From contig CM020618.1 in NCBI GenBank assembly GCA_009829735.1, positions 43,476,878 to 43,540,877 of the forward strand: a DNA stretch of 64,000 bases, written 5' to 3'. Every line of letters begins with the position of its first letter. Within the stretch, counting starts at the first letter, position 1. This document shows positions 1-64,000 of the stretch, piece by piece. The notes below the pieces were generated by a model. The model searched no databases. It had not been told where the DNA came from and worked only from the letters and a program-made list of their open reading frames with translations. The DNA comes from Pyropia yezoensis (Eukaryota > Rhodophyta > Bangiophyceae > Bangiales > Bangiaceae). A program made the translations under genes and the position numbers.

Positions 1-9
1 CGCTCGCCG

Positions 10-1887
10 GTGCTGCTGCTGGCTGACCCCGCGTGCGCCGCCCTCACCGTTGCGGTCCTTTTTGACGGCGCCGCCGCCACGGCGGCCGCCGCGGCCGTCC
101 CGCGGGGCGCCCTGCCGGGCTGCACGCTGACGCTCTCCCGCCTGCGGCCGGCGGCGGCGGCGGCCGGCGCCGCCGCTCCCACCGGCGGCGGCGCCACGTC
201 CTTGCCCTTTCCGTGGGTGCCCCCCGGGGAGATATCCCTCGGCCCGGCGGCCGGCGCGCTGCCGACGCCGCCGACGCCCGCCCCCGCCGCCACGCTCGTC
301 GCCACGTCCACCTCAGTGGTGACGGTAACGGCGGCGCCGCCCGCCGTGGCCGCCCCAGCGGCCGCCTCTGGGGCGCCGCCGCTGCCGCTGTGCTGCGCCG
401 CGCCGCCGGGGCTGCGGGATTCGGGCGCCGCCGCCGCCTGGGCCGCCACCGCCGTTGCTCCTGGCCGCCTTGGCGACTACCTCGTCGCCGCACCCCGGGT
501 GGGGGACGCTGCCGCTGGCCGGGTGCCCCCCGCCCCCCTTCTCCGCGCTGGTGGTGGCGGCGGCGGTGCTGCGAGGTGGCCGCCCCCGCCGCTGCGGTCG
601 CTGACGGTGGACCTCCACCGGGTGACGTGGCTCGCCTTTTGGCTCGCCGCGCCCCCGACGGGGGGCGACGCGGCGCCCGTGGGCCCGCCGCCGACGCCGG
701 CGCCGCCCGTCGGCACCCGCCATGGCGGGCCCCCCCGCGTCCGCGGCGGCGGCAGCAGCAGCAGCAGCACCACCGCCACCTCTGGATCGTGCCGTGCCTG
801 CGTGGTGGGCGCCGCGCCCGGCGCCGCCGCGGCGGGGATGGTGCTGGCGGCCGCCGCCGAAGTGGCGCTTGACGATGGCGCCACGGCAGGCCGGGCGGCA
901 CTGCGGGGCCTCCCCGCCGTGACCGCCGCGCTGCGGCTGCCGGCGGGGGTGGTGGGGGCGGTCAAGGCGGCGCTCGTCGAGGCGGCCGCCGCTGCCGCCG
1001 CCGCCACCGCCTCTGCGGGTGCGACGGGCGGCGCAGGCGTGGGGGGGGGGGGCGCGCCGCTGGGCCGCCGCCGGCGTGCCGCGTGGCCGCCGCGGGCCAT
1101 CCTCGGCCGGCCGGCGCTATACCCGGCGGCGGCGGCCGCTGTCGCCGCCGGCGGGGCCCCCGCGGTGGACTACCTGGCGCCGCCCCCGCGGGCGGGCGGC
1201 GGCGGGGGCGTCCCGACAGCGGCCGCGGCAGCGGCGACAGCGGCGGCGGCGGCGGCCGCCGCCACCAGCCCCCTTCCCGCTCCGGTGACCGCGGCGCTCC
1301 GCACCGCCGTCTGGGCGGCCGCCCGCCCCGTGCGGGTGCTGGTGGTGGCGCCACGACCACCCCCCGCGCCGCCCCGCGCGGCGGCCGCCCGGCCGCCGCC
1401 CCCCCCCCTCCGCCCGGGTGGTCTGCACGGCGGCGCTGCCGGCGGCCGCCGCCGCCCCCACCACCTGCACGTGGGCCCGGGCCCGCGCCTCGACACCACC
1501 ACCGCCCCCGACGGCGGCAGCACCGTGTCGATTGAGGTGGTGGGGGTGGCCGAGGCGGGCGGTCCCGCCTGGGGGGGGATGGGGGGGGGGGGGTGGGGGT
1601 CGACCCGCTGGGCCGCCTCGCCCGCCTTCTCGCGGAGGACCGCCCTGGGGGGGGGGGGGGGGGGGGTGACCGCCGCCACCGCCACTCACCCCCAGTTAAG
1701 GGCGGACATTAGAGTTCAGAGGGAATATTGCATTACATCCAACACGTGCCACGTTCGGGCGACTTCTCTCTCGATACGGCTTCCTGGTTGGACGAGAGAA
1801 AAGACCATACGCATCAAGAAAAAAAGAAGCAAGAACACAAAAGAAATAACAAGAGAAAAAAGAGGTACAGCCGTATCTCTTCCGTAG
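10..1887 (+). CDS. Ala/Gly-rich open frame, 5' end outside window, function unknown
   Basis: A frame free of stops runs for about 1.9 kb from the window edge. Parts have the make-up of a real GC-rich protein (Leu, Val, Asp and Glu scattered among Ala), for example around 840-990 and 1090-1180. Poly-Ala and poly-Gly tracts separate these parts. The last 65 codons, after about 1690, lie in AT-rich DNA and read like non-coding sequence, so the true 3' end is probably a splice site or stop near 1690. I do not recognise a family. High GC alone can keep a frame open this long, so the coding call is tentative. The long G runs at 1040, 1575 and 1650 are places where indels could shift the frame. Confidence 0.35.
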   Translation: MLLLADPACAALTVAVLFDGAAATAAAAAVPRGALPGCTLTLSRLRPAAAAAGAAAPTGGGATSLPFPWVPPGEISLGPAAGALPTPPTPAPAATLVATSTSVVTVTAAPPAVAAPAAASGAPPLPLCCAAPPGLRDSGAAAAWAATAVAPGRLGDYLVAAPRVGDAAAGRVPPAPLLRAGGGGGGAARWPPPPLRSLTVDLHRVTWLAFWLAAPPTGGDAAPVGPPPTPAPPVGTRHGGPPRVRGGGSSSSSTTATSGSCRACVVGAAPGAAAAGMVLAAAAEVALDDGATAGRAALRGLPAVTAALRLPAGVVGAVKAALVEAAAAAAAATASAGATGGAGVGGGGAPLGRRRRAAWPPRAILGRPALYPAAAAAVAAGGAPAVDYLAPPPRAGGGGGVPTAAAAAATAAAAAAAATSPLPAPVTAALRTAVWAAARPVRVLVVAPRPPPAPPRAAAARPPPPPLRPGGLHGGAAGGRRRPHHLHVGPGPRLDTTTAPDGGSTVSIEVVGVAEAGGPAWGGMGGGGWGSTRWAASPAFSRRTALGGGGGGVTAATATHPQLRADIRVQREYCITSNTCHVRATSLSIRLPGWTREKTIRIKKKRSKNTKEITREKRGTAVSLP

Positions 1888-3738
1888 CACAGAAAAATGC
1901 CCCGTAAAGAGAGCCATTTTTTTCCATTCATAAAAAGTCAATGGTTCAAAGTGGTTCGGCAATTAGTCCGCGCGCGAATGCAACTTTCAGGGGCTCTCGC
2001 ACTTGTATATAAGTTTTACAATTCTCCCGGGAATCCGTCTGATCCACAGCGCAAATCGAACGGCCCCACCCGGTCCTGCCAGAGCCCACGGTCAGATCCG
2101 GACATGAGAGCAAAAGGACAAAGAAGCAGCAGCGGAGGAGGCCGAAGCAGAGGCCGACGATGCCTTGCTCGCTGCTGCAGAGGAAATGTGCCTTGCCATT
2201 TTGCTTGACGATTAAAGACACACTGGCTGTTCTTTCACATGACCTGTGTACTCTGGACATTCCTTTGTACATCTTCCAGGCTCCTATGTCTTCGCTCAGG
2301 TTCCCCTGGGTGCCCCGTGTGCGACTTGCGCGCATGCCGAGGAGGAAGATACGACGACCAACCCAAGAAAGAGACCTTCTGGGATGCGGGGAAATAACTG
2401 AGCTGCTCTTGTTCCCGTGCAACGATCCCCTTCCGCCTTAGAGGACCTGCTCCCCCTTGGGCTGTCTTGTGTGACTTCGTCGTTGCTGTGGCGATGCCCG
2501 TGAGGCACTGTGCGCTTTTTCATTGAGAAGAAATGTGCTGATTCCATGTCGATTTTCCACGCAAGAGGCCCTCCAGAGCAGCCCCAGGCAGCTGTGCTCC
2601 ATTTCTCATCAGACAAGTCGCTTGAACCCTGGAATAGTGTGACAATTTTCAGTATATGCCATATTTGCTCCTGACACAGCGCTCTGGGCCAATGGCTGAT
2701 CCGGAATCGCTCTGAACTCTAGTGTCCGCTCTGGGCACGCCTTAACTGGGGGTGCACTGCCGCCCGGGGGGGTGGGTAAGGAAGGGGGGGGGATACGCCG
2801 GCCATGGCGGCTGGGCGGGTGGCAACGGGGAGCGTCCGCCCGTCTCCCACCTGATGACGGTTGGGGAGCGGGAGGGGGAATGGGCAGCAGCCTCCGTCTG
2901 TGTGTGTACAGTGCAGATAGTGCTATGTCATACTGTATATACTGTACTGTACATACTGCCAAAACATACCGCCACCAGCACCCTCCACACGGGTGCGGCC
3001 GCGCAAACAAGCCACCTACACGCCCAGCCATCCAATCAAACGACAGTACAGATAAACAACATGCGAATTGGTCCCCAATGCAAAGTGGCCCCCCTTGGTA
3101 CCAAATCGGCTTAGCGCCAGGATGCGCACCCCAGCCAAGGAGGAAAACTCACACTGCACGGGTTCGCACGCGCTGTGTGGGCCAAAATTCGGTCCCCCGA
3201 CGTTTTGGGGTTTGACACCACTGCGCGGAGGCGAGCGTGCGCTGGCGAGCGTGGAAACGTACATACGTGATCCGAGCGTGGCCATGCTGTCCAGGAACCC
3301 CCCGCCGACAGCACCGCGCCACGCCCGCGTGGCGATGATCACTGCGGGCACTCCACCGCCGAGGGCGGCGGTGGGGCTCGCACCCGCTGCCGCCGCCCCC
3401 GTGCATCGCTGCCCCGCCGCCGCCCAACCCTCGGTGGTGCGCGTAGGGGCTGCGGCTGCCTGTGCGGCGGCCGCGTCTGCTCTCCCGCGCTGCGGCTATC
3501 GAGCGGCGACGCGGCGGCGTCAGCCGCGGCCGCTGTGGCCGGCGCGTCGCAGCAGGCCAGCCCCCCCCCTCCCTCCCCCCCCGCCCGTGGAGGTCACCAG
3601 CGTCCCTGCCGCTGGCGTGCTGCCCACTTGTCCTCCTCCTCCCTGCCCCCCCCCCTTCCCATCATCTTCTCTCTCTCCACCCGCGGTGCGTCACGGAACC
3701 CGTGTGTCGCTGTCCCGCCCGCCCCGCCCGCGTACGCC
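1888..3738. other. Gene-poor AT-richer interval with a TATA-like site and one acidic mini-frame
   Basis: No convincing gene is visible. A TATA-like TATATAAG lies at 2006-2013. About 100 bp downstream, an open stretch at 2108-2215 (+) reads as an acidic Ala/Glu-rich 35-residue peptide ending in ILLDD and a stop. It could be a terminal exon or a relic. The interval 2890-2960 is rich in TGTA/TACA dinucleotide-like repeats. From 3540 to 3738 the sequence becomes C/T-rich and is probably the 5' leader of the gene at 3739. Confidence 0.4.
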
Positions 3739-5678
3739 ATGGCCTTTCGCCTGGGCATCCTCACCGACGTGCAGTACGCCGACAAGCCGGCGGTGCCCCA
3801 CCCACGCTTCCGCGGCGCCACCGCGGCGGCTGCGGCGGCGGCCGCCGCCGCGGGCCTCCCGCCCCCGCCGCCCGCCGCGGTGCGAGACTACCGCGACGCC
3901 CTGCGTCGGCTCCACGCCGCGATGGACGACCTCGTTGGGGGCGGCGGGGACCACGAGGGGGGGTCGCCGGCGGGCGGCGGTGGGGGTAGGGGGGCGGGGC
4001 GTGACCCCGCCCCCACCCTCACCCCTGCCCCTGCCCCCGCCGTCGTCGTTCGCGCAACTCTGGGGGCGGTGCTCCACCTGGGCGACCTCATTGACGGCCG
4101 CGTCCTTGCGCACGATGATGGCGCCATGGCCGCCGACGCGGCGGGGCGGCCGCCGTCGCGGGCGAGCGCCATGGCCGCCAACCGGGAGGACATGGGCGCC
4201 GTCCTTGCAGCGTTTCGCCGCTTTACCGCGGGGCCCGTCCTGCACGTGGTGGGCAACCACTGCCTCTTTGCGGGGCGGTCGGCGGTGCTGGCCGCCGCGG
4301 GGGTGCCGGAGGGGGACCGCCCGGGGGACGCCTGGTACACGTACGTTCCCCTTCCAGTGGGGGCGGGGAAGACCAGGGGCGGTAGTGCTGGCGGCGTCGG
4401 CGTCGACGGCAACCGTGGTGGCAGCGGTGGAGGCGGCGGCAACGGCGGCGGTGGCGGCCGCCCCTGGCGCATCGTTGTCCTTGACACGATGGCCATTGGG
4501 GTGGCCTACCCGCCCGGCGATGCCCGCCGCGTCGCGGCTGAGGCGCACCTGGCCGCCGCGGCGGGGGCGCCCAACGCGGTGGAGTGGGTGGGCGCCCTAG
4601 GGCCGGCCCAGCGCGTGTGGCTGGCGGGCGTGTGTGCCGCCGCCCGGGCGGCGGGGGAGCAGCTTCTGGTGTGTGGGCACCACCCCCTGGACCCTGCGGT
4701 GGCAGTACGTTTCTTTAGGGGGGGAGGCGCGAGGGGGGAGGGGGGGATGGTCTTGTGATAGGGAGAGAGGGAGGGAGGAAGGGGGTGGGGGGAGAGGCGA
4801 GGTGTGGGCGTCATTGGCCAGTGTATGGTTTGGGGGATGGTGTGGTCAGTGTAGAGCTCTGGGATGCAGCCCTGCTGACGCTGCCTTGTGCGTGCTGTGC
4901 TGTGTGTTCTGTCCTTCTTCCCTGCCCCCTGGGCGCCTCGCGTGGCCCGACGACTGTGGTGCCCGCTTCCGCCGGGTGGGTACGGTTCCACCCTCATGAC
5001 GCCCGCGACGGTGGTGGTGATGGTGGCGGTGGCGGCGGCACGCAGACACCCGCCCACCCCGCCTGGGATGGCCCGGCAGTAGCGGCGCTGCTCGATGAGT
5101 ACGCAGACGTGGTGCGCGCCTACTTTTGTGGCCACCACCACCCGGTACGTTCGGTGGCGGCAGCGCTTGCGGGGGGGGGCTGCCGGCGGGAGGGAGGATA
5201 GCAGGAGTGGAAGGGTAGTAGGACGGGTGGGCGAGATGGGTGGGGAGTGTGCGCGTCAGCATTCGGACTCTTGCCATTGGGGGGAGAGCGTGTCTGACGG
5301 CGGGGCTGCCCGCTTCAGGGAGGTGGTGTGTGGCGGACTGTTGGCAGGGGCGGGCGTGTCCTCACGGAACCCGACCCGAGCGGCAACTGACGATCTCTCC
5401 ACTCCTTCCCCCCCTTCCCCCCTTTTCCCTTGCATCCCCCCCTTTGCCCGCCACATGCGCTCCGTGCGGTTCCTCCTGAGGTTGGATGACAGGGCGGGTA
5501 CCGGCGGCGGCCAAGCGGGGTGCACCACGTCAACTTCGTGGCTGTCCTCGACGCTGTCACCCCCGACGGGCGCCCCGCGAACGCCTACGCCGTCGCGGCG
5601 CTCCACCCGCACGCCATTGCCATTGAGGGGCGGGGGGTGCAGCCCAGCTACCGCCTCACCTGGGGGCGCTGCCTGTGA
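3739..5678 (+). CDS. ADPRM-type manganese-dependent ADP-ribose/CDP-alcohol diphosphatase, 3 exons
   Basis: Calcineurin-like metallophosphoesterase of the ADPRM family, which hydrolyses ADP-ribose and CDP-alcohols to mononucleotides using Mn2+. I assembled exons 3739-4704, 5046-5144 and 5493-5678. Both introns (341 and 348 nt) start GTACGT, end CAG or ACAG, and are phase 0. The metal-site signatures appear in order: LTDVQYAD at the N terminus, LHLGDLIDG, VVGNH, VCGHHPLDP at the end of exon 1, and CGHHHP at the end of exon 2. The last joins exon 3 to give GGYRRRPSGVHH, the family's C-terminal pattern. The start ATG (gccATGgcc) puts LGILTDVQYAD at residues 5-15 as usual for the family; an upstream in-frame ATG at 3535 would add 68 low-complexity residues. 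Gly-rich insertions (about 4370-4460) are lineage-specific padding. The family call is firm; substrate preference is inferred. Confidence 0.88.
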
Positions 5679-6985
5679 AACGGGTGGGTCCGAGGGCTGG
5701 GGAAGGAGGAGAGTGGGCAAGCCTTCTGACCAGGGGTTGACAAGCGTATCTGGCTCAAGCGAATACACGCGGATTTTTCAAGCGTAGTGACGGTAGTCGT
5801 GCCTTTTTCGCTCAGCATCCCGAATATTCACTTGCTTCATGAGCGTGCATGCACCATACTCTTGCATGGAATTCATCCGAGTATTGGCGGCCAGTACTCA
5901 TGGGATCTCTTCTCGGCTCTTGATACGTGGAGTTCGAAAATTCAAGCGGAGCACGACCCTGTCGACTCGGATTCTGATGTGTTTTCGCTCCTCGAACCGA
6001 CGCCTCCCCGGCACATCCGCCACAACCATGGATGCGTCGCCGAGGCCCACGGGCCCTCGGGGCGGTCCCCAGCGCAGCACTGCTTATCGCCTGTCAAAAT
6101 TTTCTTGCTTTTTTGGGAAATTCTCGAGCAACAACCTGCAGAAACCCTGCATCGACCCCCCCTCAAGGCATCATAGACACCGCTTTTACACGCGCTTCTT
6201 GCTTTCTCTCTATCACAGCTCGGGCGATTGGTGGTTGCCACCTCCCTTGGTATGACCGGAAGCGCACGGGGCAGGAGAGCACTCTCGTGAAGCGCAGAGA
6301 AGCGAACGACCATCGCTACGCTTGGGAGCAATGTATAGAAACGCGTTTAAGAACCGCGCAATATCTCGCACTGGTTAAGCAAAAACCCGCGCGACGACAG
6401 CTTTCGAGAGTCCGCCCAAAAATAATCTCCGCCTCGCTCGACATCTACATCGTGAATTCTGACCAATAGAACGCTCCGTCCAGCAAACAGCAGCGCCCTC
6501 GCTGTTGTCATTGGTTGAGAGAACACCAACAGCGGCCGTCGTTTCGGTCATCCTGGGAGAGATTCTTTGGCCTCAGCCCATCCCCGCGATCAGAAAAGCA
6601 AAATTCTGCTCGAGCCGTTTATTTTCGTGCTCGAGCAGGGCAAGAATTTGCACAACGAAGCAAGAGATCTGGCCAAAATCGGGCTTGTATCTTGACAGGG
6701 GATGAGCAGTATCTACTCGGCCTCAGCATACCAGCCCCCCTCCTGGATGGCTCGGAATCGGCTCCCCCCCTGGTCTCATGAGATTAGGCGCCTAAGCGTC
6801 AGGGGACCAGCGAATAAAAGTCCAAACTAGCGCAGGACTTGTCCGTACATCGGAACATCGTGGCTCAAGCCCCTCCCTGGAGCTCATGGTGCGGCTGGCC
6901 ACCAACAAGTGTGTCGAGACAACGTGCTGGTGCCACCGTTTGGCGTTGTGTGCACTCCCGCCTGGGATAGTCGGCGCTAAGGCAA
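5679..6985. other. Gene-free AT-richer interval with one hairpin
   Basis: Short frames here lack GC-rich codon bias and resemble nothing known. The only structure I see is an inverted repeat of CTGCTCGAG (6606-6614) with CTCGAGCAG (6630-6638), loop 15 nt. No tRNA-like promoter boxes were found. Confidence 0.4.
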
Positions 6986-6989
6986 TCGC

Positions 6990-8250
6990 TGGTTCTGGCC
7001 TCTGGGGGGGGGGGTTCTGGTCGCTGGGGGGGGGGGGGGCACAGGTCCGCTCTCGGCCGTCTCCCCCCCCCGCCCCATCGTCCTTGTGCTCATCGGCTGG
7101 CTGTGGTGGTGTGCGTGGGGGGGTGGGCGGAGGAGGTGGCGGCCGTGGTGGAAGTGGCGTGGGTGGTGTCCGGGGGGGGCCCCACCCAGCAAACGCTACA
7201 AGAGCCAGTCGCACTCTTCTTCTTTGCTGCGACAAGCGTCACGGTCGGGGGGAGGCGGCTGGTGGGGAGCTGCCGCCTCCGTCGCCACCACCGCCACCGC
7301 CGCCACTGCCGTGCCCGCTGCCGCCGCCGCCGGGTGGCGGGGGGGGGTCCGGGGTGGACGCCACCAGCGGTGGGGTGTGGTGGTGGGTGGGGTGGTGGGG
7401 GGGGTAGCGGCCGTGGTGGGGGTGCGGTGGGTGGCGGGGGGGGCGGGGCGCGGCACATGGAAGGGGGGGGGGACGCAACAGGGGGGGGGAGGGTGGGGGG
7501 ACGCAGCTGGGGAGGGTAGGGGGGGGGGTGCCGCCGCCGCCGCCGCTGCCGCCGCTGCCGCTACTGCTGCCGCCGCTGCTGCCGCCGCCGCGAAGCCTAC
7601 CTGCCACGGCCGCCGGGTGGCAGGGGGGTCCGGGGGGCCCCCCTTAGAGTGGTGTGGGGTGGGGTGGGTGCGGTGGGAAGGGCCGTGGTGGGGGTGGCGT
7701 GGGAGGGTGGTGGCCGTGATGAAAGTGGCTTGGGGTGTCTAGGGGCGCCTCCGCCTGGCATACACTGTTAAAGCCAGTCGCATATTTTATCTGCTGGGTC
7801 GGGCGTGACGGTTGGTGGGAGGTGGCGCGTGGGGAGCTGCCGCCGCCGTCGCAGCCGCCGCCGCCGCCGCTGCCGCGCCCGCTGCCGCCACCGCCATGTG
7901 GCGGAGGGGCCTCTGCCGGGGTACGATGGGGTGGAGTGAGGGGGTGGCGGCCGTGGTGGACCGCGTCGGGGGCACATACACCACCCGGGGCGCTGGGGGG
8001 GCCCCCGCAGCGCCCTTCCTTTTCCACCGCCCTACCACTGTCCATGATCACCCCCCTCTCCTCTACCGCCAGCGCTCATCTCCAGGCGCGCCCTCTCAGC
8101 GCGTGGGAGCCCGCCACGCGTCTTCCCCCCCCAGGGACGCCCCTTGCCGGCCGCGTTTCACACTTACACTCCTCCCTCCCTCCCCGCCCCCCCCCAGCAA
8201 CCATACCACAACAACGTTTGCACACCATCGGGGGTCCGTCACGGACACTG
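6990..8250. repeat. Two diverged copies of a ~568-bp GC-rich tandem unit
   Basis: The motif GCCAGTCGCA at 7204 recurs at 7773. It is followed in both places by a GACGG/CACGG stretch and GGGGAGCTGCCGCC (7264 and 7831), then a GCC/GCT microsatellite and GGGG/GTGG runs. The two units are about 568 bp apart and well diverged, with different microsatellite lengths. Frames on both strands are shadows of the repeats, and no gene is supported. Confidence 0.55.
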
Positions 8251-8276
8251 GGACTGGTGGAGGTGGCGGGTGGCGG

Positions 8277-8308
8277 AAATTTCGGTTGCGACATGTGGAC
8301 CGAAATTT
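8277..8308. repeat. Short perfect inverted repeat
   Basis: AAATTTCGGT (8277-8286) is followed after 12 nt by its exact reverse complement ACCGAAATTT (8299-8308). This is AT-rich against a GC-rich background. It could be a protein-binding dyad or a small hairpin; no adjacent gene is secure. Confidence 0.5.
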
Positions 8309-9316
8309 GCGTTTCGGTCGGTGTTTTCACCCCCATCCATGGTGTGAGGCGGGAGCTTGCCATGTCATCAGACACAGTATGCATGGGGGATGCCTTCCCC
8401 GCGCAGTGGGCGTCGCTCATTGCGACGGGGATGGTGGGTCATGGCACATGCCGAATAGGGCAATGAAACGGCGATATGGGGGGGTTTGAGGCACTGGGCG
8501 CGGGGGGGGGGGACGTGGCCGAGATGGGCGCCTGCGGGCGGCGGCGGTGGCTGGCGCACGCGGCGCGCGGCGGCCTGCCCGTGCTGACGGCGGGGGAGGG
8601 GGAACTGTCGGTGGCGGGCGCTGGGGGGAGGGCTGCGACGCCGTTATCGGCGCCGTCGCCAACGGCGGCGGCGGCGGCGCCGCCGAGGACCCCGCCGAGT
8701 AGGGTGCCGTCGCCATCAACGGCGCGCTGTCGCCGTCCGCCATGCATCCGTCACTCGCCAGCAGCGACGGACGGGAGAGCTGCTCCGCCGCGCGGCGAGC
8801 GCGGGGGCGGCCAATTGTCGCAGGTGGCCAGGCGCCTCCCCCCTCCCCCCTTCCCACCCCCCTCCCCCCTCCCCCCCACCCCCCCCCCGACGGCCCCCAC
8901 CGCCGCTCGCCGCCGCCCGTCGTGGCGGCAAGGACACCCGACGCTCAAGGGGCCGTCGGAGCCCCGGTTTTCTGCGGGGTAGGGAAGGGCAACTGAAAGG
9001 CAGAAAACATATGGAAGGGCATAGGCGGGAACGAAAGAGAGGGGCACCGCGTGTAGGCGTGGGAAGGGGGGGGGAGGGGCGTATACCGTCGCGACCCGTC
9101 GTAGGTTAGCAGCCGCCGTCGTCGTGCTCGCCCTCTTCCGTCCTCACCCCGCCTCTCTACCTACCGCCGACTGACAAAGGCCCCCCCCGCCGACGCGGCG
9201 GCAGACAAAAACTGGTCGGCCAGCGGCGACAGCGGCGCCAGCGGCGACAGCGGGCGGCCAAAGAGTGCCCCACACCCTAGCCGGCGGCGCCGACGATCGC
9301 ACGAGGGCGAGCTGGC
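8309..9316. other. GC-rich interval without a secure gene, left flank of the retrotransposon
   Basis: Open frames exist on both strands around 8476-8980, but their compositions (Pro, Arg, Ala, Gly) do not favour one strand. A short stretch near 8640-8700 reads plausibly on the plus strand but meets a stop. The sequence just before 9317 and just after 20049 rejoin across the GTGGG duplication, giving the pre-insertion site. Confidence 0.35.
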
Positions 9317-9321
9317 GTGGG
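9317..9321. repeat. Target-site duplication, left copy (GTGGG)
   Basis: GTGGG directly precedes the left LTR and is repeated at 20045-20049 directly after the right LTR. A 5-bp duplication is normal for a Ty3/gypsy integrase. Confidence 0.88.
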
Positions 9322-9684
9322 TGTAGCACAATAGGAATCCGTCGCACGTCCACTCTCAGGGAACACTCACCAAGGGGGATCGGCACCAACGTCACCGGGA
9401 GGCCAAGGTTGCTGTCCTTGGAGCGCAAGCCACGGGACCAAGATGGGAGCCCAAATGGGAGGGGTTTGTTGTTCTGCCTTGGCCGGCGGTGGATTCGCCG
9501 CCGGCCCCCACGTTATAAACCCTCGGAGACACTACTAACTACCCTCCACCGCAAGATGCAAGTCCCTCTGGTCATACGTAACTTATAGATACCGTGACCA
9601 ATACGGACTATCAAATTGAAAGCCAAGGATTAGAAGTAGCCCCCCTAACATTAGGGTCACAATACGGCCAACCATATTGCTACA
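9322..9684 (-). repeat. Left LTR (3' LTR in element sense)
   Basis: 363 bp, beginning TGTAGCAC and ending TTGCTACA. It matches the LTR at 19682-20044 over its whole length apart from four substitutions. A near-palindromic TTATAA core around 9513 could serve as a TATA element on either strand. Confidence 0.93.
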
Positions 9685-9697
9685 TATCCCCCCCTTA
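9685..9697 (-). other. Polypurine tract of the retrotransposon
   Basis: In element sense the 3' LTR is directly preceded by TAAGGGGGGGATA. A purine run touching the LTR is the expected primer for plus-strand DNA synthesis. Confidence 0.75.
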
Positions 9698-10156
9698 GAT
9701 TCGGCCCGTCCTCGGGTCGAGTTGCATTCGGGTTACCGAATGTAAGTGGGTCGCGTGACCGTTTACCAGTCGGGTGGGGCTTTGCGCCCTGTCGCGACAG
9801 ACACCCCTTTTCGAGGGTCTGAGGGGGGTGCCCCCCTTTGTGTGGTACACACACGATCCGTTTTCCGGACCGTTAAATTCCCGATGCGGGTTTTTGTTCA
9901 CGACCCCCCTTCCCGAGGGGTGGTGCAAGCGGATCCGCCACCAGGTGTCTGGTGGTAGGGGGGCCCCTCTCGTGTGGCCGATTGAGTGGGTGGCGGGGGT
10001 TGCCCGCGTTGCGGGGGGGCGGTTGGGGGTGACCCCCCTGGTTACCCCGTGTGGGGGGGGCGTGGTTCCGGTCCAGGTGCCAGGGTGGAGCGCCCTCGTA
10101 GCTCGGCTAGCGTGGGTCGTCCCGCGCTGCCGTATCGCTTGTGCTGAGCTGTGCGG

Positions 10157-10163
10157 TTATAAG
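10157..10163 (+). promoter_or_regulatory. Candidate TATA element for the opposite-strand retrotransposon gene
   Basis: TTATAAG lies in GC-rich DNA 108 bp upstream of the ATG at 10271, on the strand opposite to gag-pol. This would give the extra gene its own promoter. It rests on motif and position only. Confidence 0.4.
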
Positions 10164-10270
10164 CGCGGGTGCCCGCGCTTCCCTGGCTCGTCCGCGCGAG
10201 CGTTCTTTGTACCGGGTCGAGCCGGCCTCGGCTTTTCTGCACGGGGCGCCCCTGCTACCCCGGTTTCACC

Positions 10271-12469
10271 ATGTCGGACCCCCAGGTACCCGGGGGCGAG
10301 GACGACCTCCTGCCTGAGGAGGGGGAAGAGGTGATGGTGGACGACGTTCCCGTCTCCGCCACTGCTGCCGAGTGCTTCTTGGCGAGCTCGTCGGAGGACG
10401 AGGACGACCGGGTGACCGTTCGTGTGGCCCCGGAAGGCGCGCCGGGCGGGTTGTCGTCCGTGTGTAGCGGCACGACGGCTCCGTCGGGTGGCGGACAACC
10501 GCGTGCAGCGGTGGCTTCTATCGCTACTCCTCCGGCGGCCCGGATGGCTTCAGTCGCCGGTGCCGGCGCGGCTCTACCACAAGACGGTGTCGCCGGCGTG
10601 GCGGATGGTAGTGGCGGCACCCCGGCCGGTACGGCGGGTCAAGACGGCGCGGGTGCCCGCCCGGTTGGTGTGTCCGCTGCGGCGGGTAGCGGGTCTACCC
10701 GTGCTGCCCCCGTGGTACCCTCGTCGGGTCCGGGTGGCGGCGATGCTCTGCCCGCGGTGCCGCGGACGCGTGATGGTCAAGAGTCATCTACCCCGATGGC
10801 AGTGGACTCCGGGAGCTACTCCGGGCGGGCGCCCGCCCTTCTTCTTCCTCCTCGGCCTCGTGCACCTTCGGTGCCGGCCCATCTGCCGGTGGTGCATCCC
10901 CCGGCGCCCCCGATTCTTCCTGGTCCTGCCCGGGTTGCCCCGTTGGGTGGCGGCGTCGCCGTGGCGGCGGGTCAACCCGCCATGTCGATGTCCGACTTGG
11001 TGGCTCGGGTTCGAGGCATGACTGTGCAAGAGTCAATGGAGTCCGCTGGGCGGATGAGGGTGGACTTCCACCACTCGCGTCTCTCTGGAGGGACTTCCCG
11101 CCGCGTCAGGGTGGACCCGAGTTGGGAGCGGGAGTTGGTGCGGCTGGTCAACCAGCTGAACGCGGTGCGAGTGGAACACCATTGGATCCTGAGTCAGCCG
11201 GACGACCGGCATGCGCAGCTCTGGCGCACCCGGGTGGGACGGGGTGAGGTCTACCTCGACCCCGCCTTCGGGGTATGCGACCTGATTGCCCCCACGTTGC
11301 CGCGGGAGGTTGACTACCCGGCTAGTGCTCGGGGGATTGCGGCGGCGGCGGAGCCGGTTGCGTTTGGGGAGACGGTGGGCGATACCGGTCGGTATCCCGA
11401 CTTCGATTATTACCCGGGGGTATCCCCGTATCTGTCGTTGACGGCTCCCTACCCGCCTATGTCGGGTTTGAAGTCGGCGTCGAGCTGGCGACGTAACCAT
11501 GGTGTCATGGCGGATGCGTTCCGCACCGATATAACGTGTGCGTTGCAGACCGGCAACGGTCGTGCGCCGGTATACACTCCCGTGCGCCCGCCTCTGTGGC
11601 AGGAGGGGTGGGAACCCGCCCCTGCTTTCCGGTTTGACACCGGCTCCTGTCTTCAATACTTCGGGAGTGTGTTGGCCTCCCGGCCGGTCCACCCGTTGCA
11701 GGGTACCTTCACCCTTGAGGTTACCCTCGGGCAGGCTTCCTCCTTCTTGCTGTCCGTCCGCCGGCAGGGGCGCCTGTTTCATCTTCCGACGGGTGTCCGT
11801 CGGCACATCGCACAGTTGGGCGTGGACCTGATAGCCGCCAAGACCGGGTTGGCCCGGGAGTTCGAGGCCTTGCTGGCTGTTCACGATGCCGTGAACTGTG
11901 CTGGGGTGTCGGCCCTTCCCCCGTACCGGGACCCGCAGGCTGGGGCTTCCCCCTTGCCTCGTCACTCGTTGCGTATCCGGCGTACTCAGCCGGGTGAGCC
12001 CAGTTGCCATGGGTGGGCGTCCACCGAGGCTGTTGCTGACCTGGGTATTCCCATGGTTATCCATGACCCTCTACAGGTCCTTTCCCCGTGGTTCGGTAAC
12101 CCGATACCGGCGGCGGTTGGCCGTCGTCCCCGAGAGTGGGGCTCTGCGGGTGGGGAGCGTGTGGTGTCCCGTCGTCGGGCGGAGCCCCGCCGGGGTTACG
12201 GTGGAGCCCCTTCGGTGGGGTCCTACCGGGCCTCATACCAGGCGCCACCTGCTCCGGTGGTGGCCGTGTCGGCTCCTGTAGCTCCTCCGGCTGCGCCAGT
12301 GTCACCCCCCGCCCCTGTCATGCATGACGGGGGTCCCCGTCTCTGGTATGAGGGCGTTGACGCCCTTGTTGCCCGCGCGATGCGGGAGGGTCTCTCTGTT
12401 AGCTGGGGGGATATCCCCCCAGGTGCTGCGCTGGTTTGGGTCAGCGCGTTGCTTCAGTGGTGTGCTTGA
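10271..12469 (+). CDS. Opposite-strand accessory gene inside the retrotransposon, function unknown (732 aa)
   Basis: A 733-codon frame lies between the chromodomain end and the 3' LTR, antisense to gag-pol. I chose the ATG at 10271 (ttcaccATGtcg) because the protein then opens with an acidic region (MSDPQVPGGEDDLLPEEGEE) and an SSSEDEDD tract. An upstream in-frame ATG at 10169 adds unconvincing sequence. Residues ~1-230 are Ala/Pro/Ser-rich and probably disordered. The middle (~250-610) is compositionally ordered and rich in Trp and Tyr. The tail is Pro/Val-rich. There are no membrane segments, signal peptide or envelope-like features. A coding-looking stretch at about 12441-12641 in the next frame (+1) continues the protein with a coiled-coil-like ending, so a frameshift or small intron near 12445 may hide the true C terminus. 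Some plant Ty3/gypsy lineages carry antisense frames in this position; I see no recognisable homology. Confidence 0.65.
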   Translation: MSDPQVPGGEDDLLPEEGEEVMVDDVPVSATAAECFLASSSEDEDDRVTVRVAPEGAPGGLSSVCSGTTAPSGGGQPRAAVASIATPPAARMASVAGAGAALPQDGVAGVADGSGGTPAGTAGQDGAGARPVGVSAAAGSGSTRAAPVVPSSGPGGGDALPAVPRTRDGQESSTPMAVDSGSYSGRAPALLLPPRPRAPSVPAHLPVVHPPAPPILPGPARVAPLGGGVAVAAGQPAMSMSDLVARVRGMTVQESMESAGRMRVDFHHSRLSGGTSRRVRVDPSWERELVRLVNQLNAVRVEHHWILSQPDDRHAQLWRTRVGRGEVYLDPAFGVCDLIAPTLPREVDYPASARGIAAAAEPVAFGETVGDTGRYPDFDYYPGVSPYLSLTAPYPPMSGLKSASSWRRNHGVMADAFRTDITCALQTGNGRAPVYTPVRPPLWQEGWEPAPAFRFDTGSCLQYFGSVLASRPVHPLQGTFTLEVTLGQASSFLLSVRRQGRLFHLPTGVRRHIAQLGVDLIAAKTGLAREFEALLAVHDAVNCAGVSALPPYRDPQAGASPLPRHSLRIRRTQPGEPSCHGWASTEAVADLGIPMVIHDPLQVLSPWFGNPIPAAVGRRPREWGSAGGERVVSRRRAEPRRGYGGAPSVGSYRASYQAPPAPVVAVSAPVAPPAAPVSPPAPVMHDGGPRLWYEGVDALVARAMREGLSVSWGDIPPGAALVWVSALLQWCA

Positions 12470-12641
12470 CCGCCTCCAGACAGCTCTGGAGGACGTGGAG
12501 GCTGGCCGAAGCACCCTCGTCCAGCTATGCACCGAGGTAACTCGGGTGATTGACCGTCGTGAGATTGCCGACCGGTGGAGCACGGAGGTATACGCGCTTA
12601 CGCGTGAGTGGCCTCCCTCGGGCCGTGGGTCTACCCACTGA

Positions 12642-13091
12642 GGAGCGCTCTTGTTTGTGAGGGAGAGGGCCTCGGTAACCCTTATGGTGGCGGGGTAGTA
12701 GTGAGTATAAACTCATCCCCCGCTGGGGCGTTTGCATGATACCAATGCCTGCCATTGGGGAGTACCCCGTTTGACTTAGTCGTGGCTTGCCTCGGTTCTT
12801 TTCCGCCTCCCCCAACCCATCCTGGTTGGTTAATACTCATGAAGGTCAACCTTGTTGGTCCGTCACTTGCCTCCTGGCAGAAGGTTTACCTTGGTGTAAG
12901 CCTTAGGTTACTTTGAGATCATCGGAGTTAGTCATCTCCTTCAAGTAAACTTGTAAAAGTCAGTAGCTTACTTAGTTTGCCTAAGTCCGCTCCAACTTAG
13001 TGAGCCTAAGTCTTGCCGAGTCTATGTGACACCCTACTCAGTAGGTATAAGCCTCACCCCCCAACAGCCGATGTCGGTGTCGGTTGGGTTG
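12642..13091. other. Convergent 3' region between the accessory gene and pol
   Basis: This 450-bp stretch separates the ends of two converging transcription units inside the retrotransposon. It is AT-richer than its flanks and contains several variants of CTTAGT/CCTAAGT (12900-13015). No gene. It may hold 3'-end processing signals for both units. Confidence 0.35.
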
Positions 13092-14036
13092 TTACAGTAG
13101 GCGTCGTCGCCTCATGTAAGGCATGAGGAGTTGGCGGGGTATACTCGCCGCCTGTTCCCAGGTGGGGGAGTCGTATCCGACCCACATAACCTTGACGTAC
13201 CAGGGTCCTGGTAGGTCCGGGTCTGTGTGTCCGACCACGCTCTCTACTTGGTATGGAATCCCATCCGGTCCCACCGGGTCATCTGACCGGTGGGTTGTAA
13301 GAGCTTCATGTAGCAAGTCAGCCGGTACCGGCTGAGGCTGTTCCGGCTTCGGAGCAGGTGTCACATCGTTGAGGTTGATGCGTTGTATCTCCGTATCGGA
13401 GTGCAGTATGACAGAGTGATCATCTCTGTGTAAGATCTGGTACGGTCCCTTGCCCGGTTGCATAAGCTTGTTCCCTCGGAACTTCTGGTGTCTGATGTAG
13501 ACCCAGTCACCTGTCATCAGGGTAGCGTTGCGCACCCGTAGTCGGGCGTCGAAGTTCTTCTTGTATCGAAGTTGTGTTCTGTCAAGGGCACCCTTGAGCT
13601 TAGGAATCATCCACGATAGCTTGGCCAACCAAGCTAGGTGGATGCGTTCGGCCGGTCGGCCCTTCGGTGTATCATACCGAGTGCACCTGCCGGGTGGCAG
13701 CGTCAGGTTACCGACCCCTAGTGGCATGACCCACTCCAGTGGGGCGATGTTTGTGCTCCGATGTGGCCTGGCATCGTATGCCAGGGTGAGTACGGACAGA
13801 AGCTTGTCCCAAGTGCTCGTGTGCTCGGCCACGTAGCATTGGAGCATCTTGACGATGGTGCGGTTGAACCGCTCCACTTGTCCGTTGGACTGCGGGTGGT
13901 AGTCGGATGCCCGACGGGGTTCGATACCGAACATGCCCAGGACCTTAGTGCAGAATGCTGATGTAAGGTTTGCTCCGTTATCGGAGAGGAGGTGCTTCAT
14001 TACTCCGTAAGCACTGATCCAGTTCACCATGGTCAA
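13092..14036 (-). pseudogene. Integrase C-terminal half plus chromodomain, out of frame with pol
   Basis: This frame continues pol after a frame break. It carries the second catalytic Asp (HLLSDNG), the catalytic Glu in QSNGQVERFNRT, a GPY-like region, and at the C terminus a chromodomain signature (YQVESVVGH, then WVGYDSPTWEQ). The first catalytic Asp is in the preceding frame (VAIDILGP, near 14165). The join lies around 14030-14045 and needs a +1 shift, which fits one inserted base or two lost. No slippery site is evident there, so I read it as a disabling mutation or a consensus error, not programmed recoding. Chromodomains of this class steer integration towards particular histone marks. 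Confidence 0.85.
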
Positions 14037-17000
14037 CCACTGCGTTCATGATGGTGTATGCCGTATCATTCGGGATGGCTACTGCCCGTGACAGCTTAGT
14101 GAATCGGTCTGACATGACTAAGATGTACCTGTTCCCTTCTTCCGTTACCGGAAGTGGCCCGAGTATGTCGATAGCGACTTGCTCGTTGGGTCCATCCGGG
14201 GGGAACAGTTTCATAGCGGATGCCCGCCTATGAAGACTCATTCGATTCCGTGCGCAGGGGTGGCAACCCCTTACGTGGTCGACCACGTCGACGGCCATTG
14301 CTGGCCAGTAGAAGAACCTTCGCATTGCTGCGAACATACGTGAACCCCCCGGGTGTCCGGCTGTAGGGTTCTCGTGTTCTCGTTCCATGACGGCTTGCCG
14401 TAAGGACACGGGAACCACGACTTGATGTCGTCCGTCGGCGGGTGCCCGCCGGTTTATGAGTCCATCTTCATTCTCAGAGAAGATGCCGGCCGTACCGGCC
14501 AGGAGGTTAGCGCGATGGCTTCTACAGTCGTCGTCATTGGCTTGTGCCTCGCGGAAGTCCGCGAGAGTCAGTGGGCATGCTCGGTGTGCCATGGTATGGT
14601 CAACCATACCTTGGGTGGCGTTACCCACCATGCAGACCGGTACCACCGGGATGTCCTCGTCCACCGGGCGGGTATCCCCGCTCGGGGTGTCGAGTCGAGA
14701 CAACGCGTCTCCGAGGTGGTGGGTTGACCCAGCCTTATACACGGTGCGGTAGTCGTGCTCGGCCATCTTCAGCCTCCATCGGGCTAGCCTCCCATGGCTA
14801 TCGGAATCCTTGTCACCAAGGTTGAGGAGCCATTGTAGGGGTTCGTGGTCGGACCTCACGATGAACCTGGAGCCCTCCAGGTATGGACGGAGCAGTTGCA
14901 TTGCCCATATAACCCCGAGGCACTCACGCTCGGTGGCACTATAGTTACGCTCAGCCGGGTTGAGTGTCCGGCTGAAGTACCCTACCGGACGTAGGTCCGG
15001 GATAACGTCATCGGAACCGATCAACGTCTCTCCCTGTAACAGGGTGCATCCCACTTGGGTGTCGCACGCATCGACATCGATGACGAAGGTACCCCGTCTG
15101 TGCGGTAACGCCAGGACGGGTGGGGATAGTAGGGCTCGCTTCAGTGACTCGAATGCCTCCTCTTCGCTAGGCGAAGGGGGATGGAGTACCTTGGGCAAGG
15201 TGCTGCTCGTAAGAACCGTTAACGGTTTAGCTATCCGAGCGAAGTCCTTGACGAACCGTCGGTATACGTTGCACATTCCCAGGAAGCTCTTGAGCTGTGT
15301 CTGGGTGTTAGGGAACCGGGCATCCCGGAGTGCCCGGGTATTGGCTTCGAGTACCCCTAGTTTACCAGGGGTTATCTGGTGGCCCAGATATTCGACCGTC
15401 TGTTGGAAGAAGGCGCACTTCTTAAGACGCAGGGTTACCCCGGCGTTCCGCAAGAGGGTGAGTACCTCGTCAACATGTTGCAGATGGTCATCCATGTTAC
15501 GCGAGAAGACGATGACGTCATCGAGGTACACTAGGCAGTTACGCCACTTCACCCCCGACAGTATAATGTCGATAGCCCGCTGGAATGTAGCGGGGGCGTT
15601 GGACAATCCGAAGGGCATCCTTAGGAACTCGTACACGCCACTGTGACAGACGAACGCCGTCTTGGGGATATCCTCGTCCGCCACTGGGATCCGCCAGTAT
15701 CCGGCATTGCAATCGATGGTGGTAAACACCGTAGCTTCCCCCAGGGAGTCGATGCATTCATCCATCCTTGGTAAAGGGTATGAGTCTTTCTTGGTAACCA
15801 AGTTGAGGCGTCGATAATCGATGCAAAACCGAGGGGTTTGATCCTTCTTCGGTACGATAACGACTGGGGCACCCCACTCCGACATCGAAGGTCGTATCAC
15901 CTTCGCTTCGCTCATCCTCTTCACTTCTCCATCAACGATCTCTCGTTGCATAGGTCCCGCACGGTGCGGTTGTGACCGGGCGGGTCGTGCGCCTGGTACC
16001 AGGTTTATACGATGTTGGGTTGCCCCAATGGTACCCAAGGCCCCGCCTGTCCACATGACGTCATGCTTTCTTAACATCCGTCGTACCCCTTCGGCTACCG
16101 AAGGGGGAAGGTGGTCGAGGTCAGCCTCGGCCAGGGCCTTCAGTGCTTCTTGGTCCTTTGGCGGCATGTCCGCCGGAGCCGCCGATGGGTTAGGCTTCCC
16201 GTCATCGGGTTGCTGTCGCTCGGTGGTCTCGGCGGCCGCCAGCACCTCAAGTGGTTCCACTTGACCTTCCTTGTCAGGGGTAAGGATATCTCCTTCGTAG
16301 AGCTCGGCAATCCCGAGGATAGTTCCCTTCGGGGGGGTGACGGCCTTACGGCGATAGTTCGCCAGCACCAGGAGGGACGACCCTCCTGCCGGGAGGTCTA
16401 TGAGACCGTTGGCCATGGTCAACCCATGGCGCTTGTACGTCCGCAGGTTGGACCGGACTCTGCAGATGCCTGCGAGGTCGCAGTTAACCGGGAGGACTGT
16501 CTCCGACAACGGCTCAAAGCGAGTTTGCTTGGCCAACCGAAGTGTCTTCAGCTCGACACTTGCGTACACCTCAGCCACGTTAACGTGGCTCCCTTGTAGC
16601 GTCAGGTCCCTGAAGATAGCCGTGTGTCCTCGCTTCGTCCCGTCGGCTTCTTGAAGCTCGACGGTCCTCCGGCCTGGCCGGATTGCATCCACGTGAACGT
16701 TAATGAAGGTGCACCTCAGTATGCAGGGCACCGATAGGGTCTCACACACCAGGAAGTCGACTTCCGTGGTGAGTTCCCCGATGGTAACCCGCAGCGACAT
16801 CGCTGCGGTCGTACGAATGAGGCGACCGTTCGCGTCCTTGATGGTGGGTCCCCGAGTCACTCTGACTCGCGGAAGCCACTTGTCCGGGAGGGTATCCTTC
16901 CGGATAAGGTTGGGTCCAGCCCCTGTATCCAGTAAAAGGTAGTACGATCGGGTCGACTGGGGGTCAACCCCCAGTGTGGCTGATACCTTGAAGTTCTCCA

Positions 17001-17286
17001 AGGTGAACAGCACGTGGCCTACACCGATATCCGGTGTAACTCGGGCATCCTGAACAGGGCCCTTGTCTGGTTCCATGTGACGGGGCTTCCCGTCCTCTCC
17101 TCCCAACCTTGGTGGTTGGTCATCAATCCCCTGACGCCGTGTCGTCGGGGCCGGAAGGTGTACCCGGGGGTTGATGCGGCGTCGGCTCAACCGCGCTCTC
17201 CGTGGGGCTTTCCCCGCGGTACTCCGGGGTGGCTTGCTTGGGTTACCCCAGCGCCCCCCGGTCATCCTTCCTGTTACTCGTTTCCC
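13978..17286 (-). CDS. Pol polyprotein: protease, reverse transcriptase, RNase H, N-terminal integrase
   Basis: Entered from gag by -1 frameshifting at 17286-17280; the frame itself is open further upstream. Domains in order: aspartic protease (LLLDTGAGPNLI, near 16920); reverse transcriptase with FCIDYRRLN, MPFGLSNAPATFQ and the catalytic YLDD (near 15520); Ty3-type RNase H (SATERECLGVIWA, then VRSDHEPLQW); and integrase zinc region (H-x-H... then CHPCARN, near 14260) followed by the first catalytic Asp. The frame then ends abnormally at 13978, within the integrase core. Protease and reverse transcriptase look intact, so the polyprotein could be made but would lack a working integrase. Confidence 0.92.
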   Translation of the reverse strand, partial: GKRVTGRMTGGRWGNPSKPPRSTAGKAPRRARLSRRRINPRVHLPAPTTRRQGIDDQPPRLGGEDGKPRHMEPDKGPVQDARVTPDIGVGHVLFTLENFKVSATLGVDPQSTRSYYLLLDTGAGPNLIRKDTLPDKWLPRVRVTRGPTIKDANGRLIRTTAAMSLRVTIGELTTEVDFLVCETLSVPCILRCTFINVHVDAIRPGRRTVELQEADGTKRGHTAIFRDLTLQGSHVNVAEVYASVELKTLRLAKQTRFEPLSETVLPVNCDLAGICRVRSNLRTYKRHGLTMANGLIDLPAGGSSLLVLANYRRKAVTPPKGTILGIAELYEGDILTPDKEGQVEPLEVLAAAETTERQQPDDGKPNPSAAPADMPPKDQEALKALAEADLDHLPPSVAEGVRRMLRKHDVMWTGGALGTIGATQHRINLVPGARPARSQPHRAGPMQREIVDGEVKRMSEAKVIRPSMSEWGAPVVIVPKKDQTPRFCIDYRRLNLVTKKDSYPLPRMDECIDSLGEATVFTTIDCNAGYWRIPVADEDIPKTAFVCHSGVYEFLRMPFGLSNAPATFQRAIDIILSGVKWRNCLVYLDDVIVFSRNMDDHLQHVDEVLTLLRNAGVTLRLKKCAFFQQTVEYLGHQITPGKLGVLEANTRALRDARFPNTQTQLKSFLGMCNVYRRFVKDFARIAKPLTVLTSSTLPKVLHPPSPSEEEAFESLKRALLSPPVLALPHRRGTFVIDVDACDTQVGCTLLQGETLIGSDDVIPDLRPVGYFSRTLNPAERNYSATERECLGVIWAMQLLRPYLEGSRFIVRSDHEPLQWLLNLGDKDSDSHGRLARWRLKMAEHDYRTVYKAGSTHHLGDALSRLDTPSGDTRPVDEDIPVVPVCMVGNATQGMVDHTMAHRACPLTLADFREAQANDDDCRSHRANLLAGTAGIFSENEDGLINRRAPADGRHQVVVPVSLRQAVMEREHENPTAGHPGGSRMFAAMRRFFYWPAMAVDVVDHVRGCHPCARNRMSLHRRASAMKLFPPDGPNEQVAIDILGPLPVTEEGNRYILVMSDRFTKLSRAVAIPNDTAYTIMNAVVDHGELDQCLRSNEAPPLR

Positions 17287-19082
17287 GCCCTTGGTCGGGT
17301 GCTGTCCGCCGGGACATCCGGCTGAGGAGGTGCCTCCTCGACGGCCAGTACTCCACCTGGAGCTGGCTGCATACCCGGTGCGGGTCCATGTGCTCTGGCG
17401 GGATACCCCCCGGTGGATGCCTTGCGTTGCGCCGCTGCCCGCCGAGACTCCTCGGGGATGAGTGGGCAGGAAGACACCCAGTGCTGGGGATCCCCACACA
17501 ACATACATCCGGACGTGCCGGTCCCCCCTTGAGTTCGCATCGGGGTGGCCCCGTAGCTGCGGTTGCCTCTCTCGGGCGCCCGAGTGCCTGCTCCCTGGTA
17601 GGCCTTGGGTCCGTGGGTCAACCGGAACATGGACTCCCCCAACCGGTTGGGTCGGCCCGCAATCTGCGGAGGTGCCTCCGTGCGCACCGCCCAGGTTGGC
17701 AAGGGTTGGTGAGGGTTACCCGTCACCGGGGAGTACCCCGTAGTCCGTACGTACGGGACGCGACGTCCCGTGCCCTCGCTGACCTGGAACTGGGTCCCCG
17801 CCGGAGCGATGTACGCTACCGTACCTTGCTCATCGATCACCGGCGTAGCCGGTAACAGCAGGTGGCCCTGCTGGCCAACCAGTGGTTCCTCCTCGCCCGT
17901 GGGGGCGTAATCGGTAGCCACCAGTACCGGTGCGGCCTTCCGTTCCATCTTGTCTGGCCGCGGTACCGGGGTAAGATTGAGCTTGCTTCCCTCACCCTTG
18001 GGCTTTGAGGCAAGAGCACACTCCGGGTGAAGCACCCGGTAGGCGTCCCCCAGGGACTTGCACATATGCATCAGTCGACTGAAGTTCGTCCGTGCCGTGT
18101 TGGCGCCCCGTGCGGATATCCGCACGTAGTTGGGTACTCCTGCGAACAGGATGGCCCGTAGCTCCCCTTCTCCGAGGAGCTTCCCCAGCTCGTAGTCGAG
18201 CTCTTGAATCCGTCGTCCGAACATCTCCTCATCCTCCCAGCTCTGGGCGGTGGCAGTGCGCGGGGCCCGGTAGTGGTCCTCGCACTTGTCCTCACTGAGG
18301 TAACTGCTCAGCAGCTCCTTGAGAATCCCACGGTAATCCATGGGGGTGGCCGCAACCCTCAATCCCGGCATCGGGGATGCCTGGCGAAGGATGCCTCGCA
18401 CCCGTTCATCAACAAAGAACGGGAGGATCTCCAGGGCCAGCCCCTCGTTAACGAGGGCCTTGTCCGCGGCTGCCTTGAAGCTAGTCAGAAAGCCGATGAC
18501 TGCCAACGGGCGTCCGTTCGGCCCCCCGAACATAGGGACTCCCTTCATAAGGGTCTGCATAGAGCGGATCGCCCGATGCAACGTATTGCGCATCGATTCC
18601 GATACGGTGGTAGAACGGTCCTCCAAACGATAACGTTCCGGAGTAAGAACCGACCGGAAGACCTCGTTGACGATCTCCGTGTCAGCGTCCTGGTTATCCA
18701 GTCGCTTAGCCAGTTGATGAGCAAACTCATCGGACTCCATCCGCTTCAGTAGGCTCGCAGTTACCTGCGCGGTCATAGCTTCCACCACTGAAGATGGTAC
18801 TTCAGGCGTCGGCACCTCGGGAACCCGAGTTGCCTGGCCTCCTTCGTCGTGGGGATACTGTGAGAGGGTACCCCCTCCCCCAATAACCGACTCTCCACCG
18901 GCGTAAGTATCCGACGGGTCGTGTCCGCGGAGTCCGCTTCGGGTGCTCCGAGCGTATCGCTCCGTGTGACTCCGTTCCAACTCTGCCGACGAGTCGGATC
19001 CATACCCCATTGTGTCCGGGGGCTGTCCGAAAGTTGCTGCGCCGGGGTCGACCCGGTGGATTCCGAAAGTAGTCCGGCCGGT
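17274..19082 (-). CDS. Gag: capsid-like region and CCHC zinc knuckle
   Basis: The first ATG is at 19010 (578 aa), but the frame is open up to 19082. A retrotransposon gag core (SVVEAMTAQVTASLLKRM to VLHP) is followed by a zinc knuckle CMLCGDPQHWVSSC (C-x2-C-x4-H-x4-C, near 17470-17510), which binds RNA for packaging. The stop TAA is at 17276-17274, two codons after the slippery heptamer. The expected N-terminal part lies upstream in another frame (19136-19462), so this gag may be split in this copy. Confidence 0.85.
   Translation of the reverse strand, partial: TGRTTFGIHRVDPGAATFGQPPDTMGYGSDSSAELERSHTERYARSTRSGLRGHDPSDTYAGGESVIGGGGTLSQYPHDEGGQATRVPEVPTPEVPSSVVEAMTAQVTASLLKRMESDEFAHQLAKRLDNQDADTEIVNEVFRSVLTPERYRLEDRSTTVSESMRNTLHRAIRSMQTLMKGVPMFGGPNGRPLAVIGFLTSFKAAADKALVNEGLALEILPFFVDERVRGILRQASPMPGLRVAATPMDYRGILKELLSSYLSEDKCEDHYRAPRTATAQSWEDEEMFGRRIQELDYELGKLLGEGELRAILFAGVPNYVRISARGANTARTNFSRLMHMCKSLGDAYRVLHPECALASKPKGEGSKLNLTPVPRPDKMERKAAPVLVATDYAPTGEEEPLVGQQGHLLLPATPVIDEQGTVAYIAPAGTQFQVSEGTGRRVPYVRTTGYSPVTGNPHQPLPTWAVRTEAPPQIAGRPNRLGESMFRLTHGPKAYQGAGTRAPERGNRSYGATPMRTQGGTGTSGCMLCGDPQHWVSSCPLIPEESRRAAAQRKASTGGYPARAHGPAPGMQPAPGGVLAVEEAPPQPDVPADSTRPRAGNE
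17280..17286 (-). promoter_or_regulatory. -1 ribosomal frameshift site GGGAAAC between gag and pol
   Basis: Read on the minus strand the heptamer is G GGA AAC in the gag frame, exactly the X XXY YYZ form, and is followed by GAG TAA (the gag stop). Slipping back one base continues as GKRVTGRMTGG in the pol frame. Downstream sequence is G/C-rich and could fold into a stimulatory structure. Confidence 0.82.
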
Positions 19083-19106
19083 TCAAACCGTACCGGTGTG
19101 GGAGGA

Positions 19107-19128
19107 ACACGACGGGGTCCCGTCGTGT
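19107..19128. repeat. Strong hairpin between the two gag frames
   Basis: ACACGACGGG (19107-19116), a 2-nt spacer, and CCCGTCGTGT (19119-19128) form a perfect 10-bp stem. In element sense it starts 7 nt after the stop of the N-terminal gag frame and before the main gag ATG. It could affect initiation or recoding, or be chance. Confidence 0.6.
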
Positions 19129-19135
19129 GGCGTGT

Positions 19136-19462
19136 TCACATCAACACTGCCATTGCGTCCTCCGTCCGCTCCTGGCGAGCGTCGAGTCCGGAAAACCGGG
19201 CCTCGATGCGGGCCAATGATGCCATCAGGGAATCCCCTGGTGAAGGAGGCGGCGGAGTGAGGTCGGTCGATGACAGTTGAGGCGGGCCCCCGCCTCCTGC
19301 CGTCCGAGCCGTGCCAAACGTCGATCCGGCACCGGAAAGCATTGGCGTCTCAATGTTGTCGATCGGGTTCCCGATCCCGGTTCCCGTAGTCACCTCCGGA
19401 GTTGGCGTCGACGCCGGTCCGTCATCTTGAACGTTCCCCGTCTCTTGGGTAGACATAGTCAC
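19136..19462 (-). CDS. N-terminal gag-like frame (108 aa), split from main gag
   Basis: First ATG after the right LTR in element sense. The protein is Thr/Pro/Gly-rich and ends in a short helical, coiled-coil-like stretch (SLARIEARFSGLDARQERTE), typical of the N terminus of Ty3/gypsy gag. It stops at 19136, and the main gag frame opens at 19082, in a register one base back (-1 relative). Either this copy has an indel, or the element makes a small leader protein. I cannot tell which from one copy. Confidence 0.5.
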   Translation of the reverse strand: MTMSTQETGNVQDDGPASTPTPEVTTGTGIGNPIDNIETPMLSGAGSTFGTARTAGGGGPPQLSSTDLTPPPPSPGDSLMASLARIEARFSGLDARQERTEDAMAVLM

Positions 19463-19662
19463 AATCAGTCAACCGACGTAACAATCACCACGAATAAGAG
19501 AGCGAGGGGGTAGATTGGGGAGAGTAACAGTAGGTCACAGGCACAGGTAAAAACTCAACACAATCGATCAGGTCGCAACACCACGAGTACAAGAAAAGGA
19601 CCGAATCCCTATCCGTGTGCCAGGGCCGAAGACGGCGTCACCACAAGGGTGACGGAAACCCG

Positions 19663-19680
19663 TCCCCTGCTGCTCCACCA
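19663..19680 (-). other. Primer-binding site of the retrotransposon
   Basis: One base after the 5' LTR, element sense reads TGGTGGAGCAGCAGGGGA. The leading TGG pairs with the CCA end of a tRNA, as expected for a primer site. It is not the initiator-Met type site (TGGTATCAGAG), and I cannot name the tRNA. Confidence 0.65.
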
Positions 19681-19681
19681 A

Positions 19682-20044
19682 TGTAGCACAATAGGAATCC
19701 GTCGCACGTCCACTCTCAGGGAACACTCACCAAGGGGGATCGGCACCAACGTCACCGGGAGGCCAAGGTTGCTGTCCTTGGAGCGCAAGCCACGGGACCA
19801 AGATGGGAGCCCAAATGGGAGGGGTTTGTTGTTCTGCCTTGGCCGGCGGTGGATTCGCCGCCGGCCCCCACGTTATAAACCCTCGGAGACACTACTAACT
19901 ACCCTCCACCCCAAGATGCAAGTCCCTCTGGTCATACGTAGCTTATAGATACCGTGACCAATACGGACTATCAAATTGAAAGCCAAGGATTAAAAGTAGC
20001 CCCCCTAATATTAGGGTCACAATACGGCCAACCATATTGCTACA
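19682..20044 (-). repeat. Right LTR (5' LTR in element sense)
   Basis: 363 bp, TG...CA ended, matching 9322-9684 except at four positions. It should contain the promoter for gag-pol on the minus strand. Confidence 0.93.
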
Positions 20045-20049
20045 GTGGG
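20045..20049. repeat. Target-site duplication, right copy (GTGGG)
   Basis: Matches GTGGG at 9317-9321, closing the retrotransposon. Confidence 0.88.
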
Positions 20050-21096
20050 TCGCCCTCGTACACGTCACGTGGATGCCACATTCAAAACCAGGGTCGCGCG
20101 GAGGCGGGTGAGCGTCCTGGGAAACACCTCACCGGGACCTATCCTGTGGGAAGTCCTGGCAGATACCTCATGGGGAGCTGGCTCAGATGATGATCTGATC
20201 GCCCGGAAGTATCCGACCATATTTATGGTCTGTGGAGGTCCTGGCCATGTCATTTTCACGGTCTCATGAGGTCTCACAATCAGCGGGTCGAAAAAGAGGT
20301 CCTCAGAGGATTCGCTTGACGTGCAGTGCGGGCGGCGACGGCGCCCCCCGCTGGCCGGCCGCCGCGGTGGCGCCGCGGCGGGTGGTCTGGGCACCCCTCC
20401 CCCCTCCCCCCCCCCCCCCCCCCCCTGGCGCCACCGTCGTGGCGCGGCGGCGGGTGGTCTCCCCTTTCGCCGTCCCCCTCCCCCGCCCGTCCCGCCCGTC
20501 CCCGCGCCCTGCTGCCAGCGCGACCCGGCCGGCAGCAGCGGCGCCTTGCGGCGGCGGCGGTGGGGATAGTGGCGCCGCCGCTCGTGGGGGGGGCCGGGGG
20601 GGTGCCGCGGATGGGTGGCGCCGCCGGTGGGGGCCCGGGGGGGGGGGGGAGGGGGTGACGGGCGCCTCGGCTTGCCTCGCCGCCGCGGCGGGGCGTGGCC
20701 GCCCGCAGAACGTGGCCGCCGCGCCGCACGAGCTGGCCGCCGCCGCCGCCGTCGTTGTCGTTGCCGCCGCCGCCGTCGTTGTCGTTACCGCCGCCGCCGT
20801 TGTTGCCGTTGCCGCCGCCACCGTCTTTGTCGTTGCCGCCGCCGCCGCCGCAGCCGCCGCCGCCGCCGCGACCGAGCGCGGCGACGGCGGCGGGCGGCGC
20901 GGCGGGCCGCGGCCGCCGCGGCCGCCACGGCGGGTGCCGCGGCGGCCCGGCGGCTGCCGACCGTGTGCCCAGCCGCGGCAGTCTGGGTGGCGCGGCGCCG
21001 CCCTCGCGTGCGCGCGGCGGGCGGCGGCGGCGCCGGGGGGGGGCGTGCCGGCCCGTCCAGCCGGCGGCCGCGGCGGTGCTGGGGGGGGCACCGCCG

Positions 21097-21142
<46 letters not shown>

Positions 21143-24100
21143 GGGGCCGCGGCGGCGCGGGGCCGCATGGCTGACGGGCCGGCCGCGCGCTGCAACCCGC
21201 CCGAGCCAAGGTTGGCCTTTCCGCTAGGTCGGCGGCGCGAATGGGGCGCTGCGTGCCGGGGTTGGCCGCGCCGCCTTGGGCGGGTACGGCAGCGGGGACG
21301 CCCGCCGTCACGGCGTCGCGCCGCCACGTGGCGCTCGTCCCCGGTGATGCGATGGCCGCGTGCACCCACGTGCGCGTCGGTGGCGCGCGAGCCCGTCGCC
21401 GCGGCGGGTCTCCCTCCTCCCAGTGGCCCGTGTCTGGGCGGCCGCCCTCGCCTCCGTTTCCGGCCGCCAGCTGCTGGGGGGGGGTGGCCGGCGGCCGCCG
21501 CGGCGCGGCGCCGCTCCGTCGACGCCGCGGCGGCCGCCTGCCTTTTTGGGTTGGCACGGCCGCCCCGGCCGCGGCGGCGCTGGTCGGCCAGCGTCGCGGG
21601 GGCGCCCGACGGCTCCGTGCGGGCGACCGGCGGGGTGTGCGGTGCCGCACTCGGCGAGTTGTGTGCGGACCTTTTCTCTCTTTTTTTTCTTCTCGGCGGC
21701 GCGTCGTGGGCGCCGCGTGCCGAGGGTGGGCGCGCCGCCGTGGGTGGGTGAGCCGGGGGGGACGCCCGCCGCCCTCTAGCCGCTGCGTCACGTGTCGGGC
21801 CTCTTTGACGATGGTGTCGTTGCGTCACCCATCCTACGTGCGCGTCGGTGACGGTGGCGGCGGCGGTGGCGTCGGTGCCCGTGGGGGCGCTTGGCTGGTC
21901 GACGTTCCCCGCGCGGCCGGCCCCCCGGTGGGCGCGCCGTGGCCGCCCTCTTGTCGGATTGCTGGGTGGAGCCCACCGCCGCCAGAGGCGGTGCCGTGCT
22001 GATGGCCGGTTGCGGACGCGGTGTGGGTCACCGTCGGGCCGCTCAAGATGCATCTGGCGGAACTACCCGTGCCGCGCGGTGGCCCAGGTGGAGCTGCTGC
22101 TGGGAGAGTCGCGGCTGCGCCAGGCCCGTGCGGAGGTGCTGGTGCTGGTGCTGGCGCTGGTGTCGGAGGAGGGGTGGCTCCCGGCGGCAACGGCGGTGGG
22201 CGGTGAGGCGCCACGCGGCAACGGTCGCGGCATCGTCGGCGGCCGCGGCGGCAGCAAACTGGGAGTCGTGTGCAGCGTGCGGCGGCCGGCGCTGCCATTT
22301 CCAACCGGCTGACGCACAGCGCCTGTGGCAGCTGGTCGCGACAGCAGTGGCGCATCGTCTCGCGTCCTGCGCGTGATGTCCCTCACCTTACGCCTGTCGA
22401 CAGCGCCGCGGGCGGTGGCGGTGGCGACGGCGGCCAAGCGTCCGTCGATGACGAGGCGGCGACGGCGAGGGCTCCCGCGTCGGTGGCGGCCACTGCCGTT
22501 GCCCGGCGGCGCAGCGTGCGGCCACGACGGCGGGCGGGTGCCACACCTGTTTTGTGGCCAGCCCCTGCCACACCCCCGCCAGCCGGGCGCAATAAAGGCC
22601 GCTGCGGTGACGGCGGTGGCGGGCCTGACGGGGCGCGGGCGTGCCCGCGGTCGCGGTACGGGGCGGTCGGCTGTGGTTGGCCCCTGCCGGTCCACGCGTT
22701 TGCCAGTGCGCCTGCGCGCGCCGCCCCCTCCACGGCGGCGGCCGGGGGGGGGTGCCGGCCTCCACACCGCGGCGACAGCGGCGGCGACGGCGGCGGCGGC
22801 GGCCGCGTCGACGCCAGCACCATCCCCGCCATGGACGCGGTGGCCGGCGTGGGTGCGTCCGCGAGTGCGCGGACCGTTGGCGCGCTGCTGCCCGCGCTGG
22901 CGCCACGGCCACCGCCGACGGGGCGGCGTCGGGCGGTGGCCGCCATCGCCACGGCGGCCGCCGCCCGCCGCCCGCAACCCGCTGCCGACTGCCCGCTGCC
23001 GCTGCTGCCGCCACCGTCGTTTTTCCGTTCCTCCCGCCCTCTGCCCCCCTCGCTTGGGCCGCCGCCCCCGTGCGCGCCGCGTCGGTGGCAGCGGTGGCGT
23101 GTGGCGGTGCGACCATGACCCGTGCGCGGCGGTTATGGCCGGCGGTGGCGGGGGCGGCCGGGCGCCCTCTCGTTTGCGTGCTACCCCCCACCCTCCTCCT
23201 TCCGCTCGCCCCGCTGTGGCGGGACCGGCCACCGAGATGGGTGTGGGCCCTCCTCCCTCCTGTTCCAGCGGACGGTCTTCCTCTTGTCGAGGTGGCAGTG
23301 GTGACGCACGCGGCCGCCGTCGCCGCCGCGCTAGCCGCGGCGGCCTGGCGAGACCTGCACGCGGCGGCCGGCCACGCCGCCGCCGCCGCCGCTGCCGCGT
23401 CGGCGCCGCGACGTGTGGGCGGCACGCAGCGTGGGCCGTGGTCACGGGCGGGCTAGCACAGGCGGCGGCGGCGGCGGCATGGCCGCCGCCCGTCGCGCGT
23501 GCCGCCGTGACGCGCCGCGCCAGCCGTAACGGGCAGCCGCGGCGGGATGGCGGCGAGGTCGGCGCGCGCGGGCGCCGCGCCGTGGCCGCCGCGTGTGGCA
23601 CCGCCAGCCCGTCGTCCGCCCCGCCCCCGACGGGCGCCCGCCAGCCGCCCCGGCAGTGCGGGCCCTCACCGCCGGCGGCGGCGTGCGCCGCCTTTGCGGA
23701 CCCGTCCCGCCCCCGCCGCCGAGGCGGTGCGGCCGCGCGTGCCGCGGCGGCGGGTGGCCGCCGCCGCCGCCGCGCTCGCCGCAGGTGGCGGCCGCGGCGG
23801 CCGCGCAGCGGCCGCTCGGCCGCGCTGGCGGTGGCCGCCGTGGGGGGTCCCCTGCGTCGGCGGCGGCCGTGCTGCCGCGGTCGCTGTCGCCGCGTCGGGC
23901 GTCGGTATGGGGCGGAAGGGGGGGGGGGGGGGGGGGGCATGGAGGCGTGTTTGTTTTGGCTGGGCTGCTGCCGGTGGTGGCGCCGGCGGCTAATGCTGCA
24001 GCGCGGTCCATCTTAGGGATCGGCGTGGGTGGGGAGGGAGCCGCGGGGGGGAGGGGGGAGGGGGCGTGCACGCGGGGAAGGGGCAGGGGGGAAGAGCGGG

Positions 24101-24203
24101 GTGCAGGAGGCAAGCAATTCGCCCAGCGGGCAGACTTGTACGTTCCCGTGCAGCGCGTGAGTGTCGAGGGCGGCCACGGGCGCGGCCGTCACCAAGCGCG
24201 CAC
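20050..24203. other. GC-rich low-complexity block, probably coding in part, strand uncertain
   Basis: Long frames overlap on both strands, mostly Arg/Pro/Gly/Ala shadows. A few short stretches read like real protein on the plus strand: near 22025-22065 (VWVTVGPLKMHLAEL), 22080-22200 (VAQVELLLGESRLRQARAEV) and 22310-22376 (DAQRLWQLVATAVAHRL). They sit in different frames, as would small exons or frameshifted remnants of one plus-strand gene. On the minus strand 20740-20860 reads as a Gly/Asn/Asp repeat, coming from a GGC/GAC microsatellite. I cannot assemble a gene. Homopolymers of 10-18 C or G (20400-20425, 20638-20650, 23918-23938) make the local consensus unreliable. Confidence 0.3.
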
Positions 24204-27200
24204 TCATCTACCGTGCGTGGCGGACCGTACCGCCAACGCACACCCCGTCGCGTCGCCCTCCGTCGCGGCGCCGCCGCGTCCATCCCGGTGACGCCGCGGC
24301 CGCCCGCCCTCGGCCGCCTCACCGTGCAGTCGCCCCGTGGTGGCCAGGCGCGCAAACTGCCGCGGCCCAAACCCGTCCGCGCTGCGAACGATGCGCAGGC
24401 ACAGCTGCCGCACGTGCCGGTGGTCAAGCCCGCGGCCGCCGCCGCCGCCCAGGCCACCAACGTGCACGCCGGCGGTGAGGAAGCACAGCACCACCGCGCG
24501 GAAGTCCTCGAGCTTGCGGGTGACCCGGTCGGGGACGCCTGGCAGCTCCATCACCGTGCCCGACGGCCTCCGCCGCACCAGGTGGCCAGCGGCCGCGCTA
24601 CGCAGGCGGCGGCCAACGTCCTTGCGGTCTTTCGCTCGCATATTGTCGTTCTCGGCGTCCCGCACTCGGCTCCCGAGCCACGCTACCGCCCTGTAGAGCG
24701 GCGCGTCGTCGTCTTCATTACGCCGGTGGACGTCAGCACCCAGCCTTACTAACGCCCGCACCGAGGCGGCGTCCACAGCGCTGGCAGCAAGGTGCAGCGC
24801 CGTGCTGCCGGTCTCGTCCACGACCAGCAAATACGGACGCAGCTGCGGCTTGTCGAAAATAAAAAAAAAAAAAGCCCCACGCGTCCATACTTGGCTGTTG
24901 CGTGCAGGGGAGTGCTCACCGCATCGGCCGGCTGCTCAGCAGGGTCAAGTTGGTCCACGATGTCCTCGTGGCCAAGCGATGCGGCAATGTATAGGGGGGT
25001 CACGCCCATGATGTTCGCCACCGCAGGCTGGGCGCCGTGGCCAAGAAGCATTGCCACGGCGTCTGCACGCCCGTTGAACGCGGCGTAGTGTAGCGGGGTC
25101 TGGCCATCGCTGTCAACCGCATCCACGCCGACGTCGGGCGGCGGGGTGACAACGTTTTGCGCCTTACGGCCAAGCTTGACGCCCGGTGGACCACAGCCGC
25201 AGACTTCACCAGGTGCTCGAGGAAGGTAAGAGAGAAGAGCGGCGACCACGCGTCTCCTGCCATGCTGCACGGCCAAGTGCAGCGCAGAGCGACCGCAGCA
25301 GTCCCGAGCATCAACGCTAGCACCAGCTTGACAAAGAGGTACAAGCGCGCCAGGGAACTCAGAACGAGCCGCGCAATGTAGAGGAGTTGACTTGGACGTG
25401 TCGATAACCGCAGCATCAGCACCCGCCCCGAGCAGCGCCCAAACCGCCCCCGCGCTGCCACTGCTCCCCGCTGAGAACAGCGCCGTGTGCCCGTCATTGC
25501 TTGTGGCATGCACGTTGGCACCCGCCTGTAGTAGATTCCGCGCCGCCGCCGCCCTGCCACTACTCCCTGCCCAGTGGAGCGCTGTGCACCCCTTGTCGAT
25601 CGTGGCATCCACGTTGGCACCCGCCGCAAGTAGTGTTCGCACCGTCGCCACGATGCCGCTCCTCCCCGCCCAGTGCAGCGCCGTGCTCCCGCCGTTTCTC
25701 GCGCCATCCACGTTGGCACCCGCTTCCAGTAGTGTCCGCACCGCCGCCGCGCTGCCCCTCTTCGCCGCTGAGTGCAGCGCCGTGTGCCTGTCGCTGCTCG
25801 TGGCATGCACTTTGGCACCTGCATCCAGTAGTGTCTGCACCGCCGCCGCGCTGCCTCTACTTCCCGCCCAGTGCAGCGCCGTGCGCCCGTTGTCGGTCGT
25901 GGCATGCACATTGGCACCCGCCTCCAGTAGTGTCTGCACCGCCGCCGCGCTGCCACTGCTCCCCGCCTCGTGCAGCGCCGTGCCCCACGCGCGGCTTGTG
26001 GCATGCACGTTGGCACCCGCCTCCAGTAGTGTCCGCACCGCCGGCGCGCTGCCACTTCTCCCCGCTGAGTGTAGCGCAGTACCCCACACGCGGCATGTGG
26101 CATTCACGCTGGCACCCGCCTCCAGTAGTGTTTGCACCGTCGCCGCGCTGCCACTGCTCCCCGCGAAGTGCAGCGCCGTGCGCCTGTCGATGCTCGAGGA
26201 ATCCGCGTTGGCACTCGCCTCCACAAAAAGTGCCCGCACCGCCGCCTCGACGCGGACATACCATGCCGAGTGCAGCATCGAAAACCCGCGGTAGCTCTTG
26301 GCATCCACGTTAGCACCCGCCTGCAGAAGTGTCCGCACCGCCGCCGAGCTGCCGCTCCTGCCCGCCTCATGCAGCGCCGTGTGCCCGTCGTCGCTTGCTG
26401 CATCTACATTGCCACCCGCCTCCAGTAGTGTCTGCACCGCCGCCGCGCTGCCACGCCTCCCCGCCGAGTGCAGCGCCGTGCTCCCGTCGCGCCTCGTGGC
26501 ATCCACGCTGGCACCCGCCTGCAGTTGTGTCCGCACCGCGGCCGCGCTCCCACTGGTCCCCGCCGAATCGAGCGCCGTGTGCCCAAGAACGGTGGTGGCA
26601 TCTACATTGGCACCCGCCTCCAGTAGTGTCCGCACCGCCGCCGCGCTGCCCCTCCTCCCCGCCGAGTGCAGCGCCGTGCCCCACGCGCGGCTCGTGGCAT
26701 CTACGTTGGCACCCGCCTCCAGTAGTGTCCGCACCGCGGCCGCGCTGCCACTGGTCCCCGCCGAGTGCAGTGCCGTGTGCCCGTCGTCGGTCGTGGCATC
26801 CACGTTGGCACCCGCCGCCAGCAGTGTCCGCACCCCGGCCGCGTTCCCAATCCTCCCCGCCGAGTGCAACACCGTGCGCCCGTCGTCGCTTTCGGCATGC
26901 ACGTTGGCACCCGCCTCCTGTAGTGTCCGCACCGCCGCCGCGCTGCCCCTCTTCGCCGCTGAGTGCAGCGCCGTGTGCCCGTCGTTGCTCGTGGCATGCA
27001 CGCTGGCACCCGCCTCCAGTAGTGTCCGCACCGCCGCCACGTTGCCACTGCACGCCGCCGAGTGCAGCGCTGTGTACCCCTCGTCGGTCGTGGCATCCAC
27101 GTTGGCACCCGCCTCCAGTAGTGTCTGCACTGCGGCCGCGTTGCCACTCTGCCACGCCGAGTGCAGGATCGTATGTCCGAGGTCGCTGGTGGCCTGCACG

Positions 27201-28141
27201 TCGGCACCCGCGTTCAGCAGCGTCTGAATGGTGGCAACATTACCTCTCCCCGCAGCAAAGTGCAGCGGCGTGCTGCCAGGAGGACTGCCCGTAGGCCCGC
27301 GTTCATTGTCAACAACGGCCGTCCGTTGGAGGAGCGGTACGTACGTGCATAGGCCAAACGGGTTCTCGAATCCGCTGGATGTGGCCTCAACGCAGGCCCC
27401 CGCGTCCAACAATACTCGAGCAGCTGCTGCAGCCCCATCTCTGTCGCCCGTGCCGACCATATCCAGCGCAGTCAGTCCGTCCACAGTGCACACAGCCACA
27501 TTTGCGCTAGCAGATAACAACGTTCGTACTGCTGCAGCGCTCCCACTATACGCCGCACAGTGCAAAGGCGCTTCCCCAAGCTCATTGCTGGCCGCCACGT
27601 CCGCTCCCGCGTCGAGCAGCGCCCGGATGGCAGCCGCGTGCCCAGCTATCCCCGCGTAGTGTAGTGCCGTCGACCGAATGTCGGTGGGAGCGTCTACGGG
27701 CGTGCCAGCGTCAAGTAGCGCCTTGATTGTCGGCACATCGCCGCCGCTGGCCGCCCAGTGCAAAGCCTGAAGCCCGTGATAGTAGCGTGACCCAAGTATG
27801 TGTTCCACGCACCATGTTAACGACGCCGCCACGCTGGCGCCCGCTGCCAGCAGTGCCCGCACCGACGCAACGTCCCCGACGGCAGCCGCCCAGTGCAGGG
27901 CCGTGTCGCCTTCGTCGTTGGCCGCCGTCGCGTCGGCACCCGCGTCAAGGAGCGCCTTTACGGCAGCCACTCTACCGCTCCACGCAGCCTCGTGCAGCGG
28001 CGGCAGCGGCCTCTCCTTCGTCGCATACCACGGCGGCGAGCGGCGCGGCAGCGCTGCGGGCGCGACCGCCGCCGAACCAGTGGGCACTGCCACAAACTGG
28101 GACGTCGGCAGCGGCGGCGGCACCACCGGGGTGGTCGTCAT
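24204..28141 (-). CDS. Large ankyrin-repeat protein, about 30 repeats
   Basis: Start ATG at 28141 (MTTTPVVPPPLPTSQF); the frame is open to 28993 but that part is Pro/Arg low complexity. Ankyrin repeats begin about 110 residues later (PPLHEAAWSGR) and run almost without break, about 30 in all, most of the form TALHSAGRSGSAAAVRTLLE. The central repeats are nearly identical and give a 99-bp DNA period at 25500-27150. Near 24861-24873 a run of 13 T (sense) breaks the frame. Two explanations fit: a 77-nt intron (24919-24843, GTGAGC...CCGCAG, phase 0 on both sides), or a homopolymer indel, since the skipped part itself reads as an ankyrin repeat (TPLHATAKYGR). The final ~210 residues hold two more repeats and a basic Gly-rich tail. 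Ankyrin stacks bind other proteins; no catalytic domain is seen. Confidence 0.82.
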
Positions 28142-29999
28142 GGTCGCTGCGCCGCCCCCAAACTCACACACAACCGCCTCACCAGTTGTTGGCGCCGCGG
28201 CCCGGCCGAAGTCCCCGCCGCCCAACTGCGACTGCCGTGGGGGAAACTGCCGCCGACGGAGCTGGCGGAGCGACCGCGGTGACAGCAGCGGCGGGCGGCC
28301 GCCCAGCCAGCCGGTGGCGGCTGTCGCTGCCGCCACGCGACCGGGCGGCGGCCGGCGGCAGAGATGCTCACACACGCTGCCCAGAGGGGGAAGACGAGTG
28401 CGGGGGGGGGGAGGCGACGACACTCCACCGCGACAAACACCAAGCGTGGGGCTCGGCCGGCACCTTGCAGCGGCCGCAACGGCTGTGGCAGCGGCGGCGC
28501 GCACCTCAGGTCGACGCGGCCGTGGCAGCCGCGGCGCGCAGGGTGGCACCAGCTGGTGGGGGGCGACGGCGGCGCGGCGCCGAGATGGCGGCAAAGCGAA
28601 ACGGGTGGTGGGCCAGGACGGCGAGAGGGAGATGAGACCAGAGCTCGACGGAGACGTCCGCTCGTGCAAGGGCGTGCGTCCGGCCTCGCCGAGTGTCCGC
28701 GCGGAGCGCACGGGCGGCGGCACCTGCGTGTAGGGCGGCGGGGTTTTGAAGCGGTGCATGCCCCCGCGGGGCGGTGCCAACGGCGGGGGCCGCGCGGGGT
28801 GGCCCCGCAGGGGAGGGCCCCTGCTGGCCGGTTGGGTGCCCATACTGTAGGGGATATGACAGGGATCGCCAGGCTGGGCAACGGCGCCGGTCGCCCCGAC
28901 GCGGCCGCCTGCACAATCGTCGCGAGGGGCGGGGGGAGGCCGCCTGCGTGTCGGCGCGCGGCTGGCCCGGCGTGCCCCCTCGGGCGGAGGCACAGGGCAG
29001 GGGGGGCCACGCCGCTACACCGCGGACTCGGCCCACCAGCAGTCGGCTGGACGCCCCAGCTGGCGTGCGCTGGCACGCCCGTCACCCGGCGGGGGGGTGG
29101 CCAAGCGGTGTCCGCGGACCCACCGCAGCGGCGCGCTCCCGCCGGGCGCTCGGCGCGGGCCGGCGGGCTGATTGGGCCAGGTGGTTGGCAGCCGTGCCAC
29201 ACCCCGGCGGGCGCCGCAGCGTGCCGCCGCGCGCGGCGAGGCCGCGGCCCCACGCCGCCCACGCTAAGGTGTCCCCCCCCGCGCGCGGAGCGGCGCCGCC
29301 CAGAGCAGCCGGTGCAGGAGGACGCCTGGGGCCGTCTACGCCGCCGCGGCGCCGCCCCAGTCTCGCCGCCCGCAGCCGTCCGTACTTTCCCGTCGCGCTG
29401 GAGGGACAGGCGGTCCCCCCCCTTCCCCGGGGTGCCCCCGCAAGTGTCGGGCAGCGCCGGCCGGCGGCATCGCCGCGTCGGCCGCCGCACCCCCAACCAC
29501 GCGCGGCACACCCCACGGGTGCCGCGCCCGCGAGTTTTCTTTTTTTTTGTTTGTTTGGCGGCCGACGGGGCGCCGGGCGTGGCCGGCGCGCTGCCGCAGC
29601 CGCTGGCCCGGCTCGCCGTGGCGGCCGCCGCCGCCGCCGCGGCCGCGAGCCGCGGCGGGCGGCCGCTGCGGCGGCCGCCCCGTCGAGCCAGCGGGCGCTG
29701 CCCGTGGGGACCCTGTCCCAGCCGGCGGGGGTGGTCCTCGCGCCACCGGTGGGGTTGCCCACGCCACCGCCGTCATACACGGCGTCGCGCACGCCGCGGC
29801 CGACAGCGACGCCGTCGCCGACGGCGGAGCTCATCGCTGTCGCCCACGCGGACGCCTTCGCCGTCGCCTTCGCCGACACCGACGCCGTCGCCGGCGCTGC
29901 CACCGAGGCTCGGGTACCATGCACACACGAGAACTGAGCGCACGTTCGTGAAATCACCCTGCCTGTAGCCCTTGGATGGCTGGCTGCAGAATGTCCTTT
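28142..29999. other. GC-rich interval upstream of the ankyrin gene, no secure gene
   Basis: Long frames occur on both strands. The minus-strand frame joined to the ankyrin gene (to 28993) is Pro/Arg-rich and is more likely 5' leader. On the plus strand, 29700-29937 reads as an Ala/Thr/Pro-rich C terminus ending AATEARVPCTHEN and a stop, and contains a GACGCCGTCGCC-type microsatellite. Neither is strong enough to call. Confidence 0.3.
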
Positions 30000-32165
30000 T
30001 CAGATGGCCACCAGGACGGCCGCGTCACGCTCGCGGCTGAGCAGCGCGTGCAGCGTGGCCGCCGCCGACGCAAACGTGGATGCGCGCGCTCTTCGCCTCC
30101 ACCGCCCGGCCCGCTGCGACCGCCGTGACCACGTCCGCAGCGAGTCCGCGGCGAGTTTGTCAGCCAGCGGCCACACACGCGCCGCAACCAGCCCCAGTGG
30201 CGACCGCCACACGGCGTCGCGCAGCAGCGGGAGCACCCACGGCTGGGCGAGCACCCACGACGGGTCGGGGCCGAGCGGGATCCCGTCAAAGAGCACCGCG
30301 CCACCCCCCACCGAAGACCAGCAACGCAAAAACCCCCTCCACCTGCCGCCCTTGGCGCGGTCCTTGCGTGCCGACCCGCGGCCGGCGGCGAGCAACACGA
30401 CCAGCGGCCGGAAGGCGGCACCCAGGTGCGGCGCACCCGCCGCGCCGCGGAGCTCTTCAGGAACCGCTTGAGCGCCCGGGACGACGCCTCCCAGTGCAGC
30501 TTGAGCGCGTAGCCGGGCGTCAGGACGAGCGTGGCGATGAACGCGGCCGAGCGCGACGCCGCGTCGGTGCGCGCGAGGCGGGTCAGGTGGTCGGCGACGA
30601 GCAGATGTGGGTGGCGGCCGCCGACAGCAGCGTCCCCGCCGTCGCGCGCGCACGGTGGGTGCCGCCGACGGCGCGGCCACCGCCGCCGCCACGCCGCTGG
30701 TCGCTGGCAGCGGCGGCCGCGGCGTCGGCCGCCGACGCCGGCGGCAGCAGCGATGGGTCCATGGCATCGGCGAGCGCCGAGGCGACGCGCGCCAGCGTTG
30801 CCTGCACGGGCCCGTCGCCCGGTCGGGGGTCACCACCGACACCCCCGCCACGGCCGTCACCATACCGACGCGAGCAGCCCCGCACAGACGAAGACCGGGT
30901 CGGCGTCGGCCTTTGGGGGCGGCGCCCCCCCCGCGAGGAGCGCGTCGAGGAGGGTGGCCGTCAATGCCGGAGGCAGCGTGCCCCCCCCTCCTCCTCCGCC
31001 CCCACCCCCGCCTCGCCCCGCAGCTGCCGCCGCCGCCGCTGCCGTCACCGCCGCAGCCGCCCGGTCCAGCAGCCGCGACGTCGCCACCGCCCCGACGGCC
31101 TTCACCCGCGGCGCGTGTACGGCGGCGACGGCGGCAAGGCCCGGCGCGCGGCGCGCCACCCCGCTTGCGCCCACCGCCGAGGCCATCCCGACAGTCGCCA
31201 CCACCGGCGCGATGCCGTGGAGGGCGGCCGCCGCCGCGGCGCCGCCGGTGCCGAAAGGCCCGACGAGACGCGCTCGAGGATCGCGGTGCGCACGCAGAGC
31301 GCCACCGCCGCTGCCGCCGCCGCCGTCGCCACCGCCGCCACCGCCACCGCCTTCCCCCCCGCCCTGACCAGTGGCCTACGAGGGCGGCCAGCGACTCGCG
31401 CGCGCGGCGGCGAGGGCGGGGCGCGACGCCGTGCCCCTCCCCTCCAAGGCGTGCCACCACCCCCACCCCCCCCCACGCGTGCCCGCCCGCGGCGGCCGTC
31501 AGCAGCCACGTGTGCGCGCGCGCAACGAGCGGCCGCGGTCCGCGGCAGCACGGCGAGCTCGGCCGCGGCGGTCAGCGGCACCGCGTGCCGCAGGAGCGGC
31601 CCGACGGCGGGGAACGGGGCGAGCGCCCATTCAACCGACCGCGGCACGCGGTCGGCGTGCCCGCAGCAACGACCGCGGGGTGGACAGCGCCGACAGCCAG
31701 GCTGGCCAGGTAGGCCAGGGCGGCGACGAGGACGTCGGGCGACTCGACGCCGCCGCCGGCCACCAGAGACGTGGCCGCCGTCCTTGTCGCCGCCGTCGCC
31801 ACGCTCGCTGCGCCTGCGGCGCCCGCCGCGCCCGCCGCGCCCGCAGCTCCCGCCACGCCCGCCGGCACCGACACGACAACCTTGTCGAGGGTGACCAGCA
31901 GCGCCGCGACGTGCACCCCCGCCACCGCCGCGGCGTCCACGTCGGGCGCGAGCGTCAGCGACGCGGTCACCGCGTGGAGCGCGGCGACCTCGGCCTGCCC
32001 GCCGCTTGCGCCAGCACCCCCCGCGCGGCGGTCTGCGCCTTGCCGTCCGCGATAGCGGGGATGGTGTCGAGGGCGTCGAGGGTGCCGGCTGCCGCGCCGC
32101 GGGCCGAGCGCAACCAGTCGCGGCTGCCGTGGCGGCTCACCGACGAGCGGGACAAACGGCCCTGA
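30000..32165 (-). CDS. Scattered Ala-rich, helical minus-strand gene, function unknown
   Basis: No single frame covers this gene, but protein-like stretches follow one another on the minus strand. Examples are 32160-31995 (SRDWLRSARGAAAGTLDALD), 31990-31860 (HVAALLVTLDKVVVSVPAG), 31650-31540 (RSVEWALAPFPAVGPLLRHA), 30630-30450 (ATLVLTPGYALKLHWEASS) and 30300-30000 (AVLFDGIPLGPDPSWVLAQP, ending ERDAAVLVAI and a TGA at 30002-30000). Alternating hydrophobic helices suggest a HEAT-like or similar alpha-solenoid, but I do not recognise the family. Frame changes may be small introns or consensus errors at G/C runs. The region upstream to 33350 is microsatellite-rich and gives no clear start. Confidence 0.35.
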
Positions 32166-32168
32166 GGG

Positions 32169-32207
<39 letters not shown>

Positions 32208-32547
32208 GCCGCCGTCACGCCCGCCCTGGCAACGGTGGCTGCCGCCGTCGTCGACGTCCCCGTCACGCCCTGCTTCGACGACGGGGCAGCCGCCTTCGGC
32301 GGCAACGCGCGCCCGCCACACCCCCCCCCCCCGACCGGCCGCCACTGGTCGGCCGCCGCGGCAGAATCCGCCGCCGCGGCATCCCCCCCGTCCACCACCG
32401 GGGCGGCGGCGTCCGCGCGTGGGCGCCGCCCCGCGCGCTCGCCTCGACGCGGGGCTCGACGCGCGGCCCGCCGCGCCCTCGGCGGCGAGCACCGCCTCCG
32501 CACGCGCCGCCGGGCGCCGCGGCCGCCGCTTCCCCGGCGCGCCCCGC

Positions 32548-32593
<46 letters not shown>

Positions 32594-34043
32594 CTTGTCG
32601 CCGCCGCCGCCGCCGCCGCCGTCTTGCCGTTGCCGCCGCCATCGCTGCCGCCGCCGCACCCGCCGCCGTCGCCAACGCCGCCGCCAACGCCGCCGCCGCT
32701 GCCGTCGCCCCCACCACCACCCCTTCCCTCCCCTCAGTCCCCCCCTCCCCTCTCGCCCGCCACCGCCGCCGCCCTCCTCTCCCCTCAGCTCCCCACCCGT
32801 CTCGCCTACCACCAAAAAAATAAACAACAACACCAACAAAACAAAACGGAAAAAAGCAGTGGCACAAGCAGCGGCTGCCGGAGAAGCGATGGCCGAGTCA
32901 GCGATGACAGCAGCTGGCGGTGGCGGCAGCGGCGGCGGCGTGTCGGCGTGGCCCCCCCCACCCCCCCACCCCCACCACCCAGAACGCGACGGGGCACCTT
33001 CCCCAAAGTGCCCCGCCACGTCGGTCGTCACCACCACGCCGCCGCCACCACCCCGCCGCCAGCTACCAAACCCCCACCACCACCACCCGACCACCACCAC
33101 TCCGCCAGCCACCACACGCCCACCACCACCAGCCCGCCACCACCACAACCGCCATGGCCCGCCCCTCCCCCCCCCCCCCCCCCACCCCCCCCCTTCCGCG
33201 TCGGCCGCACGCAGCCACACGCACGACTGCCCATCCCCCTCCCCCCCCCCCCCGCCCCCCCCTCCTCGGCCCGCACCCGGGACCGTGGCGCCGCCGTCGC
33301 CTCCCCGCCTACATGCACCCCCCCCCCCCCCCCCCCCTGGCAGCGCGGCCACGCCACGCCACGCAGGCGGGCGGTCCCGCGGCGCAGTGCTACCAAACCC
33401 GTGGACCCCTGGCGAGCAAAACTTTGCCGGAATCGGGCGTGCGCGGGCGTGCCGCGGCGTGCAAACCCCCCTCTACGGTGTCCCAGAGACAGATTTTCTG
33501 GGGCTCTGCCCTATAGCACCGCTCAGTCGCCCGTGCAGGGGCTCCGGAACACTTTTCTTCCACCGATGCATAGAGGGCGTTCTCGAGCACGTCTTGAACC
33601 TCGACGACATCGTCGGAAGGGCCTGGACGTCGTTCCCCGCCGCGGTGGTGAAAAGTTCTGCACAACTATGTAAGCGCTCGAGTCGTGCGGTCGCCGCACA
33701 AGTTCTTCCTGCCGGGAGACACTCGCATTAAGGGGATTAAGGAGCGCTCTATCAGGGGCATCTCGTCTTAATCTTCCTATGCCGGCAAGCCCAGGAGGCG
33801 GCCTGTCTCAAGTCCAGCGCCAACTGGCTATCCGGTTCATCTCGGGAAATGTTTCCCGAGCGGGAGGATCTGAGTGCCAATCAAAAAACCATGACACGCG
33901 GCGTCCACCCTAATTCTCAAATACTTCCTCGGATACTCAGCTAGGCAGGTGCAGCGGTGAACCACGGGCTCTGACCGAAAAGCACCCGAACGAGGGGCTA
34001 CGGTTGCTCAGAGCGCGTACACACTTGGTCGGCCTGCTGTGAG
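32166..34043. other. Microsatellite and poly-C rich interval, no secure gene
   Basis: GCC/CCG microsatellites (32170-32215, 32545-32700) and C runs of 10-18 (33170-33325) dominate to about 33370; frames here are shadows. From 33480 to 34043 composition is ordinary. No gene is evident, and this should hold the promoter of the gene starting at 34044. Confidence 0.4.
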
Positions 34044-37000
34044 ATGTTTTCTCGTCCGTTCACTCTTCAAGACCGGCCATACCTCTTCGTTGCCGCGCTG
34101 TGGCGTGTGCACGTCTTTGTGCAGCTGGCGGCCTGCACCATGACGCCCCATCATCCCACTGCCTTCTTAGTCCCTGACGCCCGTGGTCGTACGCTTGTGA
34201 CGCCGCCGGTACCTAGGTCCCGTGCATCCTTCCGACCAACGCCCCACCTCCCCCGCTATGGTCGTCCGTTTGTCGGGGTTGGTAGAGCTCTGCTGCGAAG
34301 TCCGGTCATGTGCTCTGCGCAACCTGGAGATGCGGGACGCAATACGGACCAGTCGTCATCCGCGGAAATCAAGAGGCTGCAAGAGGAAAACAAGAGGCTG
34401 AAGGAGGAGCTCAACAAGGTGGCGATAAAGAAGGCGCCCAAGGACCATCAGGTATGAGAGTGGGTCGAGGGCGTCTCTGAGTAGAGTGTCTCCATGCAGT
34501 TTGTTGAGGGCTGGGACTGCGTTTGACGGACGCTGGTCTTCCTGACAGATTGTCAACTCTCCGCTGGACCGCTCGCTCTCTCCTATTGTTTTCCCGGCTC
34601 GATTCTCTTCTTGTTCTCTGCAGGGCGTATCGACTACACCTGCCTTCCCTGGACCAGTTTGTCGTCTGCTTCAGCGTCTTGGGCAGGCCCGATTCGACTT
34701 CTCGCTCCTTGAAGAGGACGCCGAGCACCCACAAGATGTTTGGACGCCTCCCAACTTTGATGTCATCTTCCAGCCCAACCCAAGCTCCCAAGTCGACTGG
34801 GACAAGCGGAAGGCGATGGGAGAAGCCTTTGTGGAGCGCATTGAACTACTCGCGTTCCAGGGTGGTGGCCCTTCACAGACAGCACCCGGACGCATGCCCT
34901 TGCTCTACATACTGGCGTCGAGCGGGCGTGGAAAGACTGAGGCCCTCCGCACGGTCGCTATGTGCGCTTCCCCCAGTGCTGATGTGCCAGACCCCGCGGG
35001 GTCTCCCGTCGTTGTCATGGGTCTCAGCTTCAACGGCAGCTTCCCCGTGCTACCCGCCGAGGAGGACTGCACCAACTTCTCTCGCGGCTACTACCTTTTG
35101 CTGTACGTGCGGCTGCTGTATTGCGAGCTGGCCAAGTTTGGACGGAACCCGCTGACCTCTTTTGGCGCATTCATGACGACCTTCTACGCTGGGCTGACCA
35201 GCGAGCACACCGGGGTGGAGGGCGAGTACACCCCGGACGACGTGAAAGAGGAGGCACGCAGCATGATTGTACGCAAGGTGTCCCTAGCCGGTCCTGGGGC
35301 GCGGTTGGTGCTGCTCGTAGACGAGCTTGGGTTGCTGTCGACCTCGAGTGCTGGGGCCAAAGTGTGCAAAATGCTGAAGCAAGACATCAAGTACCCCATC
35401 CGCAGCGAAGCGTGCGCCTTGGCCGACAACGGTGTGGGTGTAGCCATCTTCTCGTCGCTGGATCGGGCCCTGATGATTGCAGAGCAGACGGCGTCGGGGC
35501 GCCGCGCCAAGATGGTGCGCAGCATTGACCCTCCCAAGTTTGCAGAGCTGTTCATCACGATGAGCAACGCCTTGTGGTCCAGGCCCCGCAAGGTCGACGA
35601 CGAGCTGGCTGTATCGGTGGGATCGACGCGGCTCAAGATGAAAGTGACGGACTGCGCGGAAGTCTACGCGCTGATGGCGGGGTCCAGCTGGCGTGCCGGT
35701 GCCCTGACTGCTTTGGCTCTCAAGAATGTGCGCAAGCTGGACTTCTTTGACGTTGCGGAAGCGGTCAATACGGGCACCTCATCGGGGCGGTCTGCGAGTG
35801 CCTATGTAGTTGGCGCTGGAAGCGCCAGCAAGCCTGCACAAGGCAACCCCCAACGCCTGCCGCCGGACCTGTGGTCGGCACCCCCGGAGTTCCGTGATGC
35901 GGTGCTGGCGGCCGTTTTTGTCGCCATGAAGGTGCGCGCAGACGATCTCGTGTTGCCGCGTCCTTTCACGGGCGGTCACCTCGGGGCGTCAACTGGTGGA
36001 CGAGGCGGAGCAGAACGCGAGGCGCCTGCAGCTGGTGCTTCCTCCGCGCTTGGTGTTGATACAGCCTCCTTGGAGGACGGAGCTGATGCTGTTCCCGCTG
36101 ATCGCACTGCTGACGCGGCCATCATCTCGCGTGCAGCTGATGCGCGCCCGTCGGACCAGCGAGACAAGACCAAGGAGGAGGAGGAGGAAGTGCGCAATGA
36201 GCGTGACGCCGTGGCTTTGGCTGAGTACGAGCGGTGGCGAAACCTGTCTGTTTGGGATCTCACCTGGGGTGATGCACGTGCTTTGGCCTACATCACTGCA
36301 GGGGGCGACAAGACCTTTGTGCCGGGCTTGACCGGATTTGACGCCGTCGCAGGCGTGACTGCCGAGTGCACACCCTCTGCCCTCATGGATGCGTTCAAGA
36401 TGGTCGTCGACGTTGTTGTTGAGCAGGCGGAGGACGCCCCGATTGACCTGGATGACGCCTCGCCCTCCCAGGAGACGGCTCGCAAGACGCTGGTCGGAGC
36501 CAAATGGGAGGAACTGGTCATGTACGCCGAGTACCTGCGCTCCATTTGCCGTGCCCGATTCCCAACGGCCTACTCTTCCGTGACCCTGCTGGAGCTGCTT
36601 GGGATTGGTGCCGCCTACGTCGGCGAAGACCGCATTGTGCGGGACGTGCGCGTGAACGCCTCGGTCGCGCACAAGGAGGTACGGCGGCTGGCTGGCAAAG
36701 TGGGCAACAACACCCGGCAGCCAGATACCGTGATGGATCTTCTGCGGCGTGCGCGGAGCTTTCCCAAGCAGGTGTCGAGGACGGTGTTCCTTTTGCCCAA
36801 CAACTTCTTCAAGCTTGACGGCGTGTTCTTCCTCGTGGGGCCAGACGGTCCTGTCGCAGTCTGGGTCCAGGCCAAGAAGCGTGGCGCCACCGCCCTGCCA
36901 GACGGCAACCCGGTGACCATCCTGCGGAAGCTGCACAAGGATGAGTCCAAGTTGGTGGAGCTGTTTGGCGGCCAGGACGAGTACGACTATTGGCTGCCGC

Positions 37001-37194
37001 GCTCTTGCTACTTGCACGTGGTTGACAATGAGCTGACTAAGCCTGACAAGAACGAGCATCCAGCTGCCGGCGCGTGGACGGAGCGCGCCATCATCCGGAC
37101 CCGTACGGACCTTCCGCGCCTCTTGGGAAGGACGGTGTACAGCTTGGGCAGACTCCTTGCCCTTGTAAGCGGGCAGGACGTCTTCTCTGATTGA
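34044..37194 (+). CDS. NTPase-nuclease protein of RHS/Crinkler-like architecture, 2 exons
   Basis: I join 34044-34451 to 34624-37194. The 172-nt intron has donor CAG|GTATGAG, a T/C-rich tract and acceptor CTCTGCAG, phase 0. The product is about 992 aa if the first ATG is used; the ATG at 34140 has better context (caccATGa). The exon 1 end is a short coiled coil (IKRLQEENKRLKEELNK). Exon 2 has a P-loop, SSGRGKTEA (Lys ~240), and a Walker B, LVLLVDELG (Asp-Glu ~369-370). A C-terminal PD-(D/E)XK-like nuclease core follows: LDGVFFLVG, then VWVQAKK (Asp ~868, Gln ~885, Lys ~887). This NTPase plus nuclease layout is known from RHS proteins of trypanosomes and Crinkler-type proteins, which derive from mobile elements. 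An acidic, disordered insert sits near 36000-36200. The family call is by architecture, not alignment. Confidence 0.68.
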
Positions 37195-37910
37195 GGCTTC
37201 ATGGCGACGTGGCGGAAGCGCGGGCCCCACCCCACCAGATGGGTAGGCGGTTGTGGCTTCGGTCGTGGTGGCGGCGGCGACGGCGGCGGGGCCGTCGCGC
37301 GGGCGCACCTGAACGTCGCCCTGCGGGCGGATGCGGTGCAGGCGCTGAGGGGGCTGGTCGACGCCGCCGCCGATGCCGCGGCGGTGCACCCCGGCGGCGG
37401 CGGCAGCGGCGGTGGTGGTGGTGGTGGTGGCGGCGGTGGTGGCGGTTGTGGTGGCGGCGGGTGGGGCGTGCCCCCCCCCCCCCCGCCCCCCACAGTCGCC
37501 CTCCCCCTCCCCGCCGTGCCCGTGCGGCACGTGCTGTGGGTGCTGACGCGGGCCTTCCTCGTCGACTTTCTCCCCTGGCGGCTGGGCGGCGCCTAGCTGG
37601 ATGACCTCTCCCGCCTCGTCGTGCGCTCCATTGGGGGCGATGCCGCCGCCCGCGGGCGGGCTGTGGCAGCAGATGCGCCGGGGTGGCCGCGGCATTCGCG
37701 GCCTACCCCGCCTGCCCTGCGGTGCTGGGCGGCGGCGCCCGACGCGCCGGCGGGGTGGCGGGTGGCCGCCGCCGACCTGTTGTCGCTACTCGCGGCGGGG
37801 GCGGCGGCGGAGCGGGTGGAGTGGGGCTGGGTGGGGGGGGGGGTGGCGGGGCGCGCCGCCCCTGTCGCTCTCCTCCTCGGGGGCGGGGGCAGGGGCGGGG
37901 GATTGAGAGT
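37195..37910 (+). pseudogene. Ala/Pro-rich coding fragment of unknown origin
   Basis: Directly after the NTPase-nuclease gene. The frame 37201-37596 contains protein-like patches at both ends (AHLNVALRADAVQALRGLVD; HVLWVLTRAFLVDFLPWRLG) around a Gly/Pro tract made by a GGT microsatellite. After its TAG the sense continues as LDDLSRLVVRSIGGDAAA, and after a further frame change as RVAAADLLSLLAAGAAAERV. This looks like the remains or small exons of an Ala-rich gene cut off at its 5' side. Not recognised. Confidence 0.3.
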
Positions 37911-39849
37911 GCTTCAGAAAAGTTTGTTGATAGGTCCCTGACTCGTGTTGCACGCCGTGAGAGCGCCTGATTGCACATGTCTGCGCAATGCACCGCACGC
38001 CGCCACAACGCGTTTCGGCAAGGCATACAAACGTTTTTCAAACTGTTCTCATAAGACTAAAACGACGACGCTGAGCACGCGTATGTGCTCAGAAACTGTC
38101 GCAAACGACGGGAAGTGGGTCATATGGGCCCCCAAAGTGGCCATTCTGGGCAGGTACCACAGACAGGCCGTCCAACGCCCCACAGTGCTCTCACCCTATA
38201 AAACCTACATCTGTCAGATCTATACAGTATACCAAGTTACCTCAACAGCTGTTTTTCCACTCTCACCGGCACTGTGGGCGCGTCCAGCTGCGCCACAGTG
38301 CCCACCACCCCCTCTGCAGTCAGTCAGTCGCCAATGTGCGGACTCCAGTGTGCTTTCTTTACAGTATTACGGCACCATAGCCACCAGGTACCTTTGCCCT
38401 CAGGGTTCACTGAAAAAAGTAGACCCATAATGCTCACAATCGCTCGGAGGGGGCGCTTATAGCGCTTCACCCACCCAGCCTCTCGCTGTTCCTGTCGGCT
38501 GTACGGGTGCACGAAGCTAGATGTGTGCACACATAGACTCAGCGTGCTCATATTACCCAGAAACAACTATCTCTTCCCCCCGTGGGGCTCTCATGCACTT
38601 TATAGCCAGGCCCATAGTGGACAACTGATGATAATGAAACAGACTGGGGGCACTTTCTTGCGCTGTATGCACAAACGGTTGTGTCTCGCTGGCGCATAGA
38701 CCTTCAGGGATGATCAAAAAGTCATAGCGAACGGTGTTTCACCGTCACAGGCGCCCTCGAGCTGCGGAACCCAGGGGGGATGGTGAGGACATTGTGTCCG
38801 TCCATGGGGTCGTTGGGGGCTCTGCTCTAGCAGACGTCTGCAGACCCACGCTCAAGACTGAGTAGAACAAGTAATAAAGGCTTGTGTATCCACTCGGCCT
38901 GCTGGGTGGCCGGGAAATGGTGAAGCGGGCGACAGGGCGGGGTGGAGGGGGGCGTCGGACGCCTGCGCTTCAGCCGCTGTCGACGGCAGTTGTGTAAGTG
39001 GCTGACCAGGTTACTCGCCGAGTCAAATATTGTACTCGTCCATCCAGCAATGATGAACCCGGGATACACTCCTCAGGATATATGGCTGATATCGTGTGAC
39101 AGCCAATCACATCGGACGAATGGGACCGATGATTCGCCAGATAAGCCAGGAGATGTGAGCTAAGTCGGGGGTGTATGTATTGTTCTCAGCTCAATATCTC
39201 GTAGTGCAATTTTTATAGTCGAATACCTCTGTGGGCAACCAGGGTTGCTTGTCCCCAGCGCAGTGGGGCTAAGAGCACACCCAACCACGTCATCCCCATC
39301 GGGAATAAGCAAACGTGGCACGTAATTGGACCGCGAATCGGCTTAAAACGGCATCAAACCTCTGTTCTGGCGGGTTTCAAGATTGCGGGCGGTCATGTAG
39401 TGACGTCGACGGAAGGATCTCCACGTTCTCGGATCGGATTCGACCAAACCCAATTCATGTAACTCCTCCCGGGTTTCGGGCATGTTGGGGCCCCGTTGGG
39501 GCATGGGAATGGGGACACCCCAATCCGGTCGGAAATGGGCCATCCCCATCCCCATTCCCCATTCTCGCGGGCTGGTTGGGCCTCGACCACGTGTCCGATC
39601 GTCGCCGCATAGCAATTTTTTGCAATATGAATCTGACCGTGCACGATCGGTGACGACCGCAGCACGATCGCAGGCGCTTCGGGGCCCCCATCGGGCTCCG
39701 CGAAGTGGGGCGAATGGTCGGCGGGTAGCACTCGCGTGACAACCACAACAGGCCCGTGCCGGCTGCCCGCTGTGCCCGCGCCACTGGTATGGGGCGAGGG
39801 GCACACAGGCGGCGTGTCGGCCGGCGGTTGCGCAGCACCACAAACCGTG
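37911..39849. other. Gene-free interval of lower GC, left flank of the helicase element
   Basis: No frame with coding character, no repeats shared with the elements to the right, and no RNA gene visible. A TAATAAAGG at 38871-38879 could be a polyadenylation signal for an unseen transcript. Confidence 0.4.
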
Positions 39850-39871
39850 CCTAACATAAGAATCTACAAAA

Positions 39872-40165
39872 TCGACGAACCACCCCCCCTCAGTTCGTCA
39901 ATTTCGCATGGTTCGTCAATCGACGAACCGCCCCATATGGCCTGGAATCGCCACACCCCCCCCAGGTCGTCAATTTGGCCGGTTCGTCCACTCAGATCCG
40001 GAATCGACGAACCGCCCTTGACGCCCCCCTGGCGCGCATTCGACGAACCCCCCCCAGTTCGTCGATTTGGCCGGTTCTTCCTTTCCGCCCCCAGGCCCCC
40101 CCAGGCGCGCATCCGACGAACCCCCCCTAGTTCGTCAATTTTGCCGGTTCTTCCTTTTGCCACCC
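39872..40165. repeat. Left-end array of GACGAAC/GTTCGTC palindromes, copy 1
   Basis: CGACGAAC boxes recur near 39872, 39921, 40000, 40049 and 40115. Each is followed after a short C-rich spacer by GTTCGTC(A/G), so the boxes form imperfect dyads. The last two lie in tandem units of about 70 bp that also share GGCGCGCAT and GCCGGTTCTTCCTTT. Sub-terminal repeats of this kind are usual binding sites for an element's recombinase or transposase. Confidence 0.7.
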
Positions 40166-41050
40166 ATCGTGCCTGTCCCCCCGCCTCCATTTATGCCACA
40201 CCGCTTGTACCCCCGCCCCCACTTCCTCTCCCCTGCTCCTCCTGTCCGCGGCCCCATGTTGCCCGCTCGCGCATCCCCTCCCCCACCCTCGGCCCCCTTC
40301 CCCCCTCCCCTCCAGTACTTCCCCTCCCTTTTCCCTTCCCCTTTATCCTATGCACCCCAACCCGCCCCCTGCCCAAAATCTAGTGCCCATCCCCCCCCCC
40401 CCTTCCCTGGCTTCCCCCCCCCTTCTCACCCTTCCCCCACCCCCCCTTCCCCCTCCCCCCCCACCCCCTCCCCCCCTCCCATGCACTAAGGTAGAAATTA
40501 CAGCCCCCACGTGGGCGCCTGTATCCACGCCCTTTTGCCTCCCCGATAGCCTGTCCTACTCGCCCCGCTCCCCCCATCCTCCCTTCATCCTCATCCAGCG
40601 TATCCACCTCCCCCTCAGCCTCTGACCACCGTCCCGCCCGACTGTCCCCTCCTCCAAAACTCCCTCACCGTCCTCTAGCCGTGGCCCTCCCCACTCGCAC
40701 GCCCCCTCGCCCACAGACGATTGCCACTTGACTCGCACGCCTCCCCGACCACGGACGCTTGGCCATAACCCTCTTTCTCTCCGCTGCGCCCACCACCACC
40801 TGAGAGGTACCCAATCACACGCCCCCCCCTCCCAGGCGCACGTCTGATCCACCACAAAACGGTCGCCTCTTTGAACAACCCCCTCCATCTCTCCCGCCAA
40901 TGCGCTCACGCGATAGCCGTCGTGGCATTCCCAGTAGCCGTTTTTCTTCCCGCGTAAAAAACTGCCGTCCTCTGCCCGTTTCGCCCACTCGGGGCGTAAC
41001 GCCTGGGCCAACGCCTCCACCCCGCAACGCACCGGTCCCGCGTCCGCGGC

Positions 41051-41210
41051 ACAGTGGGCACACTGCCCCGCCCATAGCCTCTCTACCGACACAGTGGGCA
41101 CACTGCCCCGCCCATAGCCTCTATACCGGCACAGTGGGCACACTGCCCCGCCCATAGCCTCTACAGTGGCACAGTGGGCACGCTGCCCCGCCCACAGCCT
41201 CTATAACAAC
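41051..41210. promoter_or_regulatory. Four 40-bp GC-box repeats before the helicase gene, copy 1
   Basis: ACAGTGGGCACACTGCCCCG starts at 41051, 41091, 41131 and 41171 (the last with one change), an exact 40-bp period. Each unit carries CCCGCCCATAGCCTCTAT. The last unit ends in CTCTATAAC, a TATA-like element, about 200 bp before the ATG. This looks like a promoter built of repeated activator sites. Confidence 0.65.
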
Positions 41211-41409
41211 CGTTACCACTCCGTAGACTCTCTGTTGCCGGCTGGCTGGTGTGCGGCGTGTCCTTCTCTTCCCCCCACTCTGCCCATCCGCCCGCGTCCT
41301 CCTATGCCAGCCGCCCTGCCCTGGTCCTCCCCCGCCACCCGTCCGCCCGCCCCGCCGTCCCTCTCCACCCCCGCCTTTGCCTACCCGTCCCTCCCCCCCA
41401 CTCGCTGCC

Positions 41410-43869
41410 ATGGCAGGCGAAGGCCCAGCCCGGCTCCCCCCATTCCCCCCCCTGCCCCTGACCGTTGTGCTCGCTGAGCGGGCAGCGACACAAGACGGCC
41501 CTGCACCCCCTCTGGCCCCTGTGCCAGCGCCTGCTCCGGTTCCGACTGGGCTGGTTGCGTGGCAGCCGGCGGCGCTCGTCATCTGTATGCCGTGCAAGAC
41601 GGCCATCTATGACGGCACAGAGCTCAAGCACCACCTCGCCACCTCCCCCCACAAGGCCGCGGTGGCGCAAGCGCTGCAGGAGACTCCGCGGCCGGCTGCC
41701 CTCTCATCTGCCACCAGCTCTGTAGACGACTGCAAGGCGATGCTGGCCGCAGGCCCTCAGACGCCGGCGCAAAAGGCCGTCTCCGAGCGCTCCCTCAACT
41801 CTCCGTGGCCTGCTTCCTCGGCCGCGCCGCATCTGGCCCCGCTGCCGGGCCTGCCAACGTATAATGGCTACGTGTGCTACAACTGCAGGTCGGGCAACAC
41901 GGACCTGCGGCAGCTGCAAAAGCAGCACACTGTCCACGGCGACGGCGCTCCACCCCTCGACGATGACCCGTTTGAGGAAAAGTGCGCCAAGGGCATCTAC
42001 ACCCTGGCCACCCTCCAGTCTCTGCAGCGTGGCAACAGGACCAGGCTCTACCCTGTGCAAGAGGTCTCCAACACCCCCCCCGCAGCGGCTGCCCCCGGCG
42101 CGCTGCCGACGGCGGCGACCATGCCTCTGGACGTCTTCCTGGGCGGCGGCCCCCCCCCTGTCGACACTGGCGGCGGCACGGGCGGCAGTGCCGCGGCAGC
42201 CGGCCCTTCCTCTGTGCTTCCAACCTCTGATGACGCCACCGACGCCTCGGCCGGCGGCCTCATGCAAATGTTCCGCTTTGACGCGTCCCTGGCGGCCCTC
42301 CACTGGACGGCCGCGTCGACCATGGAGCACTTTGGGCTGTTTGCCGCCCTCAAGACGACGGCTCCCCCACCCGGCGCACCCGCATACAGTTACGAGCCTC
42401 GTGGCTTGTTTTTCTTTGCCTCCCTCAAGGCGGCCGTCCTGGCGGTCTGCGACGGCGCCCTGTCCTTTGTCAGGGACCGGCGGCCCACTGTCGCCTCGCG
42501 GCTCCGCATCGGCAAGGCCACTGCCGACACGGTGAGCCATCGCCCGTTCAACGTCCGCATCACCCCGCCGACGGTGAGCAAGTACGCGCGCGACACGGCC
42601 ATCCTCCTCTACGTCTGCGTCGAGCTGGCCGCCCTGGGCGCCCGCACAGACACCGAGGTGCTGGAAGACGGCCGGCAGACCCCTGCCCTTTCCGCCGCTA
42701 CCTGTGCGCTGGCTGCCAAGGTACGCCGTGCCTTTCGGGCAAAGGCACCTCGCGTCGTCCAAGTGGTGCGTGACAAGCGGGCGGCGCAGCCAGACTATGC
42801 CGCTGGGCAGGACGACGCGTCCCTGGTGGGCCAGGCGGTCCTTGCCGACGCCGTCTCTGCCCTCTTGCGGGGCATCTTCCACGAGGTCTTTGACCCCCGA
42901 CCGCTGGCCGTCGGCGGCAGTGGCAAAACGCAGTCGGATCTGGCCCTCCTCATGCCCTTTCTCTCCGTCTTGTACCCGTCGGCGACAGCGGCCGCGCTGA
43001 CGACCGCCGGCGGGGACCCCACGGCAGATACGGCCGCCCTGCATGTGAGCTACGTGGACGCGGGGAGCGCTCAGCACCTGGCGGGCGCCCTCATCTTTTT
43101 CACCTACATTGCCAACACCCTTCACCTGATGAAGGAAAAGGTCGCCACCGCGACCGAGTCGTACGCACAAATCGCCGAGCTGTCCAACCCGACGGCCGAC
43201 ACGGCCGCTGCCTACATTGTGCAGCTCTATGCGCACGGCGAGAGCATTGGGCGGTCCGAGCACCTGGCGCCCTCCTTTCTCCCCTGCGAGGACCCCGAAC
43301 ACCTTGTCGATGCCGTGCCGGGCGCCATTTGTGGCTCCCTCCTCACCCGCGGCGTCCACCTCAGCACGGTCACCCTGGGCGAGCGCGTCGTGGCCGCCCA
43401 GGCCCGCATGTATGACAAGGTACGGGAGCTCCTCTTTGGCTACGACCCCGAGCAGTCGTCCTTTTTCACCGACGCCCTGTCGTTGGTGGACGTGCCAACC
43501 CGCCAGGAGCCTGGCGTGTCCTTCCTCCAGATCAAGGAGAACCGCGAGACGGTGCGGCGCCTCCAGTCTCACCTTCTCACGTCTGGCGTCCTCGACTCGG
43601 CCGCCTGCCCCGTACGTCCGGCGTACAAGCGTGCAAGCGGCCCGCGCCGCCCGGGGGAGCCCGCGCGTATGGAGCTCGACCTGTCGGCCCCGCCTGTGGC
43701 GGTCAAGGGCAAGGCCCGCGTAGACGCGTGGCTCAAGCAGGTGGAGCTGCTTCGCGCCGACCTATGGGCCATCATGCACGTTGTCGGGGGCGCTCCCGCC
43801 CGTCAGACCGAGAGCGCGGCCATCTCCATCTGTGCCTCGATCGCCCGCATCCGACGGTCGCTCTTTATC
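41410..43869 (+). pseudogene. Truncated OrsD/recombinase/RecQ-like gene, copy 1
   Basis: Starts gccATGgcaggc like the full copy and encodes its first 820 residues with scattered substitutions. It keeps both N-terminal zinc fingers (ICMPCKTAIYDG...HH...PHK; YVCYNC...). It is then cut before the recombinase-like box and the helicase domain. The frame runs on through the left end of the next unit to a stop at 44040, adding 57 residues encoded by the palindrome array. Any product would be a DNA-binding fragment without enzyme activity, possibly able to interfere with the full protein. Confidence 0.8.
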
Positions 43870-43889
43870 CTAACATACGAATCTACAAA

Positions 43890-44265
43890 ATCGACGAACC
43901 ACCCCCCCTCAGTTCGTCAATTTCGCATGGTTCGTCAATCGACGAACCGCCCCATATGGCCCGGAATCGCCACACCCCCCCCAGTTCGTCAATTTGGCCG
44001 GTTCGTCCTCTCAGATCCGGAATCGACGAACCGCCCGTGACGCCCCCCAGGCGCGCATTCGACGAACCCCCCCCAGTTCGTCGATTTGGCCGGTTCTTCC
44101 TTTCCGCCCCCACTGCCCCCCAGGCGCGCATTCGACGAACCCCCCCCAGTTCGCCAAAATCGCCGGTTCTTCCTTTTCGCCCCCACGCCCCCCCAGGCGC
44201 GCATTCGACGAACCCCCCTCAGTTCGTCAATTTCGCCGGTTCTTCCTTTTGCCACCCGTCGTGCC
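43890..44265. repeat. Left-end array of GACGAAC/GTTCGTC palindromes, copy 2
   Basis: Same design as in copy 1, with three tandem units of about 70-75 bp (44055-44265). The TCGACGAAC...GTTCGTCGA dyad is exact in some units and decayed in others (GTTCGCCAAAA near 44150). The final unit runs into CTTTTGCCACCC as in copy 1. Confidence 0.7.
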
Positions 44266-45145
44266 TGTCCCCCCGCCTCCATTTATGCCACACCGCTTGT
44301 ACCCCCGCCCCCACTTCTTCTCCCCTGCTCCTCCTGTCCGCGTCCCTACCTTGCCCGCTCACCCATGCCTTCCCCCATCCTCTGCGCGCTTCCCCCCTCC
44401 CCTCCCAGTACTTCCCCTCCTCCCTTCACCCCTCCTCTTCATCCTGTGCACCCCTACCCGCCTCCTCGCCAAACTTCAGTGCCCAACCCCCCCCCCTCCT
44501 CCCTGGCCCCCCCCCCCCTTCCCACCCTTCCCCAGCCCCCCTTCCCCCTCCCGCCCCACCCCCTCCTCCCCTCCCATGCACTAAGGTAGAAATTACAGCC
44601 CCCTTGTGGGCGCCTGTATCCACGCCCTTTTGCCTCCCCGATAGCCTGTCCTACTCGCCCCGCCCCCCCCCTCCTCCGTCCATCCTCATCCAGCGTATCC
44701 ACCTAGCCCTCAGCCTGTAACGACCGTGCCGCCCCACTGTCCCCTCCTCCAAAACTCCCTCACGGTCCTCTAGCCGTGGCCCTCCCCACTCGCACGCCCC
44801 CTCGCCCACAGACGCTTGCCACTTGACTCGCACGCCCCCCCGACCACGGGCGCTTGGCCATAACCCTCTTTCTCTCCGCTGCGCCCACCACCACCTGAGA
44901 GGTACCCAGTCACACGCCCCCCATTCCCAGGCGCACGTCTGATCCACCACAAAACGGTCGCCTCTTTGAACAACCCCCTCCATCTCTCCCGCCAATGCGC
45001 TCACGCGATAGCCGTCGTGGCATTCCCAGTAGCCGTTTTTCTTCCCTCCTAAAAAACTGCCGTCCTCTGCCCGTTTCGCCCACTCGGGGCGTAATGCCTG
45101 GGCCAACGCCTCTACCCCGCAACGCACCGGTCCCGCGTCCGCGGC

Positions 45146-45305
45146 ACAGTGGGCACACTGCCCCGCCCATAGCCTCTCTACCGACACAGTGGGCACACTG
45201 CCCCGCCCATAGCATCTATACCGGCACAGTGGGCACACTGTCCCGCCCATAGCTTCTACAGTGGCACAGTGGGCACGCTGCCCCGCCCACAGCCTCTATA
45301 ACAAC
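45146..45305. promoter_or_regulatory. Four 40-bp GC-box repeats before the helicase gene, copy 2
   Basis: ACAGTGGGCACACTG at 45146, 45186, 45226 and 45266 (one change in the last), with the same CTCTATAAC end as copy 1, about 200 bp before the ATG at 45505. Conservation of number and spacing between copies points to a working promoter or to recent duplication. Confidence 0.65.
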
Positions 45306-45504
45306 CGTTACCACTCCGTAGACTCTCTGTTGTCGGCTGGCTGGTGTGCGCCGTGTCCCTCTCTTCCCCCCACTCTGCCCATCCGCCCGCGTCCTCCTAT
45401 GCCAGCCGCCCTGCCCTGGTCCTCCCCCGGCACCCGTCCTCCCGCCCCGCCGTCCCTCTCCGCCGCCGCCTTTGCCTACCCGTCCCTTCCCCTCACCCGC
45501 TGCC

Positions 45505-48500
45505 ATGGCAGGCGAGGGCCCAGCCCAGCTCCCCCCATTCCCCCCCCTTCCCCTGACCGTTGTGCCCGCTCAGCGGGCAGCGACACAAGACGGCCCCGCC
45601 CCCCCTCTGGCCCCTGTGCCAGCGCCTGCGCCGGTTCCGACTGGGCTGGTTGCGTGGCAGCCCGCGGCGCTCGTCATCTGTATGCCGTGCAAGACGGCCA
45701 TCTATGACGGCACCAAGCTCAAGCACCACCTCGCCACCTCCCCCCACAAGGCTGCCGTGGCGCAAGCGCTGCAGGAGACCCCGCGGCCGGCTGCCATCTC
45801 GTCTGCCACCAGCTCTGTGAACGACTGCAAGGCGATGCTGGCCGCAGGCCCTCAGACGCCGGCGCAAAAGGCCCTCTCCGAGCGCTACCTCAACTCCCCT
45901 TGGCCTGCTTCCTCGGCCGTGCCGCATCTGGCTCCTCTGCCGGGCCTGCCAACGTATGATGGCTACGTATGCTACAACTGCAAGTCGGGCAACACGGACC
46001 TGCGGCAGCTGCAAAAGCAGCACACTGTCCACGGCGACGGCGCTCCACCCCTCGACGATGACCCGTTTGAGGAAAAGTGCGCCAAGGGCATCTACACCCT
46101 GGCCACCCTCCAGTCTCTGCAGCGTGGCAACAGGACCAGGCTCTACCCTGTGCAAGAGGTCTCCAACACCCCCCCCGCAGCGGCTGCCCCCGGCGCGCTG
46201 CCGACGGCGGCGACCATGCCCCTGGACGTTTTCCTGGGCGGCGGCCCCCCCCCTGTCGACACTGGCGGCGGCACGGGCGGCAGTGCCGCGGCAGCCGGCC
46301 CTTCCTATGTGCTTCCAACCTCTGAGGACGCGACCGACGTCTCGGCCGGAGGTCTCATGCAAATGTACCGTTTTGACGCGTCCCTGGCGGCCCTCCACTG
46401 GACGGCCGCGTCGACCATGGAGCACTTTGGGCTGTTTGCCGCCCTCAAGACGACGGCTCCCCCACCCGGCGCACCCGCAGACAGTTACGAGCCTCGTGGC
46501 TTGTTTTTCTTTGCCTCCCTCAAGGCGGCCGTCCTGGCGGTCTGCGACGGCGCCCTGTCCTTTGTCAGGGACCGGGGGCCCACTGTCGCGTCGCGGCTCC
46601 GCATCGGCAAGGCCACTGCCGACACGGTGAGCCATCGCCCGTTCAACGTCCGCATCACCCCGCCGACGGTGAGCAAGTACGCGCGCGACACGGCCGTCCT
46701 CCTCTACGTCTCCGTCGAGCTGGCCGCCCTGGGCGCCCGTACCGACACCGAGGTGCTGGAAGACGGCCGGCAGACCCCTGCCCTTTCCGCCGCTACCAGT
46801 GCGCTGGCTGCCAAGGTACGCCGTGCCTTTCGGGCAAAGGCACCTCGCGTCATCCAAGTCGTGCGTGACAAGCGGGCGGCGCAGCCAGACTATGCCGCTG
46901 GGCAGGACGACGCGTCCCTGGTGGGCCAGGCGGTCCTTGCCGACGCCGTCTCTGCCCTCTTGCGGGGCATCTTCCACGAGGTCTTTGACCCCCGACCGCT
47001 GGCCGTCGGCGGCAGTGGCAAAACGCAGTCGGATCTGGCCCTCCTCATGCCCTTTCTCTCCGTCTTGTACCCGTCGGCGACAGCGGCCGCGCTGACGACC
47101 GTCGGCGGGGACCCCACGGCAGATACGGCCGCCCTGCATGTGAGCTACATGGACGCGGGGAGCGCCCAGCACCTGGCGGGCGCCCTCATCTTTTCCACCC
47201 ACATTGCCAACACCCTTCACCTGATGAAGGAAAAGGTCGCCACCGCGACCGAGTCGTACGCGCAAATCGCCGACCTGTCCAACCCGACGGCCGACACGGC
47301 CGCTGCCTACATTGTGCAGCTCTATGCGCACGGCGAGAGCATTGGGCGGTCCGAGCACCTGGCGCCCGCCTTTCTCCCCTGCGAGGACCCCGAGCACCTT
47401 GTCGATGCCGTGCCGGGCGCCATTTGTGGCTCCCTCCTCACCCGCGGCGTCCACCTCAGCACGGTCACCCTGGGCGAGCGCGTCGTGGCCGCCCAGGCGC
47501 GCATGTATGACAAGGTACGGGAGCTCCTCTTTGGCTACGACCCCGAGCAGTCGTCCTTTTTCACCGACGCCCTGTCGTTGGTGGACGTGCCAACCCGCCA
47601 GGAGCCTGGCGTGTCCTTCCTCCAGCTCAAGGAGAACCGCGAGACGGTGCGGCGCCTCCAGTCTCACCTTCTCACGTCTGGCGCCCTCGACTCGGCCGCC
47701 TGCCCCGTACGTCCGGCGCACAAGCGTGCAAGCGGCCCGCGCCGCCCGGGGGAGCCCGCGCGTATGGAGCTCGACCTGTCGGCCCCGCCTGTAGCGGTCA
47801 AGGGCAAGGCCCGCGTGGACGCGTGGCTCAAGCAGGTGGAGCTGCTTCGCGCCGACCTATGGGCCATCATGCACGTTGTCGGGGGCGCTCCCGCCCGTCA
47901 GACCGAGAGCGCCGCCATCTCCATCTGTGCCTCGATCGCCCGCATCCGACGGTCGCTCTTTATCCACGATGGACAGGTCTACATTGTCCTGTTCTACCAC
48001 AAGGGCCAAGTGCAGGGCCAAGGGGTTGGGCGACCCATTGCCCGCTTTCTAGACGCCAAGACGTCGGCGCTCGTCCTCCTCATCCTCACCCTCCTAGACC
48101 CGCTAGAGGCCTACATTGCACGGGCCGTCGCCCCCACTGCGGGCGCTGGAGCAGCCCCTATGGACCGCAGCCTGCTTTTCCGCGACTCGCGCGGCGGGCA
48201 GCTGTCCGCGCGGCACCTGTCTACGGCCCTCGAGTCGAGACTCTTGGGCGGTGTCACGAGGCTCCCCATGGGCGTCCGCGTCTACCGCCAGGTCTCCGCC
48301 GCCATGGCCAAGGCCGTCACCAAGGCAGATCTGCTGGCCGTCGCCTACGGAACCCCCCAAGCGGAGGAGGCAGACAGGGGCTCGGTCATGGAGCTGCAGA
48401 GCGGTCACTCGAGCCGAACGGCGGCTGGCAGCTACGCCGGCGACCCGTCGCTGACGTTTGCCAGCCTCACCAACCTGGCATTTTTCAAGTTTCGTCAAGT

Positions 48501-51500
48501 GTCTTTGCTGTGGCACGCTTCCATGGGTCTGGCATCGACCCACGTGGGGGGCTCTCTACGCCGGCCCCTCGAGCCGGCACAGGTGGCCATCAATGCCATC
48601 AAGTCGGTCGGCCGCGGTGGTGATCGTCCCAGCGGCGGCGCGACGACCACCGCCGCAGGACCAGCAGCAGGAGCATCCGACGCTGGGGCGCCCCCCCCCC
48701 TGTCACTCCCGCTAGCCGTGCAGCTGGGGCGTCCGAGGCGCATCCCCACCGTCTCTGCCCTCAAGATGGTGGACGAGCTGGTTTCCAAGCGCTTTGGCAG
48801 CTACAAGTCTGCCGAGCAAGAGGCGGGCACCCACCACATCTTGCTGGCTCGTGACCCGCAGACCATTCTTCTCGTCCTTCCTACCGGGGGAGGCAAGTCT
48901 GCCTGCATCCTTCTCCCTGTCGCCTGTGAAGCAGAGTGTGCCCGCACGCTACTGCTGCCTGGCCCCGCCGTTACCTTTGTCCTCTCCCCCACCCGTGCCG
49001 TGTCGGCAACCATCAAGGAAGCCGCCAAAGCCCTTGGACTGGTCGTCGTCATGTGGCGGCGGGGCGGCTGTGCGTGCCCCGAGTCGGCGTCGCTCGTCAT
49101 TGTGGACATTAGTACGGCCGTCCAAGACATGGCGGACCTTCTCCTGTTTGTCAGCCATCTCGATGGCCAAGGTCGGCTCGCCCGCTTTGTCGTGGACGAG
49201 GCCCACCTGGTCAACCTTTGGTCGGCCTTTCGGTACCACCTCCTCCACCTCCGGACCCTGCTGGCTGATCTACCTTGCCCGCTGGTCCTGCTGACCGCCA
49301 CCGCCCCTGTCGCGTGGGTGCGGTCGCTGGTCAACTCGGTGACCCTCTCCCCGTCGCGGCCGCTGTCTGTCATCCGCCCCGCGTCGACGCGGCGCCCCAA
49401 CATCCAGTACCGGGTCGAGCCATGCCCCGAGCCCTACCAAGCCGCCCCCATCCCCGACGCCAACGCCCGCCTGCACGCTGCCATGGCCGCGCGTATCAAC
49501 GTCCAAGTTGCCGCCATTCGAAACCCGTCGGGCGACCGCCAAGGTCGCTCTGCCATTATTGGCTGCTTTTGCGAGACGGTCAAGGAGGTCACCGGCGTGG
49601 CAGACGCCCTCTGCGCCGCACTTGGCGCCAGCGACTCTGACGGCGCTGCCGACGACGTGGTCGTCCTCATGTTTCACTCGACCGGCAACTCTATTGCCTC
49701 TCGCCAAGGTGCACACAACAACAATGGCGTGAGCGGTGTGGGCACAACCTCAACGGGCGGTGAAGCTGCTGCAGCCGCCCCCGGGACCTCTGGTGCCCCT
49801 CCTGTCGGCAGCAGTGGCGACACACCCAACCCTGACTTTATCGTCCACCAGCTCTTTGGCCGGGGACAGCGCCTTGGCGGTCAAGGTGTTGGCGGTGTTG
49901 GTGGGGGGACCCCGTTGAGCTCGTCCTCTGGTCAGGTTTCCGCAGCCGCCCTCGTTGAAGAAGTCTCCCACCGGCCAGGCGTAGGCGTCACCGTTGTTGT
50001 CGGCTCGCCTGCCGTGTCGACGGGCACGGACTTTCCCCGCATGGTTTGGGCGCTCTTCTTGAGCTCTCGCAACCTCATGTCGTTTGCCCAAACGTCGGGC
50101 CGCCTGTGCCGCAACCCGACATTGGTCGGCACCGCCGTGGTGTGGGTCCCCGAGCACTACTCCCGTGTCCTGACCGACGTCGACCAGGCCGAGCGGATCC
50201 CGCAACTCGAAGCGCTTGGTGACTTTGTCAAGTGGGCTTGCCTTCCGCCCACTTGCTGTCGCCGCCTGGGTCTCGACACCGTGCTGGATGGCACCCATCC
50301 AGACGACTTTTTGTCGTGCGTTGCCGGCAACTTTGCCAAGTGCGACTATTGCTCCCCGACGGGAACGGCCAAGCGCGGTCGAGGGGGGCAGGGCAATGAC
50401 GGCGGCGGCGACGGAGGCGGTGGTAAGCGGCACCAAGCCAACAATGGGCAGCAGCCACCGCCGCAACTAGGCCCTCCTCCGAGCGAGGGCCCGTCTCCCG
50501 GCGGCGCTGGAGGCACCGGCAGCCGTGGCATTCGCCAATTTCTCAACTCGGCGCCCCGGCCTCTCGGACGCGCGCCACTTGCCGCGGCGGAGCCTGACGC
50601 TGAGGGGCCTCGTACACCGTCGAGACCAGCGACGTCGACCATGTCGGATGATGGAGCGGGCGAAGACGACGGCGACGTCCTCGAGTCTCTCGTCAACCTC
50701 TATCCAATGTCGTTTGTCACCCCCCCCCGCCAAGGTCGGCGGTCGGCAGCGGCAGACTCGGAGTTTGAGCAGGCTTTGCTCGACACACCCATTCCCGCTA
50801 GCAGGCAGCCGACCCGGGTGGATCATCCCGCAGGGTCGCCCGTCGGCGGGACCCGACTTCCGGTTGTGCAAGCGGCACTGGAGAGGGGGATGCGCGCCGC
50901 TGCTGCCGTGGTGCAAAGCGTCCATCAAGGTGGAGACACCCGACCCTGTGCATGGTGCCGCGCGTTATCCGTGTCGCAGTTTCCAGAGTCGCATGGCTAT
51001 GGCAGCTGCTTCCCCTCCTTTTGCATGCACTGTGTGCGGCCTTCCATCAAGCCGGGCAGCCTCAACGTCGACACCGTCCACGCGGTGTGCGTTAAGACCT
51101 ACGCAAACTGCAAGAAGGACCGGACCCCGTGGGATCGATCGGGTCTAGGCTCTCCATCCGCCAAGGGCACCATCTGTAGCGGCTGTCGCCTTTCTCGCAC
51201 CATTCGCCCCGATCAACATCTGAGTTTGGACTCTCATGCTCGAGACGGCTTTGGTGCGACCAAGTGCGCGTGGACGTTTTGTATCAAGGTCGTCCTCATC
51301 CAGGTGCACCTGGCGCGCTCCGAGATGTCAACGACGAACGACACATTTGCTGAGGCGCTCTTCAACGCGTGCAAGGTGGCCTACACGTTGGAGCCACAAG
51401 GCGCCGACCTGGCGACGGACACACCTTCTGTGGCAGAGCGTGTTATTCCAGCTCGTCTGGTCGATTGGGGCAGCGAGAGCAGCCCTCCGAGTGTCGACTT

Positions 51501-51591
51501 GGTGGCTTCTTGGTTGACGGACGGGGGGACCTTGCCCAACATTGTTTTGTTTGCGCCTGTGCTCGCGCGTGCGTTTGGTTTGACGTTTTGA
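45505..51591 (+). CDS. OrsD-like zinc finger / tyrosine-recombinase-like / RecQ-like helicase fusion (2028 aa)
   Basis: Single-exon giant protein. I start at gccATGgca (45505), the same context as in copy 1; an in-frame ATG at 45346 only adds Pro-rich leader. Residues 59-81 form a C2H2-like finger (Cys59, Cys62, His75, His81) and 156-176 a second (Cys156, Cys159, His173/176), in the style of the OrsD/DUF3505 domain. Residues ~919-980 carry a tyrosine-recombinase-like box: RLPMGVRVYRQVS, then LQSGHSSRTAAGSY with His968 and Tyr977 at the usual 9-residue spacing. A superfamily-2 helicase follows: LPTGGGKS (Lys1131), VVDEAH (1230-1234), LLTATAP (~1262) and QTSGRLCR (~1529-1536). The C-terminal third is Gly/Pro linker and a Cys-rich domain (CAWC at 1815, CMHC, CSGC) ending WLTDGGTLPNIVLFAPVLAR. 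OrsD-RecQ proteins are known from fungi, often subtelomeric. Domain calls are by motif. Confidence 0.8.
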   Translation: MAGEGPAQLPPFPPLPLTVVPAQRAATQDGPAPPLAPVPAPAPVPTGLVAWQPAALVICMPCKTAIYDGTKLKHHLATSPHKAAVAQALQETPRPAAISSATSSVNDCKAMLAAGPQTPAQKALSERYLNSPWPASSAVPHLAPLPGLPTYDGYVCYNCKSGNTDLRQLQKQHTVHGDGAPPLDDDPFEEKCAKGIYTLATLQSLQRGNRTRLYPVQEVSNTPPAAAAPGALPTAATMPLDVFLGGGPPPVDTGGGTGGSAAAAGPSYVLPTSEDATDVSAGGLMQMYRFDASLAALHWTAASTMEHFGLFAALKTTAPPPGAPADSYEPRGLFFFASLKAAVLAVCDGALSFVRDRGPTVASRLRIGKATADTVSHRPFNVRITPPTVSKYARDTAVLLYVSVELAALGARTDTEVLEDGRQTPALSAATSALAAKVRRAFRAKAPRVIQVVRDKRAAQPDYAAGQDDASLVGQAVLADAVSALLRGIFHEVFDPRPLAVGGSGKTQSDLALLMPFLSVLYPSATAAALTTVGGDPTADTAALHVSYMDAGSAQHLAGALIFSTHIANTLHLMKEKVATATESYAQIADLSNPTADTAAAYIVQLYAHGESIGRSEHLAPAFLPCEDPEHLVDAVPGAICGSLLTRGVHLSTVTLGERVVAAQARMYDKVRELLFGYDPEQSSFFTDALSLVDVPTRQEPGVSFLQLKENRETVRRLQSHLLTSGALDSAACPVRPAHKRASGPRRPGEPARMELDLSAPPVAVKGKARVDAWLKQVELLRADLWAIMHVVGGAPARQTESAAISICASIARIRRSLFIHDGQVYIVLFYHKGQVQGQGVGRPIARFLDAKTSALVLLILTLLDPLEAYIARAVAPTAGAGAAPMDRSLLFRDSRGGQLSARHLSTALESRLLGGVTRLPMGVRVYRQVSAAMAKAVTKADLLAVAYGTPQAEEADRGSVMELQSGHSSRTAAGSYAGDPSLTFASLTNLAFFKFRQVSLLWHASMGLASTHVGGSLRRPLEPAQVAINAIKSVGRGGDRPSGGATTTAAGPAAGASDAGAPPPLSLPLAVQLGRPRRIPTVSALKMVDELVSKRFGSYKSAEQEAGTHHILLARDPQTILLVLPTGGGKSACILLPVACEAECARTLLLPGPAVTFVLSPTRAVSATIKEAAKALGLVVVMWRRGGCACPESASLVIVDISTAVQDMADLLLFVSHLDGQGRLARFVVDEAHLVNLWSAFRYHLLHLRTLLADLPCPLVLLTATAPVAWVRSLVNSVTLSPSRPLSVIRPASTRRPNIQYRVEPCPEPYQAAPIPDANARLHAAMAARINVQVAAIRNPSGDRQGRSAIIGCFCETVKEVTGVADALCAALGASDSDGAADDVVVLMFHSTGNSIASRQGAHNNNGVSGVGTTSTGGEAAAAAPGTSGAPPVGSSGDTPNPDFIVHQLFGRGQRLGGQGVGGVGGGTPLSSSSGQVSAAALVEEVSHRPGVGVTVVVGSPAVSTGTDFPRMVWALFLSSRNLMSFAQTSGRLCRNPTLVGTAVVWVPEHYSRVLTDVDQAERIPQLEALGDFVKWACLPPTCCRRLGLDTVLDGTHPDDFLSCVAGNFAKCDYCSPTGTAKRGRGGQGNDGGGDGGGGKRHQANNGQQPPPQLGPPPSEGPSPGGAGGTGSRGIRQFLNSAPRPLGRAPLAAAEPDAEGPRTPSRPATSTMSDDGAGEDDGDVLESLVNLYPMSFVTPPRQGRRSAAADSEFEQALLDTPIPASRQPTRVDHPAGSPVGGTRLPVVQAALERGMRAAAAVVQSVHQGGDTRPCAWCRALSVSQFPESHGYGSCFPSFCMHCVRPSIKPGSLNVDTVHAVCVKTYANCKKDRTPWDRSGLGSPSAKGTICSGCRLSRTIRPDQHLSLDSHARDGFGATKCAWTFCIKVVLIQVHLARSEMSTTNDTFAEALFNACKVAYTLEPQGADLATDTPSVAERVIPARLVDWGSESSPPSVDLVASWLTDGGTLPNIVLFAPVLARAFGLTF

Positions 51592-51714
51592 TAAAGAGAT
51601 GCTGTCATTGCTGTGGAACAGGCATGCTGAGCGACGAAGCCGGTGTTGAGGTCTCACCTGTCCCACAGGTGCACATGTCATGCAGCACAAAACGGAGCAA
51701 GGGGGGCAAACCTC

Positions 51715-52118
51715 GTTTTAAAGCAGTACAAAACTCGCCCGACTCGACCCCCCGTGGATGCATTTCAAAGCAGTACAAAACTCGTCCTGCTCGACGCGCC
51801 ATGTATACGTATCAAAGCAGCACCATACTCGTCCGACCCGTCCCACCGTGGACTCGTTTCAAAGCAGTACAAAACTTTTCCCACTTGACGCGCCATGCAC
51901 ACGTTTCAAAGCAGTACAAAACTCGTCCTGCTCGACACTCCATGCATACGTTTCAAAGTAGTACAAAACTCATTCCGCTCCAACACGCGCGCAAACGTTT
52001 CAAAGCAGTACAAAACTCGTTGGACCTGTTCCACCGTGGACTTGTTTCAAAGCAGTACAAAACTCGTCCAGACCCTCCCGCCCTCGTGTCGATGGGTTTC
52101 GAAGTAGTATGAAGCAAG
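51715..52118. repeat. 47-bp-period iteron-like array with a 20-bp core
   Basis: The core TTTCAAAGCAGTACAAAACT, or a close variant, begins one base after 51715, 51762, 51809, 51856, 51903, 51950 and 51997 and 52044: seven successive steps of exactly 47 bp. A decayed ninth copy sits at 52096. The 27 bp between cores vary much more and fall into two loose types, one with CCGTGGA and one with GCGCCATG. A constant core with drifting but fixed-length spacers implies selection on spacing and core, as in iterons or centromere-like binding arrays. It lies between the helicase stop and a ParB-like gene. Confidence 0.82.
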
Positions 52119-52467
52119 ACAGGCTGTCCCAATTTCAATTACGCAGATCAATTCCTATCGTTCATTAAGTATTGTACTTACAGTGCAAGAACTCCATATT
52201 AGATGAACTTGATCCAATCGACACCGTTTCGGATCAAGTCTCTGCCTGGCACTGAACGCTTGCCCTGTGGCCATGTCTTTCAGAGTCCAGGTTCGACGGG
52301 CTGTCATGATTTTATATCCGCCCTCAGTCGACCACGCCGCGCCTCGGCCGCCCATTCTTTTTGCAGACCATGTTGCGGTGTTCTCCAACGTCCTCCAGTC
52401 CACTCACTCCCCCTCTCCCAAGTACTCGTCCTCTTCTTACGCCCTCCGTTTCCCTCTGTGCCATATC

Positions 52468-53424
52468 ATGGCAGGTGGCGCATCTGGCAAGGCATCTCCT
52501 GACGCGGGCATCACTTCTGTTGTGGACCGTAGTGGCCCATCTGCGGCTGGGGGCGGGTCACCTGCTCAGGCGACCACGATGTCGGACGCTGAGATGGGTG
52601 TCGAGGCAGGGATTGGTGCGGTCGACGCTGAGGCAGATATTGGCATTGCAGCTGTGGCGTCGGCCAATTCTGATGATGTTGCAGGCGACAGCGCTGAAGA
52701 GGGCTATCCTTTGCCCAGCTTCCAGCACCCGCATCCGACTTCTCCGTCAGGGTTTCCCAAGTTTGTATGGCATGACTATGCCGCGGACTATGGCGAGGGT
52801 GTGCTACGCCATGTCCCAGTCTGTGAGATCCGCAAGGCGGAGCACATCCGCGCCATTAGCGATGGTCACGTGGCCCGTTACGCATCCTCATTTCGAGTGC
52901 GCGGCTACAACACCCTTTTGGGCATTGTGACGGTGTGCCTTGACCCGACGGGCGCCCGCAAGTGGCTTATTGTGGATGGGGGCCATCGTCTGGCTGCCAT
53001 GAAGGTGCTGCTCGAGGAAGACCATCCGCGTGCGCAGTCGGAAGTTATTGCTCGAGTGATCCAACGCTCGGACGCGACTCCCATGTCAGAGCTGGACGCT
53101 GTCAAGGTGAGCTGGTTCATCAATTGTTCGCCCCCCCCCTCTGCTCCCATTCATCATGCGGACTACGATCGCTTGGCACGTCGTCTCATATCGGCGGCTC
53201 CGCGGTGCGGCGCTCATCTAGACCTTTCGAGCATTATTAGCGAGCTACGATCCAAGGGCTACCCTGAGGACGGCGGGATTGGATGCTCCGGGCCAGCCTC
53301 TATTGTCCAGCCTCTTTCCTGGCCTCTTCATTGGATGCCACCTAAGGAACGGTCGGGTGACCTCGCTCTGTTTCAGAAAACTCCTCCTCCGTCGGCCAGT
53401 AGTGCGGAAAATCGTACCGATTGA
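52468..53424 (+). CDS. ParB/Srx-fold protein 1 (318 aa)
   Basis: Start at ATGgcaggt (52468); the frame is open from 52267 but upstream residues look like leader. The N-terminal ~80 residues are acidic and low complexity. A ParB-like core then runs from ~105: VCEIRKAEHIRA, FRVRGYNTLLGIVTVC, then WLIVDGGHRLAAMKVL with Asp170, His173 and Arg174. This matches the ParB/Srx superfamily box (G-x-H-R-x-x-A). Sulfiredoxins have Cys before the His; here it is Gly, so this is not a sulfiredoxin. ParB-type proteins bind DNA sites and often hydrolyse CTP or act as nucleases; which applies here is unknown. The C terminus starts a second, related half-domain (LSSIISELRSKGY) that is not completed. It sits just right of the 47-bp array, same strand as the helicase. 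Confidence 0.7.
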   Translation: MAGGASGKASPDAGITSVVDRSGPSAAGGGSPAQATTMSDAEMGVEAGIGAVDAEADIGIAAVASANSDDVAGDSAEEGYPLPSFQHPHPTSPSGFPKFVWHDYAADYGEGVLRHVPVCEIRKAEHIRAISDGHVARYASSFRVRGYNTLLGIVTVCLDPTGARKWLIVDGGHRLAAMKVLLEEDHPRAQSEVIARVIQRSDATPMSELDAVKVSWFINCSPPPSAPIHHADYDRLARRLISAAPRCGAHLDLSSIISELRSKGYPEDGGIGCSGPASIVQPLSWPLHWMPPKERSGDLALFQKTPPPSASSAENRTD

Positions 53425-54254
53425 TGCTCTTGACGGTCATTTTTTCTCATGATTGCTTTTTGACGTTCGTGCGAATGTGTAGAGCTAGGCAATGTTGTGA
53501 ATCCGTTTCTGTACATGTTATTGCTTGCGTGCCTCTGTCATGACAATCCGATTGGCTTCGAATGGCAGGTCTCCTCATGGGTATGTACAAACGAGACCCG
53601 TGTCGCGTCCGCCACCCACGACTTTGGTGGCCAGCCCCCGTTGGCCGGTCAAAAAATGCGGTGCCCAAGCACTCAAGCACAGTGTTTTTCAGTGTCTCTT
53701 TTCTTGTCTCTGTGGTCGCTCTCCATCATATACCGCACTCGGGCATATGGACGCATTGGCACTATTCCCGACCACTTGTCCTGTGCAGGGCAGGGCGCCT
53801 CGGAGCATGATTTTCAAGCAGTACCAAAGTGATTATCTTGCGCACCAACCACGGGGCGCCGGAAATTTTGCCAAAACCCAGATGCTGTTCCAGCAAATGT
53901 ATTCATAAATTTGTTCATTACAGCGGAAAAAAACAGCAGAATTAGAAGAATGTGTCAATTGCAACGGATCATGTTTTTGGATCAAGTCCATCCCTCAGGA
54001 TCTAGTCATAAATTAGTCAGCCCCCAGGGTGCTCATACCGCTGGCTGCATATATCATCAGTCGAAGGAGGGCGTTCCAACGGACCAGTCCGACTCAGTCG
54101 TCCAGTGCGGCTCGCGCTCATTCTCACCTTCCCAGCCTTTTCCGCTGTCAAACCCTATCCTGCCACGTTCTCCCCGTCGCGCCTTACCCTTCCTCTCTGA
54201 CGTCGACGACCTGCAACCCTCGCACCACCTTTTGCAGCTGGTCGCGATCTCGCA
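53425..54254. other. Interval between two ParB-like genes, with one decayed core repeat
   Basis: No gene is supported. TTTTCAAGCAGTACCAAAG at about 53810-53829 resembles the 20-bp array core with two small changes. AT-rich TATA-like CATATAT lies near 54047, about 200 bp before the next ATG. Confidence 0.45.
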
Positions 54255-54977
54255 ATGGCGGAACGTGCATCTTCGCCCAACATGACGCTGGACTCCGAGG
54301 TGGCCAGTAACGCTGTTGTCGACCCAGACGGCGCTTCCGCAGCGGACATGCCCCCGGAGCCCGTTAGGACTCCCAACTTTGCGTTGGACTTCAGGCATGG
54401 CAACTCTCAAGAGGTGGAACTTTCCCACGTGCGAATTTCCTTACATCCGGCTCGACCGGTTTACGATGATATTGTCGAGAGGTTCTGCACCTCTTTTCGT
54501 GACCGCGGCTACACCCCACTGCTCGGGTCTGTATCTGTTTGTCGCGACCCCACGGGTGAGGCGCAGTGGCTCTTGATTGACGGCGGTCATCGCCTTGCCG
54601 CGATGAAGGTGCTTCTGGAGGAGATGCATTCAAATGCGCTCTCGGGAATGTCAGCGCGTGTCTACTCTCGCTCGGACGGAACTACCATGACGGAGGTGGA
54701 CGCGCTCCAGCTGGGCATTTATCTGAACCGTGCTCGCCGCCAGCGGCCCAACAATCACGAGTTGGCGGTCAACATTATTGAGTTGTCCATTCGTCATGGT
54801 GGACCGTCGGATATGAGTTCAGTTTATGCAGCCTGGCGTCGCAATGGCACCAGCTCGGCGGGCCGCCGTGCCTACGCAACCCGTGATTCTTCCAGCGGCC
54901 GATGGGTTCTTGTCGATGGCTCTCATCGATTGGCCGCTCTTCAGGGACTCGATCCCAACGGTGACGAGCGGCACTAG
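54255..54977 (+). CDS. ParB/Srx-fold protein 2 with two DGxHR boxes (240 aa)
   Basis: Start gcaATGgcg at 54255. The ParB-like core aligns with protein 1: FRDRGYTPLLGSVSVC, then WLLIDGGHRLAAMKVLLEEM with Asp109 and His112. A second box, WVLVDGSHRLAALQ (Asp221, His224, Arg225), closes the protein and follows a region like the unfinished C terminus of protein 1. Two tandem boxes suggest an internal duplication, partly lost in protein 1. It has the same strand and order as its neighbour, 830 bp downstream, so the pair probably arose by gene duplication. Function is inferred only from the fold motif: DNA-site binding or nucleotide-dependent action on DNA. Confidence 0.7.
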   Translation: MAERASSPNMTLDSEVASNAVVDPDGASAADMPPEPVRTPNFALDFRHGNSQEVELSHVRISLHPARPVYDDIVERFCTSFRDRGYTPLLGSVSVCRDPTGEAQWLLIDGGHRLAAMKVLLEEMHSNALSGMSARVYSRSDGTTMTEVDALQLGIYLNRARRQRPNNHELAVNIIELSIRHGGPSDMSSVYAAWRRNGTSSAGRRAYATRDSSSGRWVLVDGSHRLAALQGLDPNGDERH

Positions 54978-55297
54978 CTAGATGAACTGCCCGTGCTTAG
55001 TTTTGGTGCCACTCTGTCTGTTTCATACGTCACACGCTTTGACTCGTGAGTTGTTCCCATCCTCATGTGTGCAGCAAACGTGTACGTGCACTTTGGTGAG
55101 GACAGAAAAAAGAGTCCCTGAGCATCGACTCATTTCATAGGCGACAAGGCGACATAATTTTATTGAACACAGCCCAGTAATTGCTGGAGTTAGCGAACTC
55201 AAATACCTAAGTAACAATAAGTGCGGAATTACTTCAATTTCACGGCTACCGAGACTGACTACGCGTTTCATAACCAGCACGCTCGAAACATGATCGA
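54978..55297. other. Gene-free spacer right of ParB-like gene 2
   Basis: About 320 bp of ordinary to AT-rich sequence with no open frame of note and no repeat; it leads into the decayed core array. Confidence 0.45.
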
Positions 55298-55626
55298 GTT
55301 TCAAAGCAGTACAAAAGATGAATGTGATCATTCGAGTTATGTTTCCCGCTCCCACGTCAGCAGCACAAAATGAAGATTGCTCTCATCTGACGACCGTTTC
55401 AAAGCAGTACAAAAGTCATGTTCCGGCTTCACACCAGATCAAACAAGATCGACCAGATCTCCATTTCAAAGTAGTACAAAACACCCAGACAAGCCAACCG
55501 TTTCAAAGCAGTACAAAGCAAGTTGATGTCGTTTCAAAGTAGTGCAAAACTTCGGAGTTTCAAAGTAGTACAAACCTGTCGCACGCTTGGGTACAAAACC
55601 TTGACTTTCAAAAGTAGTACAAAAGG
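55298..55626. repeat. Decayed second array of the 20-bp core
   Basis: GTTTCAAAGCAGTACAAAA or close variants (GTAGTACAAA, GTAGTGCAAAA) start near 55298, 55396, 55463, 55500, 55531, 55557 and 55604. Spacing is irregular (98, 67, 37, 31, 26, 47 bp), unlike the strict 47-bp array at 51715. It lies right of the second ParB-like gene, so both ParB-like genes are flanked by the same repeat. Confidence 0.72.
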
Positions 55627-56591
55627 CAGACGGTCAACTGATTCTAGCACATGTGTTTCAATGCCGCACATATCTCTGGTGGACTCACTGGATTTGTCAA
55701 TGGTAACTCCAAGCAATGTAATTAATTCAATTCGTGTCCTTTGAGTACTTAATCGAAAGCATGATGGGATGGATCAAGTACAGTTTGCTCTGGGCCCGCG
55801 CTCATGGTAGGCGGTGGACAGTCAACGTTTCGGCAACCGTTCCGAATCGTGGGTCTTTCGCGTCCCCTCTTGGGGCTGCGCTGATTTCGACCGTTGCACG
55901 TGTGTGCCGCTTGCCGTTTCGTCTGCTCACCTTCGCCTCCGCCTCGCGTGTCCTACCCCTCTGTCACACCTCGCTGACTCGCCAGCCCTGTCGCCGTGTT
56001 GCCCGTCCCACTCGCGCCCGTCCCTCCTGGTTTCGTGTCCCCGGCCTGCTTTACTCTTTCCTGAGCCACCGAATACACTCCCGATCCCACCCCCCCTTAT
56101 TACGTGTCCGCCCCGCGTCCTTCCCCGATCCCACGCTTGTTACGTGTCCGCACGCCCTCCCCAGTTGCGTCTTCTCCTCCTGTCGCCCGTCTCTTTTCCT
56201 GCTGCCTCACGTTTGCCACCTGTTAGCTCTTCCCTGCTGCCCCTTCATCTCGCACCCCACCGTCCCTTGGCCTGATTCCGCTGCGGTTTCCGATTGCCTG
56301 TTTCCAATACTTCCCCAGCCTTGACACTCCTTCCCTAGCCATCACACTCCTCACCGAGCCCTCACACTCTCCCCCCGACCTCACTGGGCTAGTGGCGCCT
56401 CTTCTTTCTCGCACACCGCCAGAGCGCGTTTGCACTTCTGCCCTCCACACCCATCCCCGTGCAGCCGGTCGCCGTGCCCATCCTCCAACTGCACTCCTGT
56501 TCTACTGCTGTTCCCGCGCCATTGTCTGGGGCCTTGCTGTTTGCAGGCGCGGCGCCTCTGTGCGGTTCTACTCTCTCCTGGGCGGGTCATC
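55627..56591. other. C/T-rich interval, probable leader of the next gene
   Basis: No gene seen. From 55900 to 56560 the sequence is C/T-rich on the plus strand, like the leaders in front of the helicase genes, and precedes an ATG at 56592. Confidence 0.4.
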
Positions 56592-57618
56592 ATGGCTCGT
56601 CTGCGGACTACTTCTGCTCGTGGCGGGGCCCGTGGTGGAGCTGGAGCTGGTGCTCCCCGTTCTACCCGCTCCCATCGTCGCAGTGGTGAATCTGTCGTCG
56701 ATGGTGCCGTCTCTGCGGATGCGGACGATCGTGCAACCGAGGGCGGCTCAGGCGCCATGCCCGGTGCAGCAGAGGAGGCGGCGGTTAGCGTCCAAGGCCA
56801 CCGAGTCGGGCGAGGAGCCATCGACACGTCTGGTGTCGTCGGCGGCCGGGATGAGACCGCTGCTGTGGATGGCGACCCTGGAGGTCGGGATGGGAAGGAC
56901 GTGGCTGACGTCTCTGCCCAGAGGACGATGGGATCGTTGTTGCAGCAGCGGCGTCAAGGTCAGTGGGGAGGCCAAGGATGGAGGCGAAACTGCGGGCGAT
57001 GGCCGGCGGCGGCGACGACGCTGTGTCGGGCGACAAGAGTGAGGCAGAGGGCGCGAAAGAACGGAAGAAGCGGAGAAAGACGACGCGAAGGCGGACGAAG
57101 AGGCGGGCAAGGACACAGCTGTTGCTGGCGAAGCGGATGCCGAGAAAGTTGCGGAGGGAAGCGGAAGCCCTGAAAGACAAGGACAAGGATACCAGCGCCT
57201 CTGATCAACGCGAAGTCGATGCAAGTGTCGTCGGCAAAGGTGATGTCCTCGGCGGCCGCAGTGGCTCGCCGTCTGAGGAGCGTACCGGCTCGCACAGCGG
57301 CAGCGAACACGAGAGCGTGACGCCCGACAGCGAGCTATCTGCGCATGCTCGCCGCAGCGGCACGCCAAGGCCGCTGCAAAGCCCCGCAGCGTTATCGACG
57401 ACTTGAGGGCGCGCGGTTGGCGTCGTTTCGACGACTGGATCTGCTAGCGGCTCTGACTCGAGCGGCGCCCGCCGCCGCCCGCCGCGCCGGCCGCAGCGGC
57501 TGAGGGCAGCGTCTTGCGCCGGACCGCGTCGTCTGTCGAGATGGACGTGGCCCACGGGGCGGCGCCCAGCGCGGCTCGGTCCGGGACGACGTGGCGGCGG
57601 TCAGCAACCAGCCTGGCG
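56592..57618 (+). pseudogene. Broken gene resembling the N terminus of ParB-like protein 3
   Basis: Opens catcATGgctcgtctg, giving MARLRTTSARGGARGG, close in style to MARKRSTGSGRGTRGRGG at the start of the large ParB-like gene (60754). The Ser/Gly/Asp-rich text continues, but the frame must change at least twice: 57050-57180 reads best in one frame (acidic, EEAEKDDAKADEEAG) and 57190-57360 in another (SEERTGSHSGSEHESVTPDS). It runs into the assembly gap without reaching a ParB core. Frameshifts may be true decay or poor consensus beside the gap. Confidence 0.45.
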
Positions 57619-58118
57619 NNNNNNNNNNNNNNNNNNNNNNNNNNNNNNNNNNNNNNNNNNNNNNNNNNNNNNNNNNNNNNNNNNNNNNNNNNNNNNNNNN
57701 NNNNNNNNNNNNNNNNNNNNNNNNNNNNNNNNNNNNNNNNNNNNNNNNNNNNNNNNNNNNNNNNNNNNNNNNNNNNNNNNNNNNNNNNNNNNNNNNNNNN
57801 NNNNNNNNNNNNNNNNNNNNNNNNNNNNNNNNNNNNNNNNNNNNNNNNNNNNNNNNNNNNNNNNNNNNNNNNNNNNNNNNNNNNNNNNNNNNNNNNNNNN
57901 NNNNNNNNNNNNNNNNNNNNNNNNNNNNNNNNNNNNNNNNNNNNNNNNNNNNNNNNNNNNNNNNNNNNNNNNNNNNNNNNNNNNNNNNNNNNNNNNNNNN
58001 NNNNNNNNNNNNNNNNNNNNNNNNNNNNNNNNNNNNNNNNNNNNNNNNNNNNNNNNNNNNNNNNNNNNNNNNNNNNNNNNNNNNNNNNNNNNNNNNNNNN
58101 NNNNNNNNNNNNNNNNNN
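57619..58118. other. Assembly gap, 500 N
   Basis: Exactly 500 unknown bases, a conventional scaffold-gap size, so the true distance is unknown. Frames drawn across it are meaningless, and the order and orientation of the two sides rest on the scaffolding. Confidence 0.97.
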
Positions 58119-59384
58119 CGGGAGCTGCGGCTTATCGGACCGTTCCACCATCTCATGTCACTTCTTCCCCCCTTTCACCTGCTGCCGACGCTGCCGGAAG
58201 TCTGCCAGACTCCTCTTTGTGGCGCGCAAAAGAGGCAGCCCCAACCCCAGAGAAGCGGGGGCTAACGTACTCGGGACAGCTTCAAACCCCTCCCCGCCAA
58301 GTGCGTCAACGAATGGGTGCTGCGTCATGGTCGGCGACGACCGGGCGTGGGCAGGCGCCTGCGCCTGAGTCGGGCGGTGGTCGGCAGGCTGTGACACTGG
58401 CGGACAGCAGTGGGCGAGCCACGTCGGCAGGCGGAACGATGGCTGGGCCGGAGCATAGTGCGTTGGTGCAGACTCAACTGGTGCAGGGGCGCCTCGTCGT
58501 TGAACGACCACCCGTCGTAGGCATAGGTGCCCGCCACAGCGACGGGCCCCCGCCCCAGTCGTGGTGCACCGGCCTTGGCGACTAGGCCGTCCGTGGCGGC
58601 TGTTGCTCCGGGCACCCTGGGCACACTGCATGTTGCCAATTGGCAAGTACGGGATGCTACCCTGCAAGCGTTGGAGTTTGGTAGGAGGGCCGCTACGGCG
58701 ATTATGGACAGCCGCCAGGCGGATAGTGTTCGGCCTTGTGCAGCATGCTGCGCTCTTCGCGTTCCGTCTGTTCCTGCCCGGCGGCATACGCCCGCCGCCT
58801 GTTTCAAGAACATTTGCTGCTCGTGCTTGCGGACGTCTCGGTACGTGTCGGCGGAATCGGCGGAGCGGCCATTGGAAAACGTGTGCTCAACGCCCAGTGC
58901 CGAGTGCAGGAACGTGCCACCACCGTGGATTCCTGTGTACCCGGAGGAAGGCGAGCCTGAAGGATCGTGTACGGGTTGTGGGCTCCCACCGAGTGTGGTC
59001 ATCCCATCTGTTGGGGTTTTTGGTCTGCACGCTCAAGGACAACGCGGCAATCTCAAGTGCCCATGGGCGTTCACCATCCGCGTGGCAATGCTTCAAATGG
59101 CGCGTGCTCGTACGGGCATGGCAATGCAACGGCCGCTCTTTTCTGTTGCTCTTCAGCAGCGATGCCACATTGCTTGGACGTGGCCAGAGGAGGCGCTGGG
59201 GGCAGAAGACGCGGTCAGGCGCTGCGTACGTCTCCCTCCACGGAACATCCTCGACTGGGGCGACTCTCTTGACGGTATGTCTTCAAGATCCTTTGCTCAA
59301 TGGTTGACGTCTGGCACGACGTTGCCAAATGTTGTGCTCTTCGCGCCAGTGCTTGCAAAGGCTTTGGGCGTGTTGCCTCTCTAG
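58119..59384 (+). pseudogene. C-terminal part of a diverged helicase paralogue
   Basis: Readable from the gap edge in one frame to about 58585 (Gly/Pro/Ser linker, ending in a stop), then from about 58527 in the next frame to the stop at 59384. The second part aligns with the C terminus of the 2028-aa protein: RPCAACC for RPCAWC, KCPWAFTIRVAMLQM for KCAWTFCIKVVLIQV, WGDSLDG for WGSESS, and WLTSGTTLPNVVLFAPVLAK for WLTDGGTLPNIVLFAPVLAR. It is clearly homologous but much more diverged than copies 1 and 2 are from each other, so it is not the missing tail of copy 1. The frame break could be decay or a consensus error; the helicase core, if present, lies in or left of the gap. Confidence 0.75.
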
Positions 59385-59469
59385 TGTTCGTACACGTTAA
59401 AGAATGTCGCCGCAATGTATCATCGGTACCTGGGGCATGCACACAGGTGGACCCAGGATGGGCATCCCA

Positions 59470-59501
59470 AGTGAGTGTTTATAGTACTATAAACACTCAC
59501 T
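59470..59501. repeat. 32-bp perfect palindrome without spacer
   Basis: AGTGAGTGTTTATAGT is followed directly by its exact reverse complement. It starts 85 bp after the stop of the helicase paralogue and is AT-rich at its centre. A perfect dyad this long can bind a dimeric protein or extrude a cruciform; as RNA it would be a terminator-like hairpin. Confidence 0.85.
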
Positions 59502-60039
59502 CGGGTCGGCCTCCGAGTCCTGACAGTCGATTCAGTTCGAAAATATTTTAATAGTACTTGTTGTACCATGATTTCGAATTGGTAGTATTCAGGTCTCAAG
59601 TGTCAAATGCGCAGCAAATTTCCAGACTTTGGTCAGCGGAACGCTCCTTTTTCTGCCCAGGGCATACTCGTGACGACATTGAGGCGGCCTCTCTGAGCTG
59701 CGATTATGCAGAGCCGCGTGAGGAGGGGTGTGGCTTGTGGCTTTACGCGCCATTTGGTATGCTGTGTCGTCCATTTGTTCCTTGTGAATGGTTTCGATTG
59801 TATGAAATTACGAGTAAATCTTCTTGGGGGGGGTCAGTCGCCGACGGAACGTTTACAGTACTGGAAACTGCCTTGACTCTTTTTCCTTCGGCGATGACGC
59901 GCGTGGTGCCCCCGTGCTCTGCCGTCTTGGAGTCTGCGTTGCATGCTGTCGTGCATGCGTTTGTCCCCTCTGCAGCTGTTTCACCCCGCGATCTCTGTGC
60001 GGCTGGCGTGTGCGCTTCTGTGTGTTCGCTCGCGGCGCG
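59502..60039. other. Interval without a secure gene
   Basis: A frame on the plus strand (59558-60046) is open but has no coding bias or recognisable motif. AT-rich TTAATAGTACTTG near 59550 echoes the centre of the nearby palindrome (ATAGTACTAT). Confidence 0.35.
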
Positions 60040-60600
60040 GGCGTGAGTGGTGCTGCTGTGCGGTGCCTGGGGGCATCGCTGGCAGCCGTGTGTCGGTTGT
60101 GTGTGTGGGTGAGAGGTGTGTGTTTGGGCGTAGGTGGCTCTGACGCCCGCCAGGTGGCGGTGGGTCCGTGCTTGCGTCTGCGGCCTGAGGGTGGTGCTTG
60201 GCCGTCTGCCTAGCGGGGCCGAGTGCAGCGGTGCAGCTCGGCGGGGGCCTGTGTGGTGCTGCTGTGCGGTGCCTGGGGGCATCGCTGGCAGCCGTGTGTC
60301 TGTTGTGCGTGTGGGTGAGAGGTGTGTGTTTGGGCGTAGGTGGCTCTGACGCCCGCCAGGTGGCGGTGGGTCCGTGCCTGCGTCTGCGGCCTGAGGGTGG
60401 TGCTTGGCCGTCTGCCTCGCGGGGCCGAGTGCAGCGGTGCAGCTCGGCGGGGGCGTGTGTGGTACAGCTGTGGGGTTGGAGGTGGCATCGCGGGCAGCCG
60501 TGTGTGTCCGCCGGGCGTGTGGGTGGTGGGTGTGTTTGGGCGTACTTTGCGGTGACGAGGCCCGCTGTAGTTGGGCGTGGAGGTGGCTGGCGTCCGCGAT
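60040..60600. repeat. Three 206-bp tandem repeats upstream of ParB-like gene 3
   Basis: GGCATCGCTGGCAGCCGTGTGT at 60072 recurs at 60278 and, with changes, at 60484: two steps of exactly 206 bp. Units 1 and 2 are nearly identical (GCGTAGGTGGCTCTGACGCC, GGCCTGAGGGTGGTGCTTGG); unit 3 is diverged. The array ends about 150 bp before the ATG at 60754 and may be part of its promoter. Frames within it only repeat the pattern. Confidence 0.78.
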
Positions 60601-60753
60601 AGGGCGCAGCGCCCGAGTGGTTGTGCGCTCTTTTGCGCGAGGCAGGCTGGCTGCAGGGTGGGCGGCGAACGCTGGGGAGCCGGTTTGGTGGGAGATCGCG
60701 GCTGCTCTTGCCGAATTCTTGCCGCGCGCGCGCGGCAGACTCTCTCTGCGCCG

Positions 60754-63700
60754 ATGGCGCGCAAGCGTTCGACCGGATCCGGTCGTGGAACGCGCGGTCG
60801 CGGCGGTCGTGGGCGTGGTCAGGGTCGCGGGGCGGCGGTCGCAGCGGAAGTGGGCGCGGGTGAAAGCTCCGGGGATATTGTTGCCGCCCGTGCTTCGTCT
60901 CCTAGTGACAAGGATCGCGGCCATGGCGGCAACGCCCCTTCAGCTGTTGGTGAGGCTGCCGTGGGCGGTGGCGGTGGCGCTGCCGAGGCAGTAATGCTGG
61001 GTGTCGGCCTGACCTCTGCGGGTTCTAAAGGCCGCGGCGGAGACCGTGGCGGCGGCGGGGTTTCAAGCGGTGGTGAGGACCAAGCTGCTGGGGCTGTGGA
61101 CGGTAGCCAGCGCCCTGGACGTGGCGGTCGTGGCGGTGGTGGTGGCCGTGGCGGCGGCCGCGTGGGAGGCGGCCGCGGAGGCGATCGTGGCGGTGAGGCG
61201 TCAAGCGCTGGTGCTGTTGGACCTGTGCGGGGCCCCTCCGGCACGGGCGGAGGCTCCCCATCTTCTGCTGACCGGGAGCCGCGCCGCAGTGTCGCCGGTT
61301 CTGCTTACGGTCGAGCGGACCGTGCCAACGAGAGTTCCTCGGCATCATCCGGTGACCTCGACGAGGTGACGCGTCGTACTCACACTCGGGCTGCCCGACC
61401 CGGCGGTGGCCCAACGGAGGACCAACATGCCCAGCGCCGGGCGGTACGTCTTGCGGAATCGGAACCGTCGGCCGAGGCGGGTCGCTTAGCGTCGGACAAT
61501 GACGACGCGGAAGAGGAAGGCGATGTTTTGAGGCAGCGCTCGGGCGGCGATAACGTCGACACCGTCGACGACACGTTTGTTAACGACATTGATGAAGGCA
61601 ACGTGGACGCTGGCAGCGACGCGTTTCGAGAGCTCCCGAACGATGACAAGATCGTCCCCAAGATGACGCTGAAGCCCAAGTCACAGCTGTACAAGGTTCG
61701 CTCCGAGGTCATCCAGCTGGACAAGGTCGACTTCCTCGAGAACACGGCGCGCGAGATCTCCGACAAGTGGGTCAACAACTTCATTCGAAAGTTTACCAGC
61801 TTTGGCTACATCCCTACGAATGGCGTCATTCAAGTGACGCCCAACCCAAAGAAGCCTGGGCGGTACATCCTTGTCGACGGGGCCCACCGGCTGACGGCGC
61901 TGTGCATCATCCTTGAGCGTAAGCTCAAAGACCAGTTTGGCAGCGCGCCGGCTTCCGCTGTGGAAATGGCAGTCAAGGAGCTCAAGGACGGCAAGCCCAT
62001 GACAGACGTGGAGATTCTCTTCGAGGCAGGAGCCGCCAATGGGGGGGCCCTCACGCCTCTGCCTATGTCCACCGGCCATCAGCTGCAGTGGTCCACCCAC
62101 ATCATGGGGGCCATGGCGAGGACGCAGAACTTGCAGCTGGCGCCGGGCAATGTGAACGTGGGAAAAACGGCAGAGCAGCTGCTCAAGAGCGGCAACGTGC
62201 CGAGCTCCAACAAGGGTGTCCCCGTGCAGCTGCAGTCCCTCAAGCGGTTCGTCACAATCGGTATCATGCTGGCGGTGAGTCCGCTCACGAAGGAGCGCCT
62301 GATGCGCTACCTGACCATCCTGGAAGCCGACCGAATGATGGTGCGGGCGATCAAGAAGAAAAAGGACCGGCCTGCGCCTCAAGCGGGGGAAAGCTCCCTG
62401 GCCTGCGAGGGGCTGGTCTCCCCGGCGTTCATCTTTTGTCCTGGAACGCCCCGTGAGGATGCAGACATTGTGCGCGACAAGATGCTCGAGATTGCGTGGT
62501 TGTGGACGGGGGTGGCCAAGCCTGCTGGTCTGCCGCCGAACCGGCTCAAGCAAGGGTGCGACAGTATGTTCTTTACTGTCCTCTTGGTCTTCCTCAACCG
62601 CCTGCGTGTCGCAGTGCGGGTGGCCAAGCGTCAGCTGGAAGGCGCGTCGGCGCAGCAGGTGGCGAGCACTCTGGCGGCGCGCAAGCAGTACGTTGAAAAG
62701 GTGATTGAGCGCAAGCGCGCCATTGACAACATCGAGTCCCCGGCCGAGCGGGACGCACTTCGTCGTGAGCGGCGTATCACAGCGCGCAACGCCCCCCGGC
62801 AGAAGCGGATTGACAAGTTGCAGCAGAAGCAGCCGGACGGGTATCAAGTCAAGATCCTGCGGCTCATGAGCGCTATGAACAAGGAGACGGGCAGCATAGC
62901 CAGCGACTCTGAGTCGTCGCAGGAGGATGAAGCTGCTCGTGACTTGCTTGTCCATGGCTCCTACGAGGTTGGCCCGGACTTTGATATGGCCAACATGTGG
63001 GGTCTTGTGCACCCCTTCCTTGGCGGCGAGACAATGTCAGCGCACCTGACTGCCCTCTTTATGGAGTACGACGTGAACGACGTAGAAGGTGGGGGCACTC
63101 TGGTCGAGTCCGCATCCGACGTAGAGGCCTCGGACGACGACGAACAAGAGGAGCTGGAGGAAGACGAGGAGGAGGCGGACCCGGGCGGGCGTAAGAGCAA
63201 GGGCAAGCGCCAGTCAGCGGGTCGGACTGCAGGCAAGGGCAAAGGCCAGGGCAAGGGCAAGAAAGGCAAGGCCCTCGGCGTGAAGCGCGGCGCCACCGAG
63301 TCTGTTGGCGTCGAGGCGGCCCGCGCCCATGGATTTTTCAAGAAGCACTGGGGTGACTGGTGTGCCCTGATCGCGGAATGGGTGCGGCCGACAATGCCGC
63401 CAGATCCCACCCCACCGACGCCGTTGCCCGCACGTCGTGCCCTCGCCGGCGGTGGCGGCGTCAATGTGAGTGGCACAGGCGGCAACACCGAAGGCGACGC
63501 TGCGGCACCCAATCAAGTTGACGCCGGACCTGGAGGGGCCGCAACCCGAAGCGGAGGTGACGCTGTCGACGCCGACGGTGGTAGCGGTGGCAAAGAGGGT
63601 GCCGACGTTGGGGCGGGCGGCCCTGGAAAGGTGTCTTCACCGTCGGGCCAAGCGGTGGGTGATGGCGGCCCGCCTTCTTCGTCTGTCCCGCCTGCCGAGC

Positions 63701-64000
63701 AAGCCGGTCCAAGAGGGCCCTCCGACAACGTCGATCCCGCGGCGGTCCAGAAAGAACCAGACGCCGTAATCGTGGCGGCCGGACCCTCGGTGGGTGGTGG
63801 CGGAGAGGAAGGCCCAGGTGGAGTCAGCGGTGACGCTCGAGACGAGATTGCTCCTTTGCGCCCGCCAACCAGTACGAACACGGCGACTGGCGGTGCTCCT
63901 GGAGGTCCTCAGCCATCTGCAGAGCGGCCCCCCGAGCCCGCCACGAACGAGGTGGCGGGCATGACGCCTGGTCATGAACAACCGCCAACGCCTTCACCCG
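60754..64000 (+). CDS. Large ParB/Srx-fold protein 3, C terminus outside window (>1080 aa)
   Basis: A single frame stays open from ATG 60754 (gccgATGgcg) to the window end. The N terminus is RGG/Gly-rich (GRGTRGRGGRGRGQGRG, GGRGGGGGRGGGRVGGGRG), as in RNA- or DNA-binding tails. An acidic stretch follows (residues ~245-300). The ParB-like core is at ~305-400: FIRKFTSFGYIPTNGVIQ, then YILVDGAHRLTALCIILE with Asp375, His378 and Arg379, aligned with the boxes in proteins 1 and 2. A helical region (~480-740) has no motif I know and includes basic helices (KRQLEGASAQQVASTLAARK). Then come an acidic block (DDDEQEELEEDEEEAD), a Lys/Gly-rich nuclear-localisation-like block, and a long Gly/Pro tail. 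It follows the helicase paralogue as proteins 1 and 2 follow the intact helicase. Confidence 0.72.
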   Translation, partial: MARKRSTGSGRGTRGRGGRGRGQGRGAAVAAEVGAGESSGDIVAARASSPSDKDRGHGGNAPSAVGEAAVGGGGGAAEAVMLGVGLTSAGSKGRGGDRGGGGVSSGGEDQAAGAVDGSQRPGRGGRGGGGGRGGGRVGGGRGGDRGGEASSAGAVGPVRGPSGTGGGSPSSADREPRRSVAGSAYGRADRANESSSASSGDLDEVTRRTHTRAARPGGGPTEDQHAQRRAVRLAESEPSAEAGRLASDNDDAEEEGDVLRQRSGGDNVDTVDDTFVNDIDEGNVDAGSDAFRELPNDDKIVPKMTLKPKSQLYKVRSEVIQLDKVDFLENTAREISDKWVNNFIRKFTSFGYIPTNGVIQVTPNPKKPGRYILVDGAHRLTALCIILERKLKDQFGSAPASAVEMAVKELKDGKPMTDVEILFEAGAANGGALTPLPMSTGHQLQWSTHIMGAMARTQNLQLAPGNVNVGKTAEQLLKSGNVPSSNKGVPVQLQSLKRFVTIGIMLAVSPLTKERLMRYLTILEADRMMVRAIKKKKDRPAPQAGESSLACEGLVSPAFIFCPGTPREDADIVRDKMLEIAWLWTGVAKPAGLPPNRLKQGCDSMFFTVLLVFLNRLRVAVRVAKRQLEGASAQQVASTLAARKQYVEKVIERKRAIDNIESPAERDALRRERRITARNAPRQKRIDKLQQKQPDGYQVKILRLMSAMNKETGSIASDSESSQEDEAARDLLVHGSYEVGPDFDMANMWGLVHPFLGGETMSAHLTALFMEYDVNDVEGGGTLVESASDVEASDDDEQEELEEDEEEADPGGRKSKGKRQSAGRTAGKGKGQGKGKKGKALGVKRGATESVGVEAARAHGFFKKHWGDWCALIAEWVRPTMPPDPTPPTPLPARRALAGGGGVNVSGTGGNTEGDAAAPNQVDAGPGGAATRSGGDAVDADGGSGGKEGADVGAGGPGKVSSPSGQAVGDGGPPSSSVPPAEQAGPRGPSDNVDPAAVQKEPDAVIVAAGPSVGGGGEEGPGGVSGDARDEIAPLRPPTSTNTATGGAPGGPQPSAERPPEPATNEVAGMTPGHEQPPTPSP

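Follow-up and report, generated by a model that had tools for sequence, protein, structure and literature searches.

The question raised by this locus is whether a single large protein, in which OrsD-like zinc fingers, a tyrosine-recombinase-like box and a RecQ-like helicase are joined, could act as both mover and replicator of a mobile element, as was supposed in an earlier note made from the sequence. The protein is encoded within a 64-kb stretch of DNA, referred to here as the window, by the second of two adjacent gene copies (copy B), in a frame that proceeds uninterrupted from ATG to stop.

Domain architecture and relatives

45505..51591, + strand: copy B ORF, encoding the OrsD, tyrosine-recombinase-like, RecQ and Cys-rich-tail protein (P0001; 2,028 residues)
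45667..46020, + strand: OrsD domain (Pfam PF12013; residues 55-172) and its two C2H2-like fingers
47797..48540, + strand: tyrosine-recombinase-like catalytic domain, residues 765-1012 (alignment A7, predicted model, fold searches)
48772..50364, + strand: RecQ helicase with zinc knuckle, residues 1090-1620 (Pfam, PDB sequences, motif alignment)
50875..51582, + strand: Cys-rich tail, residues 1791-2026 (conserved in relatives)

The combination of domains described in the earlier note is present in this single frame. Residues 55-172 of P0001 match OrsD (PF12013) in Pfam with 28.3 bits against a curated cut-off of 26.6, which is also exceeded by P0002 (31.5 bits), and residues 1111-1270 match DEAD (PF00270) with 42 bits. 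The Pfam comparison recovers the two flanking domains but returns no tyrosine recombinase and, indeed, no match of any kind between the OrsD and DEAD domains of P0001. The two C2H2-like fingers can be discerned by eye, as C59-x2-C62...H75-x5-H81 and C156-x2-C159...H173-x2-H176.

The helicase motif set is complete, as had been claimed. The motif-0 Gln characteristic of RecQ and the Walker Lys are conserved in 14 of 14 family members extending that far. In 13 of 13 the DE box, the motif III Thr and the motif VI Gln are likewise kept, and of the zinc-knuckle Cys residues three are conserved in 13 of 13 members and one in 12 of 13, such that motif 0, the helicase motifs and the zinc knuckle of RecQ are all found at the positions checked. 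The PDB sequences closest to P0001 are RecQ helicases (BLM, RECQ1 and RECQ5, for example), and a fold search revealed the RecQ fold in the relative P0010. P0001 scores below the NCBIfam RecQ cut-off (TIGR00614; 40.3 versus 219.8 bits), and its top NCBIfam row, DpdF, is also under cut-off (58.1 versus 550). P0001 is a RecQ protein by motif and fold, yet it lies outside the curated NCBIfam RecQ model. The Cys-rich tail, also named in the earlier note, is retained in P0004 and P0005. A separate ORF at 58527-59384 (+ strand), downstream of a 500-base N gap (57619-58118), encodes a diverged Cys-rich tail alone, with 35.7% identity to P0001 (stretch 58668-59372) and 39.3% to P0004.

Relatives were gathered by successive searches. 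A search with residues 50-1720 returned three proteins, namely the window's own and two relatives with 38% and 35% identity; the alignment of these three over residues 700-1620, when used as the query, returned eight proteins, including P0009 (23% identity; OrsD, DEAD and Helicase_C domains) and P0010 (25% identity); and a search from P0009 and P0010 returned 22, with seven new proteins covering the middle region. Conservation counts refer to 15 proteins (P0001, P0004-P0010 and P0014-P0020), with P0003 (the window's own), P0011-P0013 (20-28% of the query covered) and P0021-P0033 (19-33% of the query covered, and not aligned for the five catalytic-type positions, or pentad, listed below) being left out. 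Among those counted, P0007 begins only beyond the second pentad site, P0008 stops within the helicase and P0020 has no helicase match. No DNA context for the relatives was confirmed among viral or genome contigs, a comparison that may omit records close to the genome of the window itself. The fusion, which the earlier note had presented as a trait of one protein, is real but common to the family found here.

The tyrosine-recombinase-like middle domain

47896..47898, + strand: R798 (ARQTES), first catalytic-type Arg (14 of 14 members covering the position)
48001..48003, + strand: K833, catalytic-type Lys (14 of 14 members covering the position)
48286..48288, + strand: R928, second catalytic-type Arg (VRVYRQ; 15 of 15)
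48406..48408, + strand: H968 (GHS, within GHSSRTAAGSY; 15 of 15)
48433..48435, + strand: Y977, presumed nucleophile (SYAGDP, within GHSSRTAAGSY; 15 of 15)

In tyrosine recombinases and type IB topoisomerases, the catalytic residues follow this same order, R, K, R, H, Y. The arginine of VRVYRQ and the His and Tyr of GHSSRTAAGSY had been singled out previously, and all three proved to be invariant across the aligned homologues, with a His-Tyr spacing of nine in every one of the 15 members. R798 and K833 are additions to that set, and are separated by 33-35 residues in the 14 members that cover them. The distance between the second Arg and the His ranges from 31 to 65 residues, with low-complexity inserts lying between. 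Over residues 600-1030, only 18 of the 287 columns covered by at least 13 of the 15 members are invariant, and since all five pentad positions fall among these 18, their conservation exceeds that expected by chance. Likewise, in an alignment of 11 domain slices (A7), 14 of 317 columns are invariant, the five catalytic-type positions among them. The His that usually precedes the second Arg by three residues in recombinases (H-x-x-R), although not universally so in the superfamily, is absent from all 15 members, in which the position is occupied by R, Q, S, A or V.

A predicted model of residues 620-970 matches the tyrosine recombinase catalytic fold, in keeping with the expectation of the earlier note, with the helix bearing the His and Tyr not being confidently placed. 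In fold searches with the predicted model, Xer and Cre structures scored 10.1-8.5, higher than type IB topoisomerases. No integrase-type match was returned by Pfam, PHROGs or a PDB-sequence profile search, a result that reflects the limit of such sequence-only methods and is not proof of absence. A viral fold library gave 56 weak matches (best E 0.044), which included two Feldmannia virus proteins and phage integrases, while the fold list for P0010 was filled by its helicase and is therefore silent on the middle domain. We consider it very probable that the protein contains a domain of the tyrosine recombinase fold whose catalytic set is intact.

Two head-to-tail copies and their surroundings

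39850..43870, + strand: copy A, a leader followed by codons 1-820 (96.0% identity over 3,852 columns; 94.7% over a further 318; tblastn)
43869..45504, + strand: copy B 5' leader, running on directly from the broken copy A ORF with a 2-base overlap (CC)
39869..40142, no strand assigned: left-end palindrome cluster of copy A, with arms AATCGACGAAC / GTTCGTC[GA]ATT
43888..44236, no strand assigned: left-end palindrome cluster of copy B, inside 73-bp tandem repeats
51714..52069, + strand: 47-bp minisatellite after the ORF

Neither the truncated upstream copy nor the palindrome clusters had been noted previously. Copies A and B are adjacent and arranged head-to-tail, and are the only two copies observed in the window. 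Copy A is truncated between R798 and K833, at the point where the left end of copy B (CCTAACATA) starts. Insertion of copy B into copy A was considered, but a search of the window did not reveal the missing 3' part of copy A; a simple tandem duplication is a possible origin of the pair. The two copies, the left-end palindromes and the truncated head-to-tail layout fit the mover-and-replicator idea.

Between the coding parts of copies A and B there are differences at 64 of 2,460 positions (97.4% identity) and in 30 amino acids, and the leaders are 94.3% identical over 1,559 ungapped columns. Estimates of dN/dS between the copies are 0.32 (NG86) and 0.23 (YN00). When these changes were placed at random, the mean was 45.9 amino-acid differences and the lowest value in 2,000 trials was 35; comparison with the 30 observed indicates selection on at least one copy, over the N-terminal 820 codons, in which R798 is the sole pentad residue. 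The use of dN/dS as a sign that both copies diverged as living elements, and hence as an argument for mobility, was abandoned, since a similar value would be expected if one copy were free and the other constrained. In an outgroup comparison of the 30 differing sites, five favour copy A and eight favour copy B, a split too even to be informative. The selection signal cannot tell mobile insertion from tandem duplication.

A scan for the palindrome arm (10-base arm, at most two mismatches each) identified six pairs in the window, with spacers of 8 or 12 bases, all of which are located in the two left ends. A blind scan of the 64 kb, conducted with 11-base arms, at most one mismatch, spacers of 4-14 bases and low-complexity arms excluded, returned 29 inverted-repeat loci, of which seven are left-end palindromes; these are not independent, since they are partly tandem copies of one another. 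The loxP and dif recombinase sites are of similar size, and on this basis the left-end palindromes would be natural candidates for recombinase sites. Each leader additionally contains about four units of a 40-bp tandem repeat (41047-41205 and 45142-45300), the minus strand of which can be read as short Cys-containing repeats, perhaps by chance.

Downstream of the ORF, the minisatellite motif TTTCAAAGCAGTACAAAAC forms two arrays in the same orientation (51714-52069 and about 55299-55576), with 11 sites at up to three mismatches. Between these arrays lie ORFs 52267-53424 and 54255-54977 (both + strand), which have a ParB/DndB-like stretch (DGGHRLAAMKVLLEE) in common; their Pfam matches are weak and under cut-off (DndB, E 0.15; GmrSD_N, E 0.0031), and they could be either cargo or neighbours. 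Elsewhere, the GC-rich window contains a polyprotein at 13978-17508 (- strand) with reverse transcriptase, RNase H and integrase zinc domains (Pfam), which we take to be of the Ty3/gypsy type, and a long ankyrin-repeat ORF of 1,414 residues at 24749-28993 (- strand); the presence of these two points to a probably eukaryotic host. Telomere-like tandem units (5-8 bases, at least four copies) are absent from the window save for CCG-type runs, and Rfam gave no match anywhere in it.

Known systems and possible function

XerH, XerA and Cre resemble P0001 in predicted fold (residues 620-970), in R-K-R-H-Y order and in a His-Tyr spacing of 9, whereas P0001 has no sequence-level match to them, lacks the His before the second Arg, carries low-complexity inserts and is fused to RecQ. 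With BLM, WRN, RECQ1 and RECQ5 it has the helicase core, motif-0 Gln and zinc knuckle in common, but it differs from these in its large inserts and other domains and in scoring far under the NCBIfam RecQ cut-off. Crypton, DIRS and Starship are eukaryotic elements with a tyrosine recombinase, and we know of no RecQ fusion among them. Helitrons employ an HUH Rep and a helicase different from RecQ. Their RepHel, as described in PMC6431247, is a large protein uniting a helicase with a domain that cuts strands, an architecture comparable to that proposed for P0001.

According to PMC10532341, the telomere-linked helicases of Ustilago (UTASa/UTASb) combine OrsD with a RecQ-like helicase, as the earlier note had stated for fungi. 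Such genes have featured in the fungal literature since the 1990s (PMC10532341 cites a 1998 Ustilago paper), and a Metarhizium gene is labelled both OrsD and recQ helicase in PMC11457142. The same two domains are combined in the protein described here, the tie being one of shared architecture only, through relatives such as P0009 as opposed to named fungal sequences. A recombinase is not described in the available text of PMC10532341 or PMC11457142. Indeed, no tyrosine recombinase was found in OrsD-RecQ proteins, or paired with RecQ, in the open-access literature searched (bioRxiv preprints and most subscription papers lay outside it), and the pairing is to that extent without a match.

The protein is most likely the mobility protein of a selfish repeat. 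More specifically, we consider it fairly probable that this is an OrsD-RecQ protein, with the architecture of the telomere-linked helicases, in which a tyrosine recombinase middle carries out strand exchange that moves or amplifies the protein's own repeat. The OrsD fingers and the recombinase would together bind the clustered palindromic arms of the left end, where Y977, aided by R798, K833, R928 and H968, would attack the DNA backbone such that strands are cut and rejoined, as judged from the residues and predicted fold. The RecQ part may then unwind or migrate the branched intermediate, with copies being excised, integrated or amplified side by side.

The main alternative, which seems less likely, is that the middle domain nicks and rejoins DNA in the manner of a type IB topoisomerase or telomere resolvase and acts alongside RecQ to maintain chromosome ends, with homologous recombination between subtelomeres as the only route by which copies spread. 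Type IB topoisomerases and protelomerases do share the superfamily fold of the middle domain, and have the pentad without the extra His, but their structural scores fall below those of Xer and Cre, the [GSAT]H[ST]...Y box resembles that of recombinases, and the window is without a telomere repeat. More doubtful still is the idea that DNA binding is the sole function left to a relic domain, the protein being a helicase and the two copies a local tandem duplication. The left end of copy B does abut the copy A frame directly, two bases overlapping, as it would in a simple duplication, and the identity of the leaders is near that of the coding parts. Conversely, retention of five catalytic-type residues in every covering member would be unexpected for a relic, and the shortfall in amino-acid differences points to selection on at least one copy, albeit over the 820 codons in which R798 is the only pentad residue.

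If the preferred reading of a strand-exchanging mobility protein is extended to the family, OrsD-RecQ proteins, fungal telomere-linked helicases included, could represent an unrecognised class of tyrosine-recombinase mobile element, a proposal that we advance tentatively. Fingers, strand-exchange domain and RecQ motor would be combined in one protein, on the plan of a Helitron RepHel but from unrelated parts, and the recombinase would act on left-end palindrome clusters to seed and spread arrays of copies. The findings suggest that an overlooked DNA-moving domain is present in a helicase family known from the ends of fungal chromosomes. If true, a recombinase inside the same protein would provide a direct and testable answer to how telomere-linked helicase genes spread, and stay alike, at chromosome ends.
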